Shown here: positions 1 to 64,000 of the stretch, one piece after another | Layout of the letters: every line of letters starts with the position of its first letter | Numbering within the stretch: the stretch's first letter is position 1 | Origin: Apostichopus japonicus | Lineage: Eukaryota > Echinodermata > Holothuroidea > Aspidochirotida > Stichopodidae | Direction of reading: 5' to 3' | DNA length: 64,000 bases | Assembly (NCBI RefSeq): GCF_037975245.1 | Contig: NC_092569.1 | Coordinates: forward strand, 21,747,168-21,811,167 | Made by a program: the position numbers and the translations under genes | The notes under the pieces: model-generated | What the model saw: the letters and a program-made list of their open reading frames with translations, nothing else | Database searches by the model: none | What the model was told of the DNA's origin: nothing

Positions 1-165
1 ACGTAAGCAGTTCGTCATAGTGGTTATTGCTGGAAGTTCTCGGCATTAAAGGGCTAAAGAGTTTTACGGAGTTATGGAGTCATAAACGAATGCGAAGCCA
101 ATAAATTGCGGTGACTTTACTCTTGTTCGAAACCGCCCATCATTTTTCGTCTTGCCACGACCGGT
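1..165. other. Unassigned sequence at window start
   Basis: No ORF, RNA gene or repeat family is recognised before the Penelope-like fragment begins. Confidence 0.4.
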
Positions 166-740
166 ACAATATGAATACAAGTAAGTGGGCCTGAAAAATG
201 GTGGAATTGAGCTACGAGAAGAGGGGTGACAGAGGAGGAAACAAGGGGCGATGGAAGAGGGAAGGGGGGTGAGCAGTTGAAAGGTTAGTCATATCCTTCC
301 TGAATGTTAAGCCCTTGAGGTTGAATGGTGCGCAGGCGTTGCATCCACAGTATCTCTCTGCTGATTCGTACTAGGTCAGGACGGCTACCTGAGGATTCAA
401 TCCCCGGTAGGGAAATGCCATCAATGGTATGGTTGGGAAGGTTAAAGTGTTCTCCAACCGGGGTCTCATTCTTCATGGTGTTTACTGTGGATCTGTGACC
501 ATAGAACCGCTTCTTTAGGCTGGTTTTGGTTTCACCAACATATACTGGATGCCGAAAACTCTACTACAAGAGACCAGATATATGACATTAGAGGTTGTGC
601 AAGTGATGTGACCCTTAGTCTTGTGTGTGAGTTGGATGCTGTGGCTGGTGACGGAATTGGATTCAACAGTGTAGTGGCTGCATACGATGCATCTCGAGGT
701 ACGATCACATTTGAAAGTACTATTTTGTGTTTAACCTGCT
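166..740 (-). mobile_element. Penelope-like element fragment, copy 1 (GIY-YIG end)
   Basis: This is the first of five related fragments; the others lie at about 9.4, 22.9, 33.6 and 43.8 kb. The minus strand around 285-560 encodes the end of a GIY-YIG endonuclease domain: a VGET-type strand, then KKRFYGHR, PVGEHFNLPNHT and a C-terminal RE-x-LWMQRLRTIQPQGLN segment. GIY-YIG at the C-terminus of a reverse transcriptase is typical of Penelope-like elements. No reverse transcriptase is present, so the copy is a fragment. The reading frame is shifted at the VGET strand, where the base spacing differs from copy 4. The side that carries a hammerhead-like motif in copies 2 and 3 is missing here, because the match stops near 740. 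Confidence 0.7.
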
Positions 741-844
741 AATTAACCTATCTCTATTCTTTGCTTGTATAGTTCACATGTGGAGATAAATCATCACCGA
801 AATCTGGATTTAGAATATGTTAATGAGCTAAATGTCAACTGAAA

Positions 845-1280
845 CTGGTATAAGTCCAAGGAAATTGACTTCTAACGATTTAATTCGACATATCATCGAT
901 TTAATCTAGTAGATGTCGATTTAAATTGACATAAACCGATTTGTTTTACATATCATCGATTTAAATTGGTATATGTCGCTTTAAATCCGTATATGTCGAT
1001 TTAAACTGGTATAAGTCGAATTAAATTGTTATATGTCGATTTAAATTGACATATACCAATTTGTTTTACTTATCATCGATTTAAATTGGTATACGTCGAT
1101 CCAAATCGATAATATGTCGAATTAAACTGGTACATGTCGATTTAAATCGATAATATGTAGAATTAAAATGGTATATGTCGATTTAAATCGGTAGAAGTCA
1201 ATTTAAGCTGCTGGAAACTGGTATAAGTCGAAGGAAATTGGTATATGTCGATGTAAATCGGTATATGTCGATTCCCCACG
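845..1280. repeat. 20-bp tandem repeat array
   Basis: About 20 degenerate copies of a unit close to CGATTTAAATTGGTATATGT occur in a row. The unit contains the palindrome ATTTAAAT, so both strands look alike. There is no coding potential. The array ends just before the duplicated block that begins near 1361. Confidence 0.8.
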
Positions 1281-1360
1281 ATTTGAGACTGATGGCCCGC
1301 CATACATGATATGGAGACCTGTAGGTGCCATCACGATAGGTCAAGATATCATCTATCATG

Positions 1361-4030
1361 TTGGAAGTAAGTTATGTCAGTTGAACACTATTATGTTTTA
1401 GGGGGATTGGAAAGTGATAGATTTAGTGTGCAAGTCAAATGGAACAATTAATTGAGGTACGACACATTTAATTTGCAGTTAGATTCCTGAAACAATGAGT
1501 GTCTATTGTTGTGCATTATGCCTCACAATCAAAGCCATTCGCTCTGAATGTATGTAAATTCTAATAGGTATTACTTTATATATTTATCTTTTTCCAAGTT
1601 ATATGTTCTAGTGACATAACTTCGCTATTAACACCATAATAGATTGCTAAACGAACTCTTTATTTCCTTTCCCGTCTTTTCGACCAATGAGAAGTTTGAG
1701 AAGTAACCTACCATGTCATCTTGACGAAGGATTGCTCAGTCACCTGAAGTTGGTTTCGTATTTGTAAGGATCTCTCTTTACTACGCGATTTGCAATTTGA
1801 CGCTAGAAGTAGCTGGATGCATTTGCTACATATTCTCTCTCGCCATAATGGATATGCACTTTGTATCTAATATATGTAGCATGTAATGTATTTTTTGTAG
1901 AGAGGTGGACAAGGAATTAATTTTGCGGTCCGTATTAAAATGTTGTAGGCCTACACATACCGAGGACCTCACACTGTGAGGTTGTGCTTGAACTCACATG
2001 ACAAAAATACAGATATACTGTATATGGCAAATAAAGGTTGTATAGACATGAACATTCTCTATGTATGCTATATTGCAATATCCTAATAAAAGTAGGTCCT
2101 TTGCCTTATGTAAATTCCCTTAAGTATACTGTTTTGGTTTCTGAAAGAATTCTAACGGGATGCATGTAATTTGCACGCTACCCGCACCTTGTCCACCCTT
2201 TGCATTAGGGCGTAACAGAAAATATATCATGAATAAAATACACTAGTATGTATGCATGCGTTTACACCGATATAACTAGCTAAAATGGAAGGAAGTAACA
2301 CTTCCGAGAACAGGACGATATAAAGGCAAAAGGAATAAGGGGGCCTCAAGCCGAAAAGACATCAATAAGGTCTTGAGGTTACAAGACAAGATATCCAGGG
2401 GGCAAGTAACTTAGGCTTCTTTATAACCAGCTAACAGCAAAGATTGACCAGTTAACCGGCTCACAAGAAAACTTACCCGATTAACTGTCAAAATTGCATC
2501 CGTTCATCCTACTTTTAGCCATGGAGAGAGCAGTTTTCTTCATATTATTTTTGTACAGTTTCTACCACCCCCCGCCCACCCCAACTGCGGACGCCTATGC
2601 ACAAACAGTTAGATATCAGAAGTACTCAAACACAAAAGGAAACAACTGTACATATATTTATATATAAATATATATATATATATAATTAATATTATTATTA
2701 GGCAAAAACAGAGAAATAAGATATGACATAATTGACAAATAAGGAGTATCTTTTTTTGGAATTACATAACACATCCTTCTTGTTGACCCTTTATTAACTG
2801 TTTAGCAAATAGTGTCATCTTCACACTCATATTCATATGTAAATATTTTCTTAGTATGTGAAAATCATGAACCAGCGGATTTTGCATGCAATCAACTAGC
2901 AATTGACCAATCAAATGACCAGAATACAATTAGGTGTTGTATAAAGATGCATATTAACTAGCCATATCCAAATACCTCGCCCGGTGGGAATGTTTTTCTT
3001 TTAAGCAAAACATAATAGAAATTATTAAATAAAAGAAATTGCAAAAAGTTACTATAGATTGACGATACATTCCATTGTACATGGCAATCTTTCTGAGAAT
3101 TTTGTAAACAGGTCTGCCAAGCTATGTATAAAATGGAACAAAACTACGGTTTGACTTGATGTACAGTTATACTATGACTCAACTGGTTTAAACCATTATA
3201 ACAGAGGGATGCATTTACTTTCAACTGAATGGTAACTCGTCATCATGACATGACAGTTTTACATTTTTCAATGAATATAATTAAAGCGCATTGTGCATCA
3301 TGACAACAGTGTGTTGAATATGACAGCATGTTTGTGCATTTACATGTCAAACTAATGGAAGAACGGAAAAAGGGGGAGGTGGGATGGGAGGGGGAAGCGA
3401 CCATTAAAAGGTGGCCACAACATGACATTCACAAGATTTATAAAGAATTATGTCAGACGATTAGGGTCACCTTAATTAGATACGTAAAAGAAGTACAGAC
3501 AGTATCAGAAACTTGTTTCTTTAAACAAATGACAATGAATAAGAGTAAATTGGATGCCTTATTCGGGATCATGAAGGATAAAACAACCAAATGTCTGCAC
3601 GGACAAGTATGAACACTATTTATACAACTTCATATTGGAATGCAACTTGATCGTAAGGTAATGAATTCTTTTCGAATGACTTTCTACTCTAAATAAGAAA
3701 GACTCAACTTGACGTAATTCTTTATGTCTTTATATAAACTATTTACACAGTTTCATAAAGGATTGCAACTTCATCACAAGCACCCCTTTCGTACGCACTT
3801 ATTTTACCAAAGCTATCGCAAAGATATATTGTCATAACACCCTCTTTGGTCTGCTGGCACTGGAGGGCAGAGGGTGGCTTGGGTGCATTCCCTATTTTCA
3901 AAACATTCAAAGCCTAACACTCTATAGTATTTCGTGTTGTATTGTTTAAGGATCCACACTTCTTCGTGAATATTTTCACCGTCTTTGATCCAGGTTCCCT
4001 TCCAGAATATAAACACATTCGCATCGTCTT
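1361..4030. repeat. Segmental duplication block 1 (partner about 27477-31745)
   Basis: Long stretches match 27477-31745 in the same order and orientation. Examples are the text around 1376-1500 against 27490-27610, 1620-1900 against 27740-28020, 2150-2560 against 28270-28700, and 2990-3790 against 29990-31500. The partner has extra material at about 29138-29940 and 30030-30738. The block ends in the C-terminal remnant of a TRIM-like gene. Apart from that remnant no gene is seen here. A short TA-rich microsatellite lies at 2650-2700. Confidence 0.8.
3743..4030 (-). pseudogene. TRIM-like C-terminal remnant
   Basis: The minus strand matches the last 90 or so codons of the intact gene at 31456-33477. 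FIFWKGTWIKDGENI aligns with FILWLGTSIKDCENI, followed by WILK-YNTK, VLGF and CFEN. The reading frame then shifts before the conserved MTI-LCDSFG segment, which continues in another frame to the equivalent stop at 3743-3745. Similarity ends abruptly near 4030, so the RING, B-boxes and coiled coil are absent. This is a truncated, frameshifted relic at the edge of duplication block 1. Confidence 0.8.
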
Positions 4031-4970
4031 TTGTGTGGAATCTTACTTTTACTTTACATGCATTATATAGTTATATAACCAGTGTAACATGTTTCTCCCC
4101 GAATCACTTAAAGAACGGAGAGGTCCTAACGAGTTTCACATAAAAGAGTTAAGCATAAAATAGAAGAATACGGGAAACGAGTTCAGCGATTTAGCTGTGT
4201 TACCATCGACAATCCTGTAAGCCATCTGATTGTACAAATCAAAAATATTCGGCGAGCATATTCACACAAGAGGAAACAAGAAAAGTATAAAACACGGTAC
4301 CATGATTTCACATAATTATAATGCATAAAGGAATCTTTAAATCATTGTTGAAAAATGCAGTGTAAGGTTAAAACTATCAAAAAACTTTACATAACTGGTA
4401 TACAGGCGCATAACAAGCCTTCAAATTCTAAGGTGATCAGAGCCAATATTCCTCCATTTGAAAAGCCAGGGAAGTAAAGTTAGTAGATACATGTACAGAT
4501 AAATGAGAGTGGTCTAATGGGAAGGGCCTAACGGGAGGGGTAAGAAACTTTTGTTTCTGTATATAAGGGGACGATATGCAATATTGTGCCAGTCTCCAGG
4601 GACTTTAAGTTGATCTCACACTCTCACTGAATTGGTTTTCATGGAACCGTATCAACTTTAATCTGTGAAAATTAACGACAAAAGAAACATAAATACGTAA
4701 TAGTACTTTAAGGTAGGTACTTTTCAGCTTCTCCTATCTCTAATGGAGATGCTGTGTTTTTAGGACGGCAAGCTAAATGCCAACCGGCAACGCACAAACC
4801 CTTTTGACTAGAAGTGTAAATTCCTGAAGCAAGGTTAACTTACTTAAGAAATCTCTTCCCATGATTATAGTACCATTACTGAGGGAATATACTTATGAGA
4901 AGCATATCACACCCGTGCTAGTAGCCTAACCAGTATGCATCAATGTACCCACTGTAATGACTATGTATAT
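4031..4970. other. Intergenic, part of duplication block 2
   Basis: No gene is seen. The sequence at 4100-4330 has degenerate relatives at 13140-13345, 13790-13960 and 13960-14115. The sequence at 4370-4930 aligns with 14150-14750, so this is duplicated 3' flank of TRIM-like copy A. Confidence 0.6.
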
Positions 4971-6999
4971 TTAAATCTTGCTATAATGTGCTACTTGTTT
5001 ACAGTAAGGCCCTCTCCTGTAGGTGGTTATATTCCCAACATCATTGCAAAGATATATTTCCATGCATTCATTACCTGTCTCTTTGCACTGGAGAGCAGAG
5101 GGGGCCTTGGGAGCATTACCTTTCACATATTTTAAATCACCAAGCACTATCCTGTCTTTTGTGTTGTATTCTTTTAGGATCCAGGCTGCTTCTTCAGGAT
5201 TATTACCAGCTTTGTTCATACTCCCCTTCCACAATATAAACACGCACGCATCACTATCGCTTGCTCTATAATAATAAGAATTGGGGTTAGCAATTTTCTT
5301 GCAATGTAAAATGTCAGTTTGGGTAATATTCAACAATTCTTTCGGTGGATCTACATGATGTAGGATATCTTTTAGAGATTCTTCAGTGTAGTGGTGTTGT
5401 CTTAATCCACCATCTAGTATGTAAAATAGGTGGTTATGACAAACACGTATGGAATCTACTAACGAGTCAGCAGAGAAGTTTATGGTTTCTATAGGCTTGT
5501 TTCTGTTAGGTGGTATCTTGAACACATTGATAAGTGGACTACAATACATGTTCTTGTCGCCCTTCAAAGGTTTTTTGGTGAATATTAACAATTCACTTCT
5601 AGATGAAACGAATGCCATATCAGTTATAACATGTTCTGTGAGTGAACCATACCTATATCCTTTGCATAATGAGGCACATTTAAACTCAACGACATATGTT
5701 CCAAGTCCGATAAACAAACTGTTCTGTACCATGGATCCGGTTAACCTAGCACCGTCCAATACCTCATCATTCCATTTATAAGGTCTGAGTTCTTCGACTT
5801 TCCCAGTATTAATCGTAACCTTAGCGACGTACAAATATTTATTGCGTTCCTCAAAAGTACACAAGTAAATGACATTAGCTTCGTCACTGACTGCCAGTTT
5901 ACTCTGATGATACTGTATCCCAATGTGTTTATCTGGTTCTTCACAAGGAGAGAAGGCAATTTCATGCTGTGATTGAGGTTTGCTCCATTGAAATGCTAAA
6001 CTATCAACTCTTAGAGATTCAAAAGCATGTGTAAGATCTGATGACAAAGACATCAGCTCCCATGGGTTATTTTCTCTTATGATTTTACGTGTTATTTCTT
6101 GTGTGGTTTGCATTCTCTTAATCCAATCATCAGCTGACTGGACTCTGGACTCGACAGGTTCAATTCTTGCAGTAATTTCTTCTAGCAAGTCTTGTTTTTG
6201 TTTATTATAGATCTTTCGGATTGCATTGATCCTTTGTTTGCATTGTTTAGTACTTTCTGTTTCTATCTTTTCCTTAGACTTATTAAGTGCTAACACACCC
6301 ACATTCCCGTCTCTCTTGTAGCCGACTGCTTTCTCCAGTTGAGGAACACTGTTTTCTAATAAACTATTTAGTTCTTGTTTACAGTCATCTAATTGACTTG
6401 TGGCTTCTGTATACTCATGTTGTGGCTTGGAATGTAAAACGATTGTACAATCTCTACAGATCAGTTTGGAACAAGTTTTACAGTAAAACTGTAACTTCTC
6501 AGAAGTATGTAGTGCACAGAATGGAGACCTAGCAGTTTTCCACTCTTGCTCAAAATTTGGATCATTTATTTGTTTTAAAGGTATTACTGAATGGGATTGC
6601 AAAAGTGGAAACAAAGCATGATGACTTTTACACTTTGAACAAATGACGAAATTACAATCAACGCAAAATGCTACAACTTCCGGATTCTTACATGAGTCAC
6701 ATTCTGATGCTCTTTTCTCCTTACTGGCCAACGTATCCAACAAATTTACTTTTTTCAGCCAGATTGATATGATGAAAGTTAGTCTGCAAACCTTTCACTC
6801 CGGCCTCTGGTAAAGTACAAACTTTCCTGCAGGTTGGACATGGTACTTCGTTGCCGTCTTGTTTTGCAGCATACTTCTCAATACATTCTTCACAGAAGCT
6901 GTGGATGCATGGTAGCATCTTCGGTGTTTTGAATTGGTTCATGCATATGCAACAGCTGAGGAAGTCCTCGCTCAAGTCTTTGACCACTTTACCAGCCAT
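4971..6999 (-). pseudogene. TRIM-like RING/B-box gene, copy A, frameshifted
   Basis: The order is RING finger, two B-boxes, coiled coil and a long C-terminal region, as in intact copy B. The first ATG (6999-6997) gives MAGKVVKDLSEDFL. The RING cysteines C-x2-C, C-x-H-x2-C-x2-C and C-x2-C are all present. After the RING the frame changes near 6744-6762, where copy A has a run of six T on the plus strand and copy B has CC followed by four T. That is one net extra base. The downstream frame is open from 6743 to the stop at 4971 and carries both B-boxes, the coiled coil and the C-terminal half. The very similar sequence downstream, with no further stop, suggests either a recent lesion or a sequencing error in a homopolymer. 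A splice-acceptor-like TCTTTTGCAG sits at about 7052-7061 on the minus strand, so a 5'UTR intron is possible. Family members usually act as E3 ubiquitin ligases. Confidence 0.82.
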
Positions 7000-7214
7000 A
7001 GCGATGTTTATACTAAGCAAAGAGTCGGCGGGATCAAATGATTGGTTGTTCCTGCAAAAGATTAATGATTGACTGTATGACTAGATGACGTTGCGTGCAA
7101 GATCATTCTTTATTATATTTTCTCATTTAAAGAAATGTTCTATTAATTCTGAACTTATGATTGAAAGTTCTTCTTTTATGTATTTTTCTCATCTTCTTTT
7201 TCTACTCACTAAGC

Positions 7215-8665
7215 CCACGAGGGTATTTGGAGTATTCTAAGCCACAGGTATTCATAGCTTAAGTCTATTCGTATGTATTCTAAGCCACATATATATTTAT
7301 AGATTAATCCTATTCGTAAGTATTCTAGGCCACAGATATTCATACCTTAAGCCTATTCGTATGTATTCTAAGCCACAAATATATTTATAGATTAATCCTA
7401 TTCGTAAATATTCTAAACCACAGGATAGTAATAGATCAATCCTACTCGTCAATATTCTAAGCTACAGATATTCATAGTGTAAGCATATTCGTAAGTATTC
7501 TAAGCCACATATATGAATATGCCTTAGCTATGAATAAGTATTCTAAGCAACAGATATTCTTAGTTTAATACTATCCGTAAGTACTCAAAGCAACAGATAT
7601 TCATAGATTAATCCTTTTGTAAATATTCTAAGACACAGATATTCATAGCTAAATACTTTTCATCAATATACTAAGCCACATATATTCATAGTTTAATCCT
7701 ATTCGTATGTATTCTAAGCTACAGATATTCATAGATTAATCCTATTCGTAAGTATCCTAAGCCACAGATATTCATAGCTTAAGCATATTCGTAAGAACTT
7801 TAAGCCATATATATTAATAGATTAATCCTATTCGTAAGTATCATAAGCCAAAAATATTCATAGCTTAAGTCTATTCGTATGTATTCTAAGCCACAGATAT
7901 TCATAGCTTAAGTCTATTCGTATGTATTCTAAGCCAGATATATTTATTGATTAATCCTATTCGTATGTATTCTAAGCCACATATATTCATAGCTTAAGCC
8001 TATTCGTATGTATTCTAAGCCATATATATTTATAGATTAATCCTATTCGTAAGTATTTTAAGCCACAGATATTCATAGCTTAAGTCTATTCGTATGTATT
8101 CTAAACCATATATATTTATAGATTAATCCTATATGTAAGTATTCTAAGCCACAGATATTCATAGTTTAATCCTATTCGTATGTATTCTAAGCCATATATA
8201 TTTATAGATTAATCCTATTCGTAAGTATTCTAGGCCACAGATATTCATACCTTAAGCCTATTCGTATGTATTCTAAGCCACAAATATATTTATAGATTAA
8301 TCCTATTCGTAAGTATTCTAAGCCACATATATTCATAGTTTAATCCTATTCGTAAATATTCTAAACCACAGGATAGTAATAGATCAATCTTACTCGTCAA
8401 TATTCTAAGCTACAGATATTCATAGTGTAAGCATATTTGTAAGTATTCTAAGCCACAGATATGAATATACCTAAGCTATGAATAAGTATTCTAAGTAACA
8501 GATATTCTTAGTTGAATACTATTCGTAAGTATCCTAAGCCACAGATATTCATAGTTTAATACTATTCGTAATTACTCAAAGCAACAGATATTTATAGTTT
8601 AATACTATTCGTAAGTATCATATGCCACAGATATTCATAGCGTAGCCTATTTGTAAGTATTATAA
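7215..8665. repeat. 43-45 bp satellite array
   Basis: About 33 copies of an AT-rich unit (ATTCTAAGCCACAGATATTC followed by an ATAG-TTAA-CCTATTCGTA part) stand in tandem. Two unit types alternate, and a variant with an inverted segment (ATATGAATATRCCTTAGCTATG) occurs near 7510 and again near 8460. A run of variant units starting near 7322 recurs in order near 8227, which gives a higher-order period of about 905 bp. The array lies 5' of TRIM-like copy A. The equivalent spot near copy B (about 17070) has no array. Confidence 0.9.
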
Positions 8666-8922
8666 GCCATTTATTCTTATTTATTTGACATTCAATATAG
8701 TGTGTTGTGAACAAATAAATAAATGAAATGAAATGATGAACCTTACTGGCTTTCATTCATTATAATGAATGATATGCATCGATATATGTTTCTATAGATA
8801 AAGTGCAATCAGGTCGGATATAATGATTTAGTTCTGAAATATGCTAAAACTTGGTGTGATAAATATAATAACTACAGTAAGATACAAAGGAGGCGTGATG
8901 TTTTATATACTCATCATTCAAA
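8666..8922. other. Intergenic, duplicated in 17085-17343
   Basis: Unique-looking sequence that matches 17085-17343 closely. It is part of duplication block 2. No gene is seen. Confidence 0.6.
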
Positions 8923-9295
8923 GGTTGTCTCCTTTTCCCCCGGTCTGTAGGACACAGGAGAGGTTGTCTCCCGTTTCACCGGTCTGTAGGACACAGGAGA
9001 GGTTGTCTCCCGTTTCACCGGTCTGTAGGACACAGGAGAGGCTGTCTCCCGTTTCACCGGTCTGTAAGACATAGGAGAGGCTGTCTCCCGTTTCCCCGGT
9101 CTGTAGGACACAGGAGAGGTTGTCTCCCGTTTCACCGGTCTGTAGGACACAGGAGAGGTTGTCTCCCGTTTCACCGGTCTGTAGGACACAGGAGAGGCTG
9201 TCTCCCGTTTCACCGGTCTGTAAGACATAGGAGAGGCTGTCTCCCGTTTCCCCGGTCTGTAGGACACAGGAGAGGTTGTCTCCCGTTCCCCGGTC
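8923..9295. repeat. 39-bp minisatellite
   Basis: About 9.5 copies of a 39-bp unit beginning GGTTGTCTCCCGTTTCACC. Because 39 is a multiple of three and no unit holds a stop in these frames, both strands give repetitive open frames: SYRPVKRETTSPV on the minus strand and a CRTQERLSPVSPV-type repeat on the plus strand. Neither frame has other support as a protein. The same unit occurs at about 17346-17445, reduced to about 2.5 copies, in the duplicated block. Confidence 0.9.
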
Positions 9296-9364
9296 AGTCG
9301 GTTTATAGCTCTTTCATAATATATTTATCAGTGATATAATATCCGAATATATTTCGCCTATTAT

Positions 9365-10135
9365 TTGCATGAATAGATTTCTTTTATTTTCTTTACCTAA
9401 TTATAATATGTATAAAAGTAAGTGGGCCTAAAGAATGGTGGAATTGAGCTACTAGAAGAGGGTGACAGAGGAGGAAACAAGGGGCGATGAAAAGGGGGGG
9501 GGGGTGAGGTTAGTCATATCCTTCCTGAATGTTACGCCCTTGAGGTTGAATGGTGCGAAGGCGTTGCATCCACAGTATATGCTGATTCGTACTAGGTCAG
9601 GACAGCTACCTGAAGATTCAATCCCAGGTAGGGAAATTTCATTAATGGTATGGTTGGGAAGGTTAAAGTGTTCTCCAACCGGGGTCTCATTCTTCATGGT
9701 GTTTACTGTGTATCTGTGACCATAGAACCGCTTCTTTAGGGTGGTTTTGGTTTCACCAACATATACTGGATGACGCAAACTCTACTAAATACAAGAGACC
9801 AGATATATGACATTAGAGGTTGTGCAAGTGATGTGACCCTAAGTCTTGTGTGTGAGTTAGGTGCTGTGGCTGGTGACGGAATTGGATTCAAGAGTGTGGT
9901 GGCTGCAGACAATGCATCTCGAGGTACGATCACATTTGAAAGTACTATTTTGTATTCACCCTGTGAATTTACTTGTCTGTATTCTGTGCTTGTATACTTG
10001 TTCATTCTGTTACTATTATTTGGCATTCAGTCTCTGAAGAATATCCTGATAGGATCGAAACGTCAGGCCCACTTATTTGTACACATTCTCTTACGCAGGC
10101 TCTTTAGTGTATAATCAGTTTGCTAACAGTTTTGT
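9365..10135 (-). mobile_element. Penelope-like element fragment, copy 2
   Basis: On the minus strand the sequence reads through a cysteine-rich lead-in (HITCTTSNVIYLVSC), then VGETKTTLKKRFYGHR, PVGEHFNLPNHT and an RE/WMQRL-type end at 9550-9600. This is the GIY-YIG endonuclease end typical of Penelope-like elements. One in-frame TAG and a 2-base change at the VGET strand disable it. The right part (9950-10135) is in the opposite orientation. It carries a hammerhead-like motif and a terminal segment ending GCTAACAGTTTTGTTTTA, which suggests an inverted terminal-repeat arrangement. It is closely paired with copy 3. Confidence 0.72.
10030..10068 (+). ncRNA. Candidate minimal hammerhead ribozyme (Penelope copy 2)
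   Basis: GTCT lies next to the core CTGAAGA, which fits the hammerhead CUGANGA. An ATCC/GGAT stem II with loop TGATA comes next, then GAAA, then CGTC, then AGGC. GTCT and AGGC pair as stem I (one G-U). Stem III would be only the palindrome ACGT, which could form between two RNAs. Hammerhead motifs of this reduced kind are known from Penelope-like elements. Activity is inferred, not shown. Confidence 0.55.
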
Positions 10136-10465
10136 TTTATATTTATTCTAATTGCAATATGGTCGATGCCCAGTGGAATGACATGAAAAGAGCTACAATG
10201 AGACATAATCGAATGTGGGGTGAAGATGGTTAGTGGAATGCTGCGATCTCCGTAGACTACAAATAACGCATTTTTACACTGCATTTAATACTATGAATAT
10301 GTTTCTATGTTCATCTGTTCGTACGTACGGTATGTGCTAGACTTAGCTATAGCGCCGCACTAGGAGCTGTACATTATAAATACTGCGTGCATTCCCTATA
10401 TAAGGGCGTATACAATGTTTGTAGTTACGCGCCCAAACCAGTTTTGTCGGTTTTGGCGTTCCATA
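10136..10465. repeat. Dispersed repeat shared with 23650-23950, right end GGCGTTCCATA
   Basis: The sequence matches the DNA after Penelope copy 3 (23650-23950), including a GTAGTTACGCGCCCAAACC segment, and stops at GGCGTTCCATA (10455-10465). That end is the complement of the TATGGAACGC terminus of the foldback element at 18195-20239, so this may be the right end of a related DNA element. No gene is seen. Confidence 0.5.
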
Positions 10466-10544
10466 TAAAAGGATTCTGCGTTCACCGGAGACTAAAACGA
10501 ACGCGTATTTAGAGCAAATAATATAACCTAGAACGTCTCCCACA

Positions 10545-10870
10545 TCGTCAAATTAGAGGGCAAAATCGGACTTCCTTTTAACACTAACATTGGTTCACCT
10601 CAAGGAGATTTTTTATAACTTATCTAGCCAACTCTTTGAAATCAGATGATTATTATATCGATGCAGTTATCCTGCCATTACAGTTAGTTGATCATGATTA
10701 GGCTACAGCACTACCACCACTAATTCTTTTTTCAAAGTAGACCAACAATACGCTGATGATATTTCTTGGACATCAACTGGTCAGCATATACTGCAAGATA
10801 TCACCTCAATCCTTCCTCTCTTTCCTATCAAAACTCTAAACAAAACTTGATTAATGCAATACTCTGCAAT
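10545..10870 (+). pseudogene. Decayed non-LTR reverse transcriptase fragment
   Basis: Two reverse-transcriptase landmarks survive in broken frames: NIGSPQGD near 10585-10610 (the conserved PQG turn) and QQYADDISW near 10740-10770 (the YADD catalytic motif). The distance between them fits RT motifs 4 and 5. The intervening sequence contains several stops, and only about 100 codons are recognisable. It is therefore a relic of a LINE-type element unrelated in detail to the intact LINE at 38.5-43.6 kb. Confidence 0.6.
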
Positions 10871-11620
10871 ATGACAGATATGACATAGTTATCAAATACT
10901 CTTCACCTTAATTCTCTACTACATCTCATTTCCATTCTCCCTTTTCACTTTTTATTTCCTCATCTCATTTTCGTTCCCTTTCTTATAGCTGAGAACAGGC
11001 TCTTCTCTCCCAATCCCTCTTCAAACCTAATATTTACTTCTCATCTTACATCTCTCTCTCTCTTTCCACTCTTTTTCCATCCGCTTTTCATGACTTTCTC
11101 TTTGCCAAAAAATCGACTCATAAAAAAGAATATAGTAACATACAGACCACTGAACGAAAAAACCGCAAGCAACCGTTACTCCTCACTTAATAAAATAATT
11201 TACTATATTCAAAAATATCAAGCGTAGGTTGCCCTAGCCCCCCCCCCCCCACCCTACCTTTTCAATGAAGAACCCACTCTCATATAGTATTTCGAATAGG
11301 GTTATACCTATATCATGGTAATTATGGAAAACACCGTGTTCTAAAAATGGAAGCAGTTAATAATAAATCCTACGGTTTAACTGTTTGTGGTTTTAAGATA
11401 TCATCTTTCTTTGTCTTATAGGTTTTGTTTTCAGATAACAATATATCCTAATATTTTCATAACGATAAAGGTAGGTTGGCGTCAACAAAGTCCACCATAT
11501 CTAGGTCTCTCAGAATCCACAGAGAAGTGGGATATATCACTGTTAAAGATCCATATCTTGTTTCGCGAATATGGTGGGTGAAAAAAACTGATGTTTTAGA
11601 TTCCAATTTCTGTGTGTAGG
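10871..11620. other. No gene seen
   Basis: This stretch holds CT-rich low-complexity sequence (10890-11110), a C run near 11240, and otherwise unremarkable AT-rich DNA. Confidence 0.5.
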
Positions 11621-11841
11621 TATTTGTATGTATTTTAGATCCTCCTGCAAGCAGGAACTCGCGAAGAAGACTCAAGCTAACCGAAGTCAGTCTCTTACAT
11701 TCATATTAAACGTCCATGAGTATATGAATTGTCAATTGTCAACAACTCTGTAAGTAGACGACATACATTACTCTTGGAGTGACTCGAACCGGGGACCGTT
11801 TGAAAGGAAGGCACCGGCGTTAACCACTGAGCTAACACTCC
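11621..11841 (-). mobile_element. tRNA-derived SINE, copy 1
   Basis: Read on the minus strand, the head starts GGAGTGTTAGCTCAGTGGTT, a good pol III A box. A B box (GGTTCGAGTC) follows, with CACTCC closing the acceptor stem against GGAGTG. The unrelated body ends in a short CCTGC-TTGCAGG hairpin followed by GATCTAAAATAC. A second copy in the other orientation is at 29497-29736. Confidence 0.8.
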
Positions 11842-13119
11842 ACAATTCTATTTATCAAACCTGAATATATTTTCCGTAGATATATGCAAGTTGTAGAGAG
11901 TCAATCCTCTGCCTTCCTTATGACCAATGGATGTATATAAAGGCATAAGCCTACATTGTTTTCAGATTTGGTATACGTTGCTGTTAGCAACAAAAGGTTT
12001 TAGTGAATTGATATGTTCATTAATTTAGGAAACCTAGCTGACATTGTGTTTCTAATTTAATGTTTTGCTTCCCCTGATGGCTGTTGACTTGAGAACAAGT
12101 AGATTTTTTTTTATTATTAACGTTATTAGAACGAATTGTCGTTCTATCGGTATGCAAGCTTGATTGGAGAGAAGAGATAGTCTCGGAGCTGGGGAACAAT
12201 TAGGGATCGGGAGAGTGGGTGGGAGGGGGGGGTGGGGTTATGAGATCAAGAATGTTTATCTTTCGGAAAGTAAGAAGACATGAAAAAGAAGACCCGCGGT
12301 GACTTCCGAAACATGATTGTCTATCGTCTGCAGTGACCGAATATAGCAAATATTATCGTGCAAACTGCGTAGATATATCCCTGCTATTTGGGTGTACGTA
12401 TATATACATAACAGGACTAGTGTTGTTGAATCAGTTGAATCACGGAGAGATGAGCTGAACGGGAAAAGATGATTAGAATTACAATTAATGAGAGAAAACA
12501 AGACAAAGGAACTTTTGTTTAGAAGTATTGGTGCTGCACCATTGATTACATTGGAAACTTGAGTCGATACTCGTTCCTTCTTATACCATATCATCACGAA
12601 CGTCATCTTATAAACGCACCCCCACCCCCTTCCCCCCACACACACCCCCATGGATACGCGCATGACCATGAACGTCATATTATTAAGTTGGATTTCCACT
12701 GAAACACACGCAATCGAGAAGGAATACACAGAATTACCGGGTTGTAATCAGGTGATTTTATTTCTCAAAGTTTTGTAACACTAAACCAATATGTCATGGA
12801 AGCAAACATATAGTAGGCGTAGAAACCACCACCACCCCCTCTCCCGGCCCACTCACCCCTCGTGAAGTTTACGTATACTGGATGTACGAATTACAGGGCC
12901 AGCAAAACTCCAAACTAAATCATCGTAGCACCCTCCATTTTACCAAATTTCTCAAAGTAGAGAGGCCAACCCTCCCTTTACAAAAATCCTGAACTGCAAG
13001 TTCGATTTCTGTGTAATTACTGTTAATTGGATATTCAACTTGAAATTAACTTATAAAACAACAATCCACATTTGTATAGAATTTATCGGTTACTTTACAC
13101 ACATCATAACTATTTTAAG
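11842..13119. other. No gene seen
   Basis: AT-rich intergenic DNA with a G run near 12225 and C-rich stretches near 12620 and 12830. A 157-codon frame at 12256-12729 on the minus strand opens with GTG, has no ATG support and shows no recognisable domain. Confidence 0.5.
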
Positions 13120-14115
13120 CATGATAACATTTTATTTTTAGAATAAAGAAAAGCACAGACAGATCCTTATGGTTGTCGTACTAAAAAGTTAAGCATATAA
13201 CAACAAAGAATACGAAAAACGAGGTCAACGATATAGGTGTGTCACCATCGAAAATCCTGTAAGACACCCGATTGTACAATTAAAAAGTATTCAGCGAACA
13301 TATCCCAACGAGAAGGGAAAAAACCTAAAGCACCGGAAAATGACACCATTTTTCTGTAACACTGCCAATATGAAGTCATGCATGCAAGCAAACAAAAAGC
13401 CATTATACTTGGACCCCCCACCCCACCCCACAAATATATGTGTGAATTACAACGCCAAGAAATGTTATTCGTTAACTGCAAGTTCAATCTCTATGATTAG
13501 AAACTCAGCTTCATTTAACTCATTTAAAACCACAATCCACTTTTGTGTGGAATTTTACTTTAACTATAAACATGTAATATATACTCATTTTTTCACTGTG
13601 TATTTCCCGAATAACTAAAAGAACATACAGATATTAACGATTGTTTACAAGTTCGATTTTGTTTATAAGCTAATTACTGCGAATTGGAAATTCAACCTTA
13701 AATTAACTCATTAAATCAACAAGCCACATGCGTAGGGAATTTTACGTTTACCTTATATATTACATGATATAATTTTATAAAAATCTTCGCATCTCTTTTC
13801 GAAAATAGAAAAGCTGCGTCACCATCGACAATCCTGTCAGCCACCCCCGGTTGTACCATTTAAAAGAATTCAGTGAGCATATCAAAACGAGAAGAAAAAA
13901 CCCGTAAAAAACACGGGAAAATGACACAACTAGTCTGCAACACTAGTATACCAATATGAATAAAAGTTAGGCATAAAACCGAAGCATATATACGGAAAAA
14001 GACTACATCCTCTATATAAGCAATCCGATTGTAAAAACAAATATCTTCGCGAGCATATTCACACAAGAGGAAACAAGAAAAGTCTAAAACATGGTTAAAT
14101 GATTTCACATAATTA
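13120..14115. repeat. Degenerate tandem repeats of about 330 bp
   Basis: Segments at 13140-13345, 13790-13960 and 13960-14115 share phrases such as CACCATCGA-AATCCTGT and GAGCATAT-C-AACGAGAAG with each other and with 4100-4330. They look like an old, diverged local tandem amplification downstream of the TRIM-like genes. Confidence 0.6.
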
Positions 14116-14757
14116 CAGGCATATAAACCTTTAAATCGTTGTTAACAATGTTATTATCAGGTTATGTAAATTTATCCAAACTTTCATAAAACTACGAAAC
14201 TGGTATACAGAAGCAAATCAAGCCTTCGCATCATTAGGTTGTCTAAACCAATATTCCACCATTTGAAAAGCCAGGGAATAAAGTTAAATTAACGCATATA
14301 GATGAAATAGAGTGGTCTCATGGGAGGGGCTTAACGGAGAGTATAACTGGAAGATATGCAAAATTGTGCTATCTCCGAGGACTTTAAGTTTATTTCAGGC
14401 TCACACTGTATTGGTTTTCATTGCACCGTATAAACTTTACCTGTACAAAATTAACGACAAAGAAAAATAATTACGTAAATAAGTACGTTAAGGTAGGTAC
14501 TTTTCAGTATCTCCCATTTCAGTGGTCTAAATTGAGATGCTGTGTTTTTAGGACGGCAATGGTGTACCAGGCACCGCACCGACCTTTTGACTACAAGTGT
14601 CAAATACTGAAGCAAAGTTAACTTACTTCAAGAAATCTCGTCCCGTGAAGTTTATATAGTACGTACCAATACTGAGGGCCAATTATGAGAAGCATATCAC
14701 CCCCGTGCTAGTAGTCTTTCCAGTATTATATGCATCAACTGTAATGACTATGTATAT
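14116..14757. other. 3' flank of TRIM-like copy B
   Basis: Aligns with 4330-4970, the same position relative to copy A. No gene is seen. Confidence 0.5.
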
Positions 14758-16839
14758 TTAAATCATGCTATAGTGTGCTACTTTTTGATAGTAAGGCCCT
14801 CTCCTGTATGTGGTTACTTTCCCAAGGTCATCGCAAAGATGTATTTTCATGCAACCATACCCTGTATTCTTGCACAGGAGAGCTAAGGGGGCCCTGGGAG
14901 CATTACCGTTGACATATTTTAAATCACCGAGCACCTTCTTGTCTTTTGTGTTGTATTCTTTTAGGATCCACGCTGTTTCTTTAGCATGTTTACCAGCTTT
15001 GATCATGCTCCCCTTCCACAATATAAACACGTTCTCATTATCGATGTCACACTCTTGTATGTGTTCCATTGAATGATAACCAAAGCTATTATGAAAAATG
15101 TCAGCTTTGGTATTATCCATCTCCCTGCAATGTAAAATGTCAGTTTGGGTAATATTCAACAATCCTTTCGGTGGATCTACATCATGCTGGATATCTCCTG
15201 GATTGCCACTAGCCCGAATTTTATCGTAGCGGCATTGTCTTAACCCGCCATTCAGTATGTAAAAAAGGTCTCTGAAACAAATACATATGGAATCTACTAA
15301 CGAGTCAGCAGAGAAGTTTATGGTTTCACTAATCAGTAGGCATGAGTTACTCGGTAAACTGAACACATTGATATGTGCATTACAATACATGTTCTTTTCG
15401 CCCTTCAAAGGTTCTTTTGTAAGTATTAACAATTCCTTGCTAGATGAAACGAATGCCATACCAGTTATAACGTGTTCTGTGAGTGAACCATACCTATATC
15501 CGTTGGATAATGAGGCACATTTAAACTCAACAACATATGTTCCAAGTCCGATAAACAAACTGTTCTGTACCATGGATCCGGTTAACCGAGCACCATCCAA
15601 TACCTCATCATTCCATTTATAAGGTCTGAGTTGTTCGACTGTCCTAGGATAAATCGTAACCTTAGTGATGTACAAATATTTATTGCGTTCCTCAAAATTA
15701 CACAAGTATATTACATCTTCTTGGTCACAGACTGCCACTTTACCCTGGTGATACTGGTACCCAATGTGTTTGTTGGGTACCCCACCAGGAGGGAAGACAA
15801 GTTCATGCTGTGAATGAGATTTGCTCCATTGAAATGCTAAACTATCAACTCTTAGAGATTCAAAAGCATTTGTAAGATCTGATGACAAAGACATCAGCTC
15901 CCATGGGTTATTTTCACTTATTATTTTACGTGTTATTTCTTGTGTGGTTTGCATTCTCTTAATCCAATAATCAGCTGACTGGACTCGGGACTCGACAGGT
16001 TCAATTCTTGCAGTAATCTCTTCTAGCAAGTCTTGTTTTTGTTTATCATAGACCTTTCGGATTTCTTTGATCCTTTGTTTGCATTGTTTAGTAGTTTCTG
16101 TTTCTATATTTTCCTTAGACTTATTAAGTGCTACCACACCCACATTCCCGTCTCTCTTGTAGCCGACTGCTTTCTCCAGTTGAGGAACACTGCTTTCTAA
16201 CAAACTATTAAGTTCTTGTTTACAGTCATTAAATTGACTTGTGGCTTCTGTATACTCATGTTGTGGCTTGGAATGTAAAACGATTGTACAATCTCTACAG
16301 ATAAGTTTGGAACAAGTTTTACAGTAAAACTGTAACTTCTCAGAAGTATGTAGTGCACAAAATGGAGACCTAGCAGTTTTCCACTCTTGTTGAAACTTTG
16401 GATCATTTAATTGTTTTAAAGGTATTACTGAATGGGATTGCAAAAGTGGAAACAAAGCATGATGACTTTTACACTTTGAACAAATGACGAAATTACAATC
16501 AACGCAAAACGCTACAACTTCCGGATTCTTACATGAGTCACACATCGATGGTCTTTTCTCCTTACTGGTCAACTTTTCCAACAAATTTACCTTTTCAGCC
16601 TGATTGATAAGATGAAAGTTAGTCTGAAAACCTTTCACTCCGGCCTCTGGTAAAGTACAAACTTTCCTGCAGGTTGGACATGGTATTTCGTTGCCGTCTT
16701 GTTTTGCAGCATACTTCTCAATGCATTCTTCACAGAAACTGTGAATGCATGGTAGCATCTTCGGTGTTTTGAATTGGTTCATGCATATGCAACAGCTGAG
16801 GAAGTCCTCGCTCAAGTCTTTGACCACTTTACCAGCCAT
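14758..16839 (-). CDS. TRIM-like RING/B-box protein, copy B (intact)
   Basis: A single uninterrupted frame of 693 codons runs from ATG 16839-16837 to TAA at 14760-14758. The frame is open for a few codons upstream, but the start used here is the conserved MAGKVVKDLSEDFL, also found in copies A and C (MAAKVVKDL). The RING has C16, C19, C31, H33, C36, C39, C54 and C57. B-box 1 begins near residue 100 (CDSC...CVDC...CSKCKSHH). B-box 2 begins near 157 (CALH...CKTCSKLICRDC). A charged, coil-prone region follows to about 330. The last 350 or so residues have no domain I recognise; no NHL, SPRY or filamin repeat is evident. RING plus B-boxes plus coiled coil is the TRIM signature, usually an E3 ubiquitin ligase, often in innate immunity or development. 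The role here is not known. An acceptor-like CTTTTACAG at about 16888-16896 suggests an upstream 5'UTR exon. Confidence 0.9.
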   Translation of the reverse strand: MAGKVVKDLSEDFLSCCICMNQFKTPKMLPCIHSFCEECIEKYAAKQDGNEIPCPTCRKVCTLPEAGVKGFQTNFHLINQAEKVNLLEKLTSKEKRPSMCDSCKNPEVVAFCVDCNFVICSKCKSHHALFPLLQSHSVIPLKQLNDPKFQQEWKTARSPFCALHTSEKLQFYCKTCSKLICRDCTIVLHSKPQHEYTEATSQFNDCKQELNSLLESSVPQLEKAVGYKRDGNVGVVALNKSKENIETETTKQCKQRIKEIRKVYDKQKQDLLEEITARIEPVESRVQSADYWIKRMQTTQEITRKIISENNPWELMSLSSDLTNAFESLRVDSLAFQWSKSHSQHELVFPPGGVPNKHIGYQYHQGKVAVCDQEDVIYLCNFEERNKYLYITKVTIYPRTVEQLRPYKWNDEVLDGARLTGSMVQNSLFIGLGTYVVEFKCASLSNGYRYGSLTEHVITGMAFVSSSKELLILTKEPLKGEKNMYCNAHINVFSLPSNSCLLISETINFSADSLVDSICICFRDLFYILNGGLRQCRYDKIRASGNPGDIQHDVDPPKGLLNITQTDILHCREMDNTKADIFHNSFGYHSMEHIQECDIDNENVFILWKGSMIKAGKHAKETAWILKEYNTKDKKVLGDLKYVNGNAPRAPLALLCKNTGYGCMKIHLCDDLGKVTTYRRGPYYQKVAHYSMI

Positions 16840-16889
16840 AGCGATGTTTATACTAAGCAAAGAGTCGGATCAAATGATTGGTTGTTCCT

Positions 16890-17490
16890 GTAAAAGAATG
16901 ATTGATTGAATTTCTAGATGACGTTGCGTGCAAACTACTTCTTTATTATACTTTCTCATTTCATAAATGTTCTATTAATTCTGAAATTATGATTGAAAAT
17001 TCTTCTTTTAGGTATTTTTTTATCTTCTTTTTCAGAGAGTTTATACTCACTAAGCCCACGAGGGTATTTAGATAACTTTTTTCACATCTGTTATTCTTAT
17101 TTATTTAACATTCAATATACTGTGTTGTGAATAAATAAATTAATGAATATGAAATGAAGAACCTTACTGGCTTTCATTCATATAATGAATGATACGCATC
17201 GATTTATGTTTCCATAGATAAAGTGCATTCAAGTCGTATATAATGATTTAGTTCTGAAATATGTTAAAACTTGGTGTGATAAATATAATACTACAGTAAG
17301 ATACAAAGGAGGCGTGATGTTTTATATATTCATCATTCAAATGTGGTCTCATTTTCCCCCGGTCTGTAGGACACAGGATAGGTTGTCTCCCGTTTCCTAG
17401 GTTTGTAGGACACAGGAGAGGCTGTCTCCCGTTCCCCGGTCAGTCGGTGTATAGCTCTTTCATAATAAATTTATCAGTGATATAATATCC
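16890..17490. repeat. Upstream flank of copy B, duplicate of 7055-7215 plus 8666-9340
   Basis: The sequence follows the 5' flank of copy A and skips the 43-45 bp satellite found there. It ends in a short version of the 39-bp minisatellite (about 17346-17445, roughly 2.5 units) and the same CAGTCGGT tail. Confidence 0.75.
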
Positions 17491-17791
17491 GAATATTTAC
17501 TTTGATCAGCTAGTTTATCCACAAACAAAAGTCGAATTAGAGCTTAAAGGATTTACTTCCCAAGTATCAACTACAGTACTCATGTAAATATCACTATCTT
17601 ACTTACCAACAGGATTTGCGTCTTTCTAGTAACCGAGAGATGATGCCAGGATGAGGGCCTTCTTTTTAAATTGAAGTGCTCCGGCCTACTGTACTATATC
17701 GCTCAATTGTGAAAACGTTGTACACACGCTGTGAAAGCCATGCCACTGCAATAAAGTATGATAAATATAAATAAATTTATATAAATGTATG
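17491..17791. other. No gene seen
   Basis: Ordinary AT-rich intergenic sequence between the duplicated block and a MITE fragment. Confidence 0.4.
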
Positions 17792-17873
17792 CAAGGGCGT
17801 AGGAACCGGGGGGGCTGGGGGGCGCAAGCCCCCCCCCCCAGTGAAAAATATGGGGGGCGGAATGTGTGTTCCG
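17792..17873 (+). mobile_element. hAT-type MITE, left-end fragment
   Basis: Starts CAAGGGCGTAGGAACCGGGG and continues with the C-run and CAGTGAAAAATATGGGG segment seen in the full copy at 48615-48984. Similarity then stops. G-rich low-complexity sequence follows to about 17970. Confidence 0.65.
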
Positions 17874-18194
17874 GCACCTCGGAATTAGTGGGGTGGGCAG
17901 AGGGGAGGGGGCGGACGGGGATTTTGCAGAGGGGACGATTGGGGCCGCTGGGGGGAGGGGGCAGGGTTGCGGAGGCTTGGTCAGTTGGGATAGATTGGTG
18001 TGGTTTTACAAGTCAAATGTGTGTTCCCCAAATATCATGATGCGCAAATCCCTTACCCCAATATGAGTGTCTTATGTCACTACAGTGTGAAAATCAACCT
18101 TTACTCCAGAGCATTACAAATCCCCAAATTACACAAAATAGAGCAGGCCACCGGATTTCACGGGAACGATCGATAACTGGAAATGGCTGAACCC

Positions 18195-20239
18195 TATGGA
18201 ACGCGGAAAGGGTCAACACGAGGCGCCGTCCACTCAGAAATGGTCGTTGATACACAGACCGTCTAATCAGAGATTGCCGCGCAAACACACCCAACTTTTC
18301 GGGAACCGCCCATTCAGAAATGGCCGTTGACTTAGAAACCGTTGCGACTGAGAAATGGTCGCGATTCAGAAATCGTCCATTCAGAGATCGTTCACTCAGA
18401 GATCGTCGTCTCAGAGATCGTCCATTTGAGTGACAGCCAAACTTGCATATTTATATCGTGGGAGGGGCGTGAACTTTTCAATCACATAGTCGAGGTGCAT
18501 CGACCGTTCGCACTCGTTCATTGAATTTTCAATCACAAATTAAAATAAATCAAAACGATGATATACAACTCGAGGAAATTGTGAAAATCGGTTTCAACAA
18601 CAGAAGAACGGCAGATTTGCATGGTTGCAGTGAATCAACTGTTATAAAAGGAGGCGTGCTTCTTTAGGCCTCTGGAAAAAAAAAAAAGATGGATCTTTCG
18701 TAATACAAACCTAACGTTAGTATGATTAGTGTATGAGTACGGTGCTGGTATTCCTCAGCTTGGGGCCATTACCTAATAGTAATACTAGACTTGACCCTCA
18801 TATCATACTCGGTTGTTTTGATCCATTTCATTCAGTATCGGTTCGTATTCAACCTTCAGGAGTTTGTGCATGTCGAGACGACGTACAATTTAGCCCATTA
18901 GTATTTTTAATTAATAATTCGTGATTACCAGTTGTAATTTTCCCAAAAAATTATTGATTTGTTGGTATGAATTATAATTTTGCTGTAATGAAATACTTGT
19001 TTTAATGAAATATTACTTGTTAAAAATGAGATATTACTCCATAATGATGAATTATTAATTTGTAACAATTAATGTCGTATTAATAAGTACCACAATGAAG
19101 AATTTTTAACATGCAATTATATACAATTTTTTATTTCATACGAATTGTAATTTCTTTAAGTGATTATTGAATTGTTAATACAATTTATTTGTTTTAATGA
19201 TATACCATTACGTACGGTATGTCATGAAACGTTACTCGGTAACAATGAATTTACTAATTCATAATAAGGGATCATTAAGTGTTTTCAATGTTTTGTAAAT
19301 TTGTAACAGCTAGTGGAATTACTATTGTGTTATGCCTACAGTATTTCATAGTTACAATTTATTAATTCATTATTGTAAATTAAAAATTAAATGTTAACAT
19401 TTGTAGTTACCAGGGTTAACATCTATGGTCATCATGATACACATCACATTTTTACCATTGCCAAGAACATGTTTATTTTGATGCTCAGTTACTGAATGCA
19501 TATAAGTTAAGTCATCACTTTCTTTTATTTTGACAAATGCTGAGCACATGGAAGGTCAAATCTCGGTCAAATTGTTTAGACCAATGACGGATGTTACTAT
19601 TTTCCAAATTAGTTATTTCTGTTTGTCTATGAGTTGCCTGTTTCCTTTCGAAGTTACAAGAATTTTCTTCGGCATTTTCGACCCCCAACGTGTGGATTAT
19701 TTCTTCCATCTTATTTCTTTTGGATTCTGGAAACTTTCATTGCATGTGGTCTTCGGTGTACCGAGACGAAATTACTCTCTAGGGACGACTTGAATGAGGC
19801 GGGAACAACAGCGTTCTACTGTAACAGCTCGGTGTGCGTTACTGGGCGGGAGCACAGCCGGTAAATAGTCGGCGCCCACTTAATTCATACGTATATAGCC
19901 ATTGTAAAGGGAGGACGAATTCTAAGTAGGCGCGGCTCAGCATCGACCGGCGATTTGTAAGTGGATGATTTCTGAGTCAACGGCCATTTCTGAATGAACG
20001 GTTTCTGTACTTCAACGGCGATTTCAAAATGGGCGGCTGTTGCATTTGAGCAACGATCTCTGAGTGGACGGTCTATGAGTGAACGACCATCTCTGAGTGG
20101 ACGGCGCCTCACGTTAAACGGCAATTTATAAGTGGGCGGCTGCTTGCATTTGAGCGGCGATCTGTAAGTGAACGGTTTCTAGGTGAACGACCATTTCTAA
20201 GTGGACGGCGCCACACGTTGACCCTTTCCGCGTTCCATA
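18195..20239. mobile_element. Foldback-type non-autonomous DNA element 1
   Basis: The two ends are inverted copies beginning TATGGAACGCGGAAAGGGTC and continuing through GGCGCCGTCCACT for about 50 bp with few mismatches. The 6-bp GAACCC flanks both ends exactly (18189-18194 and 20240-20245), which marks a target-site duplication. Inside each end is an array of short units around CAGAAATGGTCGTTCA (about 18225-18435 and 19920-20225), in opposite orientation. The core is AT-rich with many TTAATTCGTAAT-like stretches (18900-19400). No transposase is seen; the short open frames near 18733 and 19530 show no domain. The superfamily is undetermined. Confidence 0.8.
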
Positions 20240-20245
20240 GAACCC

Positions 20246-20960
20246 CAGGGATGACAAAACTTTCTATAGACGAAGCCAGATGATCAAGAAGTTGGGAACG
20301 CCTTTGATTGCTAATAGTCGTGGCCAATTCAAGTTTGCATCAAAATTCTAATTTGATACGAAACACCATCCATTCAAGGTTATCTGGAATGGCCTAACAT
20401 CATGCCCTCATACCGCATGATGATACATCTATTGTGTTATTGTTGATGATGTTATTATACTGATAGAATTAGGGACAAGGATTGCTTTATTGGTTTCATG
20501 CTTTTCCTAAGAGCCCTAAGTACAAATTTTCAAAGGACCAATCACTAATCAACATGCTAAAGAAACTTTTCTTGTAATTCACTATAAGCTGTGAACCTTT
20601 GAGTACATGTTTTGGCCAAAACCTTTCAGTACACGCTAAACTTTCAGTACATGTTTTGAGACATTAAAATGGAAGAGGAGGCTACCAGTTTTGCTTGGAT
20701 TAGCTTGATTGGAAATTTGGATTGATAATTCAAGAGTGTACATTGTAATCTTGTTAATCAACAATTGTTCAGTTGAATTTTCTGGTTCAATCAGCTTCGA
20801 TTATTATTGATATAATTATCAGGATGTTTTGCTAATTGTTGTTAAAACGTTGTTAAAAGTTTTGGAAAGAGTTTTTACAGTTTTTAAGAGTTTTCCAAGT
20901 GTTTAAAAAATGGCTTTGGAGCATATCTCTTTCGAAGAATTTGATGAATAAAGAGCAAAA
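20246..20960. other. No gene seen
   Basis: AT-rich intergenic DNA without recognisable repeats apart from short local duplications such as CTTTCAGTACATGTTTTG near 20600-20660. Confidence 0.4.
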
Positions 20961-21378
20961 TCGATAACTGGAAAAAGTGTAATGCGAGTTACTGTAATGC
21001 GAGTTACCAGACTTTTCCGCCCTTCATACCACATCTGAAGTTGTTTCATATTTTCTACTGCTGATATATAAACATCGGTAGAGTAGATATCTTGTACATG
21101 AATGCAATTGAATAAATCATTCTTTGTTTGAGCACGGTGCAATTTTTTACCGGTGTCAATTTTTCAGGTGTCCTTTTCCGTAATGCGAGTTACCGATATT
21201 TGGAAGCCCACCATACGTTAAGGCGAACAGAATTATAATTCTTGATAATTTCATATTGTAGCTATGAATGTTGGATATAACACCACAGAAAATTGAGGAG
21301 CTACACTAACCCATATTCAAGCCACAGCACTTGGTTTATTAAAAATAAACAGGAAAAAGTGTAATGCGAGTTACCATC
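20961..21378. repeat. Dispersed GTAATGCGAGTTACC motif
   Basis: The near-palindromic 15-mer GTAATGCGAGTTAC(C/T) occurs four times (about 20979, 20994, 21179 and 21361). Two of these are preceded by the same GGAAAAAGT. The spacing is irregular. They may be internal or terminal pieces of an unidentified element. Confidence 0.5.
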
Positions 21379-21385
21379 GAATCGC

Positions 21386-21387
<2 letters not shown>

Positions 21388-21454
<67 letters not shown>

Positions 21455-21494
21455 TATATATTTATATATATATATATAAATATATATATCTATA

Positions 21495-21581
<87 letters not shown>

Positions 21582-21590
21582 TATTTATTT
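21388..21590. repeat. (TA)n microsatellite
   Basis: About 190 bp of almost pure TA with a few AAAT and CT interruptions near 21450-21500. Its translation is an artefact. Confidence 0.97.
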
Positions 21591-22860
21591 ATATGGTTAG
21601 TGCAAATTGAATCAAACAATCGCTGTCGAACAAATCATCTACATCTGTTAAGTTGCACTACATAATTATATTCCAGACAATTTATTTATGCATCAGAAGA
21701 ACCATCTATCTCAGTAATAGTATTAGTATATAACGTTACTCAAAACAAATGTACTTACAAAGGCAGTACTTGTCTATGGTTCGACGTAAAATCTCCCGGA
21801 GAATCTGAAATGCAGAATTTAATGGAAAGTTCAACTGAGAAAAAAAGGTATTGTTATAAATCTGACTCCGAGCAAAATGCCACGTCACTTTCCTAGCGAT
21901 GGATTATTAATCAGTTTCACCCAAAGTTACGAAGTTCTTGTAACGTATTTGTTTGGAGATGCACTCCATTTTCGTCTTCAGCTGACTGGACTTAATATTT
22001 CGTTGGTACGATGTTTATATGGTATCATATAATTTAATATTAACAGACATAAAGAGCAATCAGATATTTGCCTTCAACAAAAGTAAACAATTCTGCAGGC
22101 TACGTAAACATGTACATTGCCGTTTTAGTAGATATAACTGTATGTCAAAATAGCATTTATGCCGGCTATAACGATATAAATCTCTAGTTATTCATTAAAA
22201 CAAATCTTTATCAATTCCCCAGAGCAAAGCTAATGTTATCTCGTGAATACATATGAGTGTGTTCGTAAGTTAGACAATATTCAAACTATAGGCATACTTG
22301 TAAGGACCTTTCTTATGCTATGTGTATTATTGAAATTGTACTGTTATCGATATCAATATACAAGGGATTGTAGTTTAATTGGGGATGTGTTTGAGATACA
22401 AAGCTGTGTGTAGTGAAAACATAGAATGAAGATAATACACGTAGGTCTAGGCCTATTCCGTCTATCAGAGCACACCAAACTGGCAGGTTTAATATATAAT
22501 CCCTTTGCAGTTTATAAAATTAGGCAGAAAACCCAAATTTTTCAAGATTCTTTGACAAGAAATGAATTCACTCATACGCCTTTCCCTGGTTCGTAAGGTA
22601 TAACTAAGGTAATGTAGGGGGGACCTCTAGTTTGTCCGTTTCCATGCCTACAATAAAGGTACAACAAGATAACAGTATGCATGTAAACAGGAACATATTA
22701 CTTGTATATGTACACATTCTGGTCTTTGTCTATGTTAATTCTGTAAAAAGATGTTAGGCTATCCTTCCCAGACTGGATTTTTCACCGTATTCGTATTGCG
22801 TAGCTGCCGTATTGTAGTTGTGGTGTGCCCCCCCCCCCCCCCCCAAATAAAACTATATTT
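21591..22860. other. No gene seen
   Basis: Unremarkable AT-rich DNA ending in a C run (about 22829-22843) beside Penelope copy 3. Confidence 0.45.
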
Positions 22861-22869
22861 TTGGCCTTT

Positions 22870-23650
22870 AATTGCATGAATAGATTTCTTTTATTTTCTT
22901 TATCTTATTATAATATGTATACAAGTAAGTGGGCCTGAAACATGGTGAAATTGAACTACCAGAAGAGGGGTGACAGAGTAGGAAACAAGGGGCGATGGAA
23001 GGGGGGGGGGTGAGGTTAGTCATATCCTTCCTGAATGTTAAGCCCTTGAGGTTGAATTGTGCGAAGGCGTTGCATCCACATTATCTCTCTGCTAGGTCAG
23101 GACGGCTACCTGAGGATTCAATCCCCGGTAGGGTAATGCCATTCATGGTATGGGTGGGAAGGTTAAAGTGTTCTCCAACCGTGTCACATTCTTCATGGTG
23201 TTTACTGTGGATCTGTGACCATAGAACCGCTTCTTTAGGCTGGTTTTGCATGGTTTCACCAACATATACTGGATGCCGCAAACTCTACTACAAGAGACCA
23301 GATATATGACATTAGAGGTTTTGCAAGTGATGTGACCATTAGTCTTGTGTGTGAGTTGGGTGCTGTGGCTGGTGACGGAATTGTATTCAACAGTGTGGTG
23401 GCTGCAGACAATGCATCTCTAGGTACGATCACATTTGAAAGTAGCCTACTATTTTGTGTTCACCCTGCTAATTAACTTGTCTGTATTCTGTGCTTGTATA
23501 CTTGTCCATTCTGTAACTATTACTTGTCATTCAGCCTCTGAAGAAGATCCTGATAGGATCGAAACGTTAGGCCCACTTGCCTTAACACATTCTCTTACGT
23601 GGGCTCTCTAGTGTATAAGCAGTTTGCTAACAGTTTTGTTTTATTTTTAT
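22870..23650 (-). mobile_element. Penelope-like element fragment, copy 3
   Basis: Structured like copy 2. The minus-strand GIY-YIG end (VGET, PKEAVLWSQ-type degraded helix, EHFNLPTHT) lies at about 23081-23280. The cysteine-rich lead-in is further right, and an oppositely oriented terminal segment at 23460-23650 bears the best hammerhead-like motif. Small deletions and frame changes break the reading frame. Flanks on both sides also match copy 2, so the pair may descend from one larger repeat. Confidence 0.7.
23534..23572 (+). ncRNA. Candidate minimal hammerhead ribozyme (Penelope copy 3)
   Basis: GCCT, then core CTGAAGA, then GATCC-TGATA-GGATC (perfect 5-bp stem II), then GAAA, then CGTT, then AGGC. 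GCCT and AGGC form a perfect 4-bp stem I. The cleavage triplet would be GTT instead of the GTC of copy 2. Stem III is only the short palindrome ACGT, so a dimer would be required. Confidence 0.6.
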
Positions 23651-24054
23651 TCTAATTATAATATGGTCGATGCCCTGTTGAATGACATGAAAAGAGATAC
23701 AATGGAACAGAATCGAATGTGGGGTTAGTGGACTGCTGCTATCTCCGTAGACAAAGAAAGAACGCACATTTACAGCATTTAATACTATGAATATGTTTCT
23801 ATGTTCATCTGTTCGTACGTACGTTATGTGCCTGGCTTAGCTACAGCGCCGCACTAGCAGCTGTACATTGTAAATACAGCGTGCATTCCCTATATTAGAG
23901 CGTAAACAATGTTTGTAGTTACGCGCCCAAACCAGTTTTGTCGTTCCATATAAAGAAGTCTGCGTTCACGGATGACTAAAACGAACGCGTGTTTAGAGCA
24001 ATTAATAGATTGTCTCTACTAGCTAGGCCTGTAGATGAGTTTGTACGTACGTTA
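23651..24054. repeat. Dispersed repeat paired with 10136-10465
   Basis: Matches the sequence after copy 2, including the CGTTCCATA end at 23942-23950. A further partial copy follows the MITE (24302-24400). No gene is seen. Confidence 0.5.
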
Positions 24055-24298
24055 AGCCCGGGTCACTTCTGCGCGATTCAACACGCGATTCAACTCGCAA
24101 CTAAAATCACGCGCATCAGAAAAGTTGCTTCTGAGAAGTTGCGCTGATTAGGACATTGCTCTATTACAAATCAACCCAAATCGACGGCGCAACTTTTATT
24201 GCGCAACAAGTTGATACCCGTGTCTAACTACGCGATTCAACCTTCAATTGTATTGCGAGTTGAATCGCGTGTTGAATCGCGCAGATGTGACCCGGGCT
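24055..24298. mobile_element. Short MITE with 45-bp inverted repeats, TTA duplication
   Basis: The ends are AGCCCGGGTCAC followed by TCTGCGCGATTCAACACGCG on the left, and the near-perfect complement on the right, for about 45 bp. TTA flanks both sides (24052-24054 and 24299-24301; TTAA if one TIR base is counted). A 3-bp TTA duplication fits PIF/Harbinger elements. It has no coding capacity. Confidence 0.85.
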
Positions 24299-24413
24299 TT
24301 AACGTTATGCATGTGCTGCGCTAGGCCGGAATTGCTACAGCGCCGCGCGAATAGAGCATTTACAAAGTTTGTAGTTACGCGCCCCAAACCTACGTTTTCT
24401 TGAATAGCCCCAC

Positions 24414-26279
24414 TACGGAATGCCAAATGTATCAAAAATGTCCAAAACTATATAAGCATGTCCAAAATAATATAAGCATGTCCAAAAAACTATAAGCATG
24501 TCCAAAAAAAATATAAGCATGTCCAAATTTATATAAACATATCGAAACTAATATAAGTATGTCCAAAAATAATATGATCATGCCCAAAATAATATGAGAG
24601 TGTCGAAAAATTATATGAACATGTCGAATGTAACTGCTAACTTCAACTTTTTAGTGAACATTTTGGCATCTGAATTCACGCCATCTGTTGCAAAATATCC
24701 AAAAAAATATAAGCATATCCAAATTTATATAAACATGTCGAAACCAATATGAGTATGTCCAAAAATAATGAGAGCATGTCCAAAATAATATAAGAGTGTC
24801 CAAAAAACTATAAGCATGTCCAAAATATAAAAAAGTGTCGAAAAATAATACAAAAGTCTCGAGCGTAACTGCTCGATTCAACTTTGTAATGAACAGTCAG
24901 GCGTTTGAATTTACACCATATGTTCCAAATATCAAACTTTTTATTTTGGTATGCTGAAAACAAAAACACCATATCCAGCGTAACTTAAGACGATATACAG
25001 TTCATCCATTACCGTATTAGTGTGTGTGTTAATATTTTAATGATATTTCGATCAAGAACGATTTTATTTTCGAGGAAATATTAATTGAGTTGTTTCGTAG
25101 CGCGAGTGATCAACCTGGCCCCAAGGTGCTGTAACTATCAGTGAGTTTAATAGGAAGAACCACTGTGTCCAACATTCCACGCGGTTTAATCAATAATATG
25201 TAGTTGGCGAGTTCTTCCCACGTTTCCATCTTGAAATTTAGTTAAAAGGTGAGAGTGAAGATTAAACGTTGAATACCCCTAACCTAGGCTTATTTTTTTT
25301 TAATTCTGTGCTAGTGGCCGACTTCGCCTGGTAACCGTAATTAAGTGTCACAATTTTCCGTTAAAAAAGTAACACAGTATAGTACGTCATTTTCACTGTC
25401 AACGTACGCATGTGTGATAACTACTGTACGTTGTTAGCGCTTGTGCATGTTGTACGTACTTTCGCACGTGAACTTCTTTGCCTTCGCAACAATATATGAA
25501 TAATCTCAGCACCTCTAGGCAGGGCGAAACCACTCACATTACGAAGGGATGTGAAAAGGAAAAATGTTAGGTGATGGTCTTGTTTTTACATATTTTGAAT
25601 TATTTGCGTCACAAAAAACAGAAGAATGTTTCAATAATGTATTGTCATAATGATAACCATTGTGTCAGTTGATACAAATTACCTCCAAAGAAGGTATTGT
25701 AAGCTAATTTTTTTTCGACATACCAATATAAAAGTTTGATATTTGAAACATTTGGCGTGACTTCAAACGCCAAAATGTTCATAACAAAGTTGAAGTTAGC
25801 AGTTACACTCGAGACTTTTATATTATTATTCGACACTCTCATATAATTTTGGGCGTGCTCAAATTATATTTGGACATACTTATATGTGTTTGGACATGCG
25901 CGTATTATTTTGGACATGCTCATATAGTTTTGACATGTCTTTATAAATTTGGACATACTCATATAAGTTTGGACATGCTTATATTTGTTTTTGGATATTT
26001 TGCAACATATGGCGTAACTTAAAACGCCAAAATGTTCAATACAAAATTGAATTAGGCAGTTACATTTGTCGCTCTTGTATTATTTTTCGACATTCTTTTA
26101 ATATGTTGGACATGCTCATATAGTCTTTCGACACTCTCATATTATTTTGGATATGCTCGAATTATTTTTGGACATACTCATATTAGTTTCGACATGTTTA
26201 TATAAATTTGGACATGCTTATATTATTTTGGACATGCTTATATTGTTTTGGACATTTTTGAAACGTATGGCATGCCGTA
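24414..26279. mobile_element. Foldback-type non-autonomous DNA element 2
   Basis: Inverted ends begin TACGGMATGCCA and run into long arms (24414-24960 and about 25710-26279). The arms are made of about 20-bp units such as ATGTCCAAAATAATATAAGC on the left and their complement on the right. The 6-bp CCCCAC flanks the element on both sides (24408-24413 and 26280-26285). A longer inverted stretch within the arms contains TAACTGCTAACTTCAACTTT. The 750-bp core (24960-25710) has no ORF and no recognised feature. Its terminus resembles that of element 1 (TAYGGAAYGC). Confidence 0.82.
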
Positions 26280-26289
26280 CCCCACCGCA

Positions 26290-26715
26290 TAAGAAATGAT
26301 CAACTAATTGTTTTCGTTAGTCCTTATGTGGATACTCGAATCGCCACACTAGGACTGACACAGTTCGTTGGTCATAAGTGGATACTCTCATATCGCCACA
26401 TAAGGACTGACGCAGTTCGTTGGTCATTATGTGGATACTCTCAAATCGCCACATAAGGACTGACGAACTGCTTAGTACTTACTGTATGTTAGTCCTTATG
26501 TGGTGACATGCGATATCTCCACATAATGACTTGTGAATATCGTCGGTATTGGCGGTCATTATGTGGCAGTGTTAGGATCACATGATAAATAAAATGTTTT
26601 GGGGCCAAATGTTTATGTGGAGGTGTTTTTATTGCCATATAAGGACTTAAATTGTTGTTGATCATTATGTGGTAATAACTTTGTATTCACACAATGACTT
26701 AGGTTTACATAATTT
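26290..26715. repeat. Array of hairpin-forming units (AGTCCTTATGTGG)
   Basis: Repeated motifs AGTCCTTATGTGG and its complement CCACATAAGGACT alternate five or more times, so each neighbouring pair can fold into a hairpin. Units become more degenerate to the right (GGTCATTATGTGG, CCATATAAGGACT). The array ends shortly before a GGCGTTCCATA motif at 26739-26749, the terminal signature shared with the foldback family. Confidence 0.7.
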
Positions 26716-26749
26716 GTTTCTGCATTTTTTCCGATTTTGGCGTTCCATA

Positions 26750-27146
26750 CATATTACGGTATTAACCGAGTATGCTACAGTTCAGGGCCACACATGACCT
26801 CCATACATGTAACTGCAGTTCCCTTATATAGGTAACATCGGCTGCCGCAATTGCAGTTATCTGCATCCGTTCGAATTTCGAAAGGTACAAAAACAAAATA
26901 CCTAAAATTACCTCATGCAGTGCTTGTTTGATATCTGTTTAAGTGATCACCATTTTTATGAAAAGTCCATGAATTAATGTACAGACTGTGAAAATAAGGA
27001 GGATTGAAAGTGCTATGTAGACATTCTTTGGTTAAGTGATGAGATTACTCCAAGCGGGCAGTCGGAAGGATTGGGATGCAGTATGCTGAATTTGCTCCTC
27101 CAGTTCAAAATCTAAATTGTCATGATATGGAAACCTGTAGGTGCAT
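26750..27146. other. No gene seen
   Basis: Intergenic sequence leading into duplication block 1'. Confidence 0.4.
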
Positions 27147-27476
27147 CAGCCCCCCCCCCCCAGTGAAAAATATGGGGGCGGAAGTATCATTCCGCCCCCC
27201 CCCCCCCCGCTCAGCAAGTCAGAAAACCCCTTTTTCATTTCCAAATCAGAAAAAAATCTCATTTGGAGCACCAAATTGCATCTAAGGCCAGGTGAAAATG
27301 CAAAATTATTTACAAAATGGAGTGGGTGTTGAGGTGTGCTATATTGCACCAAATTGCATCTGAGGCCACCTGGAAATGCAGGGACACCCCCTCCCCTTAG
27401 ACCCCTCCCCCAGGCCGGCCATCAGTCTTCAGCCCCCCCCCCCCTCCCCACTCAAAAGTACCTTCCTACGCCACTG
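27147..27476 (+). mobile_element. hAT-type MITE, left-truncated copy
   Basis: From the C run and CAGTGAAAAATATGGG it follows the complete copy at 48615-48984 to the right end TTCCTACGCCACTG (27463-27476). The left terminus (CAAGGGCGTAGG) is missing. It sits at the left edge of the block that pairs with 1361-4030 and is absent from that partner. Confidence 0.75.
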
Positions 27477-28897
27477 TCATGTTGGGAGTAAGTTATGTCA
27501 GTTGAACATTATTATGTTTAAGGGGGATTGGAAAATGACGAATTTAGTGTGTAAGTCAAATGGAACAATTAATTGAGGTACGACACATTTAATTTGCAGT
27601 TAGATTCCTGAAACAATGGGTATATATTGTTGTGCATTATGCCTCACAATCACAGCCATTAGCTCTGAATGCATGTAAATTCTAATAGGCATTATTAATT
27701 TATATATTTATCTTTTTCCAATATATGTTGGTAATGGAATAACTTCGCTATTAACACCATAATATATTGCTAAACGAACTCTTTATTTCCTTTCCCGTCT
27801 TTTCGACCAATGAGAAGTTTGAGAAGTAACCTACCATGTCATCTTGACGAAGGATTGCTCAGTCACCTGAAGTTAGTTTCGTATTTGTAAGGATCTCTCT
27901 TTTACTACGCGATTTGCCTTTTGACGCTAGTAGCTGGATGCATTTGCTACCTATTCTCTCTCGCCATAAGATAAATATGCACTTTGTATATAATATTTAT
28001 GTAGTATCTAATATATTTATTGTAAAGAAGTGGGCACGCGGCGGAATTAATCTTGCGGGCCGCGACATACCGCGGACCTCACACCGTGAGGTTGTGTTTG
28101 ATCTCACATGACAACATTTAGATATTACTGTAAATGGCAAATAAATGTTGTATGGACATGAAAATTCTCTATATATGTTATATATTGCAATATCCTTATA
28201 ACTTAGTATAGGTCCTATACCCTATGTAAATTCCCCAAAGTATACCTACTTGATGTTTTGGTTTCTGTAAGAATTCTAGCGGGATGCAGGTAATTTGCAC
28301 GCTGCCCGCACCTTGTCCACCCTTTGCATTAGGGCATAACAGAAAATAATATGAATAAAATACACTAGTATGTATGCATGTGTTAACACCGATAGAACTA
28401 GCTAGAATGGAAGGTAGTAACACTTCCAAGAACAGGATGATATACAGGCAAGAGGAATAAGGGGTCCTCAAGCCGAAAAGACATCAATAAGGTCTTGAGG
28501 TAAGAGGTTACAAGACAAGAAATTCAAGGGGGGGGGGGGGGGGAAGTAACTTAGGCTTCTTTATAACCAGCTAACAGCAAAAGATTGACCAGTTAACCGG
28601 TTCACAATGACACAATATTACCCGATTAACCATCAAATTGAATCCCGTTCATCCTACTTTTAGCCATAGAGAGAGCAGATTTCTTAATATTATTTTTGTA
28701 CAATTTCGACCACCCCCCTTCCCACCCCTGCACCCCAACTGCGGACGTTCATGCACCAAGAGTTAGATAACAGAAGTGCTCAACACACACACAAAAAAAA
28801 GTATACATATATATTCATATTTATTTATATTTATATATATATATATAAATAAATAAATAAATATATATATATATATATATACATACATAGCCTACAT

Positions 28898-28935
<38 letters not shown>

Positions 28936-31745
28936 TTATATATGTATCATTGATATAATTATTAGACAAAAACAGAGAAATAAGATATGACACATAATTG
29001 ACAAATATTCTTTTTTATTGAATTACATAACACATCCTTCTTGTTGACCCTTTATTAACTGTTTACCAAATAGTGTTATCTTTACACTAATATTCATATG
29101 TAAATATTTTCTTAGTATTTGAAAATCTTGAACCAGTATGATACTATACAGGGTCCCAAGTCCGTCCACCAATATCTCGCAAATGGTTCTCCTTACGTTT
29201 AAATCGATATCAAACTTAATGTGTGAAAGTTACCTTATCGGTATAAAGTATTAGTTTGCAACTAATACGTATAAGTGCATCCCAAATATACAAAGACAGA
29301 TGTTTAAAATACTCATTTCATTGGTATTTAACTGAAAGCTAATAACAAGTACACGCTTATGCAAAGTTGTCTCTTTTGAGAGTATGTTCCCTGTATTTAT
29401 GTACCGTACTTGAAAGGTAATGAGTGAGATTTAAATAGTTGTAGGAGAGTTTAAAACCTTGTCAATGAATGATGATACACAACAACCCCTTATTAAGGAG
29501 TGTTAGCTCAGTGGTTAACGCCGGTGCCTTTCAATCATAAAGTCCCCAGTTCGAGTCACTCCAGGATTAATGTATGTCGTCCAGTTACATAGTTGTTGAT
29601 AATTGACAATTCATAATCATGGACGTTAAATATGAATCTAAGAGACTGACTTCGGTCAGCTTGCAGCTTTGATAAGCCAATGAGGCTTCTTCGTGAGTTC
29701 CTGCTTGCAGGAGGATCTAAAATACATACATACATACGTGACATTATACAAGCAAACACTCACCAAGCATACTAGAAAATGTATATAGTTGGATATAACT
29801 GGTTATCAGTCTTATTAACGGTACAATTTGCGGTCAATATGAAGTAACGAAAAGAAATTTGTTGCATATATACCTAGTCTAGAAAATAAATACAGAGAAT
29901 CTTTTAAAATATGACACGATATTCACAATATCCTAAAAAAAACACTATACAACTATAGATGCATATCAACTTGCCAAATCCAAATACCTCACCCTGTGGG
30001 AATGTTTTTCTTTTTAAGCAAAACCTAATTATTCACGACCCTTAAAAGTGCAAAACTTCAAGATTTCGGAAATCGTTCACTATGAATTAATGTTTCCTTT
30101 TGTATAATGGAGTGTTTTACATTGTTAAGCCCACCAGGGTTTTAATGCACTTCCTTTCACAGCTTGTAATTCATTTGTATATAGTCTTTGTTAACAAGTA
30201 TAAGTTGTGAAGATACAAAACACAAAACAATGAAGTGACATAAATATGACGATTTTGAAATATAATTTCTGTCATAATTAGACCTTGGTAGTACCACTCT
30301 CTAGTCGTTGACTCACTGGACTGTATGTTTATTTGGGCTAGTTACAATATCACTGTGGAGAATGGCTAGTCCTCATTTTCACCGTTTATTCATTCTCTCT
30401 CTCTTGTAAACTTTCTCTAGCTGTCTGCTAACTGTAAGAACCACGACTGACACTCTACCTTGGCGACTCAGCCATGACCCTTAGAATCGATGTTTAGAGC
30501 GCATGAAATTTGGACTTCAATTGAACAGTTACAAAACAAGTAATTGAATTGCCCCCTGCAAGCTCAGAATAACTGTCAGTAAATATACCACCATCTGGAA
30601 AAATTCTGAGACCAATTGAAACAAAATAGAAGGATAACTTGTCTGTTGGGTTGCTCCCGCTGTTTGCGGAACGTTGAACCATGGAGGTCTGTTTTACCTC
30701 CATGGTTGAACTAAGATATTTGATCAACACCTTAAAGAAAATTATTAAATGAAAGAAATTGCGAAAATTTACTATATATTTAAGAAATGTTCGATTGTAC
30801 ATGGCAATCTTTCTGAGAATTTTGTACACAGGTCTGGCAAGCTATATATATATGTATAAAATGGAACTAAACTATGGTTTGACTTGATACATACAGTTAC
30901 TATGACTCAACTGGTTTAAACCATTATAACCGAGGGATGCATTTACTTTCAACTGCTTGGTAAGTCCTCATCATGACATGACAGTTTACGTTTTTCGATG
31001 AATATAATTAAAGCGCATTGTGCATTATGACAACAGTGTGTGTTGAATATGACAGCATGTTTGTATATTTACATGACAAAATAATGGAAGAACGGAAAAA
31101 AAGGGTGGGGGAGGAAGCGACCATTCAACTGAGGCCGCACCATGACAATCACAAGATTTATTAAGAATTTAGGCAGACGATCTGGGTCACCTTAATTAGA
31201 TACGTAAAAAAAACTACAGACAGTATCAGAAACTTGTTTCTTTAAACATATGGCAATGAATAAAAGCAAATTTGATGCCTTATTCGGGATCATGAAGGAT
31301 AAAACAACCACATGCCTTCACGGACAGATATGAGAACTATTTATACAACTTCATATTGGAATGCAACTTGATCGTAAGGCAATGCATTCTTTTCGAAGGA
31401 GTTTATACTCTAAATTAGGAACTCAACTTGACATGATTATGTCTTTTGAAACTGTTTACACAATTTCATAAGGGATGGCATCTTCATCACAAGCACCCCT
31501 TTCGTATGAACTTATTTTACCGAAGCTATCGCAAAGATGTATTGTCATACCACCCTCTTCGGTCTGCTCACACTGGAGTGCAGAGGGTGGCTTGGGTGCT
31601 TTCCCGTTTTCAAAACATACAAAGCCTAACACTTTCGAGTCTTTCGTGTTGTATTCTTTAAGAATCCATGTTTCTTCGCCAATATTTTCACAGTCTTTGA
31701 TCGAGGTTCCCAACCATAATATAAACACATTTGCATTGTCTTGCT
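27477..31745. repeat. Segmental duplication block 1' (partner about 1361-4030)
   Basis: Collinear with 1361-4030, plus two insertions: about 29138-29940 (which holds a SINE) and about 30030-30738 (which holds a perfect 12-bp-stem hairpin). Its right end runs into the 3' part of TRIM-like copy C. A G run lies at 28528-28543 and TA/CA microsatellites at 28800-28945. No other gene is seen. Confidence 0.8.
29497..29736 (+). mobile_element. tRNA-derived SINE, copy 2
   Basis: Same family as 11621-11841: GGAGTGTTAGCTCAGTGGTT head, B-box-like AGTTCGAGTCACTCC, a body with AGACTGACTTCGGTCAGC, a CCTGC-TTGCAGG hairpin and a tail of ATAC repeats. It lies within the insertion that distinguishes block 1' from block 1. 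Confidence 0.82.
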
Positions 31746-33477
31746 TGCTGAGGAAAGTTTGATGACTACCAAGGAAGACACAATGTAATATTTGAACATC
31801 TGTAATGTGAAGTGTGTTTGGTGGATCTACATCGTAGGACTTGCCAAGCTTCTCATAATATGTGCTATATGTTTGCAATTCGTCATCTTCAGTGTAAAAG
31901 AAAATATCTTTGGAACAGACAAAGACAGAATTTACTGCCGCTTCTGTGGTAAAAAGATAGTTGCGAACTCTTGAAAATTGGGAGTAGCTAGGCTCCCTGT
32001 GATACTTTACGCTCTTTGCTTTGCAATCTTTGTTCCCATGATCATCGACATTCAGAGACGTTATGAACAGCAGACTTCCACTTAATCCAATAAACGTGAT
32101 CAAGTTAACATTTCCAGACACATCGAAATGGCTTTTATACTCCATCGAGGTATAAGTAAATTCAACAACGATTTTTCCTAGCCCAACAAGTAAACATTTA
32201 TTAGACTCTACCGTTGCAACTAACTTAGCACCTACCGGTATTTTATGTATCCATTTATAAGGCTTTGATTGTACAATTTCCCCACTTATCTTCATTACCT
32301 TTGAGATATGTAAAAACTTAGTGTTATCTTCAAATGTGAACAACCAAAAATTACCCTGCTTGTCGCTGGCTACAACATCTCCTTTGGCATAATGAAAACC
32401 TATTTCTATGTCCGGTAGTTCACCAGGAGAGAAAGCAATTTCATGTTGCAACTCCGATTTGCTCCATTTAAATGCTGTACTATCTTCTTCTAAAGCTTCA
32501 AATGCATTGCTAAGTTCCAAGGACATAGCCATTACTTCCCATGGGTTATTTTCACTTATTATTTTACGTGTTATTTCTTGTGTGGTTTGCATTCTCTTAA
32601 TCCAATCTTCAGCTGATTGGACTCGGGACTCGACAGGTTCAATTCTTGCAGTAATCTCTTCTAGCAAGTCTTGTTTTTGTTTATCATAGACCTTTCGGAT
32701 TTCTCTGATCATTTCATTACAATGGTTTGTAATTTCTATTTCTATCTCTTCCTTAGACTTATTAAGTGCTACCACACTCACATTCCCGTCATTTTTGTAG
32801 CCGACTGCTTTCTCCAGTTGAGGAACACTGTTTTCTAATAAACTATTAAGTTCTTGTTTACTGTCATCAAATTGACTTGTGGCTTCTGTACACTCATGTT
32901 GTGGCTTGGAATGTAAAACGATTGTACAATCTCTACAGATCAGTTTGGAACAAGTTTTACAGTAAAAACGTAACTTCTCAGAAGGATGTAGTGTACAGAA
33001 TGGAGACCTAGCATTCTTCCATTCTTGTTGAGACTTGGGATCATTTAATTCTTTCACAGGAATTACTGAATGGGATTGCAACAGTGGAAACAAAGCATGG
33101 TGACCTCTACACTTGGAACAAATAGCAAAATTACAATCAATGCAAAATGCTTCTGCATCGAAACTCTTGCATGAGTCACATACTGAGGCACTTTCCTCTG
33201 TATTTGTCAACCTCTCCAGCAAGTTTACCCTTTCAACCAAATTGATGAGATGAAAGTTTGTCTGCAAACCTTTAACCCCAGTCTCTGGTAAACTGCAGAC
33301 TTGCCTGCACGTTGGGCAAGGTACTTCATCTCCCGGTTGTTTAGCTGCATATTTCTCGATACATTCCTCACAGAAGCTGTGAATGCATGGTAACATCTTT
33401 GGTGATCTGAACTGCTTCATGCATATGCAACAGATTAGAAAATCCTCGCTCAAATCTTTTACCACTTTAGCAGCCAT
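31456..33477 (-). CDS. TRIM-like RING/B-box protein, copy C (intact)
   Basis: One uninterrupted frame of 673 codons starts at ATG 33477-33475 (MAAKVVKDLSEDFL). The RING spacing C-x2-C, C-x-H-x2-C-x2-C, C-x2-C is complete. B-box 1 begins CDSCKSFDAEAFCIDC and B-box 2 CTLHPSEKLRFYCKTC. A coil-prone segment with the conserved KVYDKQKQDLLEEITARIEP run follows. The N-terminal half is close to copies A and B. The C-terminal half (about residues 345-673) is much more diverged in sequence, with retained islands such as the FILWLGTSIKD, WILKEYNTKD and LCD-FG segments. This pattern, a conserved ligase module with a variable tail, is what one expects if the tail binds changing partners, but that is inference. 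The C-terminal remnant at 3743-4030 resembles this copy and not A or B. Confidence 0.9.
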   Translation of the reverse strand: MAAKVVKDLSEDFLICCICMKQFRSPKMLPCIHSFCEECIEKYAAKQPGDEVPCPTCRQVCSLPETGVKGLQTNFHLINLVERVNLLERLTNTEESASVCDSCKSFDAEAFCIDCNFAICSKCRGHHALFPLLQSHSVIPVKELNDPKSQQEWKNARSPFCTLHPSEKLRFYCKTCSKLICRDCTIVLHSKPQHECTEATSQFDDSKQELNSLLENSVPQLEKAVGYKNDGNVSVVALNKSKEEIEIEITNHCNEMIREIRKVYDKQKQDLLEEITARIEPVESRVQSAEDWIKRMQTTQEITRKIISENNPWEVMAMSLELSNAFEALEEDSTAFKWSKSELQHEIAFSPGELPDIEIGFHYAKGDVVASDKQGNFWLFTFEDNTKFLHISKVMKISGEIVQSKPYKWIHKIPVGAKLVATVESNKCLLVGLGKIVVEFTYTSMEYKSHFDVSGNVNLITFIGLSGSLLFITSLNVDDHGNKDCKAKSVKYHREPSYSQFSRVRNYLFTTEAAVNSVFVCSKDIFFYTEDDELQTYSTYYEKLGKSYDVDPPNTLHITDVQILHCVFLGSHQTFLSKQDNANVFILWLGTSIKDCENIGEETWILKEYNTKDSKVLGFVCFENGKAPKPPSALQCEQTEEGGMTIHLCDSFGKISSYERGACDEDAIPYEIV

Positions 33478-33811
33478 GGAGATGATGAGGGATCACAGAA
33501 ATCAATTAGTTGAATCTATACAAAAAAAACATAAGAAATAATCATGTGTAAGTTAGCCTGACGTTTCAATTTTTTTGTTCTTTTTCTCTCCACACCTTTC
33601 TGTCTATGTCCTTCTCCAGTTTTTTCCCTACCCTGTTCCTATAACCCTTCCTTTGTCCCGCCACTATTTATCTCCTACCTTTCCTCTTCCCCTGTTGCTT
33701 ACTTCTCTCCATCCCTTGTCTACTAATCCCCTTACATGTATCTCATTGTGTTCACTGTGCTCATTAACCTGTCTGTATTCTGTGCGTGATTTGTCCCTTC
33801 TGTTACTGTTA

Positions 33812-34846
33812 TGCTGCATTTACACTAGACCACGATTCCCACGATCGCCACGATTTTTCAAAAAGCGTGGAGCTCCACGATATATTAATGTTTTTTTTTC
33901 TTTTTCCACGCTTTCAGACCCTTTCAAACGTTTTGTTACGATTTATAACGCTTTGCTAGGAAACCAGTGCCTTCCGGTCAAGGCCTGCAACGATTTTCAT
34001 TACGTTCCCTCAAGTTATCTTACGATCACCACGATAAGCTCTCGCGTTCTGCCACGTTCTGCTAAGTTCTGTTAAGGTCCCTCAGGTTCATCAAGTTCTG
34101 TTAAGATCTCCTAAGATTTATGTACACGATTTGACTAAAATTACCACGCTTGAATCCCGATTGGGGTATTAAGAGGAGACTGGGGCCACTCTCCCATTCG
34201 TTCCAGAGAAACAATGAGGAAGCATGCTTCCAAGAGATGAAGAAGATATTGAATTGGCAATTCTGGTTTATGCTTATATTGTCGCTAAAAAAAGAAGGCA
34301 GCGGCAAGAAGAAGAGGCAGAACGGAGCAGGGTGGAAAAGAGTGGAAGGCTGAGGAGGCCAAGGAGAAGACCTAGAAGGTGGTGGGTGAGACGGTGGTTA
34401 AGTGCAGAAAGAAGGAACCAGTTGGGGCACCATTCTCAACTTCTTAACAGGGAACTCAGGTGTGAAGATGTTAGCTCCTACGCGAACTATGTAAGGATGC
34501 CTCCAGATAATTTTGATGAGATAGTGAAACTTGAGGAAATCGTGTTTCAAAATCCAGCAAGATCCCCTGCGATAGTGCACCAAGGTCTGTTTCGCTCTGT
34601 TACGCTCAGTTCAGCTGTACTACGATTCCCACGTTCTTTCACGCGCTGTCATGGTTTGGTTTCAGATCGGGACAATCGTGGGAAAATTTTTGACTGTCAA
34701 AAATTTTGTCACGTTCATGACGATCATCACGATTCAACCAAGTTCCCTCAAGACCACCACGATTCTGTCACACGACCTCCCACGCTCCTCACGATTCTCT
34801 CAAATTGTGGGAATCGTGGAGAACGTGGCCTAGTGTAAATGCTGCA
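33812..34846. mobile_element. PIF/Harbinger-type element, nested, TTA duplication
   Basis: Inverted ends TGCWGCATTTACACTAG followed by RCCACG. TTA lies on both sides (33809-33811 and 34847-34849), and the uninterrupted Penelope context is known from copies 3 and 4. Subterminal regions on both sides are packed with CACGAT/CACGTT and GTTCTGTTA motifs. The centre carries the N-terminal part of a Harbinger-like transposase. The element is a deletion derivative. Confidence 0.88.
34224..34590 (+). pseudogene. Harbinger-like transposase, N-terminal fragment
   Basis: The ATG at 34224 begins a frame with an acidic start, a long basic stretch (RRPRRRPRRWWVRRWLS) and then LLNRELRCEDVSSYANYVRMPPDNFDEIV. 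The pattern WWVRRWL...REL..ED...YRNFVRM....FDEIL is typical of the N-terminus of HARBI1-like transposases. The frame runs on to 34838, but after about residue 110 it is made of subterminal repeat sequence. The DDE nuclease domain is deleted. It is not expected to be active. Confidence 0.75.
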
Positions 34847-34867
34847 TTACTTGTCTGTTACTGTTAC

Positions 34868-34906
34868 ATCTCTGAAGAAGATCCTGCTAGGATTGAAATG
34901 CCAGGC
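34868..34906 (+). ncRNA. Degenerate hammerhead-like motif (Penelope copy 5)
   Basis: Core CTGAAGA, stem II GATCC-TGCTA-GGATT (one G-U pair) and GAAA are kept. The following TGCC and the stem I side have changed, so this copy is probably inactive. Confidence 0.45.
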
Positions 34907-34990
34907 AAACTTACACATTCTATTACACAGGCTTTCTAGTGGATAAGCAATTTGCTAACAGTTTTATTTTATTTTGAATATTTAGAAATA

Positions 34991-37900
34991 ATAATGACAG
35001 ATAATTAATGCAGTGGTGGTGGCTATCCATACCTGAGATGCTGATAATACAGTACATGGACTTTTGAAATCACAAAACAGGAACTAATTATGATCAATCC
35101 TCATTGCTGTGCTTGTATCATACAGTTTAAGCTTGCAACATGAAGTAATGATTACATTGTCATAACTGTATAGTGTAGTATTTGATTGCTGGAAACTGCC
35201 TTTTGATTCATTTAAAACATTAACCATACCTAGAATATACTGACCTTTTTATGAATATACAGTGGTATTCAAAAAATAGCAACACAAAATTCAGGACTTC
35301 ACAAAATTTGTAGTCATTAAAGTGTCTACAGAATCAGAAATGCCACAGTAGCTTGAATTGATCTGATTAATGAAAACTTTTGGCTAAGATCATGTGTATT
35401 GGAGTTGGGAATTGGAGTTGAGAGCGGATCAGTCGTTCGGTAGTTTGGTTTTCGTGCCCATGTTCTTCCCTGGGCGACTTTTTAAAAGAAAGTACTTTGT
35501 GCAGTTGAAGGGACATACATTATGTGATATGATTTTATTTAATTGACCTATATTGACCTTTGCTCTCAACCAAAGACAAAATTAGAGTAATGTCATTTAC
35601 AGGGTTTTGATGCTTTCATCTATGCTGACCTCAGTTGACCCTTGAATTACACACACAAAAAGAAAGAAAGCAATACTATAAAGGTTATATATGCTAAACC
35701 AACTTTGATATTACACAACTGCATTTAAAAAGTGTCAGACATCAATTGACCTTTAAACTCATGCAGCTACTGTGGCATTTATAGGTTTCTTGTACACACT
35801 AGCTTGATGCTACTGTATCCTCAACGTTTGAAGTTCAACCAACCTTTTCTTGTTTTTTTTTTATGAATAAATATTTTAAGAATTCAACCTGTATTGACCT
35901 AAACTAAACATTTATAATACTTCATTCCACTTAACAAACTGCAAAGTGGAACTACAGTAAATACTAAATGCAAAGGTCTACTAAACATTGTAGTTGATAT
36001 TAACATGATGGCAAGGTTTTCAAACTGCAATGCACTCTACGGACCTCAGATTACGAAATGTTCACCTCCATGAAAACCTTGAAGTGGATCTTAATACTAA
36101 ATGCAAAGGTCAACTTAACATTGTAGTTGATGTTAACATGTTTGCAAGGTTTTCAACCTGCAATGCATTCTACGGACCTCAGATTAATACCAAATGTTCA
36201 CCTCCATGAAAACCTTGCAGTTCCATATTGTGTTCAGTGATAGAAATGCTCACACTATACAGAGTTCAATCTGGCTGTGCTATTGGCATTTTCATGTTTA
36301 CTGGGTATAAGAAAATTTACATGTCAATATTTAGAGATATCGGTTTTCATACATAGATGGGCCTAAACATCTACCTTCTTTACAGGACAAGGTTTTAAGA
36401 CTTTCACCTCTGTTGACCTTCAATGAACTTTGACATTTGTTAAAGGCCAGAGGGTTGTTTTGATGTAAAATTTATATGTGAAGTTCACCTTTTCATTTGT
36501 TGTTCTTAGGTATGCATCAATTATGAACAGTGTTTAAACTAAGACCAACTTGAATGCAATGATCTTAAAGGGACTTAAAACTTTGAGGCATAGTGATAGT
36601 TTCAACATTTCTTATGACTTTGTTTTTCAAACAGAACTATACAGCTTTACTCTCTATACACAATGTTTGCAGATTTCTGCAAACATTTTCTGGATCACTG
36701 TGTACATGCAGTCCATCCTACCTTTAAGTTTAAGTAATCTTGTTATCAAGCTGTTCACCTCTTCTGATCTCAAATGAACTTTGATTGCCACAACATGCAA
36801 AAGACTTCTTCTAAAGGCAGCAAATTTATGCAAGGTAGGGATCTCATCCAATCAATTACTTTCTGTTTACATGATCAATAGAATTAGACCTAGAGCTGTT
36901 ATACTCAAATGATCTCTCACATCTACAAACACAATGGGGTCTTGTACTCCTTAAAGTGGTTCTACAGACCACATTATGAAGTTCAATCAGCTTTACCTCT
37001 TTGGTTTCAGACTTTTACCTCTTGATCTCAAATGACCTTTGACCTCTACAAAATATGTTACAATTCATAACCTACTAAGGTCATCAACATATGATATATT
37101 GAATTTCGTCAAAACTTTACTTCTGGATTAAATTGTTTATAAGGTTGCCCGATTTTCAGCTGTTTACCTCACCAGACCTTATTTTACAACAAAAAAAACA
37201 CAACAGCAACAGTTCTTGTACTCACCAAGTTGGATCTACAGTACCAACTCTAATCAAACAAATATGAAGTTTGGTAAAGCTCCACTTTGTTTGCAAGAGT
37301 TGTCACCTACTGTATGTGGATCACAACGTATCTGCAACTACATAGATTCCCAAATTGTCTTCTGCAAGGAATGAAAGTAATGATGCTTTTAATGTCAAAT
37401 TGTTTGAGTCACTTAATACACAATGCATTATGATATGCCCTTAACATGGGATTTAGCGATGGGAAACCTCTACAATATACCTTAGTGTATAAGTATTACA
37501 GTAACTTATCATACGATACCAGGTGTAATTTGAAACATACTCCTTATAAATATTAATCTCAATTATTGTAACACCAAAATAAAATCTTTTCTTCAGATAA
37601 ATAACATTCTCTCTCTGTTGTGAAAACAAAAAATTGGTATAAAAATTATATCTGAACTTGGCCTACATGATTACAAAAATACTTCCAAAATTCTTTTAGG
37701 CATATGTTAAATATGATGTTCCGTATTCGGTTTGCTTCTTTAATTTATACTTCTTTGCATCTACAGTGCCTTCAAAAGGCTACATACACATATTGCATAA
37801 ATTAATGAAAGAAACCGAAAAAATGCCAATTAACACTCATGATCATTTAGCACTCACCAACTGCAGTTCTTGTATGAAATTGCTCCTGTAGGAGATTTTG

Positions 37901-38479
37901 TTAAATTGCAGAACCCTTTGAGCCTTTCTCAGTGCTATGCAAAGAAAGTCCTTGCTTGGCCTGCATGTGGAAATAACAAAGTTACAAGTAAATACATACA
38001 AATGCATTACATGCTGTGTACAGTAGACCTTTAAAGAAAAGAAAAAAATAATATTGATTGCAAAATACTGTCACAATTAACAGGAAATAAATTACATGCA
38101 GTATTTCTGGCATGTAGGATACTGCTCTGTGCACACAAGACAAAAAATGTTGAATCAAGTGAAAAGATGCAGCCTAGCATTTTGTGCAAACTTGTTCACT
38201 ATTGTTTCTTTAGCCTCTTCCCTAGGTAATTGAAAAAAGAAATCTAGCCCCCCTCTGTGATGACTGTTTGTTGCAAATAACTTGTTGTTTATAATGCATT
38301 TATGCCTATACAGCTTTGCCCTATAACTGGCACCAACATGGAGTGTGAAACCATGGAGCCAATAGCTCCTCCTTGTGTTATATATCCGAAGATCCTGCTA
38401 TTAGTGATCAAGTAAGCAACACAGCATGCATGTTTTCCACTACATATAGGCCTAGCTATATTGTAATATCCTGTTTGTT
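34991..38479. other. Long gene-free stretch
   Basis: No gene is recognised. A mariner-like single end (TACAGTGGTATTCAAAAAAT) occurs near 35263 without a visible partner, and TACAGTGCCTTCAAAAGG occurs near 37765, also unpaired. A 133-bp tandem duplication lies at 35960-36225. Phrases like TTCACCTC-TTGACCT recur through 35560-37200, which suggests an old diverged repeat. Confidence 0.5.
35960..36225. repeat. 133-bp tandem duplication
   Basis: Two adjacent copies begin AATACTAAATGCAAAGGTC (35960 and 36093) and share GTAGTTGAT-TTAACATG and TTCACCTCCATGAAAACCTT with a few substitutions. Confidence 0.85.
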
Positions 38480-38837
38480 AGTCAGTGGGAGGGGCTGAAA
38501 TCCCCTTGATTATTTTCTGGGTGGGGATGGGAGAGCTATATAAAGTCCCACAGAATTAGTATAATTGTGCCCCTGCAGCTTGGCATACATACATTTTTAC
38601 AAATTTACGGCTATTTTTTTTACGATTTGAACAGCTTTGTATTAATGACTACGTTTGTTGTTATAATACCAATGGTTTGGACGTTTTTAATATATATTTG
38701 AACCATAATTTTTAGAGAATCTTAAGCAATAGTCTCAGTGCAATACAGGAATAACTCATCCTAACAGGCCTACACACAGTGCCTACCGTAGCAAGCAGTG
38801 CTCAATAGTATTACAGTGAATTAGTGTGTACATCACA

Positions 38838-40229
38838 ATGGAAGCAGATCACACACGCTACGGGATTACCACTCAAATCAATTCAGAGTGTCAGACAGAG
38901 CCGTCATTAATCGACCCATGCTCAACAAACTGCTGCTACCCCAATGGTGAACTAGCCAAGCATGTCGCCTGTGATTTCTGTGGTGTAGTATACCATCTCT
39001 TATGTGTTGGTTTGGAAAAACAGCCTGTTAAAGGAGCGAAATCAAGATGGTTTTGTCAGGGATGCCTTAAAACTCCAGGTCTGCTTCAATCAACGCAGCA
39101 GCAACTCAAAGAGGCATTAAGAACTATTATATCTCTGCAAGCTGAACTGGCGAAACTTTCAAGCCCAAGGCCAAGAAACACAGAGACTGGTAATGTACAA
39201 TCAGATAACCAAAATAACATAGACACTCCCGATCAAGTCCGCCATAACACCTACGCCGAATGCGTCTCATCTAAACCTACACCACCACCCCTAGCCGTAC
39301 GACCAGTAATGATAATCGGGGACTCTATTTTAAAACACGTATATGAGGATGATTTTACTGATGAGATTGTGAAGGTAAATTGCCTGCCGGGAGCCACCGT
39401 CAAGGACGTGAGAAACGCTCTTCTGGCTCAAAGGGAAGATTTACATACATTTAGCCATATTATAATTCATGTTGGAACAAACGATATTAACACACATAAC
39501 CCAAATGTCAACGACATTTCCGCTGATTTCGAGGAGCTCATCACATCTATCCAGCTACTGAACGGGCATAGTCCAAGCATCTATATTTCGGGCCCCTGTC
39601 CGCGGAGTGATGATCATGCGCCACAAATTATAGATTTGAACTCTCATCTGAAGGAACTCACCAATAAGCTGGATTGTAAGTTTTTAGACAATATGGCGTC
39701 GTTCACATACGCAGATGGTGAAATCGACTTATCTTTATATCATGGCGATGGTGTACATCTCAACAGAAAAGGCACCGTTAAACTGATCAACAAACTAACG
39801 ATCATAGGCCCCATCTGCATTCGAAAGAAGAGCTCAAAGATGGAGAATGCCCGGCATATGGGAGTTTCAAATCCCTCCCGCAACTTCTATAGTCAAAACC
39901 GCTCGAATGGGACTATCCACAACAGCATGTCCAGATATGAACATAGGCAGCAACGGATGAGGGGTTTCTCAAACAACGATCACCAACGTGAGTACCACCG
40001 TAGACCAAATCGCCATCCACGAACATCCAACTCATCTCGTCAAGATTGGCAGCGGGAATGCCACCGCAAAGAAAACCGCCAACCAGTTGCTGACCACTTC
40101 AATCTCCGCGGATGTTTCAACTGTGGTGAACGCAACCATGTAGAGGCAAACTGCCGTCTCGAACGGAGGATAGAATGCCATCACTGTCATCGACTCGGTC
40201 ACAAGGCTAGCCACTGCTGGAACCGATAG
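38838..40229 (+). CDS. LINE ORF1: PHD finger, SGNH esterase, CCHC knuckles
   Basis: 463 codons from ATG 38838 to TAG 40227-40229. In order: a PHD-type zinc finger near residues 25-80 (CCYPNGE...CDFCGVVYHLLCVG...WFCQGC); a short helical stretch (QQLKEALRTIISLQAELAKL); and an SGNH/GDSL-type esterase near 155-330 with IIGDSIL (nucleophile Ser block), HVGTNDINTH and GDGVHLNRKGT (Asp/His block). A basic, Arg/His-rich linker leads to two C-terminal zinc knuckles (CFNCGERNHVEANC, CHHCHRLGHKASHC). In CR1-like elements ORF1 binds RNA and the esterase may act on lipids or membranes; the true substrate is unknown. All catalytic motifs look intact. The next ORF is in the same frame. Confidence 0.9.
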   Translation: MEADHTRYGITTQINSECQTEPSLIDPCSTNCCYPNGELAKHVACDFCGVVYHLLCVGLEKQPVKGAKSRWFCQGCLKTPGLLQSTQQQLKEALRTIISLQAELAKLSSPRPRNTETGNVQSDNQNNIDTPDQVRHNTYAECVSSKPTPPPLAVRPVMIIGDSILKHVYEDDFTDEIVKVNCLPGATVKDVRNALLAQREDLHTFSHIIIHVGTNDINTHNPNVNDISADFEELITSIQLLNGHSPSIYISGPCPRSDDHAPQIIDLNSHLKELTNKLDCKFLDNMASFTYADGEIDLSLYHGDGVHLNRKGTVKLINKLTIIGPICIRKKSSKMENARHMGVSNPSRNFYSQNRSNGTIHNSMSRYEHRQQRMRGFSNNDHQREYHRRPNRHPRTSNSSRQDWQRECHRKENRQPVADHFNLRGCFNCGERNHVEANCRLERRIECHHCHRLGHKASHCWNR

Positions 40230-40230
40230 G

Positions 40231-40338
40231 ATGCTGGCCAGAAGGAGCGTGCCGTCAGTATATCACCCACACCTAAACATTTTAATGTATTGGGCAAATG
40301 TGACCATTTTATTTTGCCGTATGAGGACCCACTCATGA
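40231..40338 (+). CDS. Short bridging ORF between ORF1 and ORF2
   Basis: An ATG at 40231, two bases after the ORF1 TAG (TAGGATG), opens 35 codons ending in TGA at 40336-40338. That TGA overlaps the first in-frame ORF2 ATG (40335-40337) as ATGA. The peptide has no recognisable domain. The arrangement would suit termination-reinitiation from ORF1 to ORF2. It may also be chance. Confidence 0.35.
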   Translation: MLARRSVPSVYHPHLNILMYWANVTILFCRMRTHS

Positions 40339-43250
40339 GTGATGTAAGTCAAGATCTCCCAACTAATTCAATACAACCCCAGAGTAAAGAAGGTAAATAT
40401 GTAAATATAACTAAGGGTATCCAATTCGGATTTATAAACATCCAACACCTTCATCCTAAATTAGATCAAATCCCCACACTTATAAACAGAAATGGAAGGA
40501 ATGTTGATATATTTGGATGCTGCGACACATTTTTAAACGATACTTATCAAAATCTGGAAATCACGGTTCCTCTATATAATACTGTCCGTAGAGATAGATT
40601 AAATAAAGCTGGTGGTGGTATTGCTATTTATATCAATGAAAACATTCCATTTAATAGGAGAAATGAGTTAGAATGTGATTATATTGAAGCCATATGGATT
40701 GAGCTTGTCTTACCATTTACCAAAAATATTTTAGTATGTGCTGTTTACCGTCCACCAAATTCCAGGGTTATATGGTATGGTCATTGTCATGAAATGATTA
40801 GCAAGGCATATAGCTCATGCATGGAGATAATAATGATCGGTGATTTTAATATTGATTATCTACACGCTAATATACCTTCGTGTTGGAATGAGATAATTAG
40901 TCATTTTAACTTTAAACAATTAGTAAATATGCCAACTAGGGTGACGGAGCACACCGCCTCCATAATTGATCATATCTATGCAACTAATGAAAATCATATT
41001 TGTGATATAGATGTTCCAAATATTCGATTGAGTGATCATTTTCCAGTATATTTCAATTGGAAAAACAATCTTATGACAAGGCAGACTATTCCAAATTCTC
41101 ATAAATCTGTTGTATACAGATCAATTGATAATATAAATACATCCTTGTTCTTTAATGATCTTCGTAGCTTTGATAGGACAAGAGGTGAATTGAGCTCTCC
41201 TGATGAAGCCCTTTCCAACTGGGAGAAAAGTTTGAAAAGAATACTAGACAAACATGCACCTAAGAAGCAAAAACGTATAAAACGAGAATCACAACCCTCG
41301 TGGATCAATGCAACCATTTTGAATGCGATGAAAAGCCGCGACTCTGCAAAACGAAATGAACCTGACTTATATCGATTCTGGCGCAACAAGGTAACATGTC
41401 TTATACGATCTGCAAAGCAAAATTATTTCAAAAAGGAAATTTCAAAGAATGTTGGTAACACAAAGGAGATCTGGAAGATTTTAAAAAATGTTCAATCAAT
41501 GAACCATGACACCAACAACGAAGGCCCCAGTATACTTAGAGTTGACGATAAGAACATTACTGGAAATGCTAATATAGTAGAAATGTTTAATTCGTACTTC
41601 ACTTCAGTAGCAAGAAGCTACACTGACACAACTCATTCAAACTTTGATAGTTCGTCTATTGAAAGACATATCTGTCCTAAAATTCCTCCAGATGAAACAT
41701 TCGAAATTCCATGTATATCTGAAAATTTTGTATTTAAATATTTAACTACTCTTGATGCCTCCAAAGCAACAGGAGTTGACGAACTGAGTGCTAAAATTTT
41801 AAAAATGAGCGGCCCCCATATATATGCAAGTATTACTCGTATTATAAACATAAGTATTAGAACAAATACATTTCCATCTAGATGGAAAGTCGCAAAGGTA
41901 ATACCCATTTTCAAGAGTAATTCACGACAAGATTTATCGAATTATCGACCAATTTCTATTCTCCCTGTTTTGTCCAAAATTTTGGAAAAACATGTTCATA
42001 TTGCTCTTACTAGTTTCTTAAAGCAATTTGATTTATTAGAAATTGCGCAATCTGGCTTCAGATCGAAGCACTCATGCGAAACTGCTCTATTACATGTCAT
42101 GGAATTATGGATGGAAGCAATTGATAAAGGACAACTGACTGGGGCTGTTCTATTGGACCTCAGGAAAGCGTTTGATTTAGTAAATCATGATATTCTGATT
42201 AAAAAGTTGAAATTATACCAGTTTTCAAGTGCTACTATTGAATGGTTTAAGTCGTACTTAATGAACAGAAGTCAGTATGTCGTCATGAAAGGGACTGCGT
42301 CCTCATGTATGAATATTAGTAATGGCGTTCCACAAGGGTCAATCTTAGGACCACTCTTATTTTTAATCTACATTAATGATTTTAGCCTATGTTTAACTCA
42401 CTGCAAAGCCGACATGTATGCAGATGATACTACTTTCCATATTTCATGCTCCAATGTTGAATCTCTTCAAAGCAAGTTGAATTTTGATGCTAAAAATGTT
42501 TCCAATTGGTGCAAGAATAATAAAATGGCAATCAATACTAGTAAAACCAAATCAATGTTAATATGTTCCAGACAACGCTATGATAATCTACGAGGACAAA
42601 GAAATATTTCTGTCAAGATGAATGATATCGTATTAGAGAATTCTGATACGGAAAAACTTTTAGGAGTCAGAATTGATGCTCACCTGACATGGCAAGCTCA
42701 GATTGATTACATATGTAGTACTATTAGTACAAGATTAGCTCTGCTACGAAGGATTAAACAGTATTTAGACACTCCCACGTGCATACTTTATTATAATGGA
42801 TACATTCATCCAATACTTGACTACTGCTGTCTAGTTTGGGGAACTACCACTGCCCAAAATACCGATAGAATTATTAAATTACAGAAAAGTGCTGCACGCA
42901 TTATTTTAAATGCTACATATGAAGATTGTTCAAGTGATTTATTTGCCAGGCTGGGATGGAAGACTTTTGACAGACACGTTATGTATAGAAGATTAACCAT
43001 GGTTTTCAAGTCAATTAATGATCAAGGACCGAAGTACATGAACGACATGTTTAAACTAGTTACGAATATTCATAATCATAGTTTAAGATCCTCTACTGCA
43101 CGTAACCTGCACATTACAGGCGGACACACTAATTTTTATAACAACCGTTTTTCATGCATTGCCGCAAAAGACTGGAACAAACTAGATCAAAGAGTAAAAT
43201 CAGCAAGAAATCTTAACCATTTTAAACGCCTTGTATCTGATATTGTTTAG
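40335..43250 (+). CDS. LINE ORF2: APE endonuclease plus reverse transcriptase
   Basis: 971 codons from the first in-frame ATG (40335) to TAG 43248-43250. The frame is open upstream right back to the ORF1 stop. The N-terminal part is an apurinic-type endonuclease: GFINIQHL, an Asp where a catalytic Glu is usual (GCCDTFL), CAVYRPPN, MIGDFNIDYL, SIIDHIYA and SDHFPVYF. The reverse transcriptase follows: VAKVIPIFKS..NYRPISIL, QSGFRSKHSCETALL, LLDLRKAFDLVNHDIL, NGVPQGSILGPLLFLIYINDF, MYADDTTFHIS (YADD near residue 695) and KLLGVRIDAHLTW. The C-terminal segment is typical of CR1/L2-group elements. The protein should nick target DNA and prime cDNA synthesis there. No stop or frameshift is present, so recent activity is possible. 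Confidence 0.93.
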   Translation: MSDVSQDLPTNSIQPQSKEGKYVNITKGIQFGFINIQHLHPKLDQIPTLINRNGRNVDIFGCCDTFLNDTYQNLEITVPLYNTVRRDRLNKAGGGIAIYINENIPFNRRNELECDYIEAIWIELVLPFTKNILVCAVYRPPNSRVIWYGHCHEMISKAYSSCMEIIMIGDFNIDYLHANIPSCWNEIISHFNFKQLVNMPTRVTEHTASIIDHIYATNENHICDIDVPNIRLSDHFPVYFNWKNNLMTRQTIPNSHKSVVYRSIDNINTSLFFNDLRSFDRTRGELSSPDEALSNWEKSLKRILDKHAPKKQKRIKRESQPSWINATILNAMKSRDSAKRNEPDLYRFWRNKVTCLIRSAKQNYFKKEISKNVGNTKEIWKILKNVQSMNHDTNNEGPSILRVDDKNITGNANIVEMFNSYFTSVARSYTDTTHSNFDSSSIERHICPKIPPDETFEIPCISENFVFKYLTTLDASKATGVDELSAKILKMSGPHIYASITRIINISIRTNTFPSRWKVAKVIPIFKSNSRQDLSNYRPISILPVLSKILEKHVHIALTSFLKQFDLLEIAQSGFRSKHSCETALLHVMELWMEAIDKGQLTGAVLLDLRKAFDLVNHDILIKKLKLYQFSSATIEWFKSYLMNRSQYVVMKGTASSCMNISNGVPQGSILGPLLFLIYINDFSLCLTHCKADMYADDTTFHISCSNVESLQSKLNFDAKNVSNWCKNNKMAINTSKTKSMLICSRQRYDNLRGQRNISVKMNDIVLENSDTEKLLGVRIDAHLTWQAQIDYICSTISTRLALLRRIKQYLDTPTCILYYNGYIHPILDYCCLVWGTTTAQNTDRIIKLQKSAARIILNATYEDCSSDLFARLGWKTFDRHVMYRRLTMVFKSINDQGPKYMNDMFKLVTNIHNHSLRSSTARNLHITGGHTNFYNNRFSCIAAKDWNKLDQRVKSARNLNHFKRLVSDIV

Positions 43251-43532
43251 GCCAACTTCTCTTTTATTTGTACCAAATTTCTTAAGTTTCTTTACTCTGT
43301 ACACGTTTCTTAAATACTTTAAAAAAAACTATTTTATTAAGCATTTTTTAATGTATTTACGACTTCTTAAATCTTTATACTTTTTATATTATTATTTGTC
43401 TTTTTTAATAACTATTTTTTATTATTTGTCTTTTTAAAAACTTTTTTTTTTTTTTATACTATTTTATTAAGCATTATTGTATTTATGACTTCTTAAATTT
43501 TCCTACTTTTTATATTATTATATGTCTTATCA

Positions 43533-43576
43533 GAGGGCCTCGTGGAAGATTAGCTATTGCTAAACGAGCTACCCTC
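43533..43576 (+). promoter_or_regulatory. 3'-terminal stem-loop of the LINE
   Basis: GAGGG (43533) pairs with CCCTC (43572). CTCGT pairs with ACGAG, and TTAGC-TATT-GCTAA forms the tip. Bulges are CTA on the 3' side and GGAAGA on the 5' side. It lies just before the AATAAA-rich end, where CR1/L2-type reverse transcriptases recognise their template. Function is inferred. Confidence 0.65.
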
Positions 43577-43825
43577 TTAAAATAAAGTTGAAATAAAATA
43601 AAAAATACAGCACGGTCCACTACACTGATTGTATGCTACCCTCCTTATTAACTAAGTACAGTACTTTAATATTTCCACTGTTGTTGATCCTGATTAAAAA
43701 TACCAGCCAGTGAGGATAAATAACACTCTACTGTACACAATAGGCATCTTTTGTGTCATGCTTCAATGCACTTTAAAAAGTTTATCTGGAATTTGAAAAA
43801 GGATTCATACTGCTCATACTGTTGT

Positions 43826-45058
43826 TTAAAAGTAAGTGGGCATGACATTTCGATCCTAGCAGGATCTTCTTCAGAGGCTGAATGACTAGTAACAGTAACC
43901 AAGGGACAAATACAGGCACAGAATGCAGACAGGTTAATGAGCAGGGGAAACACAAAAGAGATATGTAAGATGATTAGTAGACAAGAGATGGAGAGAAGAA
44001 AGAAAGAAACCAACAGGGGAAGAGGAGAGGTAGGAGATAAACTGTAGAGGGACAAAGAGAGGATTAAAGGCAGAGGGTAGGAAATCAAATGCAGAAGGAC
44101 AAAGACAGAAAAGTGTGGAGAAAAAAAGGTAGAAGAGAGCTACGAGACGTGGGGTGATATATGGGGAAACAAGGGGCGATGGAAGGGGGGGGGGGGAAGC
44201 AGAAGAAGGTTAGTCATGTCCTTCCTGAATGTTGAGACCTTGAGGTTGAATAACTTGCAAAGGCGTTGCATCCACAGTCTCTCTCTGCTGATTCGTACTA
44301 GGTCAGGACGGCTACCTAAGGATTCAATCAGGGACATGTCATTAATGGTATGGTTGGGACGGTTAAAGTGTTCTCCAACCGGGGTCTTAGTCTTCACGGT
44401 GTTGACTGGGATATATGACCATAGAACCGCTTCTCGAGGGTGGTTTTGGCTTCACCAACATACTGGATGCCGCAAACTCTATAAGAGATCAGATAGATGA
44501 CATAAGAGGTTGTACAAGTGATGTTACCCTAATTAGTCTTGCATGTGAGTTGGGTGCTGTGGCTGGTGATGTAATTGGATTCAACAAAGTGGTGGCTGCA
44601 GACGATACATCTCGAAGTACGATCATATTTGAATGTTGTGAAGAGTTAGAAGTTAGAGGTGAAACAGCAGCATGCACAAGAAGACCTGTCCCATAGGTTG
44701 GGTGGGTGTCTGTAGGCGATGGTGGGGTTTGCTAACACTTTTGGTTTGATTTTCAGCTGCTCTGTTACTGTATCCCTTCTGGTGATCATCCCTATCTACT
44801 TTATATTTGGACTTGTTCTTGTATTTGTATTTTAGTGTTTCAGTTTTTCATTTTCTTTTTGCCATTTACTCATCCCGCTGTTTTCACCATGTCTCACCAT
44901 TTTCTTTTGTCTCAGAAGCTCAAAAAATTGATCATGCAGAAATCCCAGCGCTATTCTTTCCATCTTTACAACTACTTACTGTACTTGTACAGTACACATT
45001 CTCTTACACAGGCTGTTTAGTGGATAAGCAGTCTGCCAACAGTTTTGTTTTATTTTGA
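43826..45058 (-). mobile_element. Penelope-like element fragment, copy 4
   Basis: On the minus strand this copy keeps the frame through CGIQYVGE-KTTLEKRFYGH, which is the YIG strand of the GIY-YIG domain. PVGEHFNRPNHT and a degraded RERLWMQRL end follow, then a GA-rich 3' segment and a hammerhead-like motif at 43840-43878. To the right, 44690-45058 is non-coding and ends in a segment (GCCAACAGTTTTGTTTTATTTT) shared in plus orientation with copies 2, 3 and 5. No reverse transcriptase is present. Confidence 0.72.
43840..43878 (-). ncRNA. Candidate hammerhead-like motif (Penelope copy 4)
   Basis: On the minus strand: GCCT, CTGAAGA, GATCC-TGCTA-GGATC (perfect stem II), GAAA, TGTC, ATGC. The core is intact, but stem I has one mismatch and the stem III palindrome is lost. 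Confidence 0.5.
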
Positions 45059-47640
45059 TGCTTATACTGTCAGTAGAGGTGATCAGTGCAATGAAGCATG
45101 ACATAAAAAGTACCCAACTAGGTGCATCATGAATACTGTATTTATGTTTAAACATTCACTTTGTCACAGCATCACCTTACAAAAGTGGTCAAATTAAATC
45201 ATGATTTAGCCATGAAAACTAAGCTCCAATTAAACTGTGCTGGAGTGGGATTTCCCTCAGTGCACGTGGTTTAAAGAAAGTGGAGTCAAAGACTTGATTT
45301 TGCAAGACCTGCTTTTGCAAGAGTAGATTCAGATCATCATTAGGGCCTATACTCAGTAACTTTTTCTATGTTAGGTAATTCATCTACAAGGTAGAATATT
45401 TTTTGTATAAAAAAAAAAACACCCCAAAAGAAAACATTGAAATATAGGCCTAGGCTACCCCACTAGTACAGTAGTACAGTACTGTAGTATAACATAGGCT
45501 GTTATATCTGGACTTTCCCTTCCATGATCCATCATCCATAATAAGGAATCATAGAAATAAAACTTAGAATAGATATCAGACCGTAATTCGTTTTAGAGCA
45601 TGTTGGTAATTTTTTATTTTATCAAACCTGCAAAGGTGTAGAACTTACCAGTACTACTACGAGGCTACTCCTGTTCTCGGTTCAGCCTAGGCAATGCTGT
45701 ACCCAAATTTTCAGTTCGTTAGGCAGTAGAATTAAGGTGACCAAAGTACTAGTCTACATGGAATCACAGTTATTTTAACTGTGGTGGAATACAGGTATTT
45801 CCTCTTCCTGAAAGTGAAAGTTAATCACCTGAATGCCGTGCCGCGCCCGCAGTGACATCACAATGTCTGTGAGTGAAATTCATGTAGTAAAGTATTCAAT
45901 GCAGGACTGCGATATGAACATTAGGCGCCGCCCAAAATCGATGGGAAAATACGCCACTTTTTGGAATACGAATTTGTAGGAAGGTGGCGTTATCAACATT
46001 CATCAAACTTTCCCTGTAACAACTTTTCTGACCTTCGACCCGTCAATTTGCCTGTATCTACGCAAGTTGCACAGTGGACTCTATCGTTTTATCTGTAATA
46101 TTATCACTCACTAAAGCAGTGGTCCCTATTGTTTTGATGTGGAGGCTCAACACTAGCTCCTTCAGCCTCAAGCTATCGTTAGCGTTGCTTCCGGATACAC
46201 GCCATCCAACCACTGTAAGAATAAATCGTATCTTGAAGTTCTCAACCATTAGTTTATTTATTCCTTTTTTTCAACATGTTAGTGTGCAAATCATGTAGGC
46301 ATGCGTTGGTTATTACATCGCATGCCAATAACATACAATCATTTGCCGTATTAGAACCCTTCCAAATTAGTTTTAATTATAGGGAAAGTCGTTACAATAA
46401 TAATGATCAGAATAATATCAGTTTAACCATTGTAAAACACATAGAAAATTATTTTTCTTTCAGTATATTGACATATTTCATTTGCTTCCATGCATGTATC
46501 GATCGCGTGTGCAGGGGGCCGCTTGGACTTAATAATGATTTCACCTCATTTTGTCTATTTCCGTGTTTCCCGATTTGCACATTAGATATTGCAGTGCTAG
46601 TATATGCATTGTTTACTTGAGGGTGGGGGTGGGGTGGCGTTGATGGAGTGATGTGTATACGCAAATAAGATAATACAATAAGAGTTATAAAGGGTACTAA
46701 ATATCAGGCTGCATCAGTCCAACAGTCCAATCGAATTTCTGCAAAGTGCCCTTCGACGTTGGTGCCCCCCCCCCAGATTAAAAGTGCTTCCGTCGCCCTT
46801 GGCAGAGCCGTATATGTACGGCTCTGATAATCAGTACAAAACGCTGCCCCACATTTTTTTTTTTTACAAGGTGATGTGCGCTGTTGGCTCAAGAGGTGAC
46901 ATGTTTTCATGGCTGCATTTCAAATTTTGATTAGTGCATATACTAGGACTACTTAACCTCTGCGTAATTCTTTACCAAAGGTACTACTCGCAGCCCTGAG
47001 TGTATTAATATATACTTCCTTTTCCCCGCGGATTTCATTGACCAGACTTGAGTATGCCGATACTTTTTTTTTCCAAATAATAATATACCACAATATACCC
47101 CAATATATATCATAAAATCAGCAAAATAAACTAAAATACGCGATATTGGTCCAAAAACAAAACACAGCATTGGACAAGAAAATTTTAATTAGGCCACCTT
47201 TCGGCCAAAAAATTAGCCTATTTTCTTTTAAAAAATCGGACATGACCCTTTTTACAAGAACACTGTTTGTGCTTTTAGTCGAAATAGATACATTTGGTAG
47301 CCCTGATTCAATTTATCTACGTAGTAATAAATTCATGTTGGATATAAATGAATCTTTCATATCATTTACATGTATAGGAGTTCACAAGTTTCGCGAAATG
47401 GAAGATATATACCGTATGTGACAAGAATCAATCTTTAACCAAGTCTTTATGTGTGGCCCGGAATCACGATATCAAAAACGAGATAAATTTCTAACTATCA
47501 TAATGTGACGTCCTTACGGTGGAACCAAAAAGACATTTACCATGATTTTTTTACCATTATTTTTACCAAGGGCCCATGTTCAGATTTAACGAGAATTGGA
47601 AGCAAATGTGCCCTAAAGACAAGGATTTCATTATATAAAG
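45059..47640. other. No gene seen
   Basis: Mostly unassigned. Short items are a CAGAGCCGTA-TATG-TACGGCTCTG hairpin (46803-46826), C runs and T runs near 46770 and 46850, and frequent TACTGTAC/TACAGTA words. A 63-codon minus-strand frame near 46058-46249 has no domain I can name. Confidence 0.5.
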
Positions 47641-48124
47641 TAGTGGCGGAGCGTCCATATAGTCAGGGGTGGGTGCCCCCCCCCCCCCCACGACGGACCC
47701 AAATGGACTGCTGGCGCTCTTTCCAGCTTTTTACCACTTTTTACTTATTCGCGATTATGACTTTGTTATTGCGCTCTCATCTAGCTATTGACATTTGTCA
47801 CATTTTGTTGGTGAAATTTTCTGACAAAATGCTATAATTGCGGTCTTTACCACAGGGATTGTGTTAAGTGCATGTACTTTTAATACGCATATAAACTTCC
47901 GAGTTGTCACAAATGGCAATGACACCTATTTATACTTCGTTTATCTGCAAATAAGCAAGGCCCGGAAAGGGTCATTTTCTGGTGATCTAGGGACTACCTT
48001 TACTCAAAATAATTATGTACGCTCCGCGCTAACCTGTGGTGGCGCTCCGCTGACACAGTTTCGAAAGCGCCCCTAGGCCTACAGACCATTCTCGCCCCTG
48101 ACCAATACCCTAGCCCCGCCATAG
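47641..48124. mobile_element. hAT-type non-autonomous element, 8-bp duplication
   Basis: Ends TAGTGGCGGAGCG on the left and GGCCCCGCCATAG-like (AGCCCCGCCATAG) on the right are imperfect inverted copies. The 8-bp ATATAAAG flanks it on both sides exactly (47633-47640 and 48125-48132). An 8-bp duplication fits hAT transposition. A long C run lies near 47680. There is no transposase. Confidence 0.8.
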
Positions 48125-48132
48125 ATATAAAG

Positions 48133-48606
48133 CCATATAAAATGAGCTGTAACTTATCTCATTTGCCAATTCTATTTCAAAGTCGCAACTTGACGATTTC
48201 TTAAAGGAGACACAAACCCAACCATCTTTATTGATTTATGCGATAGAGATAATTGTCATGAAGTACCTTACAAGTGTTTCCAAAAACACAGGGCGGTATA
48301 GGTAAATGTTACTTGTTAAGCTATAAAATCAACGAATTGTCTAATGCTGTTTACATTTCTGACAGCTTCTTAATGCTTCTTAGTGATTGCAACATGACTA
48401 CAAAAATGATCGCAACATCTGCACAAAAGCTTACATATTGAGCAGGGTGAAAGGAAATGCTTGAAGCCTTGAATGCACCGCCTATGTACTCTGACAGGGA
48501 TCCAACTTCAAAAAGCATATTATATCTCATTGCTCACGCCACAGTGGCTTACAGATTTCTGTGTCTTGAATGTCTTGTAAAATGTTCAAATAGTTGTAAA
48601 AATGTC
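48133..48606. other. No gene seen
   Basis: Intergenic sequence between two hAT-type MITEs. Confidence 0.4.
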
Positions 48607-48614
48607 ATTTTGAT

Positions 48615-48984
48615 CAAGGGCGTAGGAACCGGGGGGCTGGGGCGCCAGCCCCCCCCCCAGTGAAAAATATGGAGGGGCGGAAGTATCATTCCGCCCTCCC
48701 GCCGCTTCGCAAGTCAGAAAACCCCTTTTTCATTCCAAATGAGAAAAAAAATCATATTTGGAGCACCAAATTGCATCTAAGGCCAGGTGAAAATGCAAAA
48801 TTATATACAAAATGGAGTGGGTGGGTTGAAGTGTGCTATATTGCACCAAATTGCATCTCAGGCCACCTGGAAATGCAAAATAATTCCAAAGAGGAGGGGG
48901 CCCCCTCCCCTTAGACCCCTCCCCCAGGCCGGCCATCAGTCTTCAGCCCCCCCCCCCACTCAAAAGTACCTTCCTACGCCACTG
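48615..48984 (+). mobile_element. hAT-type MITE, complete copy
   Basis: Starts CAAGGGCGTAGGAACC and ends TTCCTACGCCACTG. The 8-bp ATTTTGAT is present on both sides (48607-48614 and 48985-48992). It contains two imperfect internal copies of a GCACCAAATTGCATCT segment. Partial relatives lie at 17792 and 27147. Its right end is about 350 bp upstream of the PPM1G-like start codon. Confidence 0.88.
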
Positions 48985-48992
48985 ATTTTGAT

Positions 48993-49330
48993 ATCATTGG
49001 CTTTCGGTTGTTTGATTTAACTTAGTTCACTCTCAATACCGCGGGTAGGTGGGAGCAAAATGTTGAAAGGCGCTGCAATAAATTTGTATAAGCCTGTGGT
49101 CGGTCTGCATGATTGTTATATTTCGTTTTGGCGTTCCATGCATTCGTCTTGTTTGGTCTACACAATAAATTAATGACAAGTACAATGAGTTGAACTCAAA
49201 ATAAGAGAAAACACCGCGCGCCGTAGAATTAACATTACACGACTTTGTTACACGTGTGGCATCTGCTGGAGAATTTCGTCTTTCAAGCGAAATTTGCTAA
49301 GTTTTAATTGATGAGAAATCCAGAAGGGCT
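48993..49330 (+). promoter_or_regulatory. Upstream region of the PPM1G-like gene
   Basis: The interval between the MITE and the start codon should hold the promoter and 5'UTR. A GGCGTTCCATG motif (49130-49140) resembles the end of the foldback family. A short CG-rich patch (ACCGCGCGCCG) lies near 49212. No TATA box or clear initiator can be assigned with confidence. Confidence 0.35.
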
Positions 49331-49441
49331 ATGGGTGCTTACCTCTCACATCCAAATCTTGAAAAGGTCTCGGAGAACGGGGAAAATGATCGTTTAAAAT
49401 ACGGTGCATCGGCAATGCAAGGTTGGCGATTAGCGCAAGAG
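49331..49441 (+). CDS. PPM1G: PPM1G-like protein phosphatase, exon 1
   Basis: ATG 49331 starts MGAYLSHPNLEKVS, and the exon ends ASAMQGWRLAQE followed by the donor GTACAG (phase 0, 37 codons). The MGAYLS opening and YG-x3-MQGWR segment are the family N-terminus of PP2C gamma, and the next exon continues with DDHNC exactly as expected. PPM1G is a metal-dependent Ser/Thr phosphatase of the nucleus, linked in other animals to spliceosome assembly and histone handling. It is built as a PP2C fold interrupted by a long acidic insert. The gene spans at least 49331-63012 here with four complete introns (3607, 4587, 3226 and 998 bp); the 3' end is outside the window. Gly2 would suit N-myristoylation, though this is not certain for this paralogue. 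Confidence 0.88.
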
Positions 49442-50548
49442 GTACAGAATCGTTTGGGTCACGGTTGTGATAGGGTAGATGGTTATTAGGCCTATGTGCA
49501 TCTGCACAAGACTAACTGTAGGAAATGGCATCGGCATCTAGGCCTAGGGGCCTAGGCGTAAATTAGTTCAGTAATTTTGATATGAGCTTTCTGTTTTGGA
49601 GGCTCAGTAGGATGATGTCACTTTTCTGAAAACTGTTACATTGTAGGCATAGAATTTCCCATCTTTATCCATTAAATTCAAAGGTCTAACAAGTAACAGT
49701 AACAGAAGTACTAACAGTATAGTAACACTAACAAGTAAAAACAGTAGGCCTAGTACAGTGGAAGGCCCTAACACTTAGTAACACTTAAAGGAGTAACAAA
49801 TGGAATCAAGAAAACAACTGGCAGTAAATTTCCTGACTTAAAACACACATTGTGTCAGTTACTGTACCTAGATTTGGTAACAGCACAATAATATTTGCTA
49901 TATAATAATCACTTCTAGGCTACAGCCTACAGGGTTACTGTTTGCCTCGGCCTACTGTAGGTATACAGTAGGTCGGAAGTCATGTGGATTGTGTGTTTGA
50001 CGATTGAAACTTAACCTAGGCTTAGGCTAGATCTGTAATGTATTCACATTTTGTTCATTACTGTAAACAATTTTATCAACATAACTTCAATTTCTTGCCA
50101 TAAAATTGACAATTTTTTTCTCAAAAGTTGTAGCACTACTAGCCCATCAAGATTTTTGTCCTGAGATTTTTGTACCCTGATAACATTTTGAGGGAGCCCA
50201 TTAGAGTATAAACCTTGTTCAATCTTTCGTACCCATATAGCAACTAAATATACTATCAAGATTTGCTTCCAGGCGGCCTTACTGAAGTGGGTAAATAGCA
50301 TATCGTAAAGTCAATCGTAAAGTGCGTACATCGTTTGTAGCCAACATAGCGTGCCTGCACACATCATAATGTTAATGGGGCAATGAAACCTAGACTTTTC
50401 TGCTTAGAGACTACCATTTTGCAGTATGCTCTTCACGACAGAAGCAAAACGAATGCTTGAAAAATGAAAACCTTCCTTTCTACCATAAAAATCTATTTAA
50501 TTGTCACCCATGGCATATACCATTTCGTTTGAATTCAGACAGTGGTAT
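49442..50548. other. Intron 1, first part
   Basis: Non-coding. Rich in TACAGTA/AGTAACA words and otherwise unremarkable. Confidence 0.5.
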
Positions 50549-51308
50549 CCAGTCAAAACTTCCCTTTACCAAAACGTCCCCGCTTTTTTAAGACCAAAAC
50601 GTCCCCGCTTTTTACCAGAACGTCCCCGCAGTCAAAACTTCCCCGTGAGTCAAAACGTCCCCGCTTTTATAGTCAGTTGGAATGCAAGTGTGGATGTTTT
50701 TAGTTCAAATCAAAGAGTAAGGATAAGTATAGTTTAGGTTGAAAACACAGTTTTTAGGAATGGGAATTGACTGTTATGAGGGCGGAAACATTTTTGAGTA
50801 TAATTTTTAAGTAAAACATTTAACGTTACCACTCTAAAGGTAATCGAACGATATATTCTATACTTCAAAAGGTCAAATATCAACAGGGGCACGTACCCGT
50901 GACAAAATTTTACTTCGTAAAAATAAACGATAAGTGATATCACTCAATTTAAAATATATATATTGTATAGTATATGCATCCAAATTGTTTTTAATTCCTC
51001 TGGCATAATATGTTTTGTTTTCCTTAATTCGTAAATTCACTGGAAAACATAGCGTATACCTTTTTCATACCAAATATAATTAAACGATATAGTCCTTCAT
51101 GATTTATTTAGCGACTGTAATCCAATTTGTATGCCGATTACTTAAGCCAAATTATAACTTAAAATTAATATATATTCACAACTGTGAATAAATGTGATAG
51201 TCGGGGACGTTTTGACCAACAGGGATGTTTTGACCAATGTCGAAGTTTTGACCAAAAGCGGGGACGTTTTGGTACAGGGACGTTTTGGTAAAGGGACGTT
51301 TTGACTGG
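50549..51308. mobile_element. MITE-like element with ACCAAAACGTCCC arrays (intron 1)
   Basis: Inverted ends CCAGTCAAAACTTCCCTTTA (left) and the complement of CCAGTCAAAACGTCCCTTTA (right). Each is followed by several units around ACCAAAACGTCCCCGCTTTT in mirrored orientation (50560-50670 and 51200-51300). The flanks are TAT and TAA, so a target duplication (perhaps TA) is not clear-cut. The core is unremarkable. Confidence 0.7.
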
Positions 51309-52030
51309 TAAGCCAGACAGTTCCCCTTGTTTTGTGGCGTAAGCAAGCCACTTATCGCATTTCAACACATACATTTCCTACGCAGGTTTCATGGGTACTA
51401 TGTAATATGCAGTGTTGTTAAACAGTTTGTTACAAGCTTTTTCAAATCAGTCTATCATGATTTCAAGAAAACCTGACAGGTGTTTACTTTTAAATCTATT
51501 TTGAGCAATGGAGAGTAGTTGCTTTGTTTCCCCCTACTCCATTAAAAGCACTAACCCAATAGTTCCGTAACTGTTGAACAAGTAACACAGATTCCATCTA
51601 CTGTACAGATTCATTGTAAATATATACTGTACAGTTTATCTGAACAGAAGATCTATAGTACAGTCGAGTATACATACATGTCTATACCATGTAGCACACT
51701 AACTGTAAACATTTAAATACAATGTACAGCAACATCAGTATAGGCTTACTGTACAGAGTTATGAAACATAATACATAAAACATACAATTTGAATGTCTAG
51801 GCTGGTCTAACACAATCCCAATGGAAATACTCATTAACTACAGTACTTCTATTTAACCCTACGACATATGGTTGCATTAACTTTAATATATACGTTGGGT
51901 TGGTTGGCAACTATCTTGGCACAGAGTGCTCTATGTCAGGCGGATAGAGTGAAGTAGTTGAATAAGTAGAGAATTAGTTGAAACTAGTAGAACAAAAGTA
52001 GTTGTTACACAGAGTTTCACATGTGGAGCC
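51309..52030. other. Intron 1, middle
   Basis: Nothing recognised beyond frequent TACTGTACAG-type words. Confidence 0.4.
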
Positions 52031-52062
52031 ATCATCAGACAACTGATCAGTTGTCTGATGAT
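52031..52062. repeat. 32-bp perfect palindrome
   Basis: ATCATCAGACAACTGA is followed directly by its exact complement. A related half-copy (GTTGTCTGATGAT-GCTCAATGC) recurs near 52124-52150, so the palindrome sits in a small local repeat (about 52010-52200). Confidence 0.9.
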
Positions 52063-52504
52063 CGCTCAATGCTTGAAACTCCAGAGTAACAACCACTACT
52101 GTAGTGTTCCACTAGACAACAAAGTTGTCTGATGATTGCTCAATGCATGAAACTATGAGTAATAGCTACTAGTGTTCCACTAGTCTCAACTACAGTTGTC
52201 TCGACCTATATTCCGCTCTGTCCACCGGCCGGACATACAGTAGAGCACTCTGGGCTAAGATAGACGCAAACCAAAAATCTCTATATTAATGCCATTTTGT
52301 AACATTTCATTACTTTGAAACTCAACAACTTTCTCATTGATATCAAACTGCTCAGTACTGTAAGACAGAATAATGTATCCATTATTGTATGGCAAAATGA
52401 TATGAAAATACTATGCACAATTATCAGTCTGCTAGATACAAGTGCAAAGATAGCAGTTTTGGTACATGTGTAATTTTTTTATAATTTTTTATAATTTTAG
52501 GTTA

Positions 52505-52870
52505 ACAGTCTTGTTCAGGGCCAAGGTCCTCTCACACGACTTTACAACTTAACCCTGGTCATTGGTAACTTGTCACACCTACACACCAAATTGTTCACAA
52601 TTCAATCAATCTGTCCTGGGGCACCACAGTGCACCACAACCACATGTCCCCCGGGGGACTTCCCATAGGGTGCAGCCACAAACCGGCACAAACAACTATA
52701 TTTACAAGTTACCTCCCAAGTCCCCATTTACTGTATACACCTGGGTGAAGAGAGGCAGTGGAGATAAAGCGCCTTGCCCAAGGACACAACGTAATGATCT
52801 GGCCAGGGCTCGAACCTGCAATCCTTAGATCACAAGTCCACTGCCTTAACAACTTGACCACAATGCCCTC
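52505..52870 (-). mobile_element. Conserved-core tRNA-derived SINE, copy 1 (intron 1)
   Basis: On the minus strand a tRNA-like head (GTGGTCAAGTTGTTAAGGCA, then GGTTCGAGCCCTGGCC-like B box) is followed by a body with TTGGGCAAGGCGCTTTATCT and CACCCAGGTGTA. The same family is present at 59331-59706. The 3' end here is degraded or truncated compared with that copy. Confidence 0.8.
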
Positions 52871-53048
52871 ATGTACATATAAACTATAGTAAAGAGAGTA
52901 AATGTACCATAGAAATTGCCACAGAAAATTTGAAAATAATGTTATTCCCTGTTTAAAGATAACTCCTGTCTAGTGTGTACAGTACATCATGTATAGTATA
53001 CATATATTTATTTTGTTACTCGTTGCATTTTGATCTTTTTATGCTTAG

Positions 53049-53307
53049 GATGATCACAACTGCTTGTCACTGTTCGCTGAGGACACAGAGTTATTTGGGG
53101 TCTATGATGGTCACGGCGGCCCGGAAGTTGCCATCTACTGTGCAAAGCATCTACCGAAGCTGATAAAGAGCTCAGAAACTTTTAAAGATGGCGACATAGA
53201 GAAAGCACTGGAGGAATCTTTCATGAAGTTTGATGCTACCCTCAAGGAGGAGAAAGTGATCCTGCAATTAAAGGAGATTGCCGGCCTAAACAACTGCTCT
53301 GATGCAG
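53049..53307 (+). CDS. PPM1G: PPM1G-like phosphatase, exon 2
   Basis: The acceptor TTTTTATGCTTAG precedes it and the donor CAG/GTACTG follows. It begins in phase 0 and ends in phase 1. It encodes DDHNCLSLFAEDTELFGVYD followed by GHGGPEVAIYCAKHLPKLIK and an EIAGL end. The DGHGG motif supplies a metal-binding Asp of the PP2C active site. The exon length and residue spacing follow vertebrate PPM1G closely. Confidence 0.93.
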
Positions 53308-53456
53308 GTACTGTATGATGAATGCATTGTGAGAAATATTGTGATTTTAAATTTACTTCACAGCGGATTTAACTGACTACAGTACAGTATTCCAGGATCA
53401 TTCAGTTTTAAGCAACTAGATGATATTCTTGGGCTTTCATAGCGCTGACAGTATCA

Positions 53457-55554
53457 CAGTGTGTAAATTTAGCGGTCGTCCGGTCGTCCGAGACGACCAA
53501 ATTACCTGCCGGACAACCAAAACTTGTCAAATCGTGAAGTACTGGTTGCCCGGCGGACAACCAAAAACTTTCAAAAAGGCTGGTTAATGTTCCGTGAAAC
53601 AAACGGAAAAAAGACACGAAACAAGCGTGAAACCAAAAACTTAAAATGGCATTTCAAATAAGAAGAAACTCATTCCAAACTCCGCCTTCATCTAATAAAT
53701 ATTATACGTAGGAAGGCCAAGCCCTAACATTGACATGAACGACTCAAACCAAGCTTCATGGTATTTTCTGTTCCGTCCGTTTGTCAACAAAGGCCAATCA
53801 GAGTTCAGGTTTACCCCCACAGGCAAAGACCCCGCCCATCCACCACATTTTTTTGAGAAACATACACCAAGTACACACTCACAACTAGGTCAACGGAAAA
53901 CAACAAAACACATTTTGAACGAACATCTTTCATTATTTCTTTTCAAAAAACCACAACTTCTTCTGACAAGAACCAAAATTCTCCTACTCCTACAGATCAT
54001 TATATTTGTTTGAAAATAAATATATCATAACAATCAACTGCAAGGTACAGGGTTACCAAAACTTCATTACAGATATTTTCATGCTAAAAATAGACAATGA
54101 TGCTTTACCAAGATTCCCGTGATTGATTGGCTAATAGTCCGAACCGATTGTTTGCAAACATTCTTGCATTTTCAGTGCTCAATGAACAAGAAGTAAGTTG
54201 TTTAACAACAATTACTTGCAACGTTTACTTTCCCTTGTGTAGAGATATCAAAGTTTGTGGCAAAGGCTATCATATGTGAGCACTCAAATAACATAACGTT
54301 AGGCCTTGTCTCATATTTGTTACGTACATTTTGACAACAATCACTTGCTGGTACGAAGATGCACTTGAACTGTTTCTGAAACTATCACGTAATATTTTAA
54401 TCATTGTTTTGATCAGAAAATGTTATGAGTTTTGTGGGAAGCTTACATATCTGATCCGGAAAGGATATTTTATCTCACAGTATGTTTCTTTTCTCTGCAA
54501 TAAGAGTTGCTAATGTGAAATGTGCATTCATACCACAGTAGTTTCTGTTGCAAACTTTTTCGCGGCTCAATTGACCACGTGCTTCAGAAAAGTTTATTTT
54601 GGAACAACATTCGTGTATAAACTTACTTCTGTATTTTAAAACATTGAAGTTTCGCACAGATGATTGTTTGCAAAGAACCCAGGATAAATGTTGCATCAGA
54701 TTTTAAAGATTTGCGCAAGTGTAGTTGAAAATGAAGTTCGAACAGGCCTATGTAAATGCAGTAGTACAGTATGGAATTTAGCGAGAGATATGCACACTGT
54801 AGGTACAGTGATTTTGAAGAGTTTGGCTGTTGGAAGCGCTGCAAGGTCAAAGCATGGAGCTACTACTGAGTTGGCGAGTAGGGAAGTACAAGGGCGGATG
54901 GAGGAGGGGGCTGGGGGTATTTTTTTTAAACGGCAGGGTGGGCGAAAGGAGGAGTCGGCCGGGCCGCCCCTGTCAAACACCGAAGCTAAGACACTGAGCC
55001 ATCTGCCCTATAATATTGTGTATAACATTCACAAAGTATAGGCAATGATACTACACTAGTATTAGTACAGTAGGTCACACAATCAACGCAATTGGTGTTC
55101 GATTGGGGTGCAAGCTTTTTTTACAGGACGCAAACTTTTTCGGGGGCTCGCGTCCCTGGGACGCAAACTTTTTTTGGCTAATAACATTACTGAAACTGAA
55201 AAACTAGACCAGTACTATGACGCACCTACAGCTTACCACGTGGTTATTGTATCGTTACGCCCTGCAGCAAAACATCGCATACCTAACTAATGTACACAAT
55301 CTTTGCTACAGTCAGCATTATTAGAAAATAAAATCCAGCAATGCCGCTGAAAGAAACACAGAATTTGATCTAGAATCCATGAAATCGCTCAACATTCATG
55401 GTTTCTTAGGAGTCCCAAACAAGTATTTTTTTCTGAAGATAAATTACTATATAGTAGCTTTACAGGACGACCAGAATTTCAGCAGGACAACCAAAAATTG
55501 GTGAGCTGGTTGTCCTGGGGACAACCACTCCAAATTTCTTAAATTTATACACTG
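53457..55554. mobile_element. Non-autonomous DNA element with GTCGTCC/GGACAACC arms (intron 2)
   Basis: Ends CAGTGTGTAAATTTA (left) and the complement of CAGTGTATAAATTTA (right). Inside each is a set of short words (GGTCGTCC, GGACAACCAAAA and their complements). The 4-bp ATCA flanks both sides (53453-53456 and 55555-55558), but this short match may be chance. The 2-kb interior has no recognised gene. It does contain a repeated GACGCAAACTTTTT word near 55125-55170 and a GC-rich patch near 54895-54975. Confidence 0.6.
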
Positions 55555-55558
55555 ATCA

Positions 55559-57894
55559 TGCATGCAAACTATTCTTTATTCCAATGTTGAGTATGACTTG
55601 ATACAAATGAAAAGTTACTGTGCGTGATTGGGCAAGCAGACTGCCCTACAGTAGCACTGTATGTTACTACTACAAAGTACTACCCATGTCAAGGTTGACA
55701 TATAGCTAAATTGTCAGGATGTTTTGTGATGATGACTCATTCTGCAAAGTAAGCCTTCCATGTTTTGTGACAATTTTCTTTCCAAATCAACCTCTGATAC
55801 TGAATGTGTGGTTTATCACACAGGTCTCTTTGTAGCAAGAGCTTAAAAGCGATCAGTTCACCCTTTGGCGATAAAAGCTGCAATCAGAAAATATCAGAAC
55901 ATTGTTGGTTAATCCAGACATTTTTGGCTAGACTGTACATTAATTCTATTCAGAACAGGGTTAAGATAGCAGTTTCTTTTTGTGTCAGAAAATGGTCGCA
56001 AGCGTCAGATAACCAACCATTAATGGTTTCGGTCAACTTTTCGGGTCAGCTATGAATTATGGAGTTATAAAAAAAGGATCAAGCTACTGTATTATTAGTT
56101 TTTACAGGATATACTTTCCTACTCATACAGTACTTACAGTAGTTCAGACTTCAGTACTGTACAACATATGGTTATGTATCCATATACATTAAATTGATTA
56201 GCCGCATGAACGATAAACTGAGGGCTTAAACAAGAGGACGTGAATGACAATTGGACTTCTCACTATACAGGAACTGGTGGTAATTTCACTCTCCAACAAC
56301 ACAAGTTATATCGAATAACTGTACACATACTGTATACTGTACTGTAGCTGACAATCTTGTGCAATTATTCCATAGGTGTCTGGGCTAGTTGTCAATTATC
56401 CACTAGTACAGTGCTCTGCTGAACCTACAGTATATATTACTTGTAGCTCTGCTATTCCACCATGAAATACTCACGTAATCCCACCCTTCGTCCACCAAAA
56501 TATATTGTATAGTGTATACACTTATATTTTACAGTATTAGTATACACACTTGTACAGTACAGTATATCGATAGTTTGTGTTAGTCTGTTAGACTTCAAGA
56601 AAATGCTCAGGACTACAGGGTTATTTCTGTTTGCAATCTTTACCATGAAATGTTTGATATTTAAACTGAGAGATTATAGTTACTGTACAATGTATCTGTG
56701 CATGATGTTTCCCTCGATACATGTATGCACGTGTGTGTTAAATGTGTACATTCATCTGACAGAAAGTGTCTCAATCAATGCCAGGACTTGATGAAAACCG
56801 GGAATCACCCAGTCCCTGTACTCGCTCTGTTATGATGACTGTATGGACCTCATACACTTACAATAAATATACCAGTATGCCAACAAAGTCATATTAAGCT
56901 TCTCTGTCTGAATGTGATAAATTGTATATTTAACAATATAGGCCTACAGTAGGCCTATAATTTGAAAATCATATTTAGCCATGAGTGTGTGTGCACAGCC
57001 CATGCGTAGGCTCTGCAGTCTGTAGTGTACTATACTGTAGTGTACTGTACTGTACTACACAGGCTGTACTGAACAGATTGTATATATGCAGATCTATGCT
57101 CCTGGAGAGTACAATCTGCTGCATTGATCAACCTATCCATACAGACCTGAAGGATGTTATGATTAGGATCACAATTATTCTTGCCCTGTGCATATTGGCC
57201 AAAAAGAAAATGATGAGAATTCACTATAGGTGGCCAAATATTTTGCAAACTTTTTGCCAAATCTGAATATGTTCTGCTCATAGTGGGAGGGAAAGGGGTT
57301 GAGAAGTGATGTTCAGATGAATACTACACTATCTGAGTGATTGTCAATACTGTACAGTCGGTATCAGGTATACAGTACAATAAAAAGTGATTTCAATAGT
57401 TGGGATCTTCGTGGACTAAATTATAACATACTGTACATAAAGAAATGTCACTATGAATAAGACAACATGCAAGTGTTGTGTACTATGCTCTGTGAGAATG
57501 CCAGAAGAATGAGAAAAAAATAGAAATTTAGGGAAGAATGATTTAGTGTCCAACTTTTGTGTACTGTACATATAGCAGCTTTGAAGGCTCTGAATGTGTC
57601 TCTAATTCAATACTACGGTTTCTGTGTTAAAAGCTCTGCCATACATCTTTAGACTTGTACAATTATTTAACCATCTTGCGTAACGTTTCGCGATGAGATA
57701 CTGGATAAGTTATTCCCCAAAATCGTCTGGCTTGAAATTTCATCCACCAAATTAATAGATACAGTATGCTACCACTGCCTCCATTAAAGATTTTTTGATA
57801 TTGATGCTACATATATTTATAATTAATATACATAAGTACTGTGGCAGGGGTATATACGTATATATTCTTTCTACAATTTTCTTTTGTATCACAG
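55559..57894. other. Intron 2, second part
   Basis: Non-coding. Dense in TACTGTA/TACAGTA words (for example 57020-57060). No element is identified. Confidence 0.5.
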
Positions 57895-58362
57895 AAGAGG
57901 GTGAAGTGGACAATCTACATGAGGAGGCCAACCTACCGTTAGGCGAACTTTTGACTAAGTTTGGCATGCCCTCCAACAAAAACCAAAGATCCCTTCGGAA
58001 GAAGGTCCACCGTGAAGATCTCCTGTCTCCGGTAGTGAACAAGAAGAAGCCGGTGTTTCCACTACTGAGCAGTAACGACGACAAAACCGTCACCAACGGG
58101 TCTGAGGTAGCGAGAAATGACAGATCAATCTCCGAAATAGAATCAGAAACAGTCAAAACTGAAATAAAGTGTGAGGAAGAGAAATCAGGGAAATTAGTTC
58201 AAAATGGAGAAAAGAAGGGAGAAAAGAATGGAAACAGTGCTAACACCACGTGCGAGAGTCATTCCAAGGATGCCAGTCCCACGGTAGACCAAGAATCCAG
58301 TAAAAATTCTGAATCTGAAGCAGTTTGTAATGGAAAACCAGAAGATGGTAAAACTCAGGAAG
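57895..58362 (+). CDS. PPM1G: PPM1G-like phosphatase, exon 3
   Basis: The acceptor CTTTTGTATCACAG lies before it and the donor GAAG/GTGAGT after it. It enters and leaves in phase 1. It starts EEGEVDNLHEEANLPLGELL, matching the PPM1G segment that leaves the first half of the phosphatase fold. A long, low-similarity insert rich in Lys, Glu, Ser and Asn follows (KKKP, KCEEEKSGK, SKDASPT, SKNSESE). This is the expected disordered insert between the two halves of the catalytic domain. Confidence 0.9.
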
Positions 58363-58896
58363 GTGAGTTTATGAATGATGTGTTCTTGTCATTTCCCAAC
58401 AGGTTTTTTTTTAATGAGATAGGGGATTCAGCCTTTATAAACCTGAATGTGTTTATATACAACAGTGTACATTAAATATTATAGTACTGTAGTTTTTTAA
58501 GTTGTTAAAGGTGTTGTCATGTACAGTAAGAACTGTACTGTGGACACTGCACTGGGTGATCTTAGACCTGTAGGTAAACAACACCCAACAGAGGTGGTTA
58601 CAGAGTGTTCATTTTCCTTTCAAATTGTGGATTTCTTTGCTTATAATATTCTTGTTCATAGTTCTTAACACAGCATGATTGGTGTTTTCTACTTGTAAGG
58701 CATACTAGAATATATATTATGATTGAGTGAAACAGAAAGTCACAAAACATTGGTTACCACATGTATGCACAGTTCAGTATACATGCAGTGATAAATACAA
58801 AACAACAGCAGATTGCAGAAGTGAAAGTAACACAATTCAGGGACCCGTGTAAAATGTATCAAAATATGTATACACAGTCTACAGCATTTGCTCCTG
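58363..58896. other. Intron 3, first part
   Basis: No feature recognised. Confidence 0.4.
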
Positions 58897-59745
58897 TGTA
58901 TGTTGATATACACTACGTACAGTAAAGGAATAATTCATCCAGTATCGCATGGCACAATGCTAGATCTGCAAAATGGTCAAGTTGCTATACCAGTGTTGCA
59001 AAGGTGTATAGCAGTTTTCTACACAGGGACTACAGGTATGGTACATACTGTACTCAGTGTATGTTGATATACACTACGTAGAGTAAGGGTATAATTCATT
59101 TTGTATCACATGGCACAATGCTAGATGCAAAATGGTCAAGTTGCTATACCAGTGTTGCAAAGGTGTATAGCAGTTTTCTACACAGGGACTACAGGTATGG
59201 TACATACTGTACTCAGTGTATGTTGATATACAGTACACTACGTACAGTAAGGGTATAATTCATCCTGTATCGCATTGCAAAATGCGAGGCAAAATGGTCA
59301 AGTCGCTGTACCAGTGTTACAAAGGTGTATAATAATAATAATTAATAATTCTCAGTTCTTATATAGCGCAACTTATAATAAAGTCTCACCGCACTGTACT
59401 TAACCCTGGTCATTGGTAACTTGTCACACCTACAGTACAGTACATACCAAAGTGTGCACAATTCAAACAATCTCTCCTGGGGCACCACAGTTCACCACAG
59501 CCACGTGTCCCCATTGGGACTTCCCATAGGGTGCAGCCACAAACAGGCGCACTCAACTATATTTACAAGTCACCTTGCAAGTCCCCATTTATACACCTGG
59601 GTGAAGAAAGGCAATGGAGATAAAATGCCCAAGGACACAACGCAATGATCTGGCCAGGGCTTGAACTTGTAATCCACTGCCTTAACCACTTGACCACAAC
59701 GCCCCCAGCAGTTTTCTACACAGGGACTACAGGTATGCTACTACA
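58897..59745. repeat. 160-bp tandem repeat, three units, third split by a SINE
   Basis: Units begin TGTATGTTGATATACA at about 58897, 59058 and 59217. Each includes CAAAATGGTCAAGT-GCT, CAAAGGTGTAT and AGCAGTTTTCTACACAGGG. In the third unit the junction GGTGTAT/AGCAG is interrupted by the SINE at 59331-59706. Confidence 0.88.
59331..59706 (-). mobile_element. Conserved-core tRNA-derived SINE, copy 2 (intron 3)
   Basis: On the minus strand it runs from a tRNA-like head (GTTGTGGTCAAGTGGTTAAG, B box TTCAAGCCCTGG) through TGTCCTTGGGCA and CACCCAGGTGTATAAATGGG to a 3' end with GCGCTATATAAGAACTGAGA and an (ATT)n tail. The boundaries are exact because neighbouring tandem units show the empty site. 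No clear target duplication is seen. Confidence 0.87.
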
Positions 59746-60427
59746 TACTCAGTGAAAGAAACAACTTTAGAGCATTTGAGAAAATGCTACACACAAATTT
59801 ATTAACACAATTAAATACCATGTTCATACACAAGTGACACAAAATGAAAAACAAATTCCGATGGCTTAGTTTATAGATCTAGCATATATGTGTGTCATGA
59901 TAAATTAAAATAGCATGTTGGATACAGTTGTTGCTGTGGTTATTATCAAGCAAATGACACACTATATTGTATTCTTACACCTTAAGTACATCTTAGCATT
60001 TCTCTGCTTACTGGGGGGTATGCATACTTTACTGTACATATCTGTGGCCAGAGAAACTTTTAACAATTCATAGCAAATCGTTATTGTGCAAGCTGTCAAT
60101 TTCCGTTGAGTGTGATCAATCATAGGGATTAGTGATATCATAAAATTATAGATACAAAGTTCTACAGAAGAAGGCGGACCACAAAAAGAGAATAAATAAT
60201 TATCCTCAAAATGTAAACTGTCTGTTACATTTGGTAAGAAATTTCATAGACAGTTTTTATTATGTAAAGTATGTTGTACTGTACTTTCTCAGTTTTCCAT
60301 GGTTGGTTTTTTACTGTTTGTACATGATGTTTTGATGACAGTTTTTTAGTCTTTGTGACTGGAGAGAACATACTGTATTAACTTAGAAAGAAGAGCCCCA
60401 CAATGGAATAACAGTACAGTAACAATA
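59746..60427. other. Intron 3, middle
   Basis: No feature recognised. Confidence 0.4.
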
Positions 60428-61441
60428 CAGTATAGTCAAGTGGGGTAAAAAAAAACAATTTACCTAAAGTTTGCTCTAAAAATTGATGAGTAAGAGGTAT
60501 TGTTTTGGTTCCAATGTTCAAGTGTGTGGAGTGGGATTCTCTTAAAGAGAATCTAACAAAAATAACTTTTTTGTAAATGGAAAGTGTCGTTTTTTGCGAA
60601 AAATGTTGTTTTTTTTTACCCCCAAAATTTGCTTAATTCGGGGTAAAAAAAAACAATGCCGGGGTAAAAAAAAAACAATGCTAGAAAACAGTTATTTTCT
60701 TCATGAATGTATCTTAAAATCATGTTTGCATATAATTACATCTAAGTATGAGCTACTACCTTTACATGAAAAAGGAAAAAATGTTGTGAAATTGTCTTAA
60801 TTCGTAATTATGTATGGCTCGTGTCATATGATGCTACACAAATGTGGTGTAATATAGTAGAAACATTAGAGTTGAGCCAATTTCAGTTACTTCTGCCCAA
60901 TTATTTAACATTTTTGACACATGACAGACATGAAAACTATTTGCCTAACCTTTAACATCAACATTATGGAAAAATGTATTCATTCGGGCAAAATAGGGAG
61001 TACATTGTAGCCGGAAAGTACTTGTTTTTTTTTTACCCCATTCGCATCATTTTTTGGGGGTAAAAAAAACAAGGCCCCCCCATGAAGCGTGAATGAAGTT
61101 GGAGTAATTCTACCATGGGGGAGTGTAATATCACTAACTGCTATGCTGTAACTGCTGGAATAATCTCCACATCATATAAGCTGGGTATGCAGGAGAAAGT
61201 TTCGGATATGTTGTACAAACTTCAAATTTTGCTAGTTTAGCATTCGCTTGATTTGATGAAGCGGTGATTGGCAGCGAAGTGACATAGAGTTCCAGAAATT
61301 ATATAATAATAAACTAGACATAAAGGACTATCACCCAAAATAAATTGGAACTTTGGCTAATATTCCCCTTCTATAAAAAGGGGTTGTTTTTTTTTACCCG
61401 AACTACCCCCTTGTTTTTTTTTACCCCAACTGACTATACTG
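60428..61441. mobile_element. Tc1/mariner-like MITE with GGGGTAAAAAAAAACAA motifs (intron 3)
   Basis: Inverted ends CAGTATAGTCA followed by RKTGGGGTAAAAAAAAACAA. TA lies at both sides (60426-60427 and 61442-61443). Further GGGGTAAAAAAAACAA copies occur near 60650 and 60662, and complements near 61030, 61385 and 61415. There is no transposase. The TA target and CAGT start suit a Tc1/mariner-type element. Confidence 0.78.
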
Positions 61442-61588
61442 TAAGTGTTTGTCTTAAATTGTAATTAATCAGGCCTCAAGATTCAAGTTATTTACCTGAA
61501 CAGTACTGGCTACTGTTAATGCCAACTGTGGGTATTCTCTCTTAGCCAGTTCTGTGGAATTTACCGTAATTAACATCACGTTTCACAG

Positions 61589-61779
61589 AAAACCATGCAT
61601 TATCATCGCAAAAAGTGGTCAGTGATGATGTCGTAAGTAAGGAGGAAGAGGAGGAGGAAGAAGCATATGAAGATGAAGAGGATGATGAGGAAGATGATGA
61701 GGAAGATGATGATGAGGATGATGAAGAGGATGATGATGATGAAGATGAAGCAATGCCACACAGCAGCGGTCATGAAGAG
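61589..61779 (+). CDS. PPM1G: PPM1G-like phosphatase, exon 4 (acidic)
   Basis: The acceptor CACGTTTCACAG precedes it and the donor GAAGAG/GTATAT follows. It enters in phase 1 and leaves in phase 0. It encodes ENHALSSQKVVSDDVVSKEE and then about 40 residues that are nearly all Asp and Glu, ending DEAMPHSSGHEE. The acidic stretch is the hallmark of PPM1G among PP2C enzymes and in other animals helps bind basic partners such as histones. The GAT/GAG triplet runs make this exon prone to length change. Confidence 0.92.
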
Positions 61780-62777
61780 GTATATATAAACTGTAGAGAC
61801 CTGTAATACCACATTCCAAATATGTATATTGCAGAAAAGTCCTGATCATGCAAGTTGCCCATACATCTCAAACTGACTTACTGCATTTTTGTTTGTATTC
61901 TGAGACAATTAGAATTCCCCATGTTATGCACAGTTACTGTAGCATAGATACATTTCTCAAAAGCAGAATGGTGCACACTTTTAAGGCTTGTACATGGGTC
62001 ATTCCATGTCAAATCAACAGATTTTGGATAAGTTTGTAGTTCAATTTCTCCAAAAATCATCACCTTCTTGCATGATTAGAGCACCAAGATAGGACCTTAC
62101 AAAGTCACTTGGCCAGCACGTTACAAACTCTCAAACGGTCATTCATTGGACAGTTTTGAAGCAGTGTGACTTATGCTTTCTTCATGGTGTTATAATCATG
62201 CAAGGAGGGTGGTAAAAATGTTTGAGATGGTCTAGCAATAGCCATCTGTGGTTGACATGGAATGACCGATGAGTCGTGCTGAGTTGAACATTGTAATCCC
62301 CTTGAAGTAATGAGAAAGGTCACAAATGCAGGATGGTAGCAGTTAATACATTGTGTATGGTACTCTGCAATATATAAGTCTGGTATTAGTTATATATGTT
62401 ACAATCACCCTGGCAGAAATCATAATCATTGGATCATAACAACCTGTAGCAAAAGTACCTGGAATCAAGAGTACTTATCTACATACTGTATGTTATGAAA
62501 GGACACTAGCCTGATATTTGGTTGATGTCCATATTAGTAATTAATTCAATGTGTTCAAACCTGCAATGCCCTGTCTGCCATTTAATTATGTTCATGTGCA
62601 TAGTGTTTTTGCATAGGAGGATGGTGTGGGGGAGGGGACATGTGGGGTGGGGGGACATGTGGGGGAATATGTGGGGGCGACATGTGGGGTGAGGGAGAGA
62701 GGCAAGAGGAGTGCTCTTGAGTACATTGCTAAACACAACCAGTTGCTTTCAGCTGTCAGGTACTTTGTTCATTGCAG
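61780..62777. other. Intron 4
   Basis: Non-coding. A GGGGACATGTGG tandem stretch lies at about 62630-62695. Two nearby GGTCATTCCATGTCAA/TTGACATGGAATGACC segments (near 61998 and 62253) are inverted copies of each other. Confidence 0.6.
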
Positions 62778-63012
62778 CCTGGCAGTGACAGCGGCACCAC
62801 AGCCTGTGTGGCCATTGTCAAAGGAAATGAAGTCATAGTGGCCAACATTGGTGATTCACGGTGTGTACTATCCAGGGACGGTGAGGCTGTGGACCTATCG
62901 GTGGATCATAAACCCGAAGATGAGGAAGAACTGCAGAGAATAGAGGAAGCTGGAGGGAAAGTAACTCAAGATGGAAGGGTCAACGGAGGCCTCAATCTCT
63001 CTAGAGCCTTTG
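62778..63012 (+). CDS. PPM1G: PPM1G-like phosphatase, exon 5
   Basis: The acceptor TTTGTTCATTGCAG precedes it and the donor CCTTTG/GTAAGT follows. It enters in phase 0 and ends in phase 1. It encodes [20 protein letters not shown], then [30 protein letters not shown] and [17 protein letters not shown] and DHKP are core PP2C motifs, and LSRA-GD is split by the next intron. The remaining catalytic exons, including the last metal-binding Asp, lie beyond the window. Confidence 0.93.
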
Positions 63013-63029
63013 GTAAGTTATCAGTACTT

Positions 63030-63480
63030 TTATCAAGACTACCCATTGAGGCTTTATTAGTACTACCCATTGCCCTGTTATGGGTCTGTATCAGTACTAT
63101 CTAGGCTTTATCAGTACTATCCAGGCTTTATCAGTACTATCCAGACTTTATCAGTACTATCTAGGCTTTATCAGTACTATCTAGGCTTAATCAGTACTAT
63201 CTAGGCTTTATCGGTACTATCTAGGCTTAATCAGTACTATCAAGGCTTTATCAGTACTATCTAGGCTTTATCAGTACTATCTAGGCTTTATCAGTACTAT
63301 CTAGGCTTAATCAGTACTATCTAGGCTTTATCAGTACTATCTAGGCATTGTCAGTACTACCTAGGCTTTATTAGTACTACCCATTGCCCTGTTATGAGTC
63401 TTTATCAGTACTAACCAGGCTTTATTAGTACTACCCATTGCCCTATTATGAGGCTTTATCAGTACTACCCATTGCCCGTA
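63030..63480. repeat. 20-bp minisatellite in intron 5
   Basis: About 20 copies of a unit close to CTTTATCAGTACTATCTAGG, with a variant edge (TACCCATTGCCCTGTTATG) at both ends of the array. Confidence 0.92.
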
Positions 63481-64000
63481 AGTTATGTAATTCATGTTTA
63501 TTCACAGATCTCATTAGCATATAAGTCACATAGTTGTACACCTTGCAAACAGTTGGTTATGGTTAATAGATTTAGTCTACCAGTAGACGCACATGAAGCC
63601 GGACTCCTTAATTCCTCAGGAGCATCTAGGTATGTGGCTTCATTTAATCGCCAACATAGTAAGAGTTACATTGGTAGTCGACAGGATGCAGACCGCTTTA
63701 CATCTTAACAGGTCACAGGATTAGAATTTCAAAATGTTAGCCACTTGATAACATGAGGCAAGTGCCTGAGTGCTTAAAATATCTATTGGCTAAAATCAAG
63801 TTATGTGCATTTTCCTGAAATACATCAAACATCAGACACTGCAGGCTTATAATGGAAGCAGCCCAATAATATTTCCGGGTAATAAGCGGTTCAACTAAAG
63901 GGCTTAGGCTAATATTACATATAAAGAAGTCATGGTTGGTTTGGACTGATGTATTTTACCACACTTATCATGTGTTTATGTTCTTAAAGCAGCATTTTGA
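63481..64000. other. Intron 5, remainder in window
   Basis: No further PPM1G exon is recognised before the window ends. An open frame at 63448-63708 has no family resemblance. Confidence 0.45.

Follow-up and report, generated by a model that had tools for sequence, protein, structure and literature searches.

Possible termination-reinitiation at the junction of ORF1 and ORF2 in a LINE from Apostichopus japonicus

A LINE in the 64-kb stretch of Apostichopus japonicus DNA analyzed here (the window) raises the question of how ribosomes reach its second cistron. ORF2 translation from the second cistron of a LINE has been resolved for few elements, and the reviews, in their passages on the subject, name SART1 and L1 (PMC5972666; PMC2881922). 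In both of these, ORF2 translation is coupled to that of ORF1 (PMC5972666; PMC2881922). SART1 uses stop-start reinitiation and is reported to need a downstream structure, and the stop-start reinitiation of caliciviruses and influenza B tolerates changes to the start site (PMC5972666). A family carrying both a minicistron and a shared reading frame, as described below, would lend itself to comparing reinitiation with readthrough in one short segment.

All features of the A. japonicus LINE are on the + strand. ORF1 (38838..40229; 463 aa) ends with a TAG at 40227-40229 and ORF2 (40335..43250; 971 aa) with a TAG at 43248-43250. The first-pass annotation described them as a single frame split by a lone TAG, and these two are indeed the only stops in that frame from 38838 to 43250; apart from the TAG at 40227, the frame is open over ~1,470 codons. 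The same annotation placed no ATG of the ORF2 frame ahead of 40335, which agrees with the first one past the TAG being found at that position, and its 35-codon bridging ORF, with TAGGATG at the 5' end and an ATGA overlap on the ORF2 start, is exact to the base. The spacer of 105 nt (40230..40334) reads without a stop in two frames, that of ORF1/ORF2 (35 codons) and the +1 frame. The +1-frame minicistron (40231..40338; 35 codons) has its ATG separated by one base from the ORF1 TAG, and its TGA (40336-40338) lies over the ORF2 ATG (40335-40337) to give the stop-start overlap at 40335..40338. The annotation did not report three additional ATGs: those at 40285 and 40321 belong to the minicistron frame and share its TGA, and the one at 40298 reads ATG-TGA. 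Three of the four inter-ORF ATGs are therefore in the +1 frame with a common TGA, and the ORF2 frame contains none of the four. The start context is weak at the ORF2 AUG (C at -3, A at +4) and strong at that of ORF1 (A at -3, G at +4). The ORF2 AUG is placed 34 codons ahead of the start of the endonuclease match, and therefore an N-terminal extension is unnecessary.

The element has an AP-like endonuclease followed by a reverse transcriptase in ORF2, as in APE-type LINEs, and both of its ORFs are apparently intact. The endonuclease domain (40437..41039) was matched by Pfam PF03372 (E 5.2e-06), with no match to this region in the PDB search, while the reverse transcriptase domain (41934..42668) was matched by Pfam PF00078 (E 1.2e-31) and by PDB entries for the R2 RT. 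ORF1 begins with a PHD-like finger in residues 32-76 (38931..39065), for which the score for Pfam PF00628 (E 8.3e-05, 23.0 bits) falls slightly short of the gathering score of 24. This is followed by an SGNH/GDSL esterase domain (39303..39788; Pfam PF13472, E 3.5e-10) with the GDS, GTND, and DGVH blocks all found, and the best PDB match of this domain in phmmer is the zebrafish ZfL2-1 ORF1p esterase (4c1b, E 4.8e-10; aligned), a relationship characteristic of Type IV (esterase) ORF1 proteins. The CCHC zinc knuckles at the C-terminal end (40110..40226; residues 425-463) were matched by HIV-1 nucleocapsid (1a1t, E 1.2e-4, phmmer); Pfam zf-CCHC matched the first knuckle alone (residues 424-440, E 0.0062, below the cut-off), and the second was recognized by eye. 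From these ORF1 domains, together with reverse transcriptase motifs, the element is probably a bicistronic CR1/L2-like LINE. The Type IV subtype set out in PMC4120745 has an esterase, sometimes with a zinc finger/leucine zipper, and the present ORF1 has a PHD-like finger and CCHC knuckles instead. The combination of PHD, esterase, and CCHC has no row in Table 1 of that survey (through part of CR1 subgroup 8) and is not in its section 7, and the ORF1 appears to unite domains listed separately in those parts of a 448-element survey (PMC4120745).

The blastn and tblastn searches gave no second copy of the element within the 64-kb window, and the scanned collections of viral contigs and genome contigs yielded 0 confirmed loci for relatives. 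The 5' flank (37000-38844) had no other match, and insertion of the LINE inside a repeat with a second copy in the window, a situation that would fix the exact ends of the element, was rejected. No long direct repeat of the LTR kind flanks both ends within 38000-44000, and the Rfam search of 38400-43800 had no match at E up to 0.5. A weak candidate target-site duplication of 9 nt, 38436..38444 at the 5' side and the same 9-mer at 43616..43624 at the 3' side, is at chance level, with ~0.4 such matches expected in the compared stretch by our own arithmetic.

For a stretch of 105 nt, one given frame is expected to be open in ~10% of cases and two given frames both in 0.7-0.8%. Among 200,000 simulated random spacers, 10.3% had an open frame 0, or 4.0% with ATGs disallowed. 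An exact minicistron, defined as an out-of-frame ORF with its ATG starting in the first 11 nt and ending exactly as ATGA, was present in 0.32% of them, and an exact minicistron together with a frame 0 both open and free of ATGs in 0.017%. These figures are not a significance test, because the pattern was picked after being seen; a single copy does not decide whether the layout is beyond chance, and it could be an accident.

The explanation preferred here, which we give an even chance, is that ORF2 is translated by termination-reinitiation at the ATGA, perhaps relayed through the minicistron. Ribosomes completing ORF1 would terminate at the UAG, and a minority of 40S subunits would remain on the RNA and then reinitiate. 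Since all multi-codon intercistronic AUGs are in the +1 frame and end in the UGA of the AUGA, reinitiating ribosomes would meet the stop-start site and could restart there on ORF2, having translated the 35-codon minicistron or, in fewer cases, having gone directly to the ORF2 AUG. Both the occurrence of reinitiation and the choice of AUG we infer from the layout of the sequence. Some support for this route comes from the convergence of the three longer upstream ATG frames on the ATGA and from the rarity of an exact minicistron in random spacers. SART1 and L1, with their coupled ORF2 translation, offer precedents (PMC5972666; PMC2881922). The end of ORF1 three residues past the last knuckle Cys suggests a natural terminus and would favor a two-cistron reading. 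The weak ORF2 start would fit stop-start reinitiation of the kind that is tolerant in caliciviruses and influenza B, although tolerance there is tied to a tethering motif that is absent here. The common frame of ORF1 and ORF2 may be incidental or a relic of an older single frame; reinitiation leaves this shared open frame unaccounted for, and only a single copy is available. A strict two-step relay, in which the ORF1 stop one base before the minicistron AUG is followed by a second transfer of the ribosome from the minicistron to ORF2 at the AUGA, is quite unlikely. Under such a relay the minicistron, being uORF-like, would leave initiation factors on the ribosome, and the multi-codon intercistronic AUGs would all be held in one frame, funneling to the AUGA.

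The codon-use score of the minicistron is under that of every coding window of the element (76 of 76), so the peptide is without sign of selection; with codon use unlike that of the element's coding frame and no match in Pfam, a selected 35-aa protein was rejected. A relay would need no selection on the peptide, but this observation lends reinitiation no support. By frame, the spacer scores best in frame 0 (0.098 vs -0.121 and -0.007), inside the range of the coding windows. GC remains ORF1-like for ~30 nt beyond the TAG. Local folding of the RNA downstream of the TAG, covering short-range nested pairing, gave an ordinary result (111 nt, z -0.21), the z values of seven stretches that begin at 40230 or 40236 were between -0.34 and +1.11, and no window around the junction has an unusually stable fold. 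Termination-reinitiation of the calicivirus/influenza B type involves an overlapping or adjacent stop and start, which is found here (ATGA at 40335, TAGGATG at 40227), and an upstream TURBS motif 1 close to the site, which is not. The calicivirus-type TURBS (18S-binding motif 1, UGGGA core) was rejected, as no copy is near the junction; the nearest TGGGA are at 39908, upstream, and at 41220, with a single TGGG at 40291. The missing UGGGA and the unremarkable fold count against reinitiation, given that SART1 reportedly requires downstream structure. An AlphaFold2 prediction of the TAG-to-endonuclease stretch, made with no alignment, had a mean pLDDT of 28.9 and was set aside.

Programmed readthrough of the lone UAG, producing a minor ORF1-ORF2 fusion like gammaretrovirus gag-pol, is unlikely. 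It would account for the open spacer frame (~10% of random spacers, with a further factor of one third for the frame), the best score being in frame 0, and the ORF1-like GC after the TAG, and the same layout with proposed readthrough is reported from Paramecium LINE group 3 (PMC5405496). However, the frame-0 score is also attained by 32% of open stretches elsewhere in the window, outside the element, the local structure after the TAG is ordinary, and an ATG start is available that leaves the endonuclease whole. The UAG-GAU at the ORF1 stop does not resemble the strong leaky context known from tobamoviruses, and little beyond the open frame speaks positively for readthrough. LINE ORF1s frequently end just after CCHC knuckles, and the three residues between the last knuckle Cys and the stop count against a family of single-ORF elements in which the TAG is a nonsense mutation private to one copy and the minicistron an accident. 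By our own arithmetic, only a few percent of random nonsense mutations would hit the linker from knuckle to endonuclease, and there is no further stop or frame break. A private mutation of this kind is also unlikely, even though CR1 and L2 subgroups with a single ORF exist (PMC4120745), the frame is otherwise open, and the spacer is weakly coding-like in frame 0.

It is very unlikely that both cistrons are ordinary and coupled in another way (by internal entry or L1-like, frame-independent reinitiation), the shared frame and minicistron having arisen by chance. L1 does cross a 63-nt spacer to ORF2 (PMC5972666), TART has a 37-nt spacer with a coupling mechanism described as unknown (PMC5009743), and no structure or motif stands out at the present junction, but the joint pattern is rare among random spacers, though judged post hoc.

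Paramecium uses another genetic code and is among the systems with which the junction can be compared. Its non-LTR group 3 resembles the A. japonicus LINE in that ORF1 and ORF2 share a frame, with readthrough proposed from consensus sequences, but it belongs to a distinct ciliate clade and no minicistron is described in the relevant passages (PMC5405496). In SART1, an R1 clade LINE of the silkworm, the ORF2 start likewise touches a stop and ORF2 translation depends on ORF1 (PMC5972666; PMC2881922); however, it is the ORF1 stop itself that overlaps the ORF2 start, with a downstream structure, whereas the A. japonicus LINE has a 35-codon minicistron between them and no unusual predicted structure. 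The first-pass annotation saw two unusual routes to ORF2. Readthrough and reinitiation are both open in the sequence, but "unusual" was overstated, because a proposed readthrough in Paramecium LINE group 3 (PMC5405496) and the SART1 stop-start (PMC5972666) were already published. The excerpts of the literature covering chicken CR1, gastropod LINEs, and Hebe contained nothing bearing on this junction. ZfL2-1 and other LINEs with an esterase (type IV) ORF1 share the SGNH esterase; in ZfL2-1 ORF1p a coiled coil precedes it (PMC3905857), unlike the PHD-like finger before and CCHC knuckles after it in the A. japonicus LINE. Human L1 is also bicistronic with unconventional ORF2 translation, but differs in its 63-nt spacer (PMC5972666) and in having an ORF1 of a different type.

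The APE-type LINE on the plus strand carries ORF1 (38838-40229) and ORF2 (40335-43250) in one common frame, in which the ORF1 TAG (40227-40229) is the sole interruption between 38838 and a second TAG at 43248. The first-pass annotation, whose coordinates are all correct, had described this lone TAG, the lack of an ORF2 ATG before 40335 (the first in the common frame past the ORF1 TAG), and a bridging ORF of 35 codons in the +1 frame (the minicistron, 40231-40338) with a TGA overlapping the ORF2 ATG as ATGA (40335-40338); all are borne out in the one genomic copy on which the whole analysis is based. The stretch from the ORF1 stop to the ORF2 ATG contains four further ATGs, none of them in the ORF2 frame. 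Those at 40231, 40285, and 40321 are all in the +1 frame and share the TGA of the ATGA as their stop, so reinitiation at any point in that frame brings a ribosome to the ORF2 start; the ATG at 40298 has TGA as its very next codon. The start context is strong for ORF1 (A at -3, G at +4) and poor for ORF2 (C at -3, A at +4), and the ATG at 40231 has A at -3 and C at +4.

Reinitiation at ORF2 is the best reading of this layout, with roughly an even chance of being correct: ribosomes reinitiating in the +1 frame would run to the ATGA and so reach the ORF2 start. It accounts for the minicistron, agrees with the weak ORF2 start, and has a precedent in SART1, but leaves the common frame to chance or history. 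That frame is accounted for by readthrough of the ORF1 TAG into ORF2, which is nevertheless unlikely, leaving the minicistron to chance and having no stimulator found by local folding or in Rfam, a search of which gave no matches. The 111 nt past the TAG fold no better than shuffled sequences (z -0.21) and the 100 nt ending at the TAG barely better (z -0.74), figures that cover local, pseudoknot-free structure. Folding 72 windows of 100 nt across the element gives an average z of 0.12 (sd 1.11); 40278-40377, which spans the ORF2 start, is eighth lowest (z -1.29) and not outstanding, and the remaining junction stretches folded range from -0.98 to +1.57. TGGGA comes closest to the junction at 39908 on one side and 41220 on the other, with a single TGGG at 40291. 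A nonsense mutation private to this copy would also explain the common frame simply, but it is improbable in needing luck to place a stop directly beyond the last CCHC knuckle of ORF1, and some other ORF1-ORF2 coupling has a slim chance.

According to excerpts of PMC5972666 and PMC2881922, reinitiation is used by SART1, where a downstream structure is needed, and by L1, over 63 nt. Excerpts of PMC5009743 give TART a 37-nt spacer and an unknown mechanism, and those of PMC5405496 assign Paramecium LINE groups 1 and 2 either +1 frameshifting or reinitiation and propose readthrough of the ORF1 stop for group 3, in which both ORFs share one frame. No animal CR1 or L2 element with the same junction was recognised among the matches listed from the open-licence PMC literature. 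The LINE is a known kind of element, and the modest conclusion is that its junction merits a copy-by-copy check.

In 200,000 simulated spacers of 105 nt with the element's own dinucleotide make-up, the common frame was open in 10.3% and both open and ATG-free in 4.0%. An out-of-frame ORF with its ATG within the first 11 nt and an exact ATGA end arose in 0.32%, and an open, ATG-free common frame together with the exact minicistron in 0.017%; that ORF2 shares the frame of ORF1 brings in an additional factor of one third. Because the pattern was chosen after it had been sighted, these rarities are worth testing rather than significant. Of the 88 ATGs inside ORF1 and ORF2 that lie out of frame and run to a stop, one opens at least 35 codons. 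Leave-one-out codon scores for the spacer (40230-40334), with 76 coding windows of the element as reference, are 0.098 in the common frame, -0.121 in +1, and -0.007 in +2. The coding windows average 0.14 (sd 0.071) and 28% score 0.098 or lower; that value is attained by 5% of off-frame windows (n=76) in +1, 38% in +2, and 32% of the 2,630 stretches of 35 open codons outside the element (windows that overlap one another and take in both strands and some host genes). The true frame scores best in just 58 of the 76 windows, making the test weak, and the common frame of the spacer may or may not be coding. The +1 score lies under all 76 coding windows, and the minicistron peptide bears no mark of selection. 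The GC fraction stands at 0.60 across 40215-40259 and at 0.24-0.40 per 45-nt step from 40260 onward.

ORF1 combines a PHD-like finger, which at 23.0 bits falls short of the PF00628 cut-off of 24, with an SGNH esterase (PF13472, E 3.5e-10) and C-terminal CCHC knuckles (HIV-1 nucleocapsid match, E 1.2e-4; Pfam zf-CCHC finds one knuckle, under cut-off), and the closest solved relative of the esterase is that of zebrafish ZfL2-1 ORF1 (4c1b, E 4.8e-10). In ORF2 an AP-like endonuclease (E 5.2e-06) is followed by a reverse transcriptase (E 1.2e-31). Where such an endonuclease usually has an ETW-type glutamate, this one, read by eye and unaligned, seems to have an aspartate (CCDTFL at 40518-40535, codon 40524-40526), perhaps a trait of the family, perhaps a lesion in this copy alone. 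The copy looks young because both ORFs are open. No further copy lies elsewhere within the 64-kb window, and scans of viral and prokaryote sequence collections, in which one would not expect an animal LINE, found no relative. The ORF1 trio is unlike the ORF1 types in the excerpted parts of a survey of 448 Jockey-superfamily elements, where esterases occur alone or with a zinc finger or leucine zipper, PHD fingers occur alone, with RRM or transposase-22, or as PHD+RRM+CCHC, and CR1 and L2 include single-ORF subgroups (PMC4120745); section 7 and the table up to within CR1 subgroup 8 hold no PHD+esterase+CCHC row.

Imperfect T-rich direct repeats, some 55 and 30 nt long, occur in the LINE 3' UTR (43328-43528), and directly 3' of the element lies a dispersed repeat (43823-44636 and 44992-45065), with more pieces at 194-770, 9430-10152, 22953-23656, and 33580-34977 (about 79-89% identity, both orientations); alike open frames at 9740, 22974, and 44081 are consistent with it. 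An open frame of 206 aa at 34218-34838 (+) has no Pfam match, and its start, we presume, resembles the N-end of a Harbinger-type nuclease. Three long, intronless TRIM-like frames of one family lie on the minus strand at 4971-7080 (broken across two frames, 4971-6794 and 6721-7080), 14758-16869, and 31456-33492, their RING/B-box assignment resting on a Pfam scan for two and on inspection by eye for the third. Intronless frames of this kind hint at an invertebrate animal or a lancelet as host. Minisatellites occupy 7231-8669 (43-bp unit, 33 copies) and 8922-9295 (39-bp unit, 9.6 copies; open in one plus and two minus frames), and an exon-like stretch at 62733-63104 (+) codes for a PP2C phosphatase fragment (PF00481, E 1.2e-30).
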